A DNA stretch of 39,773 nucleotides from a virus: positions 1 to 39,773 of the IMG/VR virus record IMGVR_UViG_3300024346_000185; one strand, given 5' to 3'. Below the pieces are notes generated by a model. The model was given only the letters and a program-made list of their open reading frames with translations, made no database searches and was not told the DNA's origin. Below are positions 1 through 39,773 of this stretch, in pieces. Numbering within the stretch: the stretch's first letter is position 1; each line of letters begins with the position of its first letter. A program made the position numbers and the translations under genes.

Positions 1-240
1 CCATCCGCTTTCTTTTCCTTTAGGACCTTGGCGATTAAACCACTTATGTAGTGATTCGGCTTCTTCAAGTTCTTCTTCTTTTAAGTCTTTCCAAATATCG
101 CCTTGACGGCATCTAACTACAGCACCGGATTTATAAGCACCGTGTTCTTCGTATTTGCGATCGGCAATACGGAGACATCTATCACGCTTTTTCTTTTTTT
201 CTTGAAGAACGGTTTGTAGTATGTCTAAGAGTTTAATCAT
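1..240 (-). CDS. conserved phage protein, N-terminal 80 codons (3' end beyond window)
   Basis: The reading frame starts at ATG 240-238 and is still open at the left edge. The start overlaps the stop of the upstream gene as TAATG, which indicates translational coupling. The N-terminus MIKLLDILQTVLQEKKKKR is a short amphipathic helix ending in L-Q-E, like the helix-plus-LxE start of other proteins here. It is followed by a Cys/Lys/Arg-rich stretch (RDRCLRIADRKYEEHGAYKSG, then VVRCRQGDIW) of a kind I recall from small conserved proteins of marine myoviruses. Function unknown. A virion or prohead-associated role is inferred only from the N-terminal signal. Confidence 0.75.
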   Translation of the reverse strand, partial: MIKLLDILQTVLQEKKKKRDRCLRIADRKYEEHGAYKSGAVVRCRQGDIWKDLKEEELEEAESLHKWFNRQGPKGKESGW

Positions 241-854
241 TACCAGAATCCTGAGTAAGATCCTTTTAGTCCTAGTAAAGAAGCATATCTCGGCAATCTA
301 CATGACCAGTAACCTGGTTTTGTTTTATCTTTCTTTTCAGCACAGTTATGTCTTTTTGCAAAGTTTGTCCTGGCTGCTGAATCGTTTATTTTTGCTTTTA
401 ATCCTGTTGTGCCTCCGAAAAAAACTTTCTTTACCTTTTTAGTTTTAGGATTCATTACATAAACGTAAAATTTTTTAGATCCACCTCTTTTAGGTTTTCC
501 TAAAGCTACTTCTTTACCTTGGTACTTAGCTTCTAAAAGAAGTTCTTCATCTAACATTGGTAAGTCTAAAGGAACTCTATCTCCTTCAAACATTCCGTAT
601 TCCCCTAATTGAGTTTCTAATAAAATATGCTCGTCTTCTTCTCCAACATTTAAAATATTCCTTGAGTATAATGTTCTTGCTTCTTTCCATAAGTTAATGA
701 AAGCAGTTGAACCGTATCTAAAAGTATTTTCTGTTATCGGTTTTCCGTTCTTGATATGATATAAGAGGTTCTCTGAGATTGGTTGCTCAAACAAAACACC
801 TTCAGTTAATAAAGGAGCTTTAGTTTCGCAAGTATTACATCCGCAGCTACACAT
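240..854 (-). CDS. conserved phage protein with C-terminal FYVYV...GYWSCRLPRY domain
   Basis: 204 residues. The N-terminus MCSCGCNTCETK has four closely spaced cysteines (possible metal site), followed by APLLTEG, which resembles a T4-type prohead protease site (L-x-E/G). The C-terminal third carries a signature I recognise from many marine T4-like phages: KKFYVYVMNPKTKKVKKVFF, then an ARTNFAKRHNC segment, then GYWSCRLPRY. I recall it as a DUF5872-like domain but could not check. Function unknown. It is the first gene after a late-type TATTTATA element 3 nt upstream of its ATG and is coupled by TAATG to the next gene. Confidence 0.8.
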   Translation of the reverse strand: MCSCGCNTCETKAPLLTEGVLFEQPISENLLYHIKNGKPITENTFRYGSTAFINLWKEARTLYSRNILNVGEEDEHILLETQLGEYGMFEGDRVPLDLPMLDEELLLEAKYQGKEVALGKPKRGGSKKFYVYVMNPKTKKVKKVFFGGTTGLKAKINDSAARTNFAKRHNCAEKKDKTKPGYWSCRLPRYASLLGLKGSYSGFW

Positions 855-857
855 GTC

Positions 858-865
858 TATAAATA
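858..865 (-). promoter_or_regulatory. late-type promoter element TATTTATA
   Basis: TATTTATA on the coding strand, 3 nt upstream of the ATG at 854. The same octamer recurs upstream of many late genes in the window. Confidence 0.5.
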
Positions 866-1936
866 TTACTTGTTGTATGTTAATCTAGGGAATTTATCGG
901 AGAACGATAGTATCTTAATTGCGCCTGAGGCGCGGTTAGTCATATAATCTTCTTCAGATTCAATTAAAATATAATTATCTGTCTTAGTATTCAGCATTAA
1001 CACGTTTTTACCTTTTAAGTAACTTATTGCTAGTTGATCTGTTAAGTATGTTAGTAATGAAGAAGGTTGTTCTAAGTCTGAGTCTTTTATTGCTTTAACA
1101 TGACTGTGACCGCCGTAAAATGTTTTTATCGTCTTATTTATCAAATTAAGGACCTCTTCTTTATCTTCAGAATTTTTATAGTATTGCTCTACTGAGTTAG
1201 GCCATAAGGTTCCTGATGTTATTTCTAGATCTTCTCCGAAGATTCTTTTAAGTTCTGCGGTTGGTTTGCTTCCGTAACTAGCTATATCAAAACTTACTAG
1301 CTGGGCTTTATCAGCTTTAATCTCTACAGCATGGCTTTGGATCTCTACATCGCCTTTCGCATCATCCGAGTCTTTTCTTCCTCCTATGATTTTAGCATCT
1401 CTTAAAAATAACACTATTGCTACTTCTCCTTTACCTACTCCTCGACCTCCTTCTAGGTTTATTATTCTATTTTTAAAAGCTTCCGATAACGGTACCGGGT
1501 CTGTTAAAGTTAATAAGGAGCTGTTGGTTTCTAGATCTTCGTAAGAGATAGTTGGGTTCTTTAAATATGCATCTAACTTACTTAATTCTTTTAGTTTAAA
1601 TGCAAGCAGTACAATAAAGTCTACGTAAGTTTTTGGGATGTTTCTATTCTCTAATTGTACTTTGATACTCTCTTCTAACTTATCATCGTCTTTATCTTCT
1701 CCTACATTAAGTGCATTCATGTACTTAAGTAACTTTCTCTTATTCTCGGGATCTTGTACTAATGTTAACTGTTTTTTAATTTCTTCATCATAATTTATTT
1801 CACCTTCTTCTTCTTGCAATTGCTCTTTTTTTAGCAATTCAAAAAGTAGCTTTGTATCTTCTAGATTATTAATATCAGGATATCCTTTTGGAAATCTCCA
1901 ACAGTTTTCTCTAATAAATTTTTCGATTATATCCAT
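866..1936 (-). CDS. hypothetical protein with possible PD-(D/E)XK-like core
   Basis: 356 residues. Residues 1-130 are charged and helical. A Gly-rich segment, GGRGVGKGEVA (about 163-173), is followed by GDVEI (195-199) and HAVEIKADKAQ (202-212). The order E171, D196, E205-x-K207 fits the spacing of a PD-(D/E)XK nuclease core, but GGRGVGKG could also suggest a nucleotide-binding loop. I do not recognise the family. The start overlaps the upstream stop by one base (TAATG), and the gene lies in a run of co-directional virion-type genes. A nuclease role is tentative. Confidence 0.7.
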   Translation of the reverse strand: MDIIEKFIRENCWRFPKGYPDINNLEDTKLLFELLKKEQLQEEEGEINYDEEIKKQLTLVQDPENKRKLLKYMNALNVGEDKDDDKLEESIKVQLENRNIPKTYVDFIVLLAFKLKELSKLDAYLKNPTISYEDLETNSSLLTLTDPVPLSEAFKNRIINLEGGRGVGKGEVAIVLFLRDAKIIGGRKDSDDAKGDVEIQSHAVEIKADKAQLVSFDIASYGSKPTAELKRIFGEDLEITSGTLWPNSVEQYYKNSEDKEEVLNLINKTIKTFYGGHSHVKAIKDSDLEQPSSLLTYLTDQLAISYLKGKNVLMLNTKTDNYILIESEEDYMTNRASGAIKILSFSDKFPRLTYNK

Positions 1937-2466
1937 TATAATTCTAATTCAGGTTCTTCTGCAGCTATTTCTTCAGCTCCTGGTTCGGCTGGTAGCGGTT
2001 CCTCTAAAGCTGATTCCATGTTTCCACCTCCACCGCCTCCGGTTGATCCGCCGCCAATGCTTGTGCTTCCACCGCCGGCTCCAAATTCATCTCCCATGTC
2101 TGCATTAACTGCTTTACCGTATCTAAGAATACGAGCGATACTTGATAATGCTCTCTCTTCTTCTCCTAAATTTAATAAGTAATATTTTTTACCTTCTACC
2201 TCAGCTACCCAAGATCTTCCTAAATCATACAAATAGAAAAACTGATCGTTTTCTAGGACAACTCTAAAGGTGGGTGGTTTTGGTGCTACCCATTCAATGT
2301 CTCTTACAAATAGATTAAATTGCGGTGACATTAAATCAGTTAGAATAGATATCAAGTCAGGTACATGATTTAAAACCTTATACTCTTTGTATTTGTTAAT
2401 ACCTTGCCTCTGTAGTTTTCCTACAATGGTTTTTTTAATTATCGACCTGAGTTGGTGTTTATTCAT
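1936..2466 (-). CDS. hypothetical protein with Gly/Ser-rich linker and acidic tail
   Basis: 176 residues. The basic N-terminus (MNKHQLRSIIKKTIVGKLQR) resembles the short helical N-termini of other proteins in this cluster. Residues 60-120 look like a small beta-rich domain. A flexible linker of Gly and Ser (about 130-150) follows, then an acidic Glu/Pro/Ala tail. This is the build of a structural or scaffold-like phage protein, but there is no recognisable family. Translationally coupled (TAATG) to the downstream gene. Confidence 0.7.
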   Translation of the reverse strand: MNKHQLRSIIKKTIVGKLQRQGINKYKEYKVLNHVPDLISILTDLMSPQFNLFVRDIEWVAPKPPTFRVVLENDQFFYLYDLGRSWVAEVEGKKYYLLNLGEEERALSSIARILRYGKAVNADMGDEFGAGGGSTSIGGGSTGGGGGGNMESALEEPLPAEPGAEEIAAEEPELEL

Positions 2467-2488
2467 TATGTGCTAAAGTTACGAAGTT

Positions 2489-3409
2489 TTATCTCATAAA
2501 GCCACCCTTGGTAGCAGTATATTCCATTACTTTAGACATCTTTAGAGTTTTATTCATCTCTTCAGATACATTATCAAAATAATGTCTTTCTCTTAAATTC
2601 ACAGGCTTTCTTCTCTTTAAGTCAAAAGGTGTTAAGAAAGGCTTTCCTTCAGAGTAGGAGAATATTACTTGGTAGATTTTACCGTCGGCAGCTTTGACAA
2701 CATCCCCGATGTTTAAAGCAGCACCTTCATCATCTCTAACAGGTTCACTGTTGTGAACTAAAGGAGTAGTTGTGGTTAATGACTCACCGTCAAGGTAGGT
2801 TCTAACTGAACTGATATAGTCTTCTGCTTTGCTTAACTTAGATTGAATCCATGCTTTTAATTGAGTGCTGTCATCCATAGAATCAAATAAGTCTTTTGCA
2901 TTCTTAACGATAGAGATAAGCTGTGCTTTTGCCATCTTACCTTCGTAGTCTGCATGCATTCCTTCAGAAAGCGATTCTTTTTGAATTATTTTTTTTCCGT
3001 CTACTTTAACTGTTCCTTTAAAGGTAGGGCTACTTTGGAAAGTTTTTATGGTGGCTGCGATGTCATCTATATTTAACACATCATCTTTCTCAGCAGGATC
3101 TCTATAATCAATAGTTGCAGTTGCTTCTTTAATTTTACCCACTACCTTATCAACGATTGCTTTTTGTAACATATCAGGAAGTCTTTTTTGACCTCCTTTT
3201 AGTTCTGGTGCATCATCGTACTTAGCAGTTATTTCAGCTTCTTCTTTAAAAGGTCTCGGGCAAGGAGTTCCTTTAACGTGAGTGTGTCCACATCTTCCGC
3301 AGAAAGTAGCTTTCTTTTCAGTAAGTTCAGAGCCTTCTTCCATTTTCTTTCCCATAGATTTTAATTTTTCAGCTACTGCTGTCTGAATTCTTTTATCGTG
3401 AATAGGCAT
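2489..3409 (-). CDS. hypothetical protein with N-terminal zinc-ribbon-like motif
   Basis: 306 residues. [19 protein letters not shown] (36-54) has Cys37, Cys40, His42, His44 and Cys50, consistent with a small zinc site. Before it, [13 protein letters not shown] carries possible prohead-protease sites. The rest is mixed alpha/beta; residues about 228-285 ([20 protein letters not shown]) look like an SH3-like beta barrel. Only 4 nt separate it from the upstream gene. Function unknown; a virion-associated protein is possible. Confidence 0.7.
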
Positions 3410-3413
3410 TGTG

Positions 3414-3992
3414 TTAAGCTTTAGTATATTTTTCGTATAAGCTCATTGTATCTACAGTAGCATTGATGGCCGGTTCATTTAGTTCGAAATCTAGATAATG
3501 TTTCGCTTTAACCATTTGTTCTTTCGCATCAGTGATCATTGCTTGCCACCAGGCTGGGAAATCAATTTCTTGTCCTGATTTCTCTAATTTGTCTGCCATA
3601 GCGTATAGTTCCATAGCGTATTTTCCAATACGGTATAGATCTGCTTTAATCATATGTGGTTCGTCATCTTCGTGACCTAAATCAATGTCTTCTTCCATTA
3701 AGTCATCAGGTATAGTATCGTCTTCTCTATCTCCGCCTTTTTCTCCCTTGTAGTCAGCTTTCATCTCATTCCAAGCAGCAATTGCTTCATCTTGGGTAAG
3801 ACCGTCAGTTTTCATTGTATCGAAAATCTGCTCAGCATCTTCAGAGGAATAATGTTCTCTTTCAAGAGAAGCTAGTATGGTTGCTCTGTTTCGATCGTAA
3901 TATCCACTGTCTACTTCTACAGCTTCACTGGCAATTTCGGACATAGTGATATACTTATGTCTCCAATTTCCCATGTTAAATGAGTTCGTCAT
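3414..3992 (-). CDS. hypothetical acidic protein
   Basis: 192 residues, acidic, mainly helical. Residues 90-110 are almost all Asp/Glu/His. Start ATG 3992 follows a GATAAATA-type late element (3996-4003) by 3 nt; an internal Met (NMGNWRHKY) is an alternative start. No family recognised. It lies in a tight run of similarly sized unknown proteins between late-type promoters. Confidence 0.65.
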
Positions 3993-3995
3993 ATT

Positions 3996-4003
3996 GATAA
4001 ATA
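3996..4003 (-). promoter_or_regulatory. late-type promoter element, variant TATTTATC
   Basis: Coding-strand TATTTATC, one mismatch from the window-wide TATTTATA element, 3 nt upstream of the ATG at 3992. It overlaps the end of the upstream gene. Confidence 0.35.
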
Positions 4004-4006
4004 GCT

Positions 4007-4576
4007 TTATTTCTTTAACTTTTTTAAGTATTCGATAGCTTCTTCCTTCTGTTTTAAGATTTTATCCCTATTAACTTTAGACCAGCTCTCAACTTCGCCG
4101 AGTTCAGTCACAAACCCGTCGTTAGTTTCATTTAATAAATCATCAACCCAAATCTCATAGTTGTTAATCATTCCGTCAATTTCCGAATTTTCAACTTGTT
4201 TTTGGTATTCATCCCACTTACCTGTTCTTTTTAATTCTGTTTCAAATTTAACATGGCAGTCAAAGCAGTGACGGTGGATCTTGTAGAACTGATTGTCGTA
4301 TCGATGTTTCATTAAGGCTTTGCAGTCTGGGCAGAATAGAGGTGTTAGAGCAACATCTCTTACTGCTTGTAGTTTTGAGATAGTTTGCTTAACTCCATTC
4401 TTAATAGTCCATTGACGACTATCTTCTTCCCAGATCTCACCTTCTTTACGATCAACGTGGTCTTTAGTATAGCCGGAAGAAACAGAAGTTCTTTCTCCTG
4501 TCTTTCCTTGAACTAAATTACGTAACCGTTGAAGATCTGCTTCTCTAAATTCTTTCTTTAAAACCGATTCTGACAT
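4007..4576 (-). CDS. zinc-ribbon phage protein, function unknown
   Basis: 189 residues. Two CxxC knuckles, FCPDC (81-85) and HCFDC (103-107), separated by a basic stretch with several His, form a convincing zinc ribbon. The N-terminal part is basic and helical (possible nucleic-acid contact); the C-terminal 80 residues are helical and end in a Lys-rich tail (EEAIEYLKKLKK). Four nt separate it from the upstream gene. A DNA- or RNA-binding role is plausible but not shown. Confidence 0.7.
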   Translation of the reverse strand: MSESVLKKEFREADLQRLRNLVQGKTGERTSVSSGYTKDHVDRKEGEIWEEDSRQWTIKNGVKQTISKLQAVRDVALTPLFCPDCKALMKHRYDNQFYKIHRHCFDCHVKFETELKRTGKWDEYQKQVENSEIDGMINNYEIWVDDLLNETNDGFVTELGEVESWSKVNRDKILKQKEEAIEYLKKLKK

Positions 4577-4579
4577 AAA

Positions 4580-5098
4580 TTATTTCTTTAATGCTTTTAG
4601 AATCTCTTCTTTAATGATTGCTTTTATTTGAGCTTCACTAAATGATTCTTTTTGTTTGATTGTATATCTAACTCCGGCATTTTTCATTACTGTTGATACA
4701 ATACTCTGAGTTCTTCCTTTACTATTATTTTTAGAGTTCGGAAATATTAAAGTACCGTCTACAACTTCATACTGAACTAGGTTAGGTTTCCCAGCTCTAC
4801 TCTTAATAAAATCATCGATAGCTGTCTTAGTTTTAATCGGAAACATAATTCCGGTATCTTTTTCAATTTTTTGTTTTGCTCTTGGAGAAGAAGGTCCGAA
4901 GAACTCCTCCATGTCCTTAGGAGTTAGTTTACCGGTTCTAATATTAGATAAGTAAATACCGTAGTTGTCTTTATTCTCTAATGCTTTAACCGCATCTTCA
5001 ACTGTCGAAGGTGCTTCCGGGGTTACTACTATGTCTTTGTCAGCTGCGATCCAGCTTCCTGGTCCCTGCTCTTCTTCGTCTTCGAATATGTTTTTCAT
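4580..5098 (-). CDS. hypothetical protein
   Basis: 172 residues. Acidic N-terminus (MKNIFEDEEEQGPGSWIAAD), helical middle, and a C-terminal KESFSEAQIKAIIKEEILKALKK that resembles the helical LxE tags here but at the other end. No family recognised. Two nt separate it from the 913-residue gene upstream, so both are probably on one transcript. Confidence 0.65.
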   Translation of the reverse strand: MKNIFEDEEEQGPGSWIAADKDIVVTPEAPSTVEDAVKALENKDNYGIYLSNIRTGKLTPKDMEEFFGPSSPRAKQKIEKDTGIMFPIKTKTAIDDFIKSRAGKPNLVQYEVVDGTLIFPNSKNNSKGRTQSIVSTVMKNAGVRYTIKQKESFSEAQIKAIIKEEILKALKK

Positions 5099-5100
5099 GT

Positions 5101-7842
5101 TTAGAATTTAGGTAAAGATAGTCGTTTTAAGTAAGGTTCCCAAATTTTAAGGATACTTTTTTTCTCCTTTTCGGTATAACCTCTAGAATCAAACCAGTCG
5201 TTGATTACATCAATAAACGGTCTTCTTTGTTTTTTAGCAGAAAAATACATTCCCTGAAGCATTGGTTCAATTTCTGCTCTCATTACAGGGTATTTAGCGT
5301 CTGGGATTTCCCCTGCTCTTATTTTCGCTCTACGGGCTTGATCAGAATTTCTTTTTTTAGATCCTAATAGATTAGGTCCTTGTTGAGTTAGGTGTTCAAT
5401 TTCATGCCTCATAAAATCTTTAAGGTCGAATGAGATTTTTTGCCAGAGCCGGGGTAGTTGCTGAGTATCAATAACGAATTCAGCTTCGATGTGCGGATCT
5501 ATAGCTTTCAAATCATTCCCTGCATTAGCTCCTCCTTCTACTGAGTATATGTCTTGGTCGACAAATTTAGCGTCAGCGAATAGTTCGAATTCAAGACCAG
5601 TTTTTTCGTCCACTACATACCTTTGAAAGTTACTAGTACTCTCACCAGCATCAAAATCTTTTTTCCAATAATCAAATATCATTCCTGATAAGCTATTAGA
5701 TAAACTGTCGTACTTTCCTTCTGCCATCACTGGTTTGTCATTGTGATCTCTAGGAGCAAATCCTTTGATGTATTTAACTCCGTTATCTCCTCTTAAACCA
5801 TTCTCCCATGATCGGAACGCCATGTTGCCTCTCTCATAAGCTTCTCTTTCAAGAGCTTTTAAGAAATCATCTTCGTTTACGTTTGTGGTATGAATATTAC
5901 CGAGTCTACCTTCTAGGTTTTGTACGTGGTGAATCATCTCATGAGCAAATGATCTTAAGATGTCTTTAGGATGTCTGCCGGTAGTATATAGTACTATTAA
6001 TTTTTGATTAGGATCGTAATGTGCGGTTTTCCCTAATGGATTCTTTGCATTGTCTTCATCCTCTACGAATTCAATTTCAGGTGCAGGATCAATGGTTAAA
6101 CCTTGATTGTACATGTATTTGGTAAGGTCTTTAATATAGGGAGCTAGTCCTTCTTGAACCGGAGTATATTCAGACCCGTAAGGAGATGATTTTCCGGTAT
6201 TTTTTAGATCAGATGGTTCTAGATTCTCATTCTTAGAATGAAAATTAATAAACCAATTTGCCTGACGCTTATCATGCGGGGTAGCATTTTCTCTATTCTT
6301 AAACTTTCTAGCTTTTTCAATAGTTACATCACCGCCGTAAGCTTTTGTAATCTTTGCTTTAAAAGTTCCCGGTGCTCCGTCGTTTGTTCTTTTGCCTTTA
6401 TAGGCTTCTTGTACAGGTTCTCTTTTAGGCATATTTAATGCATCTAAGTATTCTGATGGTGATACACCGAAAGGTAAGAATGGCTTGATTGCTGCTATGT
6501 CTTGAACTGCAATTGCTTTTCTTAAATCAGTTGCACTAGCATCACCAATGTTAGCTTCCGGGAAGTTATTAATGGTAACGTTTGGAAGCTTGGTAATACC
6601 TTTAAACCGTTCTGCATCATCTTTTCCAAAAATTGCAATATACTCTTGTTCAGGATTATTTTCGAATTCTTTATATGCTTTTAATACCGGTGAGGGTAAA
6701 TCGCTAATTTCAAAAGTAACGTTATCCGGTACTAAATTTTTCTTTTTATATAAATCAAAAATAGCCATCGCTTCTTGAGCACTAACGGCTGCTTCATCAT
6801 TCTTAGCAACAGGATTAGGTCCGATAATAACTCTAACCTGAGCTGCCATCTTAGCAGCTGCTTGAATACGAGCTAAGTGATCCTTATGAGGTGGTTTAAA
6901 TTTACCTGGGAAGATTGCAATTGTTCCTTCTCCCTGTTCTAATAACAAAGGTTTAATTAAATCAATAGCAAATGATCCGTATTTTTCCTGTAAAGCTGCA
7001 ATAGTATCTAGAGCTTGCTGCTTTCCGTCTCCTTTAGGAGTTCCCTGTTCAGCAGAACCTACTTTAATGGAAGTTTTAAAATATCCTTTAACTCTATTTT
7101 TTGATCTAGGATTTTTAAATTTTTTAATTTTGTCTACAAACTGTTCAAAAGTTCCGTCTACATTAAAGTCTTTTAGTAATCTTTTGACATCGTTCCAGTC
7201 ACTTGATTCCCAAATAATATTACTATCTAACTGTCTATAATTTTCATCTAGAGTAACAATCTTCAAGGATAATCCTGAAGTATCTAAATGGAATTCGTAT
7301 TCTTGATCGGGTCCTAATGAAGGAATATCTTTAATTCCCATTCTCTTAAATACCTGCTCAGGATCTTCTTCCAGTAATGGAGTCTTAACTAGACCTAAGA
7401 TTAACCCTTGAAGTTCAGCAGGATAGTCTAAAACAACTTTCTTGAAGTCACCCTCTGATTCAGATACTGCGATAATGTTATCGATTTGAACAAATTCACC
7501 GGGCATGCCTGATATCGGGTATAGGTTCGAAATGATTTCACCATGGTTAATTGCTTTTTTTCCTTTATGTCTCTCTGAATTTAAATAAGGAAGTTCTTTG
7601 TCGTTTAAACCTTCAAAGTAATCGACAATCATTTTCTTAACTTCTTTTTTATCTTTGTCTGTCTCAATAGAAACAACTAAGTCAATATCACCGAAGTCCT
7701 GTTTAACAGGTTGATTATATGATCCAGAAATTTTAGCTGATTTAAATCCTGGAATTTTTGATAAGATGTTGCTAATAAAATCCTTTACTGTTTGATCAAC
7801 AGCTGATCTTGGGATTCTAGTACCTCCTGCTGCGCCTGACAT
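5101..7842 (-). CDS. multidomain protein: nucleotidyltransferase, nucleotidylyltransferase and two HExxH metalloprotease-like domains
   Basis: 913 residues. Residues 30-140: pol-beta-type nucleotidyltransferase signature, GS at 40-41 and GDIDLVV at 51-57. Residues 305-470: NMN/PanC-like nucleotidylyltransferase, FPGKFKPPHKDHL with H319 and H322, then SATDLRKAI (436-444), which matches the ISSTxxR position. Residues 485-545: ARKFKNRENATPHDKRQANW, which I recall as a recurrent phage signature. Residues 605-680: zinc-protease motif HEMIHH (634-639) with a downstream EREAYERG. Residues 780-860: second HExxH, RHEIEHLTQ. Such fusions suggest a large virion-associated protein that could be cleaved or injected. 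Its start overlaps the stop of the upstream nucleotidyltransferase gene by one base. Domain calls are fairly firm; substrates are unknown. Confidence 0.8.
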   Translation of the reverse strand: MSGAAGGTRIPRSAVDQTVKDFISNILSKIPGFKSAKISGSYNQPVKQDFGDIDLVVSIETDKDKKEVKKMIVDYFEGLNDKELPYLNSERHKGKKAINHGEIISNLYPISGMPGEFVQIDNIIAVSESEGDFKKVVLDYPAELQGLILGLVKTPLLEEDPEQVFKRMGIKDIPSLGPDQEYEFHLDTSGLSLKIVTLDENYRQLDSNIIWESSDWNDVKRLLKDFNVDGTFEQFVDKIKKFKNPRSKNRVKGYFKTSIKVGSAEQGTPKGDGKQQALDTIAALQEKYGSFAIDLIKPLLLEQGEGTIAIFPGKFKPPHKDHLARIQAAAKMAAQVRVIIGPNPVAKNDEAAVSAQEAMAIFDLYKKKNLVPDNVTFEISDLPSPVLKAYKEFENNPEQEYIAIFGKDDAERFKGITKLPNVTINNFPEANIGDASATDLRKAIAVQDIAAIKPFLPFGVSPSEYLDALNMPKREPVQEAYKGKRTNDGAPGTFKAKITKAYGGDVTIEKARKFKNRENATPHDKRQANWFINFHSKNENLEPSDLKNTGKSSPYGSEYTPVQEGLAPYIKDLTKYMYNQGLTIDPAPEIEFVEDEDNAKNPLGKTAHYDPNQKLIVLYTTGRHPKDILRSFAHEMIHHVQNLEGRLGNIHTTNVNEDDFLKALEREAYERGNMAFRSWENGLRGDNGVKYIKGFAPRDHNDKPVMAEGKYDSLSNSLSGMIFDYWKKDFDAGESTSNFQRYVVDEKTGLEFELFADAKFVDQDIYSVEGGANAGNDLKAIDPHIEAEFVIDTQQLPRLWQKISFDLKDFMRHEIEHLTQQGPNLLGSKKRNSDQARRAKIRAGEIPDAKYPVMRAEIEPMLQGMYFSAKKQRRPFIDVINDWFDSRGYTEKEKKSILKIWEPYLKRLSLPKF

Positions 7843-8816
7843 TATTTCTTATATTTGTAAAGGTTAGATGATTGTGGTAAGTATTTACCTTTAAGGTCAA
7901 ATTCGTCTTGATTCTGAATCCAGAAATCTTGTAAGTCTTCCGGAATGTCTGCTGTAGGTCCTGTAAAGTCTAAGATCTTCAAATAAATCTTCATAAGGTT
8001 TTTATATTCTTCAGGAGGTAGTTGCTTCTTTAAAAAATCTGATAGTTCAAAATAATCGTTAATGATATCTCTAGTTAATTCAGGTTCAAAACCGTAGAGC
8101 TTATTTAATAAAGCTAAAGCTTCTGTTGGATTGGTTGCTTCTACTTCTCTAGTTTCTTTATCTAGTACTCCTGATTCATGTTTAAACATTTTACCTTTGT
8201 TGGTAAACATCGCAAGCATTAATTGAGTTCTATGTAATCCTTTTACAACTCCTTTATAAATGTTAGAGTAGTAGCTGAATTTTAACCATTCAGGATTTCC
8301 TACGTTAATATCAACTTGAGCAGTATCAGGTAATTTTTCTCCTGTTTCATTGTATTGAGGGTAAGCGCAGAAGATTGAACCTCCACCGGCTCCTTTCGGA
8401 TCTGCTTCCATTTCCTCAGAACTCTTATTAATCTTATCAGCAATCATTTCCAACATTGCTCTTAACATTGATTGAGCTTCTGTTGCAGTTCTTGATTTCT
8501 TTCTAATTACTTCGAACCTCTGTTGAAATTCTTGAGGATCTAATCCCCAACCTTCTAAATCAGGTTTACCATCTTTAATTAGATTCTCTGCTGGGTATGA
8601 TAAATCGATATCACCTGAGATATCTTTTTTACCTGCTGAACCTAACTTTTCAAATGCTTTAAAAGTAGATGCTTTTTTAGGAAATATTCTACCTAGTGAT
8701 TCAGAAAACTTTTCTAAAGTAGATTCAATATTTTCCTTTCTGATAGAAGCAGTAGTTCCAAAGACGTTACCGCCTTCAGATAAAACTTGCCTAAGAAGGG
8801 AGGTGAGCTTGATCAT
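7842..8816 (-). CDS. pol-beta-superfamily nucleotidyltransferase-like protein with N-terminal capsid-targeting-like tag
   Basis: 324 residues. The N-terminus MIKLTSLLRQVLSEGG is an amphipathic helix ending in L-S-E/G, matching the (L/I)xE cleavage rule of T4 prohead protease. EKLGSAGKKDISGDIDLSYP (56-75) carries the G-S and D-x-D metal-binding motif of nucleotidyltransferases; VDINVG further on could supply the third acidic residue. The C-terminal half is helical. ATG 8816 is 4 nt after a TATTTATA element and the stop is TAATG-coupled to the 913-residue gene, which has its own nucleotidyltransferase domain. A packaged enzyme modifying host RNA, nucleotides or protein is an inference. Confidence 0.75.
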   Translation of the reverse strand: MIKLTSLLRQVLSEGGNVFGTTASIRKENIESTLEKFSESLGRIFPKKASTFKAFEKLGSAGKKDISGDIDLSYPAENLIKDGKPDLEGWGLDPQEFQQRFEVIRKKSRTATEAQSMLRAMLEMIADKINKSSEEMEADPKGAGGGSIFCAYPQYNETGEKLPDTAQVDINVGNPEWLKFSYYSNIYKGVVKGLHRTQLMLAMFTNKGKMFKHESGVLDKETREVEATNPTEALALLNKLYGFEPELTRDIINDYFELSDFLKKQLPPEEYKNLMKIYLKILDFTGPTADIPEDLQDFWIQNQDEFDLKGKYLPQSSNLYKYKK

Positions 8817-8820
8817 ATGT

Positions 8821-8828
8821 TATAAATA
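8821..8828 (-). promoter_or_regulatory. late-type promoter element TATTTATA
   Basis: Coding-strand TATTTATA, 4 nt upstream of the ATG at 8816. It lies between the nucleotidyltransferase gene and the end of the nuclease gene. Confidence 0.55.
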
Positions 8829-9620
8829 TCACCCTTTCAGTTTGATGCTAGTGGGTAATATTTCTGTGATAGGTTTTACGTCCGGTCTTTTAATTTTATA
8901 GATTTCGTAAAGGTGTTTAAAGATTCTCTTGTTTTCCTCAAAAGATTCAGCTGGTTCTTTGATTTCCCATCCCTTACCCTGCATCTTACCCTCTTTCTTA
9001 CTTTCTCCTCTTGTCATAGCTTTCAACCAGATAATACCGCGTCTTTGAATAGGCTTCTCAAAACATTCGTTCCAGCCCTGTTCGTAGCAAGCAAGCTGTA
9101 AGTCAAACGAATCATGTAAGTAGTTTGAAGTTTTAATATCTAGTAACCATAATTCACCTTCAATCTCAACTACTAAATCTAAAGTACCTGCAACCTCTAA
9201 TTCATCAGAGAAAATATGAACTTCTGATTCAACAAGGGTGGGGGTATAGGTTTCCCAGAAATTAACAAACTTTAGGATCATCTGCCATACTTTTAAACTG
9301 TACTTGGTAGAACCCCATTCGTTTATCCAAGTTACTTCTTCTCCTTTTAAGTATGCTTCGATAGCAGTATGGACTTGAGTTCCTTCTTCACCTGCTCTAC
9401 GCATGATGACATCAGCATTAGATCCTACTTCTTTTAACCAGGTTTCAAAGAATTTATCTTTTGGATAATAAGATAATACCGTAGTTACTGAAGGGTAAAA
9501 TAATCCTTCTTTCCTTTGATAGAATCTAGAATCTTCAAGGGTGATTTGACGAGCTGTTGAATCCGGATGTATTAATCTCTTAACTCGTTTGCTGTTTACG
9601 TTTTCGTTTTTTTCTATCAT
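8829..9620 (-). CDS. PD-(D/E)XK exonuclease (RecB/Cas4-like)
   Basis: 263 residues. All motifs of the RecB-type nuclease fold are visible: GTQVHTAIEAY (80-90), E131 in LVESEVHIF, the catalytic AGTLDLVVEIEG (144-155) with D148, then LLDIKTSNY (159-167) giving D161-I-K163, and the QLACYEQGW motif (175-183). It overlaps the primase gene upstream by 4 nt (ATGA), so the two form a replication or recombination operon from the promoter at 10546-10579. Likely role: 5' or 3' exonuclease processing phage or host DNA ends. Confidence 0.85.
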   Translation of the reverse strand: MIEKNENVNSKRVKRLIHPDSTARQITLEDSRFYQRKEGLFYPSVTTVLSYYPKDKFFETWLKEVGSNADVIMRRAGEEGTQVHTAIEAYLKGEEVTWINEWGSTKYSLKVWQMILKFVNFWETYTPTLVESEVHIFSDELEVAGTLDLVVEIEGELWLLDIKTSNYLHDSFDLQLACYEQGWNECFEKPIQRRGIIWLKAMTRGESKKEGKMQGKGWEIKEPAESFEENKRIFKHLYEIYKIKRPDVKPITEILPTSIKLKG

Positions 9621-10543
9621 AATTGGAATTTTTTCTCCATTAGCGTTCTGAATGATAATGGAGTGCTTTTATGTAATAATTTAGTAAAGTTGGTGAAACC
9701 TAGTTCGGATGGATCTTTTTGATCTAAGTCTACTAGGAACACCTCTTTTCCATGGTTTAGTAAGGTCTCACAATAATTAATTGCCTGCTTTAATGCGTCA
9801 TTATCTAATGCAATAAAAACCTGTTTAACATTAGAAGATACAATCTTCTTCATAAGCTTTTCAGGTAGAATCTTTCCTAGTAATGGAATTGCATTACGTT
9901 TGATTGCCATTGCATCAAAAGTACCCTCACACAACACAATTGGACTATCCCAGTTAATGGTCAATTCGAATGGAACAATATTTTTGGATGCTTGAGGGTT
10001 TTTATATTTTATATCACCTGGACCGAAGTTACGGCCTACAAAATAATTTAGAGTACCATTCTCATCGTAACTTGGAATGATAATCATATCCTTATAGCGG
10101 CCAGACTCGCAGTAACCTAAATTATATCTTTTAATATCAGTTGAATTGATTCCTCTTTCTTTCAAATAACGTAATGCTTGACGTACAGTAACTTCTGAAG
10201 TACTAACATCATGTAGGGGTTTATATTCTTTAGGTAGGGCTAGAGCTTCTACTTTAACTCCATGCTCTTCTTGAAAGGAGATCTTAACGTAGTTCTTAAG
10301 TTCTTGTAGTTTGTGGTCAGGAGCAGATACAGCCTTAAAAAGACTAACGAGTTTCTTTCCTTTCTTGTTACACACCCAGCAATGCCAGTGGTGTATGCCT
10401 TCCTCGTTTTCTTTAAAGTTAATCTCTAATTTTGGCTTGTAGTGATTGCAGAAAGGACAATTATAGGAGAAGTTATCTCCTGATGTCGGCTTACCTGCCC
10501 CGATTACACTATTTACTAGACTTACTAGTAGATGATTGACCAT
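9617..10543 (-). CDS. DNA primase (DnaG/T4 gp61-like)
   Basis: 308 residues. N-terminal zinc ribbon: Cys29 and Cys32 in NCPFC, Cys55 and Cys58 in HCWVC. Middle RNA-polymerase-like segment GYCESGRYKDMIIIPSYD. TOPRIM domain: VLCEGTFDAMAIKRN (203-217) with E206, and FIALDNDAL (243-251) with D247-x-D249. This is the ordinary architecture of a phage primase lacking a fused helicase; no helicase is in the window. A CTTG-N20-TATATTTAAT promoter lies 2 nt before ATG 10543, so the mRNA is probably nearly leaderless. The stop overlaps the nuclease start. Confidence 0.92.
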   Translation of the reverse strand: MVNHLLVSLVNSVIGAGKPTSGDNFSYNCPFCNHYKPKLEINFKENEEGIHHWHCWVCNKKGKKLVSLFKAVSAPDHKLQELKNYVKISFQEEHGVKVEALALPKEYKPLHDVSTSEVTVRQALRYLKERGINSTDIKRYNLGYCESGRYKDMIIIPSYDENGTLNYFVGRNFGPGDIKYKNPQASKNIVPFELTINWDSPIVLCEGTFDAMAIKRNAIPLLGKILPEKLMKKIVSSNVKQVFIALDNDALKQAINYCETLLNHGKEVFLVDLDQKDPSELGFTNFTKLLHKSTPLSFRTLMEKKFQL

Positions 10544-10545
10544 TA

Positions 10546-10579
10546 ATTAAATATAACACTTTAATCGGGTAAGTGCAAG
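10546..10579 (-). promoter_or_regulatory. early-type promoter (CTTG-N20-TATATTTAAT) for primase
   Basis: Box CTTG 10579-10576, exactly 20 nt, then TATATTTAAT 10555-10546, then ATG at 10543. Same geometry as the accessory-region promoters. The -7 element is close to the Bacteroidota TAnnTTTG. Confidence 0.6.
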
Positions 10580-11010
10580 TCTTTTCGGAAAATTCTGGAC
10601 ATAATGTTGTCGTTGTATGAATTTGTTTCAAGTACGTCATATTTACATTGGTAAGCGATTTCATAATAAGTTAATTGTTTTCTAGAGAAACACAACTTTA
10701 AAATCTCTCTTTTAAATTTATCTTCGCCAATCTCTTTAACTTCGGCAAGTAGAGGCTTACATGAACCCCAATATTCTCTCCAATTAGATTCCTTACTAAC
10801 TTTCTTTTTAGTAGGCTTTCTCCCTGGGCCGGACTGTTCCGAAATTTCTTTCTTTGTTAATTTTTTAGTCAGAGTGTTAGTAAATATTTTTCTACCAATA
10901 TAAAACTTACCAGTCTCGATGTTTGTTATTAAATAAACAAATCCAACTGCTCTGTCTTCAAATTGATATTCCTGTGTAACTTCTTTGTTTTCGTAAAACC
11001 AATTAGGCAT
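10561..11010 (-). CDS. GIY-YIG-like endonuclease domain protein
   Basis: 149 residues. AVGFVYLITNIETGKFYIGR (21-40) carries the two short strands of the GIY-YIG fold (VYL and YIG) with the downstream Arg. A basic Lys/Arg-rich insert (about 50-75) follows, then an NWREYWGSCKPL segment and a helical tail in which a catalytic Glu is expected (YYEIAYQCKYDV). It may be a homing-type or repair endonuclease. It lies between the baseplate genes and the primase, with no promoter recognised upstream. Confidence 0.75.
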   Translation of the reverse strand: MPNWFYENKEVTQEYQFEDRAVGFVYLITNIETGKFYIGRKIFTNTLTKKLTKKEISEQSGPGRKPTKKKVSKESNWREYWGSCKPLLAEVKEIGEDKFKREILKLCFSRKQLTYYEIAYQCKYDVLETNSYNDNIMSRIFRKDLHLPD

Positions 11011-11015
11011 AAATT

Positions 11016-11987
11016 TTATCTATCGATATTAATTAAGATTGTTGTGTCTGTTACATTACTACTCGGTAAAGGTTTTGCTAACTTACCAACTGCGATTAAA
11101 TCTTGATTTTCATTATATAACCCTACTGTTGTAACGTACGGGCTAAACAAAGATCCAGTTGCAAAATCATAAATATTTCCGGTTGATCCTGAAATTAAGG
11201 ATGGATTTAGTGTAAGGTTGTATTCTGAGGAATTAAAAGTGCATTTGTATTGAGTTTCAAATATTGTAAATGAGCTACTAAATGAGCAGGTTACACTTGG
11301 GGATGTTATTATATTTTCAATAAATGGATTACTAGCTGCACCGTATAGACTTGTTCCATATACTGCACTACCGTAATACGGACCTCCTGCTTGGTTATCT
11401 TTAGTTAGGATCACCAATCCATGTTGATATATTATATTACCGCACCATTCACCATCTAAAGAAAAATAAAGATTACCATCACCATCATCTGTAATACTTC
11501 CTGATTGAGCGGAAATAATAAAGGAGCCTGGTTGAATTATATCTCCGTAGAGTTTAGTAGGTATTGAAATTACTCCGATAATTGCATTAGAAGCAGTCGG
11601 AAAATACCTTTCATAAGCTAGAGTTGTTTCTAAATAATTTTCGAATCTACCTGCAGAGCTTGTTGGTCCTACTAATACATCTCCAGTTGAGTCGAGTCCC
11701 GGGATTATAAATGGAACCGATACTGGTGAACCATAACTTGAACTTAAATAGTTAGAATAGTAAAGCTCTCTTACAGAATCGTAAATAAGTCTCTTATATT
11801 CAGTATTAACCTGTCCGGTTGTACTTTCATTTAGACTAAATAATCCTTCTATATTTTCTCCTAAAAATCTATCAATACCAACAGTAGATCCGGTGAGTTC
11901 AGCCGCTCCAGTAAACCGGAAGGCTTTATTCACTTCAAATGGAGTGACTATAATGTCGGATGCTAACAGTTGTTTGAACGCAGTCAT
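11016..11987 (-). CDS. tail/virion structural protein (paralogue of the next gene upstream)
   Basis: 323 residues, rich in Ser, Thr, Gly, Tyr and Asn with beta-sheet-like alternation, typical of phage fibre or baseplate decoration proteins. The C-terminal 70 residues (NPSLISGSTG, then VTTVGLYNENQDLIAVGKLA, then KPL) align clearly with the C-terminus of the adjacent 333-residue protein, pointing to tandem duplication. It is the last gene of the structural block. Exact position in the tail is unknown. Confidence 0.75.
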   Translation of the reverse strand: MTAFKQLLASDIIVTPFEVNKAFRFTGAAELTGSTVGIDRFLGENIEGLFSLNESTTGQVNTEYKRLIYDSVRELYYSNYLSSSYGSPVSVPFIIPGLDSTGDVLVGPTSSAGRFENYLETTLAYERYFPTASNAIIGVISIPTKLYGDIIQPGSFIISAQSGSITDDGDGNLYFSLDGEWCGNIIYQHGLVILTKDNQAGGPYYGSAVYGTSLYGAASNPFIENIITSPSVTCSFSSSFTIFETQYKCTFNSSEYNLTLNPSLISGSTGNIYDFATGSLFSPYVTTVGLYNENQDLIAVGKLAKPLPSSNVTDTTILINIDR

Positions 11988-11992
11988 TCATT

Positions 11993-12994
11993 TTAAAAGT
12001 CAAGCTTAACTCTCAATAAAGCTTCTTTTGTGAAGTCTTTAGTCAGTGGTTTTGATAATTTAGCTACGGCGAGTAGGTCGTTAGTATCGTTGTAGAATCC
12101 TACAGTTGTCATATAGGTCTGTGGAGAGTTAATGAATGTACTGTAGATAACATCTCCTGTTGATCCTGAAATAAATGAGGGGTTTTCAGAATAGTTAAAT
12201 TCACTGTTTCTAGCTCTAACGAATACAAAATCAGACGTTACTGTTTCTTCGCTATTAACTTGAAAAGATGCAGCTCCTGAAACAGCAGTGAATAATCTTG
12301 CGATATTGAAGCCATCTGAATCAGAAGATCTTGAAGGGTTTAGGTTTATTGATTGTGATAGTGCTAATGGGTTAAGGATGATAGTTGCAATATCTGGTAA
12401 GAATAATCCGTAAGATCCAGAGCTTAAAGAGTAACCGTTGGCGTTGAGGCTGGTATTAGCAACTCCATTTGAACCGGAGATAATTTGGTAGACTCTACCG
12501 CAATCTAAATAAGTATCTGTTGATACCATTCCAGAGTTGTCGGTCAATTTTAGTGTCTGTATTCCAGATCCTGTTAGTGTTAAATTAAAAGTACCTTTAA
12601 GTAGGTGCTCTTTATATCTCGCTCTATCAACAGAGATTACCCAGAAATCAGATGCTGTTACTGCTCCAAAAATAAATTGAGCATTTTCGTCTCCGTAAAC
12701 TAAATTACGGTACTGACCGTAAACAGTTCTTGTTGGTGATACACCGGGTACTGAATCGTTAAAGTTAGCACTTCCGGATCCTGCTTTATTTCCATAGGCA
12801 ATTGCAAATTGAACTGCTGTACTAGTTTCTGTTGAAGCGGTTTGGTATACATTCTTATAGTAGCTATCGTTAGTGCTTGTTGTTGACGATGTGAAGAATG
12901 TACTTAGTACTGGTGTATTGGTAGACCAAGCAGTTGCTGTTACCGAGTCAATGCTTACGAGGAAATCTTCGGGATCTAATCTTTTAAATGACAT
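11993..12994 (-). CDS. tail/virion structural protein (paralogue of the downstream gene)
   Basis: 333 residues, beta-rich, high Ser/Thr/Gly/Asn. N-terminus MSFKRLDPEDFLVSIDSVTA; the neighbour has ASDIIVTPFEVNKAF at the equivalent position. C-terminal signature NPSFISGSTG, then MTTVGFYNDTNDLLAVAKLS, then KPL, is shared with the downstream gene. The N-terminal halves differ more, as expected if the conserved C-terminus binds the particle and the rest varies. Five nt separate the two genes. Confidence 0.75.
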   Translation of the reverse strand: MSFKRLDPEDFLVSIDSVTATAWSTNTPVLSTFFTSSTTSTNDSYYKNVYQTASTETSTAVQFAIAYGNKAGSGSANFNDSVPGVSPTRTVYGQYRNLVYGDENAQFIFGAVTASDFWVISVDRARYKEHLLKGTFNLTLTGSGIQTLKLTDNSGMVSTDTYLDCGRVYQIISGSNGVANTSLNANGYSLSSGSYGLFLPDIATIILNPLALSQSINLNPSRSSDSDGFNIARLFTAVSGAASFQVNSEETVTSDFVFVRARNSEFNYSENPSFISGSTGDVIYSTFINSPQTYMTTVGFYNDTNDLLAVAKLSKPLTKDFTKEALLRVKLDF

Positions 12995-13004
12995 GTGTTA
13001 TAGT

Positions 13005-13661
13005 TTAGCTTGTTTTAGTGACAATTACTGGGATTTGAAGTCTTGCACCTGAGTCTCTGCCGATTACCTGTAATGTTGCAGATAATGATGTATTTCCTCC
13101 AAACAAAGTGTTGATTGTAGTTGCACTTATATTCAATGTAGTTCCAATTACTGTCTTAGATACTGAGGTACCGATTGTAGTTGTTTGATTAGCAGCTTGA
13201 ACATCAGGAGTGTTGATTCCTACACCGTTGAAGTTGTTAAATAACCTTACATCAGAAATTGTGAATGTATATCCTGAAGACTCATAAAGAGCTGTTTGAG
13301 ATAAGTAATTCAAAGTCTGAGGAGTAATTGCTAAACTTGCACCTTGCTTAATAGTGATTGAAGAGTATCCAATATCTAATACTGGCATTCTAGCAGTACC
13401 TCTAGGAAGAGTTACGAGCTTATATTTCATAATTTGATTCTCATCAGGGAATGCTTCTAATAGAGGCATATTTTCGATAGCTTCACCAAAGAAAGCTGAA
13501 CCTGATGGCTGTGTTGGATTGTACAGAGTGTAATCAATCTCATCGTCTGACAATGCAAATTGTGTAATTCTAAAAGAACCGTCACCGCGGGCAAGTAATT
13601 CTCTTCCTTTTGCGGTTAAAATAGCATCAACTGTGACTGCTGTGTTGTTTAAATATCCCAT
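13005..13661 (-). CDS. phage structural protein (tail/neck type), function unassigned
   Basis: 218 residues. The N-terminus has LNNTAVTVDAILTAKGRELL and FRITQFALSDDEIDYTLYNP, a pattern I recall from structural proteins of large T4-like phages in which a conserved head domain is followed by beta-rich modules. The C-terminal half reads as Ig-like or beta-sandwich sequence with Thr/Ser/Ile alternation. It has its own TATTTATA element (13669-13676), so it and the two paralogues downstream may be a separate late unit. Confidence 0.7.
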   Translation of the reverse strand: MGYLNNTAVTVDAILTAKGRELLARGDGSFRITQFALSDDEIDYTLYNPTQPSGSAFFGEAIENMPLLEAFPDENQIMKYKLVTLPRGTARMPVLDIGYSSITIKQGASLAITPQTLNYLSQTALYESSGYTFTISDVRLFNNFNGVGINTPDVQAANQTTTIGTSVSKTVIGTTLNISATTINTLFGGNTSLSATLQVIGRDSGARLQIPVIVTKTS

Positions 13662-13668
13662 GGTTTAT

Positions 13669-13676
13669 TATAAATA
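13669..13676 (-). promoter_or_regulatory. late-type promoter element TATTTATA
   Basis: Coding-strand TATTTATA, 7 nt upstream of the ATG at 13661, in the short gap after the 1519-residue tail gene. Confidence 0.55.
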
Positions 13677-13694
13677 TGTATCTAGATTAAGTTT

Positions 13695-16600
13695 TTAGTT
13701 TATTGGAAAGCCAGCTGCCGCTGCGAATTTTATAACTTCTTTTAAGTATTGTGGATTATATCCTTTAGGTATTAAGTACCCTGGGCTGTCCACAAAAATT
13801 CCTGAGCTGGTTGCACTAGTCTTTATAAGAATGTTAGTTTCATCTGGTATAAAAGTTCCTGGTACTAAGAAGTTGGGGTATTCAACTGCGCCGCCCTTGA
13901 TTACACTCAGGGTAGATGATCCTAGGTTTGTACCTAGAACTGGTAGAGGAGATATTAGAGTTACTGAACTTCCTGAAGGGAATAGGCTTTGAATTAGTCC
14001 TATATTTTCATTTGAACTATCTAAGCTAATAGAGTCCCCTGCAAGTCCAATTAGTGCAACTCCTTTTACGTTACCTCCTGAATATATAGTTCCGTCACCG
14101 CTTCCTGACTGGGTTAAAATAATTTTAGAGAAATATAAAAAGTATGTTTTATAACTATCAATTACTGCAGTCTTACCATAGGATATATCTCCTGGAGTGT
14201 AGGTGTTATAAGTAGCACTTGTTAGTTTAGTTCCGGAATATCTTCCTTTTACCCATGCGCTTCCTGAGGAGTAGTTTGAATCTTGAACCTGTGCGTATAG
14301 TGCAGATTGGCTAATGATACTTGTGAAGTTAACCGGGTTTAGTAGGTTTGTACTATAATCAACATCGTAGTATTTATCTGATACTCTGTTTGAGTAAACG
14401 TTATTTAATAGACTATTGTAGTCAGAAAAGTTATTTATATTACCGGGAAAGTTCTGCTGGGTGTAAACGGTTGGATCTAGATAATAAGTTGATTGTGCAA
14501 ATAAATTATCTACTGTTGCTATCCAGCTTGTGTTTGCATTTATAGAAGCACTAGTGTCAGGTGTTAGTGCATTTAAACGGTAGGTAACTTTGTAGGTTGA
14601 ACCGCTAACTAGGTATAGGTTTAGATATGATATACTGTGGGTGAAGTTTGAGGGAGAGCCTAGTGTTAATAGATCAGTTAATATCTCTACTCCATCTTTA
14701 ACTAGATTTGTGGTTAAAAAATTACTATAGGAGGGACCGGAACCTGAGATGCTTCCTGTAATGTTTATATTTATGTCAGCTTGTACGGAGAAGTTAGGTT
14801 TATATTCATAACTCGTTGTATTGTAGTAGCTTATTGACTTTTGTAAGTTATTAAACGGATATGAACCGGAATTATAATATATAATTGTTATCGGGTCTAA
14901 AATACTTGCACTTATTACAAAAGCAGCACTTCTAACATCTAAATTCTGTAGATCTGGTATTCCTACACTATAAGCAGATCCTAGTAGTGGATTATCCTGT
15001 AGCTTCCCTTTAGTTACATCAATCGATGATCCAGAAAACTCACCATTAAAAAATTCATATTGTGAAGAATTAATCTGCTCTACTAGTCCAGCCTTGGTTA
15101 AGATAGAGGAAGACCATGATTGTGTTAGATTGGTTAGTACATTAACTGATCCTCCAGCACCGCCTGTGAAAACCTCTATAGACCCTGTTTGATAATCCCT
15201 TGCTAGAGATGTAAATGAACCGGTGTATTCAGGTTGAGTATAATCAATTTGAGCAGGTCTTTGTCTGTTTCTTTCTAGTAAGTGCTGCTTAACAATTGCA
15301 CCTGTTGCTGCAGAAGCTCTAGCAGGAATAAAGTCCTTAATCATTTTGAATAAGGAATTATCAAAGTATTTGATTAATCTAAAGTAATCTTGTAGATCGT
15401 ATGAGCTACCATACTTTTTAAAATAATCAGAGCTTAATGTGTTTAATTGCGGATAAGTATAGGAAGATTCTGATACAAATCTAGGGTCCCCGATATACTC
15501 TCCGATGTTGATGTAGCCTATCTGGGAATTAATATCTTCGTTAATTTCGTTAGCTGGTGAAAAACCAACTTCCATATAGTTAACATCGTTAGTGTAGCTT
15601 TGGGAGGCGGGGTAATTCTGCTGGAGAGAGGCTAGTCCTGAAAGTACTTTTCCGTATACTGTTGATTCTCCTAATTTTATTTTATTAGTTACTGTATTCT
15701 TAATACCGCCTAATACTTGATCATAAAATATAACTTCATTATTTGGAATAAATGTAGGGGTATTTTTATAGTAGAAATTACTTGTTGAAGAGAAAGAAGA
15801 AGTTGTTACTTGTATTCCGGAAACTTTTGGATGTACTGATACTGAACCTGTGTATAGCTCTCCTCCAAGAGTGGCTCTAAATGCTAATTCACTAGGGGCG
15901 GTAGTTGTTGTATTTCCTCTAATTGAAGAAGCGTTCATTACATAGTCATTAAATGAACTTTCACTTAATGCTGTAGTGTAATACCTTACCTCCTGTAGTG
16001 ATCCTGAAAATATTTTAGCACTGTAAGATGATGTTGCAAAATAAGATTCAATTGCGTTATTCCAGGGAGCTTGTGTAGATGGATCTACAGATGATGAAGC
16101 TTGAAAACCTATTGTATTTCCATTTTGCCCTTCATAAATATTATTCTTTGCATATAGTGAGTAAACTGTACCTACTTTATTTACTAGCACTGACCACCAA
16201 CCCTCATTGAAAAATGGTAAGTAAACACTTGCAGAAGCGTTAGGAGATGAAGGATCGGGTATTAATTCTAATCTACCGTACTGGTTATAAGGATCAACTA
16301 CTGAGCCAGTATAAGAACCGGAAGAGTAACCACTGCCTGGGTATCTTAAAATTAGATTAGCAAGTGTATCGGTAGACCATAGACTTTGAGAATAGTAGGC
16401 GGGAGCTGGGATTCCTCTGGTTTGAAATCTAAATTCTACTGCCTGCGGTCTGTCGTTGCTTGCATTCCAAGCTGAGTTAAGAGCAAAAGACGAGGTTAAA
16501 AAATTAGTTCCTTTTGTATCGAAAGCATAATTAAATTCGTTTTGCCATTGATCCCATGTGTTTGATTTTTTATCTTTTCCTCCATACTCATAAATTCTTA

Positions 16601-18254
16601 ATATAGTATCAGGTACTCCAAAACAATCTATAAGTAGTTGTAATCCTGCAACAGTACCTTTCTTTTTTAGCAGGTAAGGTAGGTTGTGATATAGTCTTTT
16701 ATAAACTAATTTTTGAGCATCATTGAACGGAGTAGTCTCTGCTGAAGCGGTTACGTAATTTGTTATCCATTCACTCCCTGTCGGAGGTAGAGTCCCTCCA
16801 GCAGCGTTAATTCCTAAGTAGGTTGTATATAAATCGTTATTACTTAGGTTGCTTTCATACAAGGTTATTCCGTAGGATCTTAGAGCATCGGCTGCTAAAT
16901 CAATTGAAATACCTTCCGATAATCTATTGTCACCGTCCTGTCTATTCTCGACTGCTTGAGTGTATAGCCAGATTTGATCGAACATCTGAGCAACCATCTC
17001 GTTAAAGAGTTTGAATTGATCGTTATCAGAATCTTCTGTTATATACTGAGGGTATATATTGTAAATATAATTTTGATTCTGTTCGTCATAGAGAGAGGCA
17101 GAGGTTAGTTGTGTGTTATACCAGCTTATTACTTGAGCTGATCCAGTAGAGTATAGGGTGTAGGGTTGAGTAGAGGTTGATTTTGGCCAGCTTTGGGACC
17201 CAGAGTCAAAGTAGAGAAAATAGTCATACCCGTCGAAGTTAGTGACTAAATCGTTAATTCTAGATTGGTATACTGCTTTACTGCTTGAAGCTTCAATGGA
17301 GTTTGGGATTGTACTTAAACTAGTGATTTGAGAGTTGTAATTCTCAATCAAACTAGCTTTTTCATAGAAGTTAATTAGTCTCTGTTCTATAGAGCTAAAA
17401 AAAACAAAGTTACTAAAATTTGTATAGTCTGTATTAAGTTCTGCTCTTCTTTCTACTAATATACTGTTTAACTGATTAGAGAGATTAATATCAGAGCTAC
17501 TGTAGATCGAATCTATAGTTTGAAACTCAGTAGAGTTATTAGTCTCTTGCTGTGCTTGAATGTTGAGGTTCGGACCTTTTAAGTATATTTGCTGGGCTGA
17601 GGGTAGTTCTTCTTGTGGATATTCTACCCTGTATGCAACCGGCTCTGATTTCTTTTCAACAAAGTTAAAAGTTGATCTCGTACCTAAGTTAGAGGGGAGT
17701 GGTTGGTATAATTTAATTAGTATGGCAGTTCCGTCAAAGCCTACGTTAGTAGCAAGAAGTAGGGTATCACTATTAAAATCTAAATCAAAACCTTGAAAGG
17801 TTTCTGTGCTATTTAGAAAATTAGTTAGTGTAATGGATACTGCTTGTAATGCAGTAGGATCTAAGCTTGAATTAGAAACTCTTAACTCTGTTCTATCTGA
17901 TGATATCTCAGTAATATTAAAAGTAGGTGAACCTATAATTAAGTTACTTAAAAAATTATAGTTAATTTTATAAATTCCTTGAGTATAATTATTAGATGCT
18001 AAATCTTGAGCTGGATCTAAGTTTATTTGTGAAGTAGAGCTTCCAGAGATCTTACCGCTCGTTACAGAGTAGTTAGTTGTTAATCTAGAAATTAAGTTAT
18101 CGTTTACATCGTATAGGTAAGCTTGAATATAATCTGTTTCTGTATTATATTTACTTGATACACTAATGGTTGATATGTTGCTTTCATCTACAGAGGTTAA
18201 CTCCTGTCCTTCAGTATTTAATGGTAATATAGGAAGTATTTGTGGAGTAGACAT
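13695..18254 (-). CDS. giant tail protein with gpI-like segment and LamG/concanavalin-like domain
   Basis: 1519 residues, the largest gene here. Residues 1-220: beta-rich domain. Residues about 400-570: helical segment with NLPYLLKKKGTVAGLQLLID and then CFGVPDTILRIYEYGG, the motif set of the tail protein I / baseplate connector family. Residues about 590-800: lectin-like (LamG or concanavalin A) segment ending in SGSLQEVRYYTTALSESSFN, the usual terminal strand of such domains. The remainder is long beta-rich sequence. Likely a baseplate-to-fibre connector with glycan-binding ability. It starts inside the previous stop (ATG 18254, TAATG type) in the baseplate operon. Confidence 0.8.
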   Translation of the reverse strand: MSTPQILPILPLNTEGQELTSVDESNISTISVSSKYNTETDYIQAYLYDVNDNLISRLTTNYSVTSGKISGSSTSQINLDPAQDLASNNYTQGIYKINYNFLSNLIIGSPTFNITEISSDRTELRVSNSSLDPTALQAVSITLTNFLNSTETFQGFDLDFNSDTLLLATNVGFDGTAILIKLYQPLPSNLGTRSTFNFVEKKSEPVAYRVEYPQEELPSAQQIYLKGPNLNIQAQQETNNSTEFQTIDSIYSSSDINLSNQLNSILVERRAELNTDYTNFSNFVFFSSIEQRLINFYEKASLIENYNSQITSLSTIPNSIEASSSKAVYQSRINDLVTNFDGYDYFLYFDSGSQSWPKSTSTQPYTLYSTGSAQVISWYNTQLTSASLYDEQNQNYIYNIYPQYITEDSDNDQFKLFNEMVAQMFDQIWLYTQAVENRQDGDNRLSEGISIDLAADALRSYGITLYESNLSNNDLYTTYLGINAAGGTLPPTGSEWITNYVTASAETTPFNDAQKLVYKRLYHNLPYLLKKKGTVAGLQLLIDCFGVPDTILRIYEYGGKDKKSNTWDQWQNEFNYAFDTKGTNFLTSSFALNSAWNASNDRPQAVEFRFQTRGIPAPAYYSQSLWSTDTLANLILRYPGSGYSSGSYTGSVVDPYNQYGRLELIPDPSSPNASASVYLPFFNEGWWSVLVNKVGTVYSLYAKNNIYEGQNGNTIGFQASSSVDPSTQAPWNNAIESYFATSSYSAKIFSGSLQEVRYYTTALSESSFNDYVMNASSIRGNTTTTAPSELAFRATLGGELYTGSVSVHPKVSGIQVTTSSFSSTSNFYYKNTPTFIPNNEVIFYDQVLGGIKNTVTNKIKLGESTVYGKVLSGLASLQQNYPASQSYTNDVNYMEVGFSPANEINEDINSQIGYINIGEYIGDPRFVSESSYTYPQLNTLSSDYFKKYGSSYDLQDYFRLIKYFDNSLFKMIKDFIPARASAATGAIVKQHLLERNRQRPAQIDYTQPEYTGSFTSLARDYQTGSIEVFTGGAGGSVNVLTNLTQSWSSSILTKAGLVEQINSSQYEFFNGEFSGSSIDVTKGKLQDNPLLGSAYSVGIPDLQNLDVRSAAFVISASILDPITIIYYNSGSYPFNNLQKSISYYNTTSYEYKPNFSVQADININITGSISGSGPSYSNFLTTNLVKDGVEILTDLLTLGSPSNFTHSISYLNLYLVSGSTYKVTYRLNALTPDTSASINANTSWIATVDNLFAQSTYYLDPTVYTQQNFPGNINNFSDYNSLLNNVYSNRVSDKYYDVDYSTNLLNPVNFTSIISQSALYAQVQDSNYSSGSAWVKGRYSGTKLTSATYNTYTPGDISYGKTAVIDSYKTYFLYFSKIILTQSGSGDGTIYSGGNVKGVALIGLAGDSISLDSSNENIGLIQSLFPSGSSVTLISPLPVLGTNLGSSTLSVIKGGAVEYPNFLVPGTFIPDETNILIKTSATSSGIFVDSPGYLIPKGYNPQYLKEVIKFAAAAGFPIN

Positions 18255-18604
18255 TATTTAGGTATTTGTAAGGTAAGTAAAGATTGTTGTAAATCCAAAT
18301 TCTCTTGTCTTAATTGTGTAATTTCTTGTTGTAATGCTTCAACTTCCTGGTTAGTCCCTACACCTCCTACATACTCTCCACTTGTCTTAATTAAGTACTC
18401 ATGTGAGTTTATATCTCCGGATTTAGGGATTATATAAAATAAGTTAGTGTATGCTGCAAAGAATTCAGGTACTGTTATAGTTTCTGCTACAGGTGCTTGA
18501 CTTACAGGAGAAGTTACTCCGAATTGAGTAAATGAAGTATTAACAGTTCTTGTTAATTCTGCTTTATTGTACTTAGTTACTTCTATGTTGATTGTTTCGA
18601 CCAT
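18254..18604 (-). CDS. small tail-operon protein with C-terminal coiled coil
   Basis: 116 residues. Beta-type N-terminal half (INIEVTKYNKAELTRTVNTS) and a C-terminal coiled coil (EALQQEITQLRQENLDLQQS). Overlaps both neighbours by one base (TAATG), so its amount is probably tied to theirs. May be a trimeric or dimeric linker between the 366- and 1519-residue tail proteins. No family recognised. Confidence 0.7.
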   Translation of the reverse strand: MVETINIEVTKYNKAELTRTVNTSFTQFGVTSPVSQAPVAETITVPEFFAAYTNLFYIIPKSGDINSHEYLIKTSGEYVGGVGTNQEVEALQQEITQLRQENLDLQQSLLTLQIPK

Positions 18605-19704
18605 TATCCGTTTATAACTTTAAAGTAGTAGTTACTATCTAATATTTGAGTTGTTCCTCCGATTAAAGTTTTGATAAGGAGTTTATAGTATCTTTCTGGC
18701 TCTAATCCATCCATATATATGTCAAAGTAATTACTATTTGAATCTGCACTAAGTTTTGTATACTGTGTATCAAAATCAATTACAACTTCGTCAGTATCTA
18801 AATCTTTTAAAGACCAAAAAGATGCAGTTGGTAGGTAATAGTTAGTTGTATAAAATGAAGAAGTTGTAAATACTCTAGGTGGGAATTGCGGTCTTGCATT
18901 TACTCTAAATCTTTGGATTGATTGAGGTTGGTAAGATCCGGCATTATTCGGTAGGGTGACTACTACATCAGGGGTTGTTACGAATGTCTGAGTTGATGAA
19001 CCTGTATTAAAGATAAAATCAGACCATCTAAATTCTAACTGCGGTGGGTAGATTGTATTTGTATCTACTGAGAAGTATTTTAATTCTGCTGTCTTAGTGC
19101 TGTCAAATTCACTAGAATTTGCTTGTTTAATGATAAATCCATTGTTTGTTATAGAACTACTATACCAGGCTAAGACTGTATTTGTTACGTTAAATGTTAG
19201 ATCGAAATCACTTCTGTACTGAAGAGAGGCTGTCTGAATATAAGTAGAACTAGTATACCAGTTACCTCCGCCTGTATACCCTACGGCATAAGATGCTGTA
19301 GCTCCTGTAGATCCAAAAGTAGTTGCCCAGGTTCCAGAGCCGGAACTTATTCTTGATTTCCAACTTACTCCATTCTGTGTTTCAGGAGAGTCTTGGTATT
19401 TACCTGTTCCATTTTGCCAAGAGCCTGATACTGCATAATTGTAGAGGGTTATCTGCTCACCTAACCCAGATGCTTTCGCTATATAGGTTTTGAGATAGGT
19501 AGCAAAAGAGCCGCTTACTTTGTTTTGTAATACGTCTTGAATTTGACTTTGGTTAAATTGTACCAGGAATCTACTTACAGTAGGAGAGCCATCTAAAGCT
19601 ACTTGTGTTGATGCTTCAATGATTTCATCTATCCCGGTATTCATTTCGGGATACTCGCTATATAGGGTAGCGTCTTTCTCTGGGAAGAGTTTATAAACAG
19701 CCAT
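18604..19704 (-). CDS. virion structural protein with DNRLRE-like beta domain
   Basis: 366 residues. The N-terminus FPEKDATLYSEYPEMNTGID followed by a strand and a LVQFNQSQI segment resembles the DNRLRE-type beta-sandwich (D-x-T-L-x-S ... N-x-G ... R-x-L-v-q-F) found on surface and phage tail proteins; FDLTFNVTNTVLAWYSS and NNGFIIKQ complete it. The C-terminus is another beta domain. It follows gp6 in the operon, the place where T4-like phages encode wedge or fibre-attachment proteins. TATTTATA element 4 nt before the start. Confidence 0.7.
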   Translation of the reverse strand: MAVYKLFPEKDATLYSEYPEMNTGIDEIIEASTQVALDGSPTVSRFLVQFNQSQIQDVLQNKVSGSFATYLKTYIAKASGLGEQITLYNYAVSGSWQNGTGKYQDSPETQNGVSWKSRISSGSGTWATTFGSTGATASYAVGYTGGGNWYTSSTYIQTASLQYRSDFDLTFNVTNTVLAWYSSSITNNGFIIKQANSSEFDSTKTAELKYFSVDTNTIYPPQLEFRWSDFIFNTGSSTQTFVTTPDVVVTLPNNAGSYQPQSIQRFRVNARPQFPPRVFTTSSFYTTNYYLPTASFWSLKDLDTDEVVIDFDTQYTKLSADSNSNYFDIYMDGLEPERYYKLLIKTLIGGTTQILDSNYYFKVING

Positions 19705-19708
19705 TTGT

Positions 19709-19716
19709 TATAAATA
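19709..19716 (-). promoter_or_regulatory. late-type promoter element TATTTATA
   Basis: Coding-strand TATTTATA, 4 nt upstream of the ATG at 19704, in the 16-nt gap between the gp6-like gene and the DNRLRE-like gene. Confidence 0.55.
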
Positions 19717-19720
19717 TGAA

Positions 19721-21580
19721 TTAGAGAGAAACTACTCTCCCTTTAATATCTGTATCTGGATATTTAACTTCAAATATCATAGGATCGATAGAAGGATAGA
19801 TTACATTGCCTTGTGTTGCGATACTTGTATCGTATGCAAACTCAGAATATCCTTGACTAACTCCTGTTTTATTTGTAATTATAACAGATTTAACTGTCTG
19901 TACTCCAGGTACTTTGTCTAAAAGAATATTTAAGTCTTTTAGGATAATTGGTTGATTAAACTGCCAATTTTCAGTCTTAAAGTAAGCTTTAAGTTCTGTT
20001 AAGCAATTTACCAGTACTTCACTGTTTATATAGTTGGGTCTCACTACTACTTCAAAGTCACACCCTATATTGATTACGTATCCATCCTTAATGGTTACAC
20101 TATCTCCGGCTATTCTATATTCAGATAAGTATGTATTTAGGTTTTGTTTTACTGTATCAGATACCTGGTTTAGATATCCGCTTGCATTGTATCCTAATAC
20201 GTAGAGATTTAAAGTTGTTGGTATTTGACCTGGTAGAGTACTATCAGAGGCTTTAACTGGTTGTACAAAAGCTTTAGCAACTGATCCATAGTTAGAAGGC
20301 ATTGATAGTGCTCTAACTAAGTAATCGTTAGGAGTTACGTTTCTAAGTTGAGATTGATAAGCGACTAGTGTATTTTGTCTGATCTCTTCTAGAGTATCTC
20401 CGCTACCGCCACCGCTTGCTGCTTGCGGGTTGTTAACTGCGATAGTATTAAAAATATAGTTAGCGGTTGCACTATTTAGATTATTGTTAATGAAGCTGAT
20501 ATTCGTAGTGCCGGCTAAAGATGTTAGGGTTCCTGCTTCAACGTTTGCTGTAACTCCGCCACCGGTTAAGTACCTCACTGTTAAAGTTGTGTTTGATGGG
20601 GCGATTCCGTAGGTATCTGTGTATAAGAAGTTTGTAGGATCGAATGCGGTAGTTAGTTTTGATTGTTCATAAGGTAAGCCTAGACCTACATTATTAGGAT
20701 TTGGAGTGATTAGTTCATCAACATCTCCAGTTGTCCCGGAACCGAATTGAATTTCAAGAGTAGTTTCAGAGGTGAATCTTGTTGTAAATCTTCTCTGTAC
20801 TTTCTCTAATTGCATTAAGTATGGTGCACCGCTATCGCTTGAGGAGTTAGGATCATTAGTATTTGTATTCTTTAATGGTCTATATACCATCTCCTGTCCT
20901 AGGTAAGGTACTTCGTACCAAGTATTACCATCAGAGTCGGTTATATCTAAAATTTGAATTATATCAGCAGTTTCAAGAGTTACTGTTGAGAAAGCAGCAG
21001 GAGCACCAAAAGAAAATGTTCCGGTTTCGATTTGAGCAGAGATCCCCTTCCTAGTTTTTTTCAATAGATAATACTGAGGATTACCAGCGGAAATCTGGTA
21101 AACTGTTATTTCAGTAGGATCAAAAGAGCTTGATGTTGAGAAGTCAACTGCGTCTTGAATTATGAAAAAATTGTTTCCGCTTGCTGGCTTTACTTGGGTA
21201 TTCTCATTGAATAATAATGTATAATCAAAATCCGGTATGTATACTGAGCTAGATAATTTAGCGGGTATTTGTTGGTAAAAATCAATATCTACGGTAGCTG
21301 CTTTAGTTACTTTAGGCTTATATCCTAACATATATGCTAGACTATATAAACTTGAAGATTGTTTTGCATACTGTAAGAAGGTTTCTTGTATTTGATTATC
21401 TAAATAAAAAGATAAAACATCCCCTACGTAAGCGGACATTTCCATAAACATCACTCCAGGGGATGATGGTGAAAAATCATTGTAGGTGTCTGGGAAGTAT
21501 GTTTTAGAAAAACTAGTAAGCAGGTCGTTAAGTCCTACGAAGTCTCTATTAAAGTATTTTATATCTCTATTCTTAGCCAT
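19721..21580 (-). CDS. baseplate wedge protein, T4 gp6-like
   Basis: 619 residues (T4 gp6 is about 660). The N-terminal signature is diagnostic: YFNRDFVGLNDLLTSFSKTY, then SSPGVMFMEMSAYVGDVLSF and YLDNQIQETFL, then YMLGYKP. The middle has the RRFTTRFTSETTLEIQFGSG strand and the GGGVTANVEAGTL segment of the gp6/gpJ family. gp6 dimers form the core bundle of the wedge and close the baseplate ring. It overlaps the gp25 gene upstream by 8 nt. Confidence 0.9.
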   Translation of the reverse strand: MAKNRDIKYFNRDFVGLNDLLTSFSKTYFPDTYNDFSPSSPGVMFMEMSAYVGDVLSFYLDNQIQETFLQYAKQSSSLYSLAYMLGYKPKVTKAATVDIDFYQQIPAKLSSSVYIPDFDYTLLFNENTQVKPASGNNFFIIQDAVDFSTSSSFDPTEITVYQISAGNPQYYLLKKTRKGISAQIETGTFSFGAPAAFSTVTLETADIIQILDITDSDGNTWYEVPYLGQEMVYRPLKNTNTNDPNSSSDSGAPYLMQLEKVQRRFTTRFTSETTLEIQFGSGTTGDVDELITPNPNNVGLGLPYEQSKLTTAFDPTNFLYTDTYGIAPSNTTLTVRYLTGGGVTANVEAGTLTSLAGTTNISFINNNLNSATANYIFNTIAVNNPQAASGGGSGDTLEEIRQNTLVAYQSQLRNVTPNDYLVRALSMPSNYGSVAKAFVQPVKASDSTLPGQIPTTLNLYVLGYNASGYLNQVSDTVKQNLNTYLSEYRIAGDSVTIKDGYVINIGCDFEVVVRPNYINSEVLVNCLTELKAYFKTENWQFNQPIILKDLNILLDKVPGVQTVKSVIITNKTGVSQGYSEFAYDTSIATQGNVIYPSIDPMIFEVKYPDTDIKGRVVSL

Positions 21581-21983
21581 TATTTAAGTTTATTTGTAAT
21601 GTATCGTTTATTCCTGTATTTAAAATACTATATGTTATTGTTATAAAAATTGTATTTTGATCTGGTACGGTTTGAATTTGAGCTACTCCCTGAATATTGG
21701 GAAAATACTTTGCTATGACTGAGGATATATAATTTTCAATTTCAGAAACTCCTTCAGTTGAAATTTGCTGAAATACAAATTTTCGTAGACCTGCTCCGAA
21801 ACCTGGGTTAAAGACTTTCTCTCCTTGTCCAGTTAGTAAAAAATTAATAAGGTTAGCTTTAATAGCTTCCTTAGTTGTGTATGTTGGCTTAAAAACTGCA
21901 TTCCCATTAAAAGGTAGGGACACTCCAACTGCTTTACTTACAGCTAAATCAATAGGGTATATTCTTTTAGCTCCAAATGCCAT
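21573..21983 (-). CDS. baseplate wedge protein, T4 gp25/GPW family
   Basis: 136 residues, close to T4 gp25 (132). TYTTKEAIKANLINFLLTGQ, then GEKVFNPGFGAGLRKFVFQQ is the gp25 signature (TG.GERV..P.FG..L), followed by the ISSVIAKYFP helix and beta strands. gp25 sits at the inner wedge and has a lysozyme-like fold without activity. Overlaps gp6 (8 nt) and couples with the upstream gene (TAATG). Confidence 0.92.
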   Translation of the reverse strand: MAFGAKRIYPIDLAVSKAVGVSLPFNGNAVFKPTYTTKEAIKANLINFLLTGQGEKVFNPGFGAGLRKFVFQQISTEGVSEIENYISSVIAKYFPNIQGVAQIQTVPDQNTIFITITYSILNTGINDTLQINLNNG

Positions 21984-22363
21984 TATTTTTTACTTATAAG
22001 TCCCATAATTTGGTCGAGGTTGACTTCTCCTGCTGGTAGTGCAGAACCTTCTCCGGCTGTATTAGCGCTCGCTGGTGGTCTATAGCCAGGTTGAGCTCCG
22101 AAACCCAAAGCGTCATTTGAGTTCATTGAAATGTTTCCGTTTCTTGATTCCATCATACCGCCTAGTATCTCTCTATACTTTTCTCTTGCATTAGTAGAGG
22201 GTGCAACTGGTACACTGGTTAATGTTTGAATTTGAGGGGCATAACTCTCTTTAACGATTGTCTTAGGGGCACGAACTGCTTCCAATAGAATCTCTTTCAA
22301 TTCTTCTTGAATAGCTTCTTTTACAGCATCTTTGATGAGTTTTTTAAATAATTTGGTATCCAT
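21983..22363 (-). CDS. small hypothetical protein of the baseplate operon
   Basis: 126 residues. Basic amphipathic helix at the N-terminus (MDTKLFKKLIKDAVKEAIQE, then ELKEILLEAV), then a low-complexity linker and a short C-terminal helix (LDQIMGLISKK). No family recognised; the build suggests an adaptor or chaperone. First gene after a TATTTATA element, so probably the head of the gp25-gp6 unit. Confidence 0.65.
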   Translation of the reverse strand: MDTKLFKKLIKDAVKEAIQEELKEILLEAVRAPKTIVKESYAPQIQTLTSVPVAPSTNAREKYREILGGMMESRNGNISMNSNDALGFGAQPGYRPPASANTAGEGSALPAGEVNLDQIMGLISKK

Positions 22364-22367
22364 CTTT

Positions 22368-22375
22368 TATAAATA
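22368..22375 (-). promoter_or_regulatory. late-type promoter element TATTTATA
   Basis: Coding-strand TATTTATA, 4 nt upstream of the ATG at 22363; would drive the gp25-gp6 unit. Confidence 0.55.
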
Positions 22376-22379
22376 TTTC

Positions 22380-23324
22380 TTAATCAGCTTTTAGATTATC
22401 TCTATCAATTATCAATTTTAATTCCTCAATTAACACTTTTGGGTCTTGAGTGAATGAAGGTTTGGTTTGAAGTAGGACGATCCCTTGTTTGTTTTTAGCT
22501 TGACCTATCTTCTGATTTAGAGTCGGGCTGAAGTATTTATCTACAACTTCAAAAATAAATCCTTTGTATGTGTCGTTAATATTTGATGCTTCTGCTGTTT
22601 TAATTACTGATACTAGACTATTAAGGTCTTCGTTAGGTGCTGGAAGTTGCTTTCCGCATTTTTCTAAAACTTTATCAATTACCTGTAGAAGGCCTAATAG
22701 AATATTTAACGTACCAGCAGCAGTAGCTATATAGTTAGTTCCAATATCTACTGTTTGTTTTAACTTAACTAATTTAGGGTTACCTTCTTTGTCAAAAGTT
22801 AATAAGGTTCTAACATCATCTAGATCTGCTAAGAGGGCAGTTACAAACCCAGGCACTACAGGAGCAGCTTTAACACCAATTGCAGCGGTTGTTTTTATTA
22901 AGTTTATAGCAGTTACTGTATTGATAGCACCGTTAAATAAACTATTGACAATTGTCAATGACTGATTTATTAAATTGATGTACTTAGCTGTCGTCTCTAA
23001 ATCTCCAAGCAGAGCATCTCTTATGATCGTTACCTTGTCTAGGATAGGTTGTGAAGGACATAAATCAGGCAATTGTGGATTCCCTGTCTCTAATCCTTTA
23101 ATTCCTAAGTCCCCAGCTAAGTTTATTAGTTGAGTGATTGCTTTCTCTTTGAGAGCTGCTACTTTTGGATTAATACTCTCATTTAGTTTATCTAAAGCAG
23201 TAGTTTGAGTAGCTATAGAAACTATAGCACCGGCTGCAATTTTTTGAAGAGCTAGCTTTTGCTGCAGTTTTTTCTTATCCTGCCTTTCTTGTTCTCTCTG
23301 TTTTTCTAGTTCTTCTGGTGTCAT
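22380..23324 (-). CDS. helical structural protein of the baseplate hub region
   Basis: 314 residues. N-terminal charged coiled coil (EELEKQREQERQDKKKLQQK), then long Ala/Leu/Ile/Val-rich helices (KIAAGAIVSIATQTTALDKL; AINTVTAINLIKTTAAIGVK) without clear membrane spans, and Cys at DLCPSQP. It lies between the gp5-like hub gene and the gp25 unit and is coupled with the hub gene. I do not recognise it; a hub or tail-tube accessory protein is a guess from position. Confidence 0.65.
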   Translation of the reverse strand: MTPEELEKQREQERQDKKKLQQKLALQKIAAGAIVSIATQTTALDKLNESINPKVAALKEKAITQLINLAGDLGIKGLETGNPQLPDLCPSQPILDKVTIIRDALLGDLETTAKYINLINQSLTIVNSLFNGAINTVTAINLIKTTAAIGVKAAPVVPGFVTALLADLDDVRTLLTFDKEGNPKLVKLKQTVDIGTNYIATAAGTLNILLGLLQVIDKVLEKCGKQLPAPNEDLNSLVSVIKTAEASNINDTYKGFIFEVVDKYFSPTLNQKIGQAKNKQGIVLLQTKPSFTQDPKVLIEELKLIIDRDNLKAD

Positions 23325-24463
23325 TATGCAGTGTAATTAGAGTTGGAGAGCATTGCTTTTAGATTTATTGAATTTAACCTTGTTGTCAAAGCATCAGCAA
23401 CACCCTTTAGTGATGCTACGGGCCCTCCGCTATTTGCAGCGAGTTTACAAGCGTTTAGTAATGTTTTAAGTATATCTACTATTTCTTCTAGCTGTGCTAC
23501 AGCAGTATTACCTAAGACTAGTTGTTCGTTTGCATTCTTAGATCCTAGGTATATTTTATTAGTTTGCATTATAACCTCAGATGCATCTATGTTTATATTA
23601 GATAAAGAGCTCAGACTAATACTCTTTGTTGAGGTTAGTAATAAGTGATCCTCTGTTGTATTGAAGATTAACCTCCCTGAGTTGATTATAACTTGCTTAC
23701 CGTTATACGTATCCGGATCAGCAGGAGGGTTTTCTTTATAGGAGAAATAATTACTGCTTGCGACAGTGATTGGTATTTTTTGAGTTGATGTTAAATAGAT
23801 TGATGAAGGGTCTAGATTAATATCTTCTATTGTTGGAATATACCCTACACTGCCTTTATCTCCTTGACCGTTTCTTATTAGTAAGATAGGGTCTCCTGCA
23901 CTACTTCCTGTCGACCAGGTGGTTAATGGTTTATTGTTTAATATAATGGTTGAACCAAATCTAATCGAATTACCTAACCGTCCTTCTAATACAAAATCAC
24001 CTTCAAATTTTCGGAGAGGTTTTATATTTGATCTTTCTTCAAATGTATTACCTAGTTTAATATCACTACTGCGATCCTCAACCCTCCGTACTGATCCTGC
24101 TTCTGTTTGTTTATAATCTCTTTGCTGTGATTCTGGTATATCTTTATTTTCAAAGATATTTGGGATACCGTTATGGTGATTGCTATTCCAGATATTTAAC
24201 GGTGTAATATAATAAAAGACTTCTTTAAAGTTATTTTCTTGTATGTCTGGAGATGGAAGAGAGAAGATATATACTAATTCCTCTAGTAGTGGATAGTTTG
24301 AGATATTAGGGAAGTAAGGTTTTGCAAATCCTCTTGATTTATAATTACCCTTAACTATTTGAAAGTATATTGATCCAATACCGTTGTACTCGCCTACGTT
24401 AGTAAAATATTTACTAGTATCATCTAGGACGATATCTTTAACTATCGCAACTTTAAAGTCCAT
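23324..24463 (-). CDS. baseplate hub protein, gp5 OB-fold-like
   Basis: 379 residues. The N-terminal part includes GIGSIYFQIVKGNYKSRGFA and ISNYPLLEELVYIFSLPSP, as in gp5/VgrG OB-fold domains of marine T4-like phages. Then LRKFEGDFVLEGRLGNSIRF and NKPLTTWSTGSSAGDPILLI, a conserved strand pair of that family, and a C-terminal repeat-like section (NINIDASEVIMQTNKIYLGS) resembling the triple beta-helix spike. No lysozyme domain is visible. Overlaps both neighbours by one base. Confidence 0.75.
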   Translation of the reverse strand: MDFKVAIVKDIVLDDTSKYFTNVGEYNGIGSIYFQIVKGNYKSRGFAKPYFPNISNYPLLEELVYIFSLPSPDIQENNFKEVFYYITPLNIWNSNHHNGIPNIFENKDIPESQQRDYKQTEAGSVRRVEDRSSDIKLGNTFEERSNIKPLRKFEGDFVLEGRLGNSIRFGSTIILNNKPLTTWSTGSSAGDPILLIRNGQGDKGSVGYIPTIEDINLDPSSIYLTSTQKIPITVASSNYFSYKENPPADPDTYNGKQVIINSGRLIFNTTEDHLLLTSTKSISLSSLSNINIDASEVIMQTNKIYLGSKNANEQLVLGNTAVAQLEEIVDILKTLLNACKLAANSGGPVASLKGVADALTTRLNSINLKAMLSNSNYTA

Positions 24464-24798
24464 TATTTATCTTCTTTTATGTTGTTGATCTCTTTTAACA
24501 ACTGCTCCCTCTCTTCATCTGTAATACCAAATGAATCAGTAGCTGAATCTTGGTTCTGGAATATACGTTGAATGATTGTTGCAACTTTTACAAGCTGGTC
24601 ATCATTCTTAACTCCGATCTCTAAGTACTCTTTAATAAGTGGTACGATCAAAGTTGCATCTCCAGTATCTTCAATTAATGGACGTAGTTCAGAGATAAGA
24701 GTAGAAATCTGCTTTTCTTTCCTCTTCTGATTGTCGTAAATCTCTTCTAGAAGGTCTGCGAATTTCTTATTTTTGAATATTAATTTATCTAAACTCAT
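24463..24798 (-). CDS. small helical protein next to the late sigma factor
   Basis: 111 residues, almost entirely helical and charged (LLEEIYDNQKRKEKQISTLI; ITDEEREQLLKEINNIKEDK). One-base overlap with the hub gene downstream; TATTTATA element 15 nt upstream. No family recognised. Its size and place beside the sigma gene invite comparison with the T4 gp33 co-activator, but I see no sequence support for that. Confidence 0.65.
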   Translation of the reverse strand: MSLDKLIFKNKKFADLLEEIYDNQKRKEKQISTLISELRPLIEDTGDATLIVPLIKEYLEIGVKNDDQLVKVATIIQRIFQNQDSATDSFGITDEEREQLLKEINNIKEDK

Positions 24799-24813
24799 AA
24801 GTAATCTATTTTT

Positions 24814-24821
24814 TATAAATA
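24814..24821 (-). promoter_or_regulatory. late-type promoter element TATTTATA
   Basis: Coding-strand TATTTATA, 15 nt before the ATG at 24798, in the gap following the sigma-factor gene. It would head the hub gene unit. Confidence 0.5.
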
Positions 24822-24835
24822 GAAAGTAGTACAGT

Positions 24836-25570
24836 TTAGAAGTCTGCGTAACCGTTCTCTATATAGAATGCATACTGTTTCTTATATAGATCCCCTAATT
24901 CGTTAGCTACTTTAGTGATTCTTGGTGTTTTAACATCGATAATCTCTCTGATGTAAATGTACAGAGCTTTCTTGTTAAAGATTGTAATATGTTCTCTCTT
25001 CCTAAAGAGTTCTAAAATAGCATCAGCAATTTGAGCTTCCTCATCTCTTGGGAATAGTTCGTAGATATTATCTGTACAGTACTTAACATAGATATCTAGA
25101 AACTCAGAAACTTCATCTATCGGGTGATATACTTTTGAATCTGTCTGGATACCGTTAGTATCTAAAACATCTCCGTGAACAAACTCACCATCCTCCTGTT
25201 CAATATTTAAATTGTCAAGGGAGAGTAATTCAAGTCTCTTTTTATAATTCTTCTGATTAGAAGCGATTAAGTATCTTTTTGCTACTGTTCCAAAATATGA
25301 ATACGCTTTAGCTCCATAGGCAGGGTTAAAGCGATCGAGTTTAGTTAGTAGGAAGGTGATTACTTCATGCTGAAGATCTTCTAAATTAGTCTCCTCGGTG
25401 TAGTAAAACTTAAAAGTATGTATTAGGTTCTGTGTTAATTTAAAGAGTGCGTAGTGAATCTCTTCTCGGTAGATCTTATTTCTTTCTGTATAATCTTCAG
25501 TGTTAACGTATTTGATTATAGCAAGCTCAGTATCATGAGTGAAATAATTCTTATTTTTCTTCTCCTCCAT
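24836..25570 (-). CDS. late-transcription sigma factor, T4 gp55-like
   Basis: 244 residues (T4 gp55 is 185). The sigma region 2 pattern is clear: NLEDLQHEVITFLLTKLDRF, NPAYGAKAYSYFGTVAKRYL, IASNQKNYKKR, the form seen in gp55-type sigma factors of marine T4-like phages. The C-terminal 100 residues are helical and have no evident region 4. It would direct host RNA polymerase to late promoters, for which the TATTTATA elements are candidates. The gene overlaps the membrane-protein gene by 20 nt and probably shares the early-type promoter at 26896-26929, so it is made before late genes. Confidence 0.88.
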   Translation of the reverse strand: MEEKKNKNYFTHDTELAIIKYVNTEDYTERNKIYREEIHYALFKLTQNLIHTFKFYYTEETNLEDLQHEVITFLLTKLDRFNPAYGAKAYSYFGTVAKRYLIASNQKNYKKRLELLSLDNLNIEQEDGEFVHGDVLDTNGIQTDSKVYHPIDEVSEFLDIYVKYCTDNIYELFPRDEEAQIADAILELFRKREHITIFNKKALYIYIREIIDVKTPRITKVANELGDLYKKQYAFYIENGYADF

Positions 25571-25838
25571 CGGTTAGTTTAAAGTTATTTAATCGTTCTT
25601 GAATAACCTTAATTTGTTCGAAAAACCAACCAATCTCATCATCACTTTCAAATGTGCCTTTGGAATCAATCTTTTTAAGACGATCACTACTATGTTCGAT
25701 AATTTTAGATAGATTGTCCATGTAGAGTAAGTAGGCGGCGAGAACGTCTTCCTGCTTCTCGTTTTTACGGAGAAGATTATAGGTTGTGAATCCTAGAGTA
25801 ATAACTGCGATGATGAGAAGGGTGATTAAGATCTCCAT
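25551..25838 (-). CDS. small membrane-anchored protein
   Basis: 95 residues. Residues 2-21 (EILITLLIIAVITLGFTTYN) form one transmembrane helix, followed by basic residues and a helical, charged cytoplasmic part (QEDVLAAYLLYMDNLSKIIE). No family recognised. Overlaps the sigma gene by 20 nt and starts within the HD gene stop (TAATG). Confidence 0.7.
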   Translation of the reverse strand: MEILITLLIIAVITLGFTTYNLLRKNEKQEDVLAAYLLYMDNLSKIIEHSSDRLKKIDSKGTFESDDEIGWFFEQIKVIQERLNNFKLTDGGEEK

Positions 25839-26626
25839 TAGTCGTTGAAAAAGTTTGTCATTGCATTTTTTAAACCGTCACTCTGAATGTTTGATAAAGC
25901 TTTATTTTTCGCAGCTTGTTGGTGAGTGGTTGGATTTTTTTGAGTTACCTCCTTAGAGATTGCGAATTGTTTTGATTTCGGCTGATCTACTGGATTGACT
26001 GTTAGTTCAACAACTGATGCCATAAAATCTGCTTGGTGTAGAATATAGGCAATTGCAGATCTAAATCTACTCTCCGGCATTCTAGAGATTAAATATGCTT
26101 TGTTAGCTTCTTCATATAGACCGTCATGAGTCCTGATGGCTAGCATTTCATTTAAAGAATACTTAATACCTGCTTCTTGTAATAGAAATAACGATCGGTC
26201 CGGGACTGTCATAAAAGCAACGTCTGTATTATAAGAATAAATTTCACCTAAGTTTTTCTTTCTCCATTCGTCTTTTCCTGGAAGATATAAATCTTGAGTT
26301 GAATCACCGACCTTACCTAAGTCGTGATTGATTGCAGAGAATACTAATTCTTCGATTGTGAAGGTAGACATATCACAGCCAAACTTCTCCCATAATTTTG
26401 CAAAATGTAAAGAGGCTTTAATAACACGATTAACATGTTCGATATAACCTCCCGGAAAGCAGTTATGATATTTTGTAGTATGAGCTGCCGGCATTAGAAT
26501 AAACCTATCTACCCGGTCCTCGTAAAACTTACGAAGATCTTCTTTACGTGGGGAAGAGATGTAGGTATCAATATACCCCAAAAATTCCTCCCAATTAGAT
26601 TGGATTTGTTCTGCTGTTAAATTCAT
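25838..26626 (-). CDS. HD-domain metal-dependent phosphohydrolase
   Basis: 262 residues from ATG 26626, chosen because a TATATTAATAG promoter-like element lies 6 nt upstream; the frame is open 12 codons further. H54 (KYHNC), GGYIEHV (59-65, H64) and INHDLGKVGD (99-108, HD at 101-102) are the metal ligands; a later THDGLYEEANKAYL and HQADFMAS give the last His/Asp. This is the HD fold of nucleotide phosphohydrolases, so dNTP or (p)ppGpp-like hydrolysis is plausible. The gene is in the same operon as the sigma factor. Confidence 0.83.
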   Translation of the reverse strand: MNLTAEQIQSNWEEFLGYIDTYISSPRKEDLRKFYEDRVDRFILMPAAHTTKYHNCFPGGYIEHVNRVIKASLHFAKLWEKFGCDMSTFTIEELVFSAINHDLGKVGDSTQDLYLPGKDEWRKKNLGEIYSYNTDVAFMTVPDRSLFLLQEAGIKYSLNEMLAIRTHDGLYEEANKAYLISRMPESRFRSAIAYILHQADFMASVVELTVNPVDQPKSKQFAISKEVTQKNPTTHQQAAKNKALSNIQSDGLKNAMTNFFND

Positions 26627-26639
26627 ACTATTAATATAA

Positions 26640-26849
26640 TTACCTATTACCGGAAAGGCCACCTACTTCATTAGAAGTTGTAGGCTCCATCTCAACATAC
26701 TGTTTAATTTGGTCAAGCTCCCGTTCCGCTTTATCGACCATCTCTAGATATCTATTGACCGGTTCTTGTCTTTGAACAATTTGTCTTAATACCTTTAAAG
26801 TACTTTCTAGTACCTCTACTTTGTTAATCACTTGATCTCTATATCTCAT
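26640..26849 (-). CDS. small helical hypothetical protein
   Basis: 69 residues: a helical coiled-coil-like sequence (VEVLESTLKVLRQIVQRQEP) and a Gly-rich end (EVGGLSGNR). First gene after the early-type promoter at 26896-26929, with an unusual leader of about 50 nt carrying GAAAGG-like purines. Probably the head of the HD/sigma operon. Function unknown. Confidence 0.6.
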   Translation of the reverse strand: MRYRDQVINKVEVLESTLKVLRQIVQRQEPVNRYLEMVDKAERELDQIKQYVEMEPTTSNEVGGLSGNR

Positions 26850-26895
26850 ATTATTATATACCTTTCAATTCTTCCCCTTGTCTCAAACCCCATAT

Positions 26896-26929
26896 ATAGA
26901 TGATACGAACTGAAAACTACAAGGGCAAC
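26896..26929 (-). promoter_or_regulatory. early-type promoter (GTTG-N20-TATCAT) for sigma-factor operon
   Basis: GTTG 26929-26926, exactly 20 nt, then TATCATCTAT 26905-26896, with TTCG just before the -7 element as in the consensus. It overlaps the 3' end of the upstream gene. Puts the late sigma factor under early-type control. Confidence 0.55.
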
Positions 26930-27354
26930 TTATTTTGAGAAAACTCTATAAAATCTTTAAATTTTTTAATCAAGGAACATTTCTCATATTCTTCCGACTC
27001 TGTAAAGTGGTCGATCGATAGGTCGCAAGCTTGTAAAAATGGATCACTCGCTTTATCTAAAAGAGTCTCAACATGGAATGAGTTTTCAAGATCAAGTTTA
27101 CTTAGATACGAATAAGCTCTACTAAAAATCATACTTTTATTAAGTATTTGCAAGTTCTCTGTATCGATATCCTTATTTATCTCTAAAAAAAATTTTAATA
27201 TCTGATCGTTAACTACCTCCCCTCTGAAGATAATCCGGGTAAACATTCCCATTAGAACATAAGGATGATCTGTGAAATCAATAATCTCTTTTACTTTCTC
27301 CTGTGATTTATCTCCAGGGTCTTGAAATAATCCAAATACTAATCTAGGATCCAT
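26917..27354 (-). CDS. hypothetical helical protein
   Basis: 145 residues from ATG 27354 (MDPRLVFGLFQDPGDKSQEK). The frame extends upstream to 27399, but that part contains a terminator hairpin and a TATTTATA element, so the inner ATG is preferred. All-helical; the C-terminus (SEEYEKCSLIKKFKDFIEFS) resembles a UVR-like helical pair. Role unknown. Transcribed alone from its late-type element. Confidence 0.65.
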   Translation of the reverse strand: MDPRLVFGLFQDPGDKSQEKVKEIIDFTDHPYVLMGMFTRIIFRGEVVNDQILKFFLEINKDIDTENLQILNKSMIFSRAYSYLSKLDLENSFHVETLLDKASDPFLQACDLSIDHFTESEEYEKCSLIKKFKDFIEFSQNKLPL

Positions 27355-27360
27355 ATATAC

Positions 27361-27368
27361 TATAAATA
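27361..27368 (-). promoter_or_regulatory. late-type promoter element TATTTATA
   Basis: Coding-strand TATTTATA, 6 nt before ATG 27354 and directly after a terminator hairpin. Confidence 0.6.
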
Positions 27369-27397
27369 GGAAAAGGACACCGTAAGGCATCCTTTCC
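27369..27397 (-). terminator. terminator hairpin after the acidic 285-residue gene
   Basis: On the minus strand GGAAAGGA and TCCTTTTCC flank an inner GCC-TTAC-GGT stem. It runs straight into the late element TATTTATA, 18 nt after the stop at 27415. The T-run is weak. Confidence 0.5.
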
Positions 27398-27414
27398 AAA
27401 TATATTTAATTTAA

Positions 27415-28272
27415 TTAAGCTTGTGGTCGACCCGCTTTAAGAATAATATTCTTATTGTAGTAAGTCAAAGCATTAGCGAGGATCTGAGTATATTTAGGAT
27501 CTCCTAAAGCTTTCGCGTCATTATAAGCATCAACTGCACTTGTAAAAGCTTTTTTAGATTCTGGAGAGCCTGTATCAACATCCGGTACACCATCCATATT
27601 AACATCGACTTGTGTATCACTATCTCCAACATCAACTGCTACATCCTCAGCAGGAACTTCCTCTTCACCTGGTTCTACTACAATCACATCCTCAGTATCA
27701 GACTCTTCATCCTCTTTAGCTTCAAAAAGATCTCCTTCAGCCATATCAGGGTATTGATCATCATAAACATCTCTACTGTCATCATACTTACCATCTTCAT
27801 CAGGAGCAGAACCTGCATCCCCGAATTGATCTTCAGCATAACTATATAATTCACCATACAATGCATCTATTGTAGCAAGAAATAAATCTTTACTTGCAAA
27901 TACAGCATCCGGAAAAGGCATCTTTCTAACCAACTCTCTAGCTATTTGATATGCATCCATAGTGTGATCTTCATCCAGACTACCCATTTCAGCATAAGCC
28001 ATCTCTCCAGCAGTATCTTCGTCGATATCTATATTTAAAGATTTTGGCGGTCTTGGCATTTGATTAGGTCCAGTCTTACCCATACTGTAATCAATTCTAG
28101 TATCATCATCTTCAGGCATTGGAGCCATCATTTCTTTGATCTTAGCTTTCAACTCTTTCATAGTCATCTTACCAGTTGACACTCCTTCCATAGGAGCCTT
28201 CTCGTCAGAAGTATACAAGCCTTCAGTCATAAGACCGGCAAGTTTCTGCATTCTAATAAATTCTTTGTTCAT
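27415..28272 (-). CDS. acidic virion/prohead-associated protein with MQKLAG-type N-terminal tag
   Basis: 285 residues from ATG 28272, preferred over the longer frame (28323) because a TATTTATA element lies between them. The N-terminus MNKEFIRMQKLAGLMTEGLY is the short helix plus M-T-E/G that I recall at the start of many proteins of Bacteroidota phages; it fits a capsid-targeting, protease-cleaved signal. The body is strongly acidic, with Asp/Glu runs around residues 170-215 and DVNMDGVPDVDTG resembling a calcium-binding loop. Could be a scaffold or internal head protein. Confidence 0.68.
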   Translation of the reverse strand: MNKEFIRMQKLAGLMTEGLYTSDEKAPMEGVSTGKMTMKELKAKIKEMMAPMPEDDDTRIDYSMGKTGPNQMPRPPKSLNIDIDEDTAGEMAYAEMGSLDEDHTMDAYQIARELVRKMPFPDAVFASKDLFLATIDALYGELYSYAEDQFGDAGSAPDEDGKYDDSRDVYDDQYPDMAEGDLFEAKEDEESDTEDVIVVEPGEEEVPAEDVAVDVGDSDTQVDVNMDGVPDVDTGSPESKKAFTSAVDAYNDAKALGDPKYTQILANALTYYNKNIILKAGRPQA

Positions 28273-28289
28273 TTTAAAAAGCGCTTTTA

Positions 28290-28297
28290 TATAAATA
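28290..28297 (-). promoter_or_regulatory. late-type promoter element TATTTATA
   Basis: Coding-strand TATTTATA, 17 nt before ATG 28272; decides the start of the 285-residue gene. Confidence 0.5.
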
Positions 28298-28319
28298 GCG
28301 TCGAAATAGAGAAAAGAAC

Positions 28320-28550
28320 TCAAGGTAACTCCTCTAAATACTTAAGGGTTGCTCGATGAATTTCTTTAATACCGTGAACACTACTAAGTCCCAATTCTAC
28401 TTGAATAGACCCTTGGTGAACACTAAATTTACCTATAGGACCGTAGGGTGTTACATCGCCGAGGAAGAATTTTTTATCATCCGATAACCTCCATACACCT
28501 ACTATACACTTATCAGGTTGGATTGCAATAATCCTCCATCTACTATTCAT
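28320..28550 (-). CDS. small hypothetical beta-rich protein
   Basis: 76 residues (MNSRWRIIAIQPDKCIVGVW, then ELGLSSVHGIKEIHRATLKY), probably a small beta-barrel plus helix. ATG 28550 is 3 nt after an early-type promoter, so it may be an early gene inside a late region. No family recognised. Confidence 0.6.
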   Translation of the reverse strand: MNSRWRIIAIQPDKCIVGVWRLSDDKKFFLGDVTPYGPIGKFSVHQGSIQVELGLSSVHGIKEIHRATLKYLEELP

Positions 28551-28553
28551 AAC

Positions 28554-28587
28554 AGTAAAGATAATTAAAAATACTTAAGGATGCAAG
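28554..28587 (-). promoter_or_regulatory. early-type promoter (CTTG-N20-TATCTTTACT)
   Basis: CTTG 28587-28584, exactly 20 nt, TATCTT 28563-28558, then ATG at 28550. It begins where the upstream small basic gene ends. Confidence 0.5.
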
Positions 28588-28740
28588 TTAACCTTGTCCT
28601 CGAGAAACTTTTACGTAATTTTTAGATCCTCTATTCTTAGACATTTTAGTCTTAGCATGAATGCCTTTTCTTTTCACCTGCTTCTTTACAATCTTTAGTA
28701 TAACAGAGGTAGATTTTGATTTTCCTTTAGTCGGTGCCAT
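28588..28740 (-). CDS. small basic conserved phage protein (50 aa)
   Basis: 50 residues, very basic. MAPTKGKSKSTSVILKIVKK, then KRKGIHAKTKMSKNRGSKNY and VKVSRGQG. The ending HAKTK-x-S-x-x-x-G-SKNY-x-K-x-x-x-GQG matches a tiny protein I have seen repeatedly in marine and Bacteroidota phage genomes. The net charge suggests DNA or RNA binding or a head-packaged role. A GATAAATA-type late element (28748-28755) lies 7 nt before the ATG. Confidence 0.75.
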   Translation of the reverse strand: MAPTKGKSKSTSVILKIVKKQVKRKGIHAKTKMSKNRGSKNYVKVSRGQG

Positions 28741-28747
28741 AGTCGGT

Positions 28748-28755
28748 GATAAATA
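28748..28755 (-). promoter_or_regulatory. late-type promoter element, variant TATTTATC
   Basis: Coding-strand TATTTATC, 7 nt before ATG 28740, one mismatch from the common octamer. Confidence 0.4.
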
Positions 28756-28762
28756 GTAAAAC

Positions 28763-29089
28763 TTAAGAAATTCCCCTCATCCAGAGAGTAGAAGCTGTTA
28801 GAGGTACTGCGGGTATAAAGGTGATAACACCTCCACCTGGAGCAACTACAGCTGACATTTTATAATTATCATTAACTAAATTCAAGATACCTGCATTATA
28901 AGTAAAAGAACCGGAGATACTTGGAACTGATCCCAAATAAAAACCTTGGTTATTCGGGATAGTCTCTAAGCTAAAGTAAGAGGCTCCTGCTAGAGAATTA
29001 GTAACAGCGAATACTGTAGAAGTACCAGCAGGAGTATCCGGGGTAAATAGTGTTTTAGATTGAGTGACGTTAACTTGATAAGTAGCCAT
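28763..29089 (-). CDS. small beta-rich protein, possible virion decoration protein
   Basis: 108 residues, Thr/Ser/Gly/Ala-rich, all-beta (SKTLFTPDTPAGTSTVFAVT; YKMSAVVAPGGGVITFIPAV), with no signal peptide. The composition resembles head-decoration or tail-associated proteins. Own terminator and TATTTATA element upstream, so a separate late transcription unit. Family unknown. Confidence 0.6.
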   Translation of the reverse strand: MATYQVNVTQSKTLFTPDTPAGTSTVFAVTNSLAGASYFSLETIPNNQGFYLGSVPSISGSFTYNAGILNLVNDNYKMSAVVAPGGGVITFIPAVPLTASTLWMRGIS

Positions 29090-29093
29090 ATTT

Positions 29094-29101
29094 TATAAAT
29101 A
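29094..29101 (-). promoter_or_regulatory. late-type promoter element TATTTATA
   Basis: Coding-strand TATTTATA, 4 nt before ATG 29089 and immediately downstream of the terminator at 29105-29137. Confidence 0.6.
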
Positions 29102-29104
29102 GAC

Positions 29105-29137
29105 AAAAAAAAGACCTACCAAGTTAATGATAGGTCT
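29105..29137 (-). terminator. strong intrinsic terminator
   Basis: Minus strand: AGACCTA ... TAGGTCT stem (7 bp) followed by eight T. It lies about 40 nt after the stop of the coiled-coil membrane protein gene. Confidence 0.85.
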
Positions 29138-29179
29138 ACAATAGTAAATTAGAAGTCCCTCGACGGGTTAGACATTTAA

Positions 29180-29482
29180 TTAATAATCCTGAGCAGATTT
29201 GCTCTTAATGTAATTTAATTGATCTGTAATTCGAAAATCTAATTTATCAATCCGAGAGTCGATCTTTCGATCTAATTCCTGATTCTGATAAGCGATCTCA
29301 CGCTCTACAGTTTCTATCTGTCGATAGACATCCTGTATAGATGTTTGATGGTCACGCATTGAATTCTCAATCACCTGTTCGAGTTCGGTAACTTTTTTGT
29401 CTGACCTAAGAACCACCCTCATTAGTATTAAAACACCAACACTGACAACTCCTAGACCGTAAGCTAAAATAATTTCATTCAT
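29180..29482 (-). CDS. membrane-anchored coiled-coil protein
   Basis: 100 residues. One N-terminal transmembrane helix (IILAYGLGVVSVGVLILMRV), then a long coiled coil (VTELEQVIENSMRDHQTSIQ; ELDRKIDSRIDKLDFRITDQ). The build resembles spanin-like or membrane-tethered phage proteins, but the lipobox or partner expected for a spanin pair is not adjacent. Follows the tRNA cluster and ends at the strong terminator. Confidence 0.7.
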   Translation of the reverse strand: MNEIILAYGLGVVSVGVLILMRVVLRSDKKVTELEQVIENSMRDHQTSIQDVYRQIETVEREIAYQNQELDRKIDSRIDKLDFRITDQLNYIKSKSAQDY

Positions 29483-29523
29483 AATTTGTTTCTTTTTTTT
29501 TAAGTCAAAGAACTTCTAATTTG

Positions 29524-29595
29524 TACTCGGTAGGGGAGTCGAACCCCTCTTACCAGGATGAAAACCTGGTGTCCTAACCGATAGACGAACCGAGC
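29524..29595 (-). tRNA. tRNA-Glu (anticodon UUC)
   Basis: 72 nt. Acceptor GCTCGGT/ACCGAGT with one G-U pair, anticodon loop TTTTCAT in a CCAGG/CCTGG stem, T loop TTCGACT in GGGG/CCCC. No CCA encoded. Reads GAA/GAG. Confidence 0.93.
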
Positions 29596-29600
29596 AACTG

Positions 29601-29671
29601 TTACCCCTGATAGATTCGAACTACCATTAACTGGACCAAAACCAGTTGTCCTGCCGTTAGACGAAAGGGTA
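29601..29671 (-). tRNA. tRNA-Gln (anticodon UUG)
   Basis: 71 nt. Acceptor TACCCTT/AGGGGTA, anticodon loop TTTTGGT in an ACTGG/CCAGT stem, T loop TTCGAAT. No CCA encoded. Only 5 nt from tRNA-Glu. Confidence 0.9.
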
Positions 29672-29756
29672 AGTTAAGGGAGAGAACCCCTTAGTGTCGT
29701 TGGCACTCAGTCAAAGCCACTCTATAACATTCCTTTCTCAAGGGAACAACACTTAG
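29672..29756 (-). other. 85-nt spacer with tRNA-like fold fragments, possible decayed tRNA
   Basis: Between tRNA-Gln and tRNA-Met. The minus strand has AAGGG-GTTCTCT-CCCTT, the shape of a T-arm, and a TTCC...GGAA hairpin, but no anticodon arm or acceptor I could close. It may be a degenerate tRNA or a processing spacer. Confidence 0.3.
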
Positions 29757-29827
29757 TAGCGGACGACAGACTCGAACTATCAACTCTGGGTTATGAGCCC
29801 AGTGTGTTACCATTACACCAATCCGCG
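29757..29827 (-). tRNA. tRNA-Met (CAU), initiator-like
   Basis: 71 nt. Anticodon loop CTCATAA in a CTGGG/CCCAG stem, so three consecutive G-C pairs next to the loop, as in bacterial initiator tRNA. The acceptor begins with an unpaired C1 opposite U72, also initiator-like. Against this, position 11-24 reads U-A as in elongators. A tRNA-Ile(CAU) reading of AUA is less likely given the GGG/CCC stem. Discriminator A. Confidence 0.88.
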
Positions 29828-29859
29828 ATTAATTTTTATACGTCAAAGAACTACTTTGG

Positions 29860-29933
29860 TGATCCTGACAGGATTCGAACCTGTGACCTACGGTTTAGAA
29901 AACCGTTGCTCTATCCGGCTAAGCTACAAGATC
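29860..29933 (-). tRNA. tRNA-Arg (anticodon UCU)
   Basis: 74 nt. Acceptor GATCTTG/CAGGATC, anticodon loop TTTCTAA in an ACGGT/ACCGT-type stem, T loop TTCGAAT. Reads AGA/AGG, the main Arg codons of this AT-rich phage. Confidence 0.92.
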
Positions 29934-29949
29934 AGATCAGATAGGTTTA

Positions 29950-30099
29950 TTATTTCCTATCTTCAACAAGAAGAGAATCTACTGTAGATGAATCACAGCA
30001 GGTAGAATCAACACAAGCTGTGTCAGTGGATGTAGTAGAGGTCTCGTTCGAGCAAGCTGCTAAAATGACCATCACGGCGATATAGATTAGTTTTTTCAT
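29950..30099 (-). CDS. small lipoprotein inside the tRNA cluster (49 aa)
   Basis: 49 residues, starting MKKLIYIAVMVILAACSNET: two Lys, a hydrophobic core and lipobox LAAC with Cys16, then a Ser/Thr-rich mature part with a Cys cluster (ACVDSTCCDSS). This is a clear lipoprotein signal peptide. It lies between tRNA-Arg and tRNA-Leu on the same strand, so it would share the tRNA transcript. Phage lipoproteins of this size are often superinfection-exclusion or lysis-associated, but nothing here proves either. Confidence 0.75.
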   Translation of the reverse strand: MKKLIYIAVMVILAACSNETSTTSTDTACVDSTCCDSSTVDSLLVEDRK

Positions 30100-30106
30100 A
30101 AGTTAG

Positions 30107-30192
30107 TACTACTGGCCGGAATCGAACCGGCACGGGCATTACTGCCCACAGGATTTTAAGTCCTGCGTGTCTACCTATTCCACCACAGTAGC
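30107..30192 (-). tRNA. tRNA-Leu (anticodon UAA)
   Basis: 86 nt, class II with a long variable arm (TGGGCAGTAATGCCC). Acceptor GCTACTG/CAGTAGT, anticodon loop CTTAAAA, T loop TTCGATT. Reads UUA/UUG. First tRNA of the cluster. Confidence 0.93.
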
Positions 30193-30218
30193 AAATTTGG
30201 TCGCCTTCCAGGCATATA

Positions 30219-30226
30219 TATAAATA
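30219..30226 (-). promoter_or_regulatory. late-type promoter element TATTTATA for the tRNA cluster
   Basis: Coding-strand TATTTATA, 26 nt upstream of the tRNA-Leu 5' end, inside an AT-rich stretch. The likely start of the tRNA-lipoprotein transcript, though AT-rich context makes chance occurrence possible. Confidence 0.45.
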
Positions 30227-30242
30227 TATGAACTAAAGAGTA

Positions 30243-30377
30243 TCAAGGCAAATCCTTCTTAGACTTTCTTCTATCATAGACCTTTCCGGACGGCTTGACC
30301 TTTTGAATCATCATTCGACGGATGATTTGCCGGACGTGACGACGTTCCAGACCGTTAAACTTCTCTTCCTTTTCCAT
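30243..30377 (-). CDS. small basic hypothetical protein (44 aa)
   Basis: 44 residues from ATG 30377 (MEKEEKFNGLERRHVRQIIR, then DRRKSKKDLP). The same frame is open to 30566 inside the upstream gene, but the short start is preferred because an AATAAATA-type element (30384-30391) and the upstream stop lie just before it. Basic and helical, possibly nucleic-acid-binding. Confidence 0.6.
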   Translation of the reverse strand: MEKEEKFNGLERRHVRQIIRRMMIQKVKPSGKVYDRRKSKKDLP

Positions 30378-30381
30378 GATT

Positions 30382-31011
30382 TTAATAAATAATTGATTCA
30401 CCGGCATAAAAATCTTTCCCAAAATATTCGACTGCCTTGACGGCAGTCTCAAAGTCAACCTCAAAGAATTCCCGGGCATGACCTTGATCGGAGTCTCTAC
30501 GAAACTCTTGAAGGTGTCTATGAACCAGGTTTTCAACCTTATAGTCATTAGTGACCGGGAGAGCAAACCGTAAGACCCATTCGGACACAGTACCGGCCGA
30601 ATTGATACCGTTGATCCTTGTCTCCGGATTTACCGCCTTACCGACCTTGCATAAGTTAGGATATGCCTCATTGGTCAAGACGTAGACATACTTGCCTGAA
30701 AGTTCTGCTCTTTCTCTGTCTTGTAACTTGAGTTTATCTTTAGCATACAAGAGTATCCAAGTGATTGCGCCGCTATCATCCTTAGACCGTACCTCTATGT
30801 CGGATGCATACTCACACCCTATGAAATCCAAGATTCTATCACAAGGTATCCGAGGATACTTTAAAAGTAAATTCTGAAAGTTATTATAGTATTCAGGGAT
30901 TTTACCAGGTACGTTAGGTACCGTACTTGGGTTCAACATACAGTATATAGTTATATACCCTTGAGCTTCAAGTACTGCTAATTCAAATAGTGATATATGT
31001 TTACGTCTCAT
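30382..31011 (-). CDS. T5orf172/GIY-YIG-superfamily nuclease-like protein
   Basis: 209 residues. Residues 105-200 form a T5orf172 (MUG113) domain: GKYVYVLTNEAYPNLCKVGK, TRINGINSAGTVSEWVLRFA, NLVHRHLQEFRRDSDQGHAR, EFFEV. The N-terminal 100 residues are unrecognised. Homologues are common in phages and viewed as GIY-YIG-fold endonucleases. An early-type promoter drives it with a short leader ending AATAAAGGTTATG. Confidence 0.83.
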   Translation of the reverse strand: MRRKHISLFELAVLEAQGYITIYCMLNPSTVPNVPGKIPEYYNNFQNLLLKYPRIPCDRILDFIGCEYASDIEVRSKDDSGAITWILLYAKDKLKLQDRERAELSGKYVYVLTNEAYPNLCKVGKAVNPETRINGINSAGTVSEWVLRFALPVTNDYKVENLVHRHLQEFRRDSDQGHAREFFEVDFETAVKAVEYFGKDFYAGESIIY

Positions 31012-31024
31012 AACCTTTATTGTA

Positions 31025-31058
31025 CCGTAATATACGAAGATATATTTATATATCCAAC
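31025..31058 (-). promoter_or_regulatory. early-type promoter (GTTG-N20-TATATTACGG)
   Basis: GTTG 31058-31055, 20 nt, TATATTACGG 31034-31025. A 13-nt leader containing AATAAAGGTT precedes ATG 31011. Confidence 0.75.
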
Positions 31059-31099
31059 TATACTACAAAAATTTTCCGGAAAAAAAATTTGAGAATCCG

Positions 31100-31939
31100 T
31101 TAATCTAGGTAATTTTCGTCAATTTGGAAATTGTTAAGACCTTCTTGGAACTCCTTCTGGGTAGGGTTTAACCATAAGAACTCTTTAGTCTTGTTAGGTC
31201 CCATGATAGGCCAATTGACGATATACATCTCCTTACCCATTACCGGGAAAGTCCTCTGACCGTCTGTACCTTTGATAAGAACGCGGCGGGTCTGAGTGGT
31301 AATACTCCTTAATTCATCCTGTAGTTTAGTTAACTGTCTAGATCTAGCATTACGCCCGGCATCTTTTAATTGACTAATAGCTTCAATGACATCCCTAGAT
31401 ACTAACATTGTATAAGCTTTATCTTTAGCCTGAAGACGGAAGTGTTCGGGAAATTTTTCCTTTAACTCATAGTACGGAAAGGCGATTGGTTTCGGACCTC
31501 TCTTCTTACCCGTACCCGTCACTGACTTAGGATTATACTCAAATCCCATTTGAATCTCGGATAGTCTCTTACTTAGAACCTCTTTGACGATCTCTTCGAT
31601 TCCTCTAGGGCCTGCAGATGTATCCGTGGTCTGATGCGGTTCCTCATCTTCAAAGTCATCTTCATACTTAATCCGGATGTCTAGTGCTTCTGCATAGTCC
31701 CAAAGAGTAGCTCCGCCGGAATCACCTCCTAAAAAATCTGTAAGATCATCACCGGTTAAATCCGTTACTTTTCGAATTGTGTCTACCATTTGGTCCCATT
31801 CTAAAGAACCAATTGTGACATAGTCGTGAGAGTAATTATCTAAAGCCTGTACTAACAAAGGATTTAAGGGTGCATTGTAACCTCCCTCATATAAACGGCC
31901 GGATCTTACGTAGGATGTGAAGTCGAAAGTATCTTTCAT
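31100..31939 (-). CDS. virion-associated protein with capsid-targeting-like tag
   Basis: 279 residues. The N-terminus MKDTFDFTSYVRSGRLYEGG is an amphipathic helix ending L-Y-E/GG, consistent with (L/I)xE prohead protease cleavage. The middle is acidic (EDDFEDEEPHQ) with a helical IEEIVKEVLSKRLSEIQ; the C-terminal part is basic (NARSRQLTKLQDELRSITTQ). No enzyme signature. TATTTATA element 7 nt before ATG 31939, so a late protein. Could be injected or part of the prohead core. Confidence 0.68.
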   Translation of the reverse strand: MKDTFDFTSYVRSGRLYEGGYNAPLNPLLVQALDNYSHDYVTIGSLEWDQMVDTIRKVTDLTGDDLTDFLGGDSGGATLWDYAEALDIRIKYEDDFEDEEPHQTTDTSAGPRGIEEIVKEVLSKRLSEIQMGFEYNPKSVTGTGKKRGPKPIAFPYYELKEKFPEHFRLQAKDKAYTMLVSRDVIEAISQLKDAGRNARSRQLTKLQDELRSITTQTRRVLIKGTDGQRTFPVMGKEMYIVNWPIMGPNKTKEFLWLNPTQKEFQEGLNNFQIDENYLD

Positions 31940-31946
31940 AGTCTAA

Positions 31947-31954
31947 TATAAATA
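31947..31954 (-). promoter_or_regulatory. late-type promoter element TATTTATA
   Basis: Coding-strand TATTTATA, 7 nt before ATG 31939. A second copy at 31983-31990 lies in AT-rich sequence. Confidence 0.5.
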
Positions 31955-31990
31955 TGGGCAAGTCTACTACTCTTATATTATATATAAATA

Positions 31991-32241
31991 TATATCCTTA
32001 TAAGTGTAATTTTGCTAAAAAAAATGCATGCAAGTATAGGATGGTAGACCGTAGGATAGTACTATAGTGATATTAAGTACGTTTGTATTGACGTACATGT
32101 ATGTAGGTAGTAGGTACGTACTATGTCATGTCAGTGAACCGTAGCAGTAGTCTAGTCGACCGTAGACCTCATTCAGCAAACCGTAGACACAGAAAGAGCC
32201 GACCGTAGCCGACTCCTCCCATATGAAAAAGAAAAAAGATC
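31991..32241. other. intergenic block with ACCGTAG array
   Basis: No ORF. It holds GTAC/ACGT-rich sequence (32079-32122), the ACCGTAG copies described separately, and ends in a polypurine segment (GAAAAAGAAAAAAGATCTTAG) that also follows the second array near 35.67 kb. Confidence 0.6.
32048..32208 (+). repeat. array A: five ACCGTAG copies
   Basis: Exact ACCGTAG at 32048, 32138, 32159, 32180 and 32202; the last four are spaced 21-22 nt, about two helical turns. Flanks are partly conserved (GTGAACCGTAGCA, GTCGACCGTAGA) and recur in array B on the opposite strand. Looks like a protein-binding array between transcription units. Confidence 0.75.
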
Positions 32242-32343
32242 TTAGATGTTATAGATTGCTATAACGATTACAAGGCCTATAATAGAGGCTCCGAAGAGGT
32301 ATAAACCTCCGATGATTGATTCTTTTATAATGTTTCTTATCAT
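32242..32343 (-). CDS. 33-residue membrane peptide
   Basis: MIRNIIKESIIGGLYLFGAS then IIGLVIVIAIYNI: short amphipathic start and one transmembrane helix. It lies directly downstream of the 74-residue gene (10 nt) and is probably read from the promoter at 32596-32629. Small, so some doubt that it is translated; the clean hydrophobic profile and tight spacing support it. Confidence 0.5.
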   Translation of the reverse strand: MIRNIIKESIIGGLYLFGASIIGLVIVIAIYNI

Positions 32344-32353
32344 AGTTCTGAAG

Positions 32354-32578
32354 TTAGTTTCTATCTTTAAACGTTCCGTGAGCCTCTAGGTAGAATAGAT
32401 CATCAATCGTCTCAACTCCTTGAGCAGTATTATCCATCGGCACTACCGGAGTGTCTGAAGGTAATAGTCTTACTAAGGGATTCGTGAAGGTGATACCAAC
32501 CCTGCCTTCACCTATACCGTTCCGGCGTGCCACTGGCATCAATTCGTCTCCTACCTGTACTCCAAATGTTGTGCTCAT
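32354..32578 (-). CDS. small hypothetical early protein
   Basis: 74 residues (MSTTFGVQVGDELMPVARRN; GVETIDDLFYLEAHGTFKD), beta-rich start and acidic end. Early-type promoter 17 nt before the ATG. No family recognised. Confidence 0.65.
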   Translation of the reverse strand: MSTTFGVQVGDELMPVARRNGIGEGRVGITFTNPLVRLLPSDTPVVPMDNTAQGVETIDDLFYLEAHGTFKDRN

Positions 32579-32595
32579 ATTGTCTTTCTATTATA

Positions 32596-32629
32596 CCTTA
32601 ATGTACGAACTTAGATGCTAGCAGGCAAC
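32596..32629 (-). promoter_or_regulatory. early-type promoter (GTTG-N20-TACATTAAGG)
   Basis: GTTGCC starts at 32629; exactly 20 nt after GTTG comes TACATTAAGG 32605-32596, then a short leader to ATG 32578. Confidence 0.75.
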
Positions 32630-32631
32630 TA

Positions 32632-33123
32632 TTACTTTAACATAAATGCTGAATGTACTCTCTTCTTTAGCTCTCTTGCATCTTTACAATTGCCTCCAAC
32701 TACCTTACCATCCTTCAAAGCAAAGGCATGCCTTGCTACTATCAAGATGTATGTACCGATTGGGTTCAGCTTAACAAAGGTCTTTAAGGTCATCTGCCTC
32801 TCAACTATCTCTCCCCAGTTCTTATATCGAGTGATCAACCTATATGGATTGTTAGGAAATGTCTTACAGGGTTCTCCTAGCTCAACTATCTTCTTACCTA
32901 GTATCTCTGTCTGCTCTTTTAGCTTACGGGATGTAAGCACGGTGCCCTGCTTAGGCTTTCTATTGAAGACCTCTGCAACATATTTATGAGCTACATCATA
33001 GCATGATCCTGTGGCTGCTGCTATTGCTCTAACAACGCAGTCATTAGATTCTGACTGTGCGATAGTTGAATCTGACCAACCGATGATACTGTCTGATTCT
33101 GAGATGTATTCTAGTTTGTTCAT
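32632..33123 (-). CDS. papain/C39-like cysteine protease-fold protein
   Basis: 163 residues from ATG 33123. SESNDCVVRAIAAATGSCYD (24-43) contains the nucleophile Cys29 in the DCVVRA-ATG motif of phage C39-like proteins; GTYILIVARHAFALKDGKVV (123-142) provides His132, with Asn145 downstream as the third residue. An upstream ATG (33144) directly follows the promoter, but 33123 is preferred because its leader AATAAAGGTTATG is identical to the leader of other genes here. Could cleave a host or defence protein; target unknown. Confidence 0.78.
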   Translation of the reverse strand: MNKLEYISESDSIIGWSDSTIAQSESNDCVVRAIAAATGSCYDVAHKYVAEVFNRKPKQGTVLTSRKLKEQTEILGKKIVELGEPCKTFPNNPYRLITRYKNWGEIVERQMTLKTFVKLNPIGTYILIVARHAFALKDGKVVGGNCKDARELKKRVHSAFMLK

Positions 33124-33145
33124 AACCTTTATTGTTTCTTCCATA

Positions 33146-33179
33146 CCTTAATATAATTAAAAGGGAGGGAGTTTCCAAC
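33146..33179 (-). promoter_or_regulatory. early-type promoter embedded in a terminator (GTTG-N20-TATATTAAGG)
   Basis: GTTG 33179-33176, 20 nt, TATATTAAGG 33155-33146. The GTTG spans the loop of the hairpin at 33159-33187. Confidence 0.8.
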
Positions 33180-33187
33180 CCTCCCCC
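33159..33187 (-). terminator. intrinsic terminator fused to the next promoter
   Basis: Minus strand GGGAGGG / CCCTCCC (7 bp), loop of 9 nt, then TTTT. It directly follows the stop at 33197, and its loop contains the -33 GTTG of the downstream promoter. Confidence 0.8.
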
Positions 33188-33196
33188 AAACTTTTT

Positions 33197-33367
33197 TTAA
33201 TCTTCTTCTTCCTCGTCTTCGATTTCCTCACTTGTTTGAGTTATTAACTCATCCAACTCTTCGCTTAAACCTTCAATGCTCCAAGTGTTAACATCATCTT
33301 GATCAAATGCATTCAAATCGTTTTGAAATTGCATAAGTAACTTTATTAATTCTTTTTTCTTTTCCAT
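33197..33367 (-). CDS. small acidic early protein (56 aa)
   Basis: 56 residues from ATG 33367 (MEKKKELIKLLMQFQNDLNA; LDELITQTSEEIEDEEEED). The frame is open to 33412, but that part is the terminator-promoter element, so 33367 is chosen. Helical and acidic. Normal base composition, unlike its upstream neighbours. Function unknown. Confidence 0.65.
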   Translation of the reverse strand: MEKKKELIKLLMQFQNDLNAFDQDDVNTWSIEGLSEELDELITQTSEEIEDEEEED

Positions 33368-33368
33368 A

Positions 33369-33402
33369 CCTAAAGATACGAATAAAGGAGGAGGGAACCA
33401 AC
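33369..33402 (-). promoter_or_regulatory. early-type promoter embedded in a terminator (GTTG-N20-TATCTTTAGG)
   Basis: GTTG 33402-33399 in the hairpin, 20 nt including TTCG, then TATCTTTAGG 33378-33369, ATG at 33367. Confidence 0.78.
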
Positions 33403-33410
33403 CCTCCCCC
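33381..33410 (-). terminator. terminator closing the C-free unit, fused to a promoter
   Basis: Minus strand GGGGGAGGG pairs with CCCTCCTCC (9 bp, one G-U), loop TTGGTT, then TTTATT. The first cytosines after the 1.28-kb C-free run are those of its descending arm (from 33395). Confidence 0.85.
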
Positions 33411-33418
33411 AAACTTTT

Positions 33419-33613
33419 TTACTCTACTACTTCACCATTACTATCATAAATTACACTCCATCCTTCCCATCCCCATTCCAATATAACTTCCACACCATCC
33501 TCCATTACTTCAAAACCAACAATCCTCCCATCATCCAACATACCTCCAATTACTAATTCCACTCCATTCTCAAAAACAACCATACTAACAATTTTCTTTT
33601 TATATATCTTCAT
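33419..33613 (-). CDS. C-free gene 4: 64-residue hypothetical protein
   Basis: 64 residues, with no Ala, His, Pro, Gln, Thr or Cys: MKIYKKKIVSMVVFENGVEL, then EWGWEGWSVIYDSNGEVVE. Alternating Val/Ile/Glu/Gly suggests a small beta sheet with three Trp near the C-terminus. ATG 33613 is 2 nt after a TATATTAAGG element, so the mRNA would be practically leaderless. Ends just before the terminator at 33381-33410. No family recognised. Confidence 0.75.
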   Translation of the reverse strand: MKIYKKKIVSMVVFENGVELVIGGMLDDGRIVGFEVMEDGVEVILEWGWEGWSVIYDSNGEVVE

Positions 33614-33615
33614 AT

Positions 33616-33649
33616 CCTTAATATAATTAAAAAACCTCTAACTTCCAAC
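33616..33649 (-). promoter_or_regulatory. C-free early-type promoter (GTTG-N20-TATATTAAGG)
   Basis: GTTG 33649-33646, 20 nt, TATATTAAGG 33625-33616. Usual GTTGCC and TTCG are GTTGGA and TAAT here, so the promoter itself has no C. Confidence 0.8.
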
Positions 33650-33715
33650 TACTCAAACAAAATAATATAACATTTTCAAACTATTTCATTATATATTATT
33701 TCATCAAATCATTCA

Positions 33716-34156
33716 CTAACTAAACTTTTCAATCATTCTTTTAATTAATTCATTCAAATCAAACTCTCCTTTTAATCCTTCTAAAATTAACTCTCTTTCA
33801 ACTTCCTCATTAATTTTATTTCTACTACTACTATACCCACCATTATAATCTCTCCCCACTTTTATATCAACTCCCCAATCCTTAAACCTCCCCTTCTCCA
33901 CCTCTAAATCCAATAACCCATAACCAAATCCTCCTAACTCCCTATTTTCAAACACCTCCTTTAATTCTTTTAATTTATTCAAATTAACATTCACCTCTAC
34001 CAAACTCTCATTAATTAAATTCTCCAATTTCCTAATCCCCTTCCCCTCCTCACTACTCTCAAACTTCTCAATTAACTTCTCTTTTTTAACTTTACAAATC
34101 TCCTTACTAACTTCTCCAACAACAATCTCTAATTCCTTTTTTCCTAATTTTTTCAT
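33716..34156 (-). CDS. C-free gene 3: 146-residue hypothetical protein
   Basis: 146 residues with no Ala, His, Pro, Gln or Thr; one Cys (TGT). Helical and very charged (MKKLGKKELEIVVGEVSKEI; LVEVNVNLNKLKELKEVFEN), with a Gly/Tyr-rich core (ELGGFGYGLLDLEVEKGRF) and NGGYSSSRNKINEEVERELI, ending in a helix. The SSSR run uses AGT codons only. The spacer of about 100 nt to the next gene is also C-free. It may be a reduced-alphabet homologue of an ordinary small phage protein; none recognised. Confidence 0.78.
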   Translation of the reverse strand: MKKLGKKELEIVVGEVSKEICKVKKEKLIEKFESSEEGKGIRKLENLINESLVEVNVNLNKLKELKEVFENRELGGFGYGLLDLEVEKGRFKDWGVDIKVGRDYNGGYSSSRNKINEEVERELILEGLKGEFDLNELIKRMIEKFS

Positions 34157-34180
34157 ATCTTTTTTCTTTTTTTTTATTTA

Positions 34181-34214
34181 ACTTAATATAATTAAAAAAT
34201 CTCAAACAAACAAC
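34181..34214 (-). promoter_or_regulatory. C-free early-type promoter (GTTG-N20-TATATTAAGT)
   Basis: GTTG 34214-34211, 20 nt, TATATTAAGT 34190-34181, followed by a leader of about 24 nt made almost only of A and G (A-runs then GAAAAAAGAT) before ATG 34156. Confidence 0.8.
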
Positions 34215-34220
34215 TTTTTT

Positions 34221-34496
34221 TTAAATTATTTCAAAAACTCCTTTTTCTAAAACCTCCTCCAAATCAAACCAACCCTCATTACTCTCCCCATCATAAATAA
34301 CATACACCTCATCCTCATCTACTCCTACCTCCCAAATACAATCCTTTTTAATTACCCAATTTACCCTTTCAAATAATTCCTCCTCTAATAATAACCCATC
34401 CTCTAAACTCATCTCATCAACATAACAAACATTCTTCAAACTCCTCAATTTCATTCCCTCTTTCAAATCTTCTAATTTTATAACCTTTTTTTCCAT
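34221..34496 (-). CDS. C-free gene 2: 91-residue hypothetical protein
   Basis: 91 residues from ATG 34496. A TTG start nine codons upstream (34523) would translate the promoter, so it is rejected. No Ala, His, Pro, Gln or Thr; two Cys. MEKKVIKLEDLKEGMKLRSL resembles the opening of a small SH3-like beta-barrel protein; later ERVNWVIKKDCIWEVGVDED and VYVIYDGESNEGWFDLEEVL. Strongly acidic. No family recognised. Confidence 0.77.
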   Translation of the reverse strand: MEKKVIKLEDLKEGMKLRSLKNVCYVDEMSLEDGLLLEEELFERVNWVIKKDCIWEVGVDEDEVYVIYDGESNEGWFDLEEVLEKGVFEII

Positions 34497-34498
34497 AT

Positions 34499-34532
34499 CC
34501 TTAATATAATTAAAATAATTCAATTATCCAAC
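34499..34532 (-). promoter_or_regulatory. C-free early-type promoter (GTTG-N20-TATATTAAGG)
   Basis: GTTG 34532-34529, 20 nt, TATATTAAGG 34508-34499, ATG at 34496. The GTTG lies in the last codons of the upstream gene. Confidence 0.8.
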
Positions 34533-34820
34533 TTTTTCATAAAATTTATACAAATCCCAATAAACTTCTAAATTCATCTCCTCTTCCCTATTCCCTCCTA
34601 ATCTCATATACTCCCATCCTCCTCCATCTATTCTATTCAATTCATTTATTACATCAATAATTAAATCCCTATTATTAGTTTTATTATATACCCTGAATTT
34701 TAATCTTCTCCCATTTAATCTTTTATCATTAAATCTCCTTACCAACCAATCCCATTTCTTATCTCCTCCTAATCCAAAATACAATTCCTTAAATTCATTT
34801 ATTCCCATTTGTTTTTCCAT
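34524..34820 (-). CDS. C-free gene 1: 98-residue hypothetical protein (holds the three remaining C)
   Basis: 98 residues from ATG 34820; the upstream TTG start (34847) would read through the promoter and is rejected. MEKQMGINEFKELYFGLGGD, then KWDWLVRRFNDKRLNGRRLK and GGGWEYMRLGGNREEEMNLE. Contains the only Gln (Q4, CAA), the only Thr (ACT) and the only TTC codon of the unit. Changing C to T in the CAA would create a stop. No Ala, His or Pro. No family recognised. Confidence 0.77.
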   Translation of the reverse strand: MEKQMGINEFKELYFGLGGDKKWDWLVRRFNDKRLNGRRLKFRVYNKTNNRDLIIDVINELNRIDGGGWEYMRLGGNREEEMNLEVYWDLYKFYEKVG

Positions 34821-34822
34821 AT

Positions 34823-34856
34823 CCTTAATATAATTAAAATAATTCAAATAACCAAC
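34823..34856 (-). promoter_or_regulatory. C-free early-type promoter (GTTG-N20-TATATTAAGG)
   Basis: GTTG 34856-34853, 20 nt, TATATTAAGG 34832-34823, ATG at 34820. Nearly identical over about 30 nt to the promoter at 34499-34532. Confidence 0.8.
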
Positions 34857-34906
34857 TTTTTATATAATTATTTTTTTATATAACTCTCCCAACTCCCTCC
34901 CAACAA

Positions 34907-34940
34907 ACCTAATATACGAAATCAGATTCGTATTTCCAAC
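34907..34940 (-). promoter_or_regulatory. outermost promoter of the C-free unit (GTTG-N20-TATATTAGGT)
   Basis: GTTG 34940-34937, 20 nt ending in TTTCG, then TATATTAGGT 34916-34907. The C of TTTCG (34918) is the last C before the C-free tract. Its transcript would have a G-rich, C-free leader of about 85 nt. Confidence 0.78.
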
Positions 34941-34981
34941 CCTTATCCTTATTTAGAATCATTCTAAGTTACAGAGGCTAG

Positions 34982-35015
34982 CTTGCACTGAGAGGAGAAG
35001 GCTCGTATACTAAGG
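34982..35015 (+). promoter_or_regulatory. plus-strand early-type promoter (CTTG-N20-TATACTAAGG)
   Basis: CTTG 34982-34985, exactly 20 nt ending in CTCG, then TATACTAAGG 35006-35015. Same geometry as the minus-strand set, but no ORF follows. Confidence 0.6.
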
Positions 35016-35204
35016 GTGAGTTCTTTGATGGTGTGAGAGTAGTTGAGCCATGCAGTGACCGGTCATGCGGTGCTGCTGGTCACTAAGGCTAGGCTAGCAG
35101 GTCGCTAGCAAGGCCGGCCGGCTGAGGCGGTCAAGCTAAGCAGCCGGCGGTGCTAAGGCCCTCGGCGGTCAAGCTCAAAGGCAGTAAAGCACACTGCAGG
35201 CTTT
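35016..35204 (+). ncRNA. putative GC-rich structured RNA
   Basis: About 190 nt of GC-rich sequence without an ORF, in an otherwise AT-rich phage, directly after a plus-strand promoter. Internal repeats: GGCGGTCAAGCT twice, GCGGTGCT twice, CTAAGGC twice, and many short inverted repeats (GGCCGGCCGG; GCTAG). It ends at a possible hairpin GCAGT-N7-ACTGC (35181-35197) bordered by AAAG and CTTT. Could instead be a DNA-level element. Confidence 0.4.
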
Positions 35205-35456
35205 CTAGTTAAGCCAAACCATCATTGTTCCAGCATCATACCATTCAAAGTACCAGCCATTCTCTTCTACATAATCATTTAGTTTAGGCTGAACTCCAAA
35301 AGTATCCATCCATGTTTCAGAGTAGTAGTTGAATAGGCTTGGATGAGACTCTCCTGAGATCCAAATACCTCCATCAGTAATACCAAACTCTTCTGTTGTT
35401 CCTACTACATGAACTCCTTTTTCTCGGAGTGCTATAATCATTTTGTCTCTTTTCAT
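35205..35456 (-). CDS. small hypothetical early protein (83 aa)
   Basis: 83 residues: MKRDKMIIALREKGVHVVGT, then EEFGITDGGIWISGESHPSL and WYFEWYDAGTMMVWLN. An alpha/beta fold rich in Trp and Tyr, anti-defence-sized but with no recognised family. Early-type promoter with the conserved ACAATAAAGGTTATG leader. Confidence 0.65.
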   Translation of the reverse strand: MKRDKMIIALREKGVHVVGTTEEFGITDGGIWISGESHPSLFNYYSETWMDTFGVQPKLNDYVEENGWYFEWYDAGTMMVWLN

Positions 35457-35470
35457 AACCTTTATTGTAA

Positions 35471-35504
35471 TCTTAATATACGAACTATCCTCCGAAGAGG
35501 CAAC
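35471..35504 (-). promoter_or_regulatory. early-type promoter (GTTG-N20-TATATTAAGA)
   Basis: GTTG 35504-35501, 20 nt including TTCG, TATATTAAGA 35480-35471; leader of about 14 nt ending AATAAAGGTT. Confidence 0.78.
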
Positions 35505-35507
35505 TGT

Positions 35508-35627
35508 CTACCGGATTATTTTCTCACGTACGGCTACCATGCTACGGTTCACTCTTCTACGGTTGGCTGCCTACGGTCTGCTCTACGGTCGACTCGCTAC
35601 GGCCGGCTCTACGGTCGCCTATACGGT
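35508..35627 (-). repeat. array B: eight or nine ACCGTAG-type copies, 12-15 nt period
   Basis: On the plus strand CTACGGT at 35542, 35557, 35571, 35583 and 35609, variants CTACGGC (35597), ATACGGT (35621), GTACGGC (35528) and CTACCGG (35508). Unit near CTACGGTYGNCT, repeated every 12-15 nt. Opposite in orientation to array A; lies between a terminator and a promoter. Confidence 0.8.
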
Positions 35628-35641
35628 TGACACTACAAACA

Positions 35642-35662
35642 GGAAAGGGAGCCGAAGCTCCC
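35642..35662 (-). terminator. terminator with UUCG tetraloop
   Basis: Minus strand GGGAGC-TTCG-GCTCCC followed by TTTCC, 30 nt after the stop of the 260-residue gene. Confidence 0.75.
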
Positions 35663-35691
35663 AATCACTATATGAAAAAAGAAAAAAGGTC

Positions 35692-36474
35692 TTAGATATA
35701 AATTAGGTCTCTAAAATTACCCATCACATACTCCATTTTGATTCCCTCATGCGTAGCAATTCGGTCCTCTTTTTCTACTCGCTTACTATTACCCTCATCA
35801 TCATAACTCCAATCATATAGAGCATAGGTAACTTCTAAGTCAACAGTCTTACCAGATTTAGTTGCTTTATTAATTTTTAATTTCTTTACTAGATAAGAGC
35901 TCCATTGGCGATTAAATTCGAAAGATTTACCTGAAGTCCATTCTACTCCTTCTCCATTCAATTTATCAATAATATCTTGCTTTCTAGCTTCTTGCATCTG
36001 ATAATCCTTCTGCTTGATCTCTCCTGAAAGGATATGAAATTCCAAAGACAAAGCTTCTAATTCTTCTTTTTTACTAAACGGAGTATCAAACGCTTCTTTA
36101 AGACTATCCATATCATTAAGCATTCTTTCAGCAACTCTACCATTGAAAATTAATCTCCTGAATTCAAATTCATCCTCACATGTTGTAGCATAAGTATTAA
36201 AGTAATACTTTTTATCTTTATCTTCAGCCCTCCAATAACTTCTCTCATTAATACTTCCAATCTCTTTATTCCCAATCTTAAAGTACAGTCCACTATACCC
36301 TACCTCGATAGCAACACCTGCATAAGATACTAATTCATCTGCAAATAGCCACTCAAATATTGCTTTCTTTTCTTCTTTAGCTTCCTTCTCAAGAGCTGAA
36401 CAAGCAAGTTGAATTGCATCTCTCTTCTCGATAAGAGCTGCTTTGATAATTTCTAAACTTTCATTTTTTGTCAT
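35692..36474 (-). CDS. hypothetical early protein (260 aa)
   Basis: 260 residues, the largest accessory gene. N-terminal helix pair (MTKNESLEIIKAALIEKRDA), middle beta region (AGVAIEVGYSGLYFKIGNKE), helical segment around 120-175, then a C-terminal beta domain (KTVDLEVTYALYDWSYDDEG). No enzyme motif seen. Early promoter upstream, UUCG terminator downstream. Confidence 0.68.
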   Translation of the reverse strand: MTKNESLEIIKAALIEKRDAIQLACSALEKEAKEEKKAIFEWLFADELVSYAGVAIEVGYSGLYFKIGNKEIGSINERSYWRAEDKDKKYYFNTYATTCEDEFEFRRLIFNGRVAERMLNDMDSLKEAFDTPFSKKEELEALSLEFHILSGEIKQKDYQMQEARKQDIIDKLNGEGVEWTSGKSFEFNRQWSSYLVKKLKINKATKSGKTVDLEVTYALYDWSYDDEGNSKRVEKEDRIATHEGIKMEYVMGNFRDLIYI

Positions 36475-36496
36475 AACCTTTTTTCTTTTTATTATA

Positions 36497-36530
36497 CCTT
36501 AATATACGAACTTAGTCTTCTGGAGGCAAC
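36497..36530 (-). promoter_or_regulatory. early-type promoter (GTTG-N20-TATATTAAGG)
   Basis: GTTGCC from 36530, TATATTAAGG 36506-36497, then a leader of about 22 nt ending GAAAAAAGGTT before ATG 36474. Confidence 0.8.
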
Positions 36531-36748
36531 TTAAATCCAAACTTTTTTGCAACTATTTTTGCAGCCTCATCCCCTTCTGGTGTATTCTCTACACTATGAC
36601 CCAGATTAAGTAGACTCATAGTAACTTCCTGTAGCTCTCTCTCTGTAGGAGATCCCCAGAACTTCTCATTCATGATCCAAAGCTCACCGTAGAGCTCTCC
36701 TGCGATATCGCTTAGGATAGTTTGTTTTTCTAATAATTCCTCCATCAT
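36512..36748 (-). CDS. small hypothetical early protein (78 aa)
   Basis: 78 residues, mostly helical (MMEELLEKQTILSDIAGELY; ELQEVTMSLLNLGHSVENTP), acidic tail. ATG 36748 follows TATATTAAGG by 2 nt; a second ATG is immediately next. The stop codon lies inside the next promoter. Function unknown. Confidence 0.65.
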   Translation of the reverse strand: MMEELLEKQTILSDIAGELYGELWIMNEKFWGSPTERELQEVTMSLLNLGHSVENTPEGDEAAKIVAKKFGFKLPPED

Positions 36749-36750
36749 AA

Positions 36751-36784
36751 CCTTAATATATGAACTTTATTTTGGAAAAGCAAC
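36751..36784 (-). promoter_or_regulatory. early-type promoter (GTTG-N20-TATATTAAGG)
   Basis: GTTG 36784-36781, 20 nt, TATATTAAGG 36760-36751, ATG at 36748. It overlaps the end of the gene upstream. Confidence 0.8.
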
Positions 36785-36970
36785 TCTATGGTAGATATCT
36801 TCTATAGAACCTTCCAAGCCTTTCGGGTCTAGCCTCTCCATGCACTCATCATAAGAGCCGGTAAAGAGGATGCTAGAATAGCTAACCGGCATTACTTTAA
36901 CACCGGCTATTGCGTACATTCTATTCCCGTAGTGATTAATGTAGTCATAGTAGTTAAAGATGTATTCCAT
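36767..36970 (-). CDS. small hypothetical early protein (67 aa)
   Basis: 67 residues from ATG 36970 (MEYIFNYYDYINHYGNRMYA; GLEGSIEDIYHRVAFPK). AGAAAGGG, 5 nt before this ATG, is a rare Shine-Dalgarno-like site here and supports it over the ATG at 36985. Overlaps the 179-residue gene by 17 nt and has no promoter of its own, so coupled translation is likely. Tyr-rich; family unknown. Confidence 0.6.
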   Translation of the reverse strand: MEYIFNYYDYINHYGNRMYAIAGVKVMPVSYSSILFTGSYDECMERLDPKGLEGSIEDIYHRVAFPK

Positions 36971-37493
36971 ATTCCCTTTCTGCAACCAAATTAGTTACTA
37001 AGTAATCATCCCCGGTCAAGAATAATTGACGGAGCATCTGCTCCTCCATTCCAACACTGCGAATGATATGCTCCATAGTCTCCCCGTCAACATCCATATG
37101 CTTAAGCATGCTAATAATCTCTTCAACCATTCCAGGGTGAGATTTCATCTGCATAGTATCTGCTTTCTCCAATACAACTAAATCCTTCAGCTGAATTACA
37201 TAACGGGCATAATCATAACCCTGAGTATCTACTAAGAAGATTCTTTCTTTATAAGTAACCAAGTAGAACTGCTGATCTCCATCTAAAAAGAAATCAGAGA
37301 ATGAATTCTCAAATTCAACTATCGGAAGATTAGAAACAATCCCTCGAACGCTTTCATGCAATTCATTGAAGTTAATTGATGAGCGAATATCATTAGGATG
37401 ACTCGGCTTTCGTTCGTAAGCTATGCTCCGGGAAGTAAGCTTATCGTACTGCTCTTCTGTAATCGTGTCTGAGAATATTTTTTTTTCTGTCAT
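36954..37493 (-). CDS. hypothetical early protein (179 aa)
   Basis: 179 residues. TEKKIFSDTITEEQYDKLTS, then NFNELHESVRGIVSNLPIVE and FYLVTYKERIFLVDTQGYDY suggest a small alpha/beta protein. Early promoter fused with a terminator upstream and the AATAAAGGTTATG leader. Nothing recognisable in function. Confidence 0.67.
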   Translation of the reverse strand: MTEKKIFSDTITEEQYDKLTSRSIAYERKPSHPNDIRSSINFNELHESVRGIVSNLPIVEFENSFSDFFLDGDQQFYLVTYKERIFLVDTQGYDYARYVIQLKDLVVLEKADTMQMKSHPGMVEEIISMLKHMDVDGETMEHIIRSVGMEEQMLRQLFLTGDDYLVTNLVAEREYGIHL

Positions 37494-37507
37494 AACCTTT
37501 ATTATAA

Positions 37508-37541
37508 TCCTAATATAAGAAAAAAAGAGGAGGGAACCAAC
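37508..37541 (-). promoter_or_regulatory. early-type promoter embedded in a terminator (GTTG-N20-TATATTAGGA)
   Basis: GTTG 37541-37538, 20 nt, TATATTAGGA 37517-37508; leader ATAATAAAGGTT before ATG 37493. Confidence 0.8.
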
Positions 37542-37548
37542 CCTCCCC
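37518..37548 (-). terminator. intrinsic terminator fused to a promoter
   Basis: Minus strand GGGGAGGG / CCCTCCTC (8 bp, one G-U), loop TTGGTT, T-run of seven. The third element of this design; follows the stop at 37560. Confidence 0.85.
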
Positions 37549-37559
37549 TAATGTTTTTT

Positions 37560-37910
37560 TTAATCTTCGCTTGCAGCTTCTTCTAAAGCATCCCAAAGAG
37601 CTTCTAAAGCATCAACAGCTTCATCAATTAAATAATCCTCATTAATTGTAACTGAATCAACTTCAACCTTATTATCATAACCCATACTCAATTCGATATC
37701 ATCCTTATCAACAACATTATCCCAATCTTTCTCAGAAAGCATTTGTCGGAAAGTGGTCAGGAGAACATCCTTATCAATCACCTGCTTAGGAGCTTCATCT
37801 TGCATCTCTGCATTCAAATCAGCTAAAAGTTTAATTACATCCTCTCTAGAGAATAGAGAAGGGAAACTGGTCGATACTTTGTTAATCGTTTCTTGAATTT
37901 GTTTGTTCAT
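37560..37910 (-). CDS. acidic hypothetical early protein (116 aa)
   Basis: 116 residues, helical and acidic (MNKQIQETINKVSTSFPSLF; VDALEALWDALEEAASED). High Asp/Glu and small size recall DNA-mimic or inhibitor proteins, but no family is recognised. Early promoter with a long A/G-rich leader, terminator after it. Confidence 0.65.
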   Translation of the reverse strand: MNKQIQETINKVSTSFPSLFSREDVIKLLADLNAEMQDEAPKQVIDKDVLLTTFRQMLSEKDWDNVVDKDDIELSMGYDNKVEVDSVTINEDYLIDEAVDALEALWDALEEAASED

Positions 37911-37935
37911 AACCTTTTTTTTATCTTTCTTTGTA

Positions 37936-37969
37936 CCTTAATATACGAACTCAGTCCCCCGAAGGCAAC
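37936..37969 (-). promoter_or_regulatory. early-type promoter (GTTG-N20-TATATTAAGG)
   Basis: GTTGCC from 37969, TATATTAAGG 37945-37936, leader of about 25 nt ending AAAAAAAAGGTT. Confidence 0.8.
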
Positions 37970-37976
37970 TTTATTT

Positions 37977-38180
37977 TCAATTATTTTGCTCTTTGTAGAT
38001 TGCACAGCACTTCTCACAGCCTGCATCCATTCCAGCATCCCCTGCATGATTCGAACTCAACGCCGGAGTTCCACATAGGTTGCCATTACCTGATTGATAG
38101 ATGTGAGCTGAATTGTTCCATACATTGCCTTTGCCTCCGAAGATGGAGTAGTTTGGTTTTAAATCTTTTTCCTGTATCAT
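37977..38180 (-). CDS. small putative zinc-binding early protein (67 aa)
   Basis: 67 residues. AHIYQSGNGNLCGTPALSSN, then the C-terminal GCEKCCAIYKEQNN: one His, an LCG, a His and a CxxC in the order typical of small phage zinc ribbons of the H...CG...CxxC kind. ATG 38180 follows TATATTAAGG by 2 nt. Role unknown. Confidence 0.68.
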   Translation of the reverse strand: MIQEKDLKPNYSIFGGKGNVWNNSAHIYQSGNGNLCGTPALSSNHAGDAGMDAGCEKCCAIYKEQNN

Positions 38181-38182
38181 AA

Positions 38183-38216
38183 CCTTAATATACGAACTTT
38201 ACTTCAATTAACCAAC
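38183..38216 (-). promoter_or_regulatory. early-type promoter (GTTG-N20-TATATTAAGG)
   Basis: GTTG 38216-38213, 20 nt, TATATTAAGG 38192-38183, ATG at 38180. Confidence 0.8.
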
Positions 38217-38516
38217 AAAAAGTCCTATTTTGTGCATTTCTTGTTTTGCCTGGAAAGCAATGTGGCCGGTATATGCACCGATGTGAAAATCCAAAACCTC
38301 ATCCTCACCAATTGGACGATAATTTTTCCAATCATAAACCGTAAACACATCCCCGTCAGAGGTTTCCAAACAATAATCGATGTTGGTTTTATCCTGCCCG
38401 TCGTTGTTCTCCCATTGCGGATCTCCGAATGCTGCCCTTAACCTACCCAAGGTTGTTTTAATCGTAACACTGTGGAAAGAAGTTCCGGTGGATGATTGTT
38501 CTGTTTTCTGTATCAT
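38208..38516 (-). CDS. small hypothetical early protein (102 aa)
   Basis: 102 residues from ATG 38516 (MIQKTEQSSTGTSFHSVTIK; LGRLRAAFGDPQWENNDGQD; YCLETSDGDVFTVYDWKNYR). The frame is open to 38564, but that stretch is the promoter. Beta-rich with the recurring TSDGDVFTVYDWK motif, which I have seen in small phage proteins without assigned function. Confidence 0.66.
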   Translation of the reverse strand: MIQKTEQSSTGTSFHSVTIKTTLGRLRAAFGDPQWENNDGQDKTNIDYCLETSDGDVFTVYDWKNYRPIGEDEVLDFHIGAYTGHIAFQAKQEMHKIGLFVG

Positions 38517-38518
38517 AA

Positions 38519-38552
38519 CCTTAATATATGAACTTTGATTCAATAAAGCAAC
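38519..38552 (-). promoter_or_regulatory. early-type promoter (GTTG-N20-TATATTAAGG)
   Basis: GTTG 38552-38549, 20 nt, TATATTAAGG 38528-38519, ATG at 38516. Confidence 0.8.
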
Positions 38553-38560
38553 TTTATTTT

Positions 38561-38743
38561 TCAATACCAGTCCTGGTTTATAACCACATGATTGTATCTG
38601 ATATTCTCATTCTTGTCTCTATTCCAGACTTTGACCTCACAGTAGGTATTGTTCTTCCCGCGTTGGAAGCCGACCACCTCATACATGTCGGCCACCTGCT
38701 TCAGATGCTTCCATCTGCTTTTACTTATTCTACTGTAGTTCAT
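38561..38743 (-). CDS. small hypothetical early protein (60 aa)
   Basis: 60 residues, basic (MNYSRISKSRWKHLKQVADM; GKNNTYCEVKVWNRDKNENI). It shares ATGA with the gene upstream (stop/start overlap of 4 nt) and so is translationally coupled. No family recognised. Confidence 0.62.
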   Translation of the reverse strand: MNYSRISKSRWKHLKQVADMYEVVGFQRGKNNTYCEVKVWNRDKNENIRYNHVVINQDWY

Positions 38744-39081
38744 TTTGCAATTCCAAGACCCTTATTAATCTTTTCAAACATTGCCTGCTCTTCTACTTTT
38801 GCTCTAATCTCTTCCAACTCATCATTCAGCATGTCACTGATTGCTTCATAAGCAAAGTGCTTAGTATTATCACCATGCCCTTCAGCCCACCTTCTTACTG
38901 GATTGAATACTTCACCTAACCCTCTGTGATACTCTAGCCCTATATAAGCTACTCCATCTTTAATGAAGTCGAAGATAAGCATTACATCATCTTCATCGAA
39001 GGAGAATCCATTACCTTGAGTTTCTACTAGCTTTGCTCTGAAAGCTCTAGTGATTGCCATTCTTTGTTCTTTCTTGTTCAT
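38740..39081 (-). CDS. small hypothetical early protein (113 aa)
   Basis: 113 residues from ATG 39081 (MNKKEQRMAITRAFRAKLVE; FDEDDVMLIFDFIKDGVAYI; HFAYEAISDMLNDELEEIRA). A longer frame to 39129 crosses the promoter and is rejected. Alpha/beta with helical C-terminus; unknown function. Confidence 0.66.
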   Translation of the reverse strand: MNKKEQRMAITRAFRAKLVETQGNGFSFDEDDVMLIFDFIKDGVAYIGLEYHRGLGEVFNPVRRWAEGHGDNTKHFAYEAISDMLNDELEEIRAKVEEQAMFEKINKGLGIAK

Positions 39082-39103
39082 AACCTTTTTTCCTTTGTTT
39101 GTA

Positions 39104-39137
39104 CCATAATATACGAAGAAGCCTCTCACAAGGCAAC
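39104..39137 (-). promoter_or_regulatory. early-type promoter (GTTG-N20-TATATTATGG)
   Basis: GTTGCC from 39137, TATATTATGG 39113-39104, leader of about 22 nt ending AAAAAAGGTT. Confidence 0.78.
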
Positions 39138-39314
39138 TGTTTCCTCAAATTCTTCCAAATAAATTCTTAAGATTGCTTGAGCCGATTCAAACATCTCTCT
39201 GGCCAATAGTATCTCTGCTACACCTAATACCCGAGCCAAGTCCCTTTCTTTAGGAGTTCTGCTGGTGTCTTCTGAGATTTCTTTGTTAGTTTGTAAGTGC
39301 TTATCCTGTATCAT
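39126..39314 (-). CDS. small hypothetical early protein (62 aa)
   Basis: 62 residues, helical (MIQDKHLQTNKEISEDTSRT; VAEILLAREMFESAQAILRI). ATG 39314 is 2 nt after TATATTAAGG. The last gene of the minus-strand run, facing away from the plus-strand ORF at 39414. Function unknown. Confidence 0.63.
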   Translation of the reverse strand: MIQDKHLQTNKEISEDTSRTPKERDLARVLGVAEILLAREMFESAQAILRIYLEEFEETVAL

Positions 39315-39316
39315 AC

Positions 39317-39350
39317 CCTTAATATACGAAGAACAAGCTCTGAAGGCAAC
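39317..39350 (-). promoter_or_regulatory. early-type promoter (GTTG-N20-TATATTAAGG), divergent partner
   Basis: GTTGCC from 39350, TATATTAAGG 39326-39317. Twenty-nine nt separate its GTTG from that of the plus-strand promoter. Confidence 0.8.
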
Positions 39351-39379
39351 TAAAATATTTTAAAAAAGTTCCCAAAACA

Positions 39380-39413
39380 GTTGGTCCCCTGCCTTCCGGT
39401 TCGTATATTAAGG
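39380..39413 (+). promoter_or_regulatory. plus-strand early-type promoter (GTTG-N20-TATATTAAGG)
   Basis: GTTG 39380-39383, 20 nt ending TTCG, TATATTAAGG 39404-39413, with ATG directly after it at 39414. A perfect match to the minus-strand set; marks a divergent control region. Confidence 0.82.
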
Positions 39414-39569
39414 ATGTCGGAAGATAGTACGAAGGGCGGCTCCAAAGGGGTTGAAGAGATCAGACGGAGTTTGTTCAATGCTCAATGCAGGCAAGTAATA
39501 ATTACTTATATACACATATACCTATATAAACATATAAAGATATACATAAATAAACATATAAGTATATAA
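39414..39569 (+). CDS. small plus-strand ORF (51 aa)
   Basis: MSEDSTKGGSKGVEEIRRSL, then FNAQCRQVIIT, then a Tyr/Ile/Lys-rich repeat-derived tail (YIHIYLYKHIKIYINKHIS). The start is fixed by the promoter touching the ATG. The first 30 residues look genuine; the tail follows the AT-rich repeat tract, so the protein may really be shorter or the ORF may be decaying. Confidence 0.45.
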   Translation: MSEDSTKGGSKGVEEIRRSLFNAQCRQVIITYIHIYLYKHIKIYINKHISI

Positions 39570-39580
39570 AGATATAAGGA
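39497..39580. repeat. AT-rich tract of short ATATA-type repeats
   Basis: Repeats of ATAAACATATA and ATATAAAGATATA (each twice) and a near-palindrome AAGTAATAATTACTT at the left border, with AAGTAATGATTACCTT at the right. Could be an unwinding element or iteron-like region; it is also in frame with the plus ORF. Confidence 0.5.
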
Positions 39581-39773
39581 AGTAATGATTACCTTCAGAG
39601 TAACCCCGCCTTCGGCGGGTCACCCCCCTTGCCTTTCCCCAGTCCCGGCAGGCCAACCCCCCCGGTCCCCCCTTTTTTTTTAAGGCCGGCCCGGTCGAAT
39701 CGATCGAATTAAGGCGGTTAACCCCGGTTAAAACTAAATTTTCCTAGGAAGTTGCCTGCAGGGCATATACATC
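39581..39773. other. GC/poly-C-rich intergenic end region
   Basis: No ORF of note. Stem-loop CCCGCC-TTC-GGCGGG at 39605-39619 without a T-run, two poly-C/T runs (39640-39680), palindromes GGCCGGCC-like (39682-39692) and TTAACCCCGGTTAA (39718-39731), and a GTTGCC box at 39751 that could begin another plus-strand promoter cut by the window edge. Confidence 0.5.

Follow-up and report, generated by a model that had tools for sequence, protein, structure and literature searches.

Bacteriophage T4 modifies the C of its own DNA and possesses C-specific nucleases as well as Alc, a cytosine-sensing terminator. There, as possibly in the case described here, a phage uses cytosine as a mark that decides on transcription or cutting; T4, however, modifies C in DNA, whereas here the sense strand of one unit loses it. 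In the laboratory, single-protein production relies on ACA-less mRNAs, which survive MazF: messages recoded to lack a C-containing RNase site persist while the rest is cut. These messages are man-made and lack a single trinucleotide, in contrast to natural tracts without any C, UTRs included. G-less and C-less transcription cassettes, which are non-coding laboratory reagents, likewise consist of a transcribed stretch without one base and can be transcribed without that nucleotide, but the natural tracts are coding and conserved. A diversity-generating retroelement, characterised by paired template and variable repeats and a reverse transcriptase, would introduce adenine-specific changes, to which neither the affected base (C) nor the fixed, conserved state observed here corresponds.

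To our knowledge, no genes have been described that wholly give up one of the four bases. The earlier note on this DNA knew of no described phage element of this kind either, and full-text searches, restricted to open-licence papers, returned none, nor any description of C-free transcription units. A natural pressure of the kind in question is exerted by prokaryotic viperins (pVips) and their product ddhCTP, a natural RNA chain terminator active against phages (PMC12926258, citing Bernheim 2021). Such an agent hits RNA synthesis at each C, which a C-free transcript would escape. A pVip is nevertheless the attacker, and escape by omission of a base is undescribed in the papers found.

Composition and layout of the tract

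The window, i.e. the whole stretch of DNA analysed (39,773 nt, IMG/VR record IMGVR_UViG_3300024346_000185), belongs to a T4-like myovirus, a distant relative of Flavobacterium phage immuto. It had been noted earlier that its + strand lacks G from 33396 to 34677 and holds only three G up to 34917, between flanks of normal composition. A base-by-base recount confirmed this: no G occurs over these 1,282 nt, the three G are at 34678, 34695 and 34811, and the next one is at 34918. Both flanks are ordinary DNA, with 9-36 G per 100 nt. Elsewhere in the window the longest G-free run is 55 nt, and the longest runs free of A, C or T are 35, 47 and 29 nt, respectively. On its coding (-) strand the tract is composed of A 0.38, G 0.29, T 0.33 and C 0.002. 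Models fitted to the flanks, which allow for the persistence of G-poor contexts seen there, give the G-free run a chance probability of 10^-72 to 10^-105. The claim that chance is negligible is thus borne out, at 10^-72 or less.

Table 1. Features of the C-free unit and its neighbours (window coordinates)
Feature	Position	Strand	Description
C-free tract, - strand sense	33396..34917	-	1,522 nt with three C, 1,282 nt with none; positions from + strand G
Upstream neighbour gene	35205..35456	-	83 aa, ordinary C content, conserved in relatives
Promoter-like element TTTCGTATATTAGG	34908..34921	-	5' edge of tract; promoter role inferred from sequence
ORF 1	34524..34820	-	98 aa, 3 C (all C of the tract)
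ORF 2	34221..34496	-	91 aa, 0 C; no relative found
C-free spacer with repeated leader TTAATTATATTAAG	34157..34220	-	sister spacers 34497-34523 and 33614-33715
ORF 3	33716..34156	-	146 aa, 0 C; family MKKLxKxELxIVV
ORF 4	33419..33613	-	64 aa, 0 C
Terminator-like G/C hairpin GGGGGAGGGTTGGTTCCCTCCTCC / GGGGGAGGGTTGGTTCCCTCC	33386..33411	-	C-free tract stops in hairpin loop
Downstream neighbour gene	33197..33367	-	56 aa, ordinary C content of 8.8%

Four intact ORFs fill the tract (Table 1), all encoded by the C-free strand. Since every codon for Ala, Pro, His, Gln and Thr holds C, these five amino acids are absent from the three ORFs without C, and the repertoire of the C-free stretch is only 15 amino acids.

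As judged from the sequence, the tract extends from a promoter-like site to a terminator stem, the start sites being predicted and not mapped. The last C before the tract lies within the promoter-like element, opposite G 34918, and elements of the TTCGTATATT type are located upstream of other genes in the window phage and its relatives. At the other end, the first C encountered downstream are the paired ones in the 3' arm of the hairpin. Positions between genes are occupied by a G/C hairpin in the flanking genes and by A/U-rich sequence in the tract.

Members of the ORF 3 family were found in three other phages (L108, L221 and L235) and each is C-free (0-1 C); the predicted structure of ORF 3 is helical, with low confidence (pTM 0.32). 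ORF 4 has a homologue in a related phage (L147, 300-494) with 35% identity and 11 C in 195 nt. Relatives carrying the 83-aa upstream neighbour have a 94-aa gene or other genes in place of the tract. Three close relatives (L002-L004), in which the neighbouring protein is 82-83% identical, also carry other genes at this position, so that the unit of the window is an accessory block. A second contig, IMGVR_UViG_3300008996_000085, is 100% identical to window positions 30500-33777 (3,278 nt). The identical sequence includes the downstream junction together with the adjoining 382 nt of the tract; this contig was assembled separately, although the independence of the sample is unverified.

Two skewed intergenic stretches lie by the cassette (35000-35180 and 35520-35630), with a GGC/AAGC-rich block and CTACGGT repeats. 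The repeats also occur in L147 (about 1000-1200) and on the opposite strand of L202 (1400-1510).

Recurrence in phages and bacterial genomes

Pattern searches detected C-free coding tracts in dozens of further phage contigs, with up to 1,890 nt without any C. Using the leader and 60 G-free bases either side as a pattern, we found in a more distant relative (L105) a 435-nt C-free unit with one ORF, which stops at a hairpin. Scanning 50 related contigs for C-free runs returned this one and three more, with runs of 444 plus 47 nt (L108), 233 nt (L110) and 151 nt (L109), while only one run, non-coding, was obtained from a further 45 contigs. A generic pattern, in which ATGA precedes stretches of 60, 50 and 50 C-free bases set around GAAGA and AAAGA, yielded 44 contigs (L203-L246), most of them with long C-free tracts: 1,929 nt with one C in L205, 1,487 nt with none in L223, and 1,206 (L233), 1,121 (L216), 1,079 (L211) and 1,024 nt (L227/L244) in others. 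This pattern favours C-free sequence, so the count provides no unbiased rate; tract lengths and limits are unselected. Three sets of loci are near-duplicates (L206/L242, L212/L218/L240 and L227/L244), and A-rich repeats or ORF-less tracts (L207, L224/L238, L225 and L230) were excluded from the argument. As read from their sequences, the carrier contigs harbour T4-like baseplate and clamp-loader genes, several portal types and several terminases, showing that the carriers are diverse. No A- or T-free tracts were found across about 2 Mb of related loci.

The C-free segments encode 115 ORFs on the strand without C and two on the opposite strand. The earlier remark that the ORFs run in the C-free sense therefore holds here and in nearly all other loci, and the question that it raised, whether such runs are always the coding strand, can in essence be answered with yes, bar a few A-rich or purine repeats without ORFs. 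For most loci the 3' edge of the tract falls in or at a hairpin, the C of the terminators being located in stems, and for several the 5' edge coincides with a -10/start-like site. Two tracts are partial (L109 and L110), only the 3' part of a gene being C-free. They provided a lead towards a 3'-anchored process, which was dropped as tracts covering the whole transcript are the rule. Homologues of the L110 gene in L215 and L219 are C-free along their whole length, and the partial tracts may be recombinants. In one contig, a 217-nt G-free stretch (L237:1697-1913) lies immediately upstream of a C-free tract of 1,684 nt; the arrangement looks like that of two divergent C-free transcripts sharing a promoter region.

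As under purine loading or GC skew, the coding strands of these phages are already C-poor: the C content of 1,713 ORFs from related phages has its maximum at 15%, and few values extend down to about 5%, below which there is a gap. C-free ORFs, however, cluster apart at 0-1.7% C. C-free genes are a separate class and not the tail of a skew. Several protein families recur in C-free form, including the ORF 3 family, a 176-aa family and a winged-helix family, each in four phages, and others. In L227 a C-free winged-helix gene is located next to two C-containing paralogues (25 and 47 C). For the 176-aa family, a protein search allowing all codons gave seven loci, including three new contigs, and the matched stretch had no C in any of the seven. 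Its predicted fold (pLDDT 73) loosely resembles winged helices, with no PDB match at E <= 0.001. Searches of the C-free proteins against Pfam, PHROGs, NCBIfam and PADLOC gave almost nothing, apart from weak winged-helix matches and one weak kinase match, and tblastn with five query proteins against 50,697 phage records gave no match. The proteins themselves thus offer no hint of how the units work. One C-free P-loop protein (L233:11245-11835) shows weak likeness to guanylate/thymidylate kinases.

C-poor genes also occur in the genome of a bacterial isolate. Flavobacteriaceae LSUCC0859 includes an integrative element, roughly 7.5 kb long (L307, - strand, about 4407-12050), with nearly C-free genes for a large serine integrase (1.4% C), a second serine recombinase, an HTH_17 protein, an Stc1/HNH-like protein and a 522-aa protein; a methyltransferase gene and an adjoining gene inside it have ordinary composition. 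The element could be a phage satellite. In its main tract, CAG holds 14 of the 29 remaining C, and these CAG fall in several reading frames (L282:1900-6173, also L307). No universal residual-C motif was found. Another Flavobacteriaceae (L315) carries a truncated C-free homologue of the recombinase.

Other matches of the genome scan were mostly purine repeats, and in Flavobacteriaceae most C-free runs were tandem repeats that hold no ORF. In each of two Bacteroidales genomes a single chromosomal ORF of unknown function is nearly C-free (L339:9947-10561 and L338:8960-9700), with 0.9-1.0% C amid ordinary composition, one of the two lying by macro-domain-like and NUDIX-like genes; among 295 genomes just one other, weak match to such a chromosomal gene was found. 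In Streptomyces stelliscabiei, a high-GC organism, there are just 93 C in 7 kb (L269:1-7030; G 32%, A 43%) and, it seems, no long ORFs; this may be an artefact or a different phenomenon. A repetitive stretch of 6.9 kb in an uncultured Clostridium MAG (L283:749-7691) has 66 C, and its C-poor strand is without long ORFs.

Taken together, phages and a mobile element share a real class of C-free transcription units, undescribed in the open-licence papers searched. If such a unit is defined, from the loci found here, by at least 300 nt of sense strand without C that carries all the ORFs, the tract of the window qualifies.

Selection against C and candidate agents

To compare changes inside and outside the tracts, we counted differences between homologous pairs, not all of which are independent. 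C was involved in 26 of 1,235 differences inside the tracts versus 2,543 of 6,723 (38%) outside, and in the core phages (L205, L211, L222 and L246) in none of 719. C-freeness is thus kept across diverged homologues at other loci; for the window it is supported only through the ORF 3 homologues. The dN/dS of C-free homologues (0.4-1.4) cannot be interpreted, since synonymous exchanges between T and C are hardly open to them. The noncoding part of clean tracts (4,199 nt, of which 1,130 are 3' UTR) matches the coding part (12,427 nt) in C-freeness. As spacers and UTRs are C-free too, a cause at the level of translation was rejected. No other dinucleotide is strongly avoided in the tracts (observed/expected 0.86-1.13). 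We consider it likely that selection against C in the transcript, and not mutation bias, maintains the C-free units.

On this inference, the tract would be a C-free transcription unit, an operon in which cytosine is lacking between the approximate start site and the terminator stem, and selection would act either on the RNA or on its synthesis. Unpaired C seems to be disfavoured down to the last one, pointing to an agent that acts at every C of the RNA with similar force. The C-free message would then be made, or would survive, under conditions in which an agent hits every unpaired C and ordinary messages fail. Such an escape at the transcript level is the reading we lean to, if only slightly, and the agent itself has not been identified. 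The two partial tracts and the few C-free genes on bacterial chromosomes also weigh against it.

The likeliest single agent might be a poisoned or depleted CTP pool, for instance through the chain terminator ddhCTP made by prokaryotic viperins: with a message that lacks C, RNA polymerase would never have to pick between CTP and the poison. This form of the agent is inferred and we put it forward tentatively, ahead of the others by a narrow margin because its agent is known. The transcript of the window requires no CTP before the terminator stem, except for the three C in the first gene. Viperin genes were found in 7 of 397 Flavobacteriaceae; none was found adjacent to a C-free unit among the loci analysed here, and in LSUCC0859 no viperin scored above the cut-off. 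In viperin loci of Flavobacteriaceae (L350, L351 and L353), genes resembling nucleotide kinases and nucleotidases are found nearby. Under chain termination or CTP starvation, C near the 5' end should be the most costly, so that residual C should prefer the 3' end. They are not enriched there (mean position 0.45), and the three C of the window are near the 5' end, both of which count against the CTP form. C-freeness also continues beyond the last stop codon, into sequence in which chain termination would do less harm, and the CAG bias of residual C in the LSUCC0859 element is unexplained by ddhCTP.

A nearly equal candidate, although doubtful in itself, is a C-specific single-strand RNase (a host toxin, a HEPN/CRISPR collateral RNase or the shut-off nuclease of a rival) that cuts every unpaired C and to which the operon would be uncuttable. 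Action on the whole RNA predicts C-free 3' UTRs and no polarity, as observed, and the C of terminators lie in stems. This form accommodates the position of residual C, the isolate without viperin and the 3' UTRs better than does the CTP form, but no enzyme is known for it: we know of no common bacterial RNase that cuts any C yet no U, and most known ones read several bases, for which total loss of C would be unneeded. Residual C are slightly more often paired than random C (0.86 v 0.83, p = 0.018); the effect is however small, arises partly from internal hairpins and is absent in the isolate element (0.75 v 0.83).

Less probable by far is an Alc-like factor, itself putative, of a C-modified T4-type rival or helper phage, halting elongation at unmodified C in DNA so that C-free units of phages or satellites escape. 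It matches the transcript limits and the C-poor integrative element of the Flavobacteriaceae isolate. Against it, the template strand is full of C, and the spread across very different phages would require a widespread rival.

Avoidance of RNA structure, Rho sites or restriction sites is an unlikely cause, even though a C-free message lacks G-C pairs, C-rich rut sites and G/C palindromes by construction. None of these pressures punishes the last isolated C, nor does codon bias, yet C is missing over more than 1,000 nt and from all 719 substitutions of the core set. Restriction-site avoidance was moreover rejected, as 1.5 kb of a far larger genome gives no escape.

We find it very improbable that a modified G in the phage DNA (7-deazaguanine) blocks transcription and that the template strand of the unit is G-free for this reason. 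QueC is present in 6 of 45 records from the C-free set and its relatives (including G002 and G004) and in none of 45 T4-like controls. These occurrences nonetheless come from only 3-4 independent lineages, the nearest relatives of the window (G002/G004) have no tract, and in the remaining genes of these phages the template strand is rich in G. Known 7-deazaguanine systems modify only a fraction of G. The QueC loci are G002:4142-4771, G004:47897-48526, G693, G714, G717 and G729.

Mutation alone seems equally hard to sustain. A cytosine deaminase acting on the non-template strand of one highly transcribed unit and converting every C to T would confine the loss of sense-strand C to the transcribed region. 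At fourfold sites (third positions of Gly and Val codons), however, T accounts for 414 of 903, compared to 422 expected if C is merely forbidden and 478 under C-to-T pressure (about 4.3 standard errors away), and the excess at these sites in the tracts is of G. In the window, coding-strand T is 0.33, against a T+C of about 0.40 in the neighbours. In codon alignments, C of ordinary homologues is replaced by A, G and T at similar frequency (21, 17 and 15 cases at codon position 2; 13, 12 and 11 at position 1). Accordingly, Ala of PDB 3guv is replaced in the LSUCC0859 serine recombinase by S, N, D, R, G, C and M rather than by V. Hypermutation and bisulfite conversion were rejected on the same grounds, T being unraised at fourfold sites and C replaced by all three bases. 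A sequencing or assembly artefact (bisulfite-treated DNA, chimera), for which no supporting evidence was found, can be set aside in view of the intact ORFs, the promoter-terminator limits, the repeat in a second contig, the conserved homologues and the occurrence in many metagenomes and an isolate genome. Simple degradation or artefact, against which the intact frames had first been cited, thus remains unlikely on wider evidence.

Implications for phages and mobile elements

Only C can be missing from a reading frame, since ATG and the stop codons TAA, TAG and TGA need A, G and T. Whether many kinds of phages and mobile elements keep whole operons and their UTRs C-free, with proteins limited to 15 amino acids, and thereby evade an immune or rival agent acting at every C of the RNA is in our opinion evenly balanced; such a counter-defence would consist in leaving out one letter, and C is the only letter for which this can be done. 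In that case, the small proteins of the operon would act early or in counter-defence. That a full-length transcript can be made in the absence of CTP is the key prediction, and one accessible to a test in vitro.

If selection does act on the RNA, a strong and widespread pressure is exerted on C in phage messages, whether its source is a poisoned pool of CTP, an RNase specific for C or an agent still to be discovered. The tracts also supply a set of naturally occurring proteins devoid of Ala, Pro, His, Gln and Thr. Their signature is easily searched in any genome and, if the same reading is true, would mark, independently of homology, genes that must work under attack.
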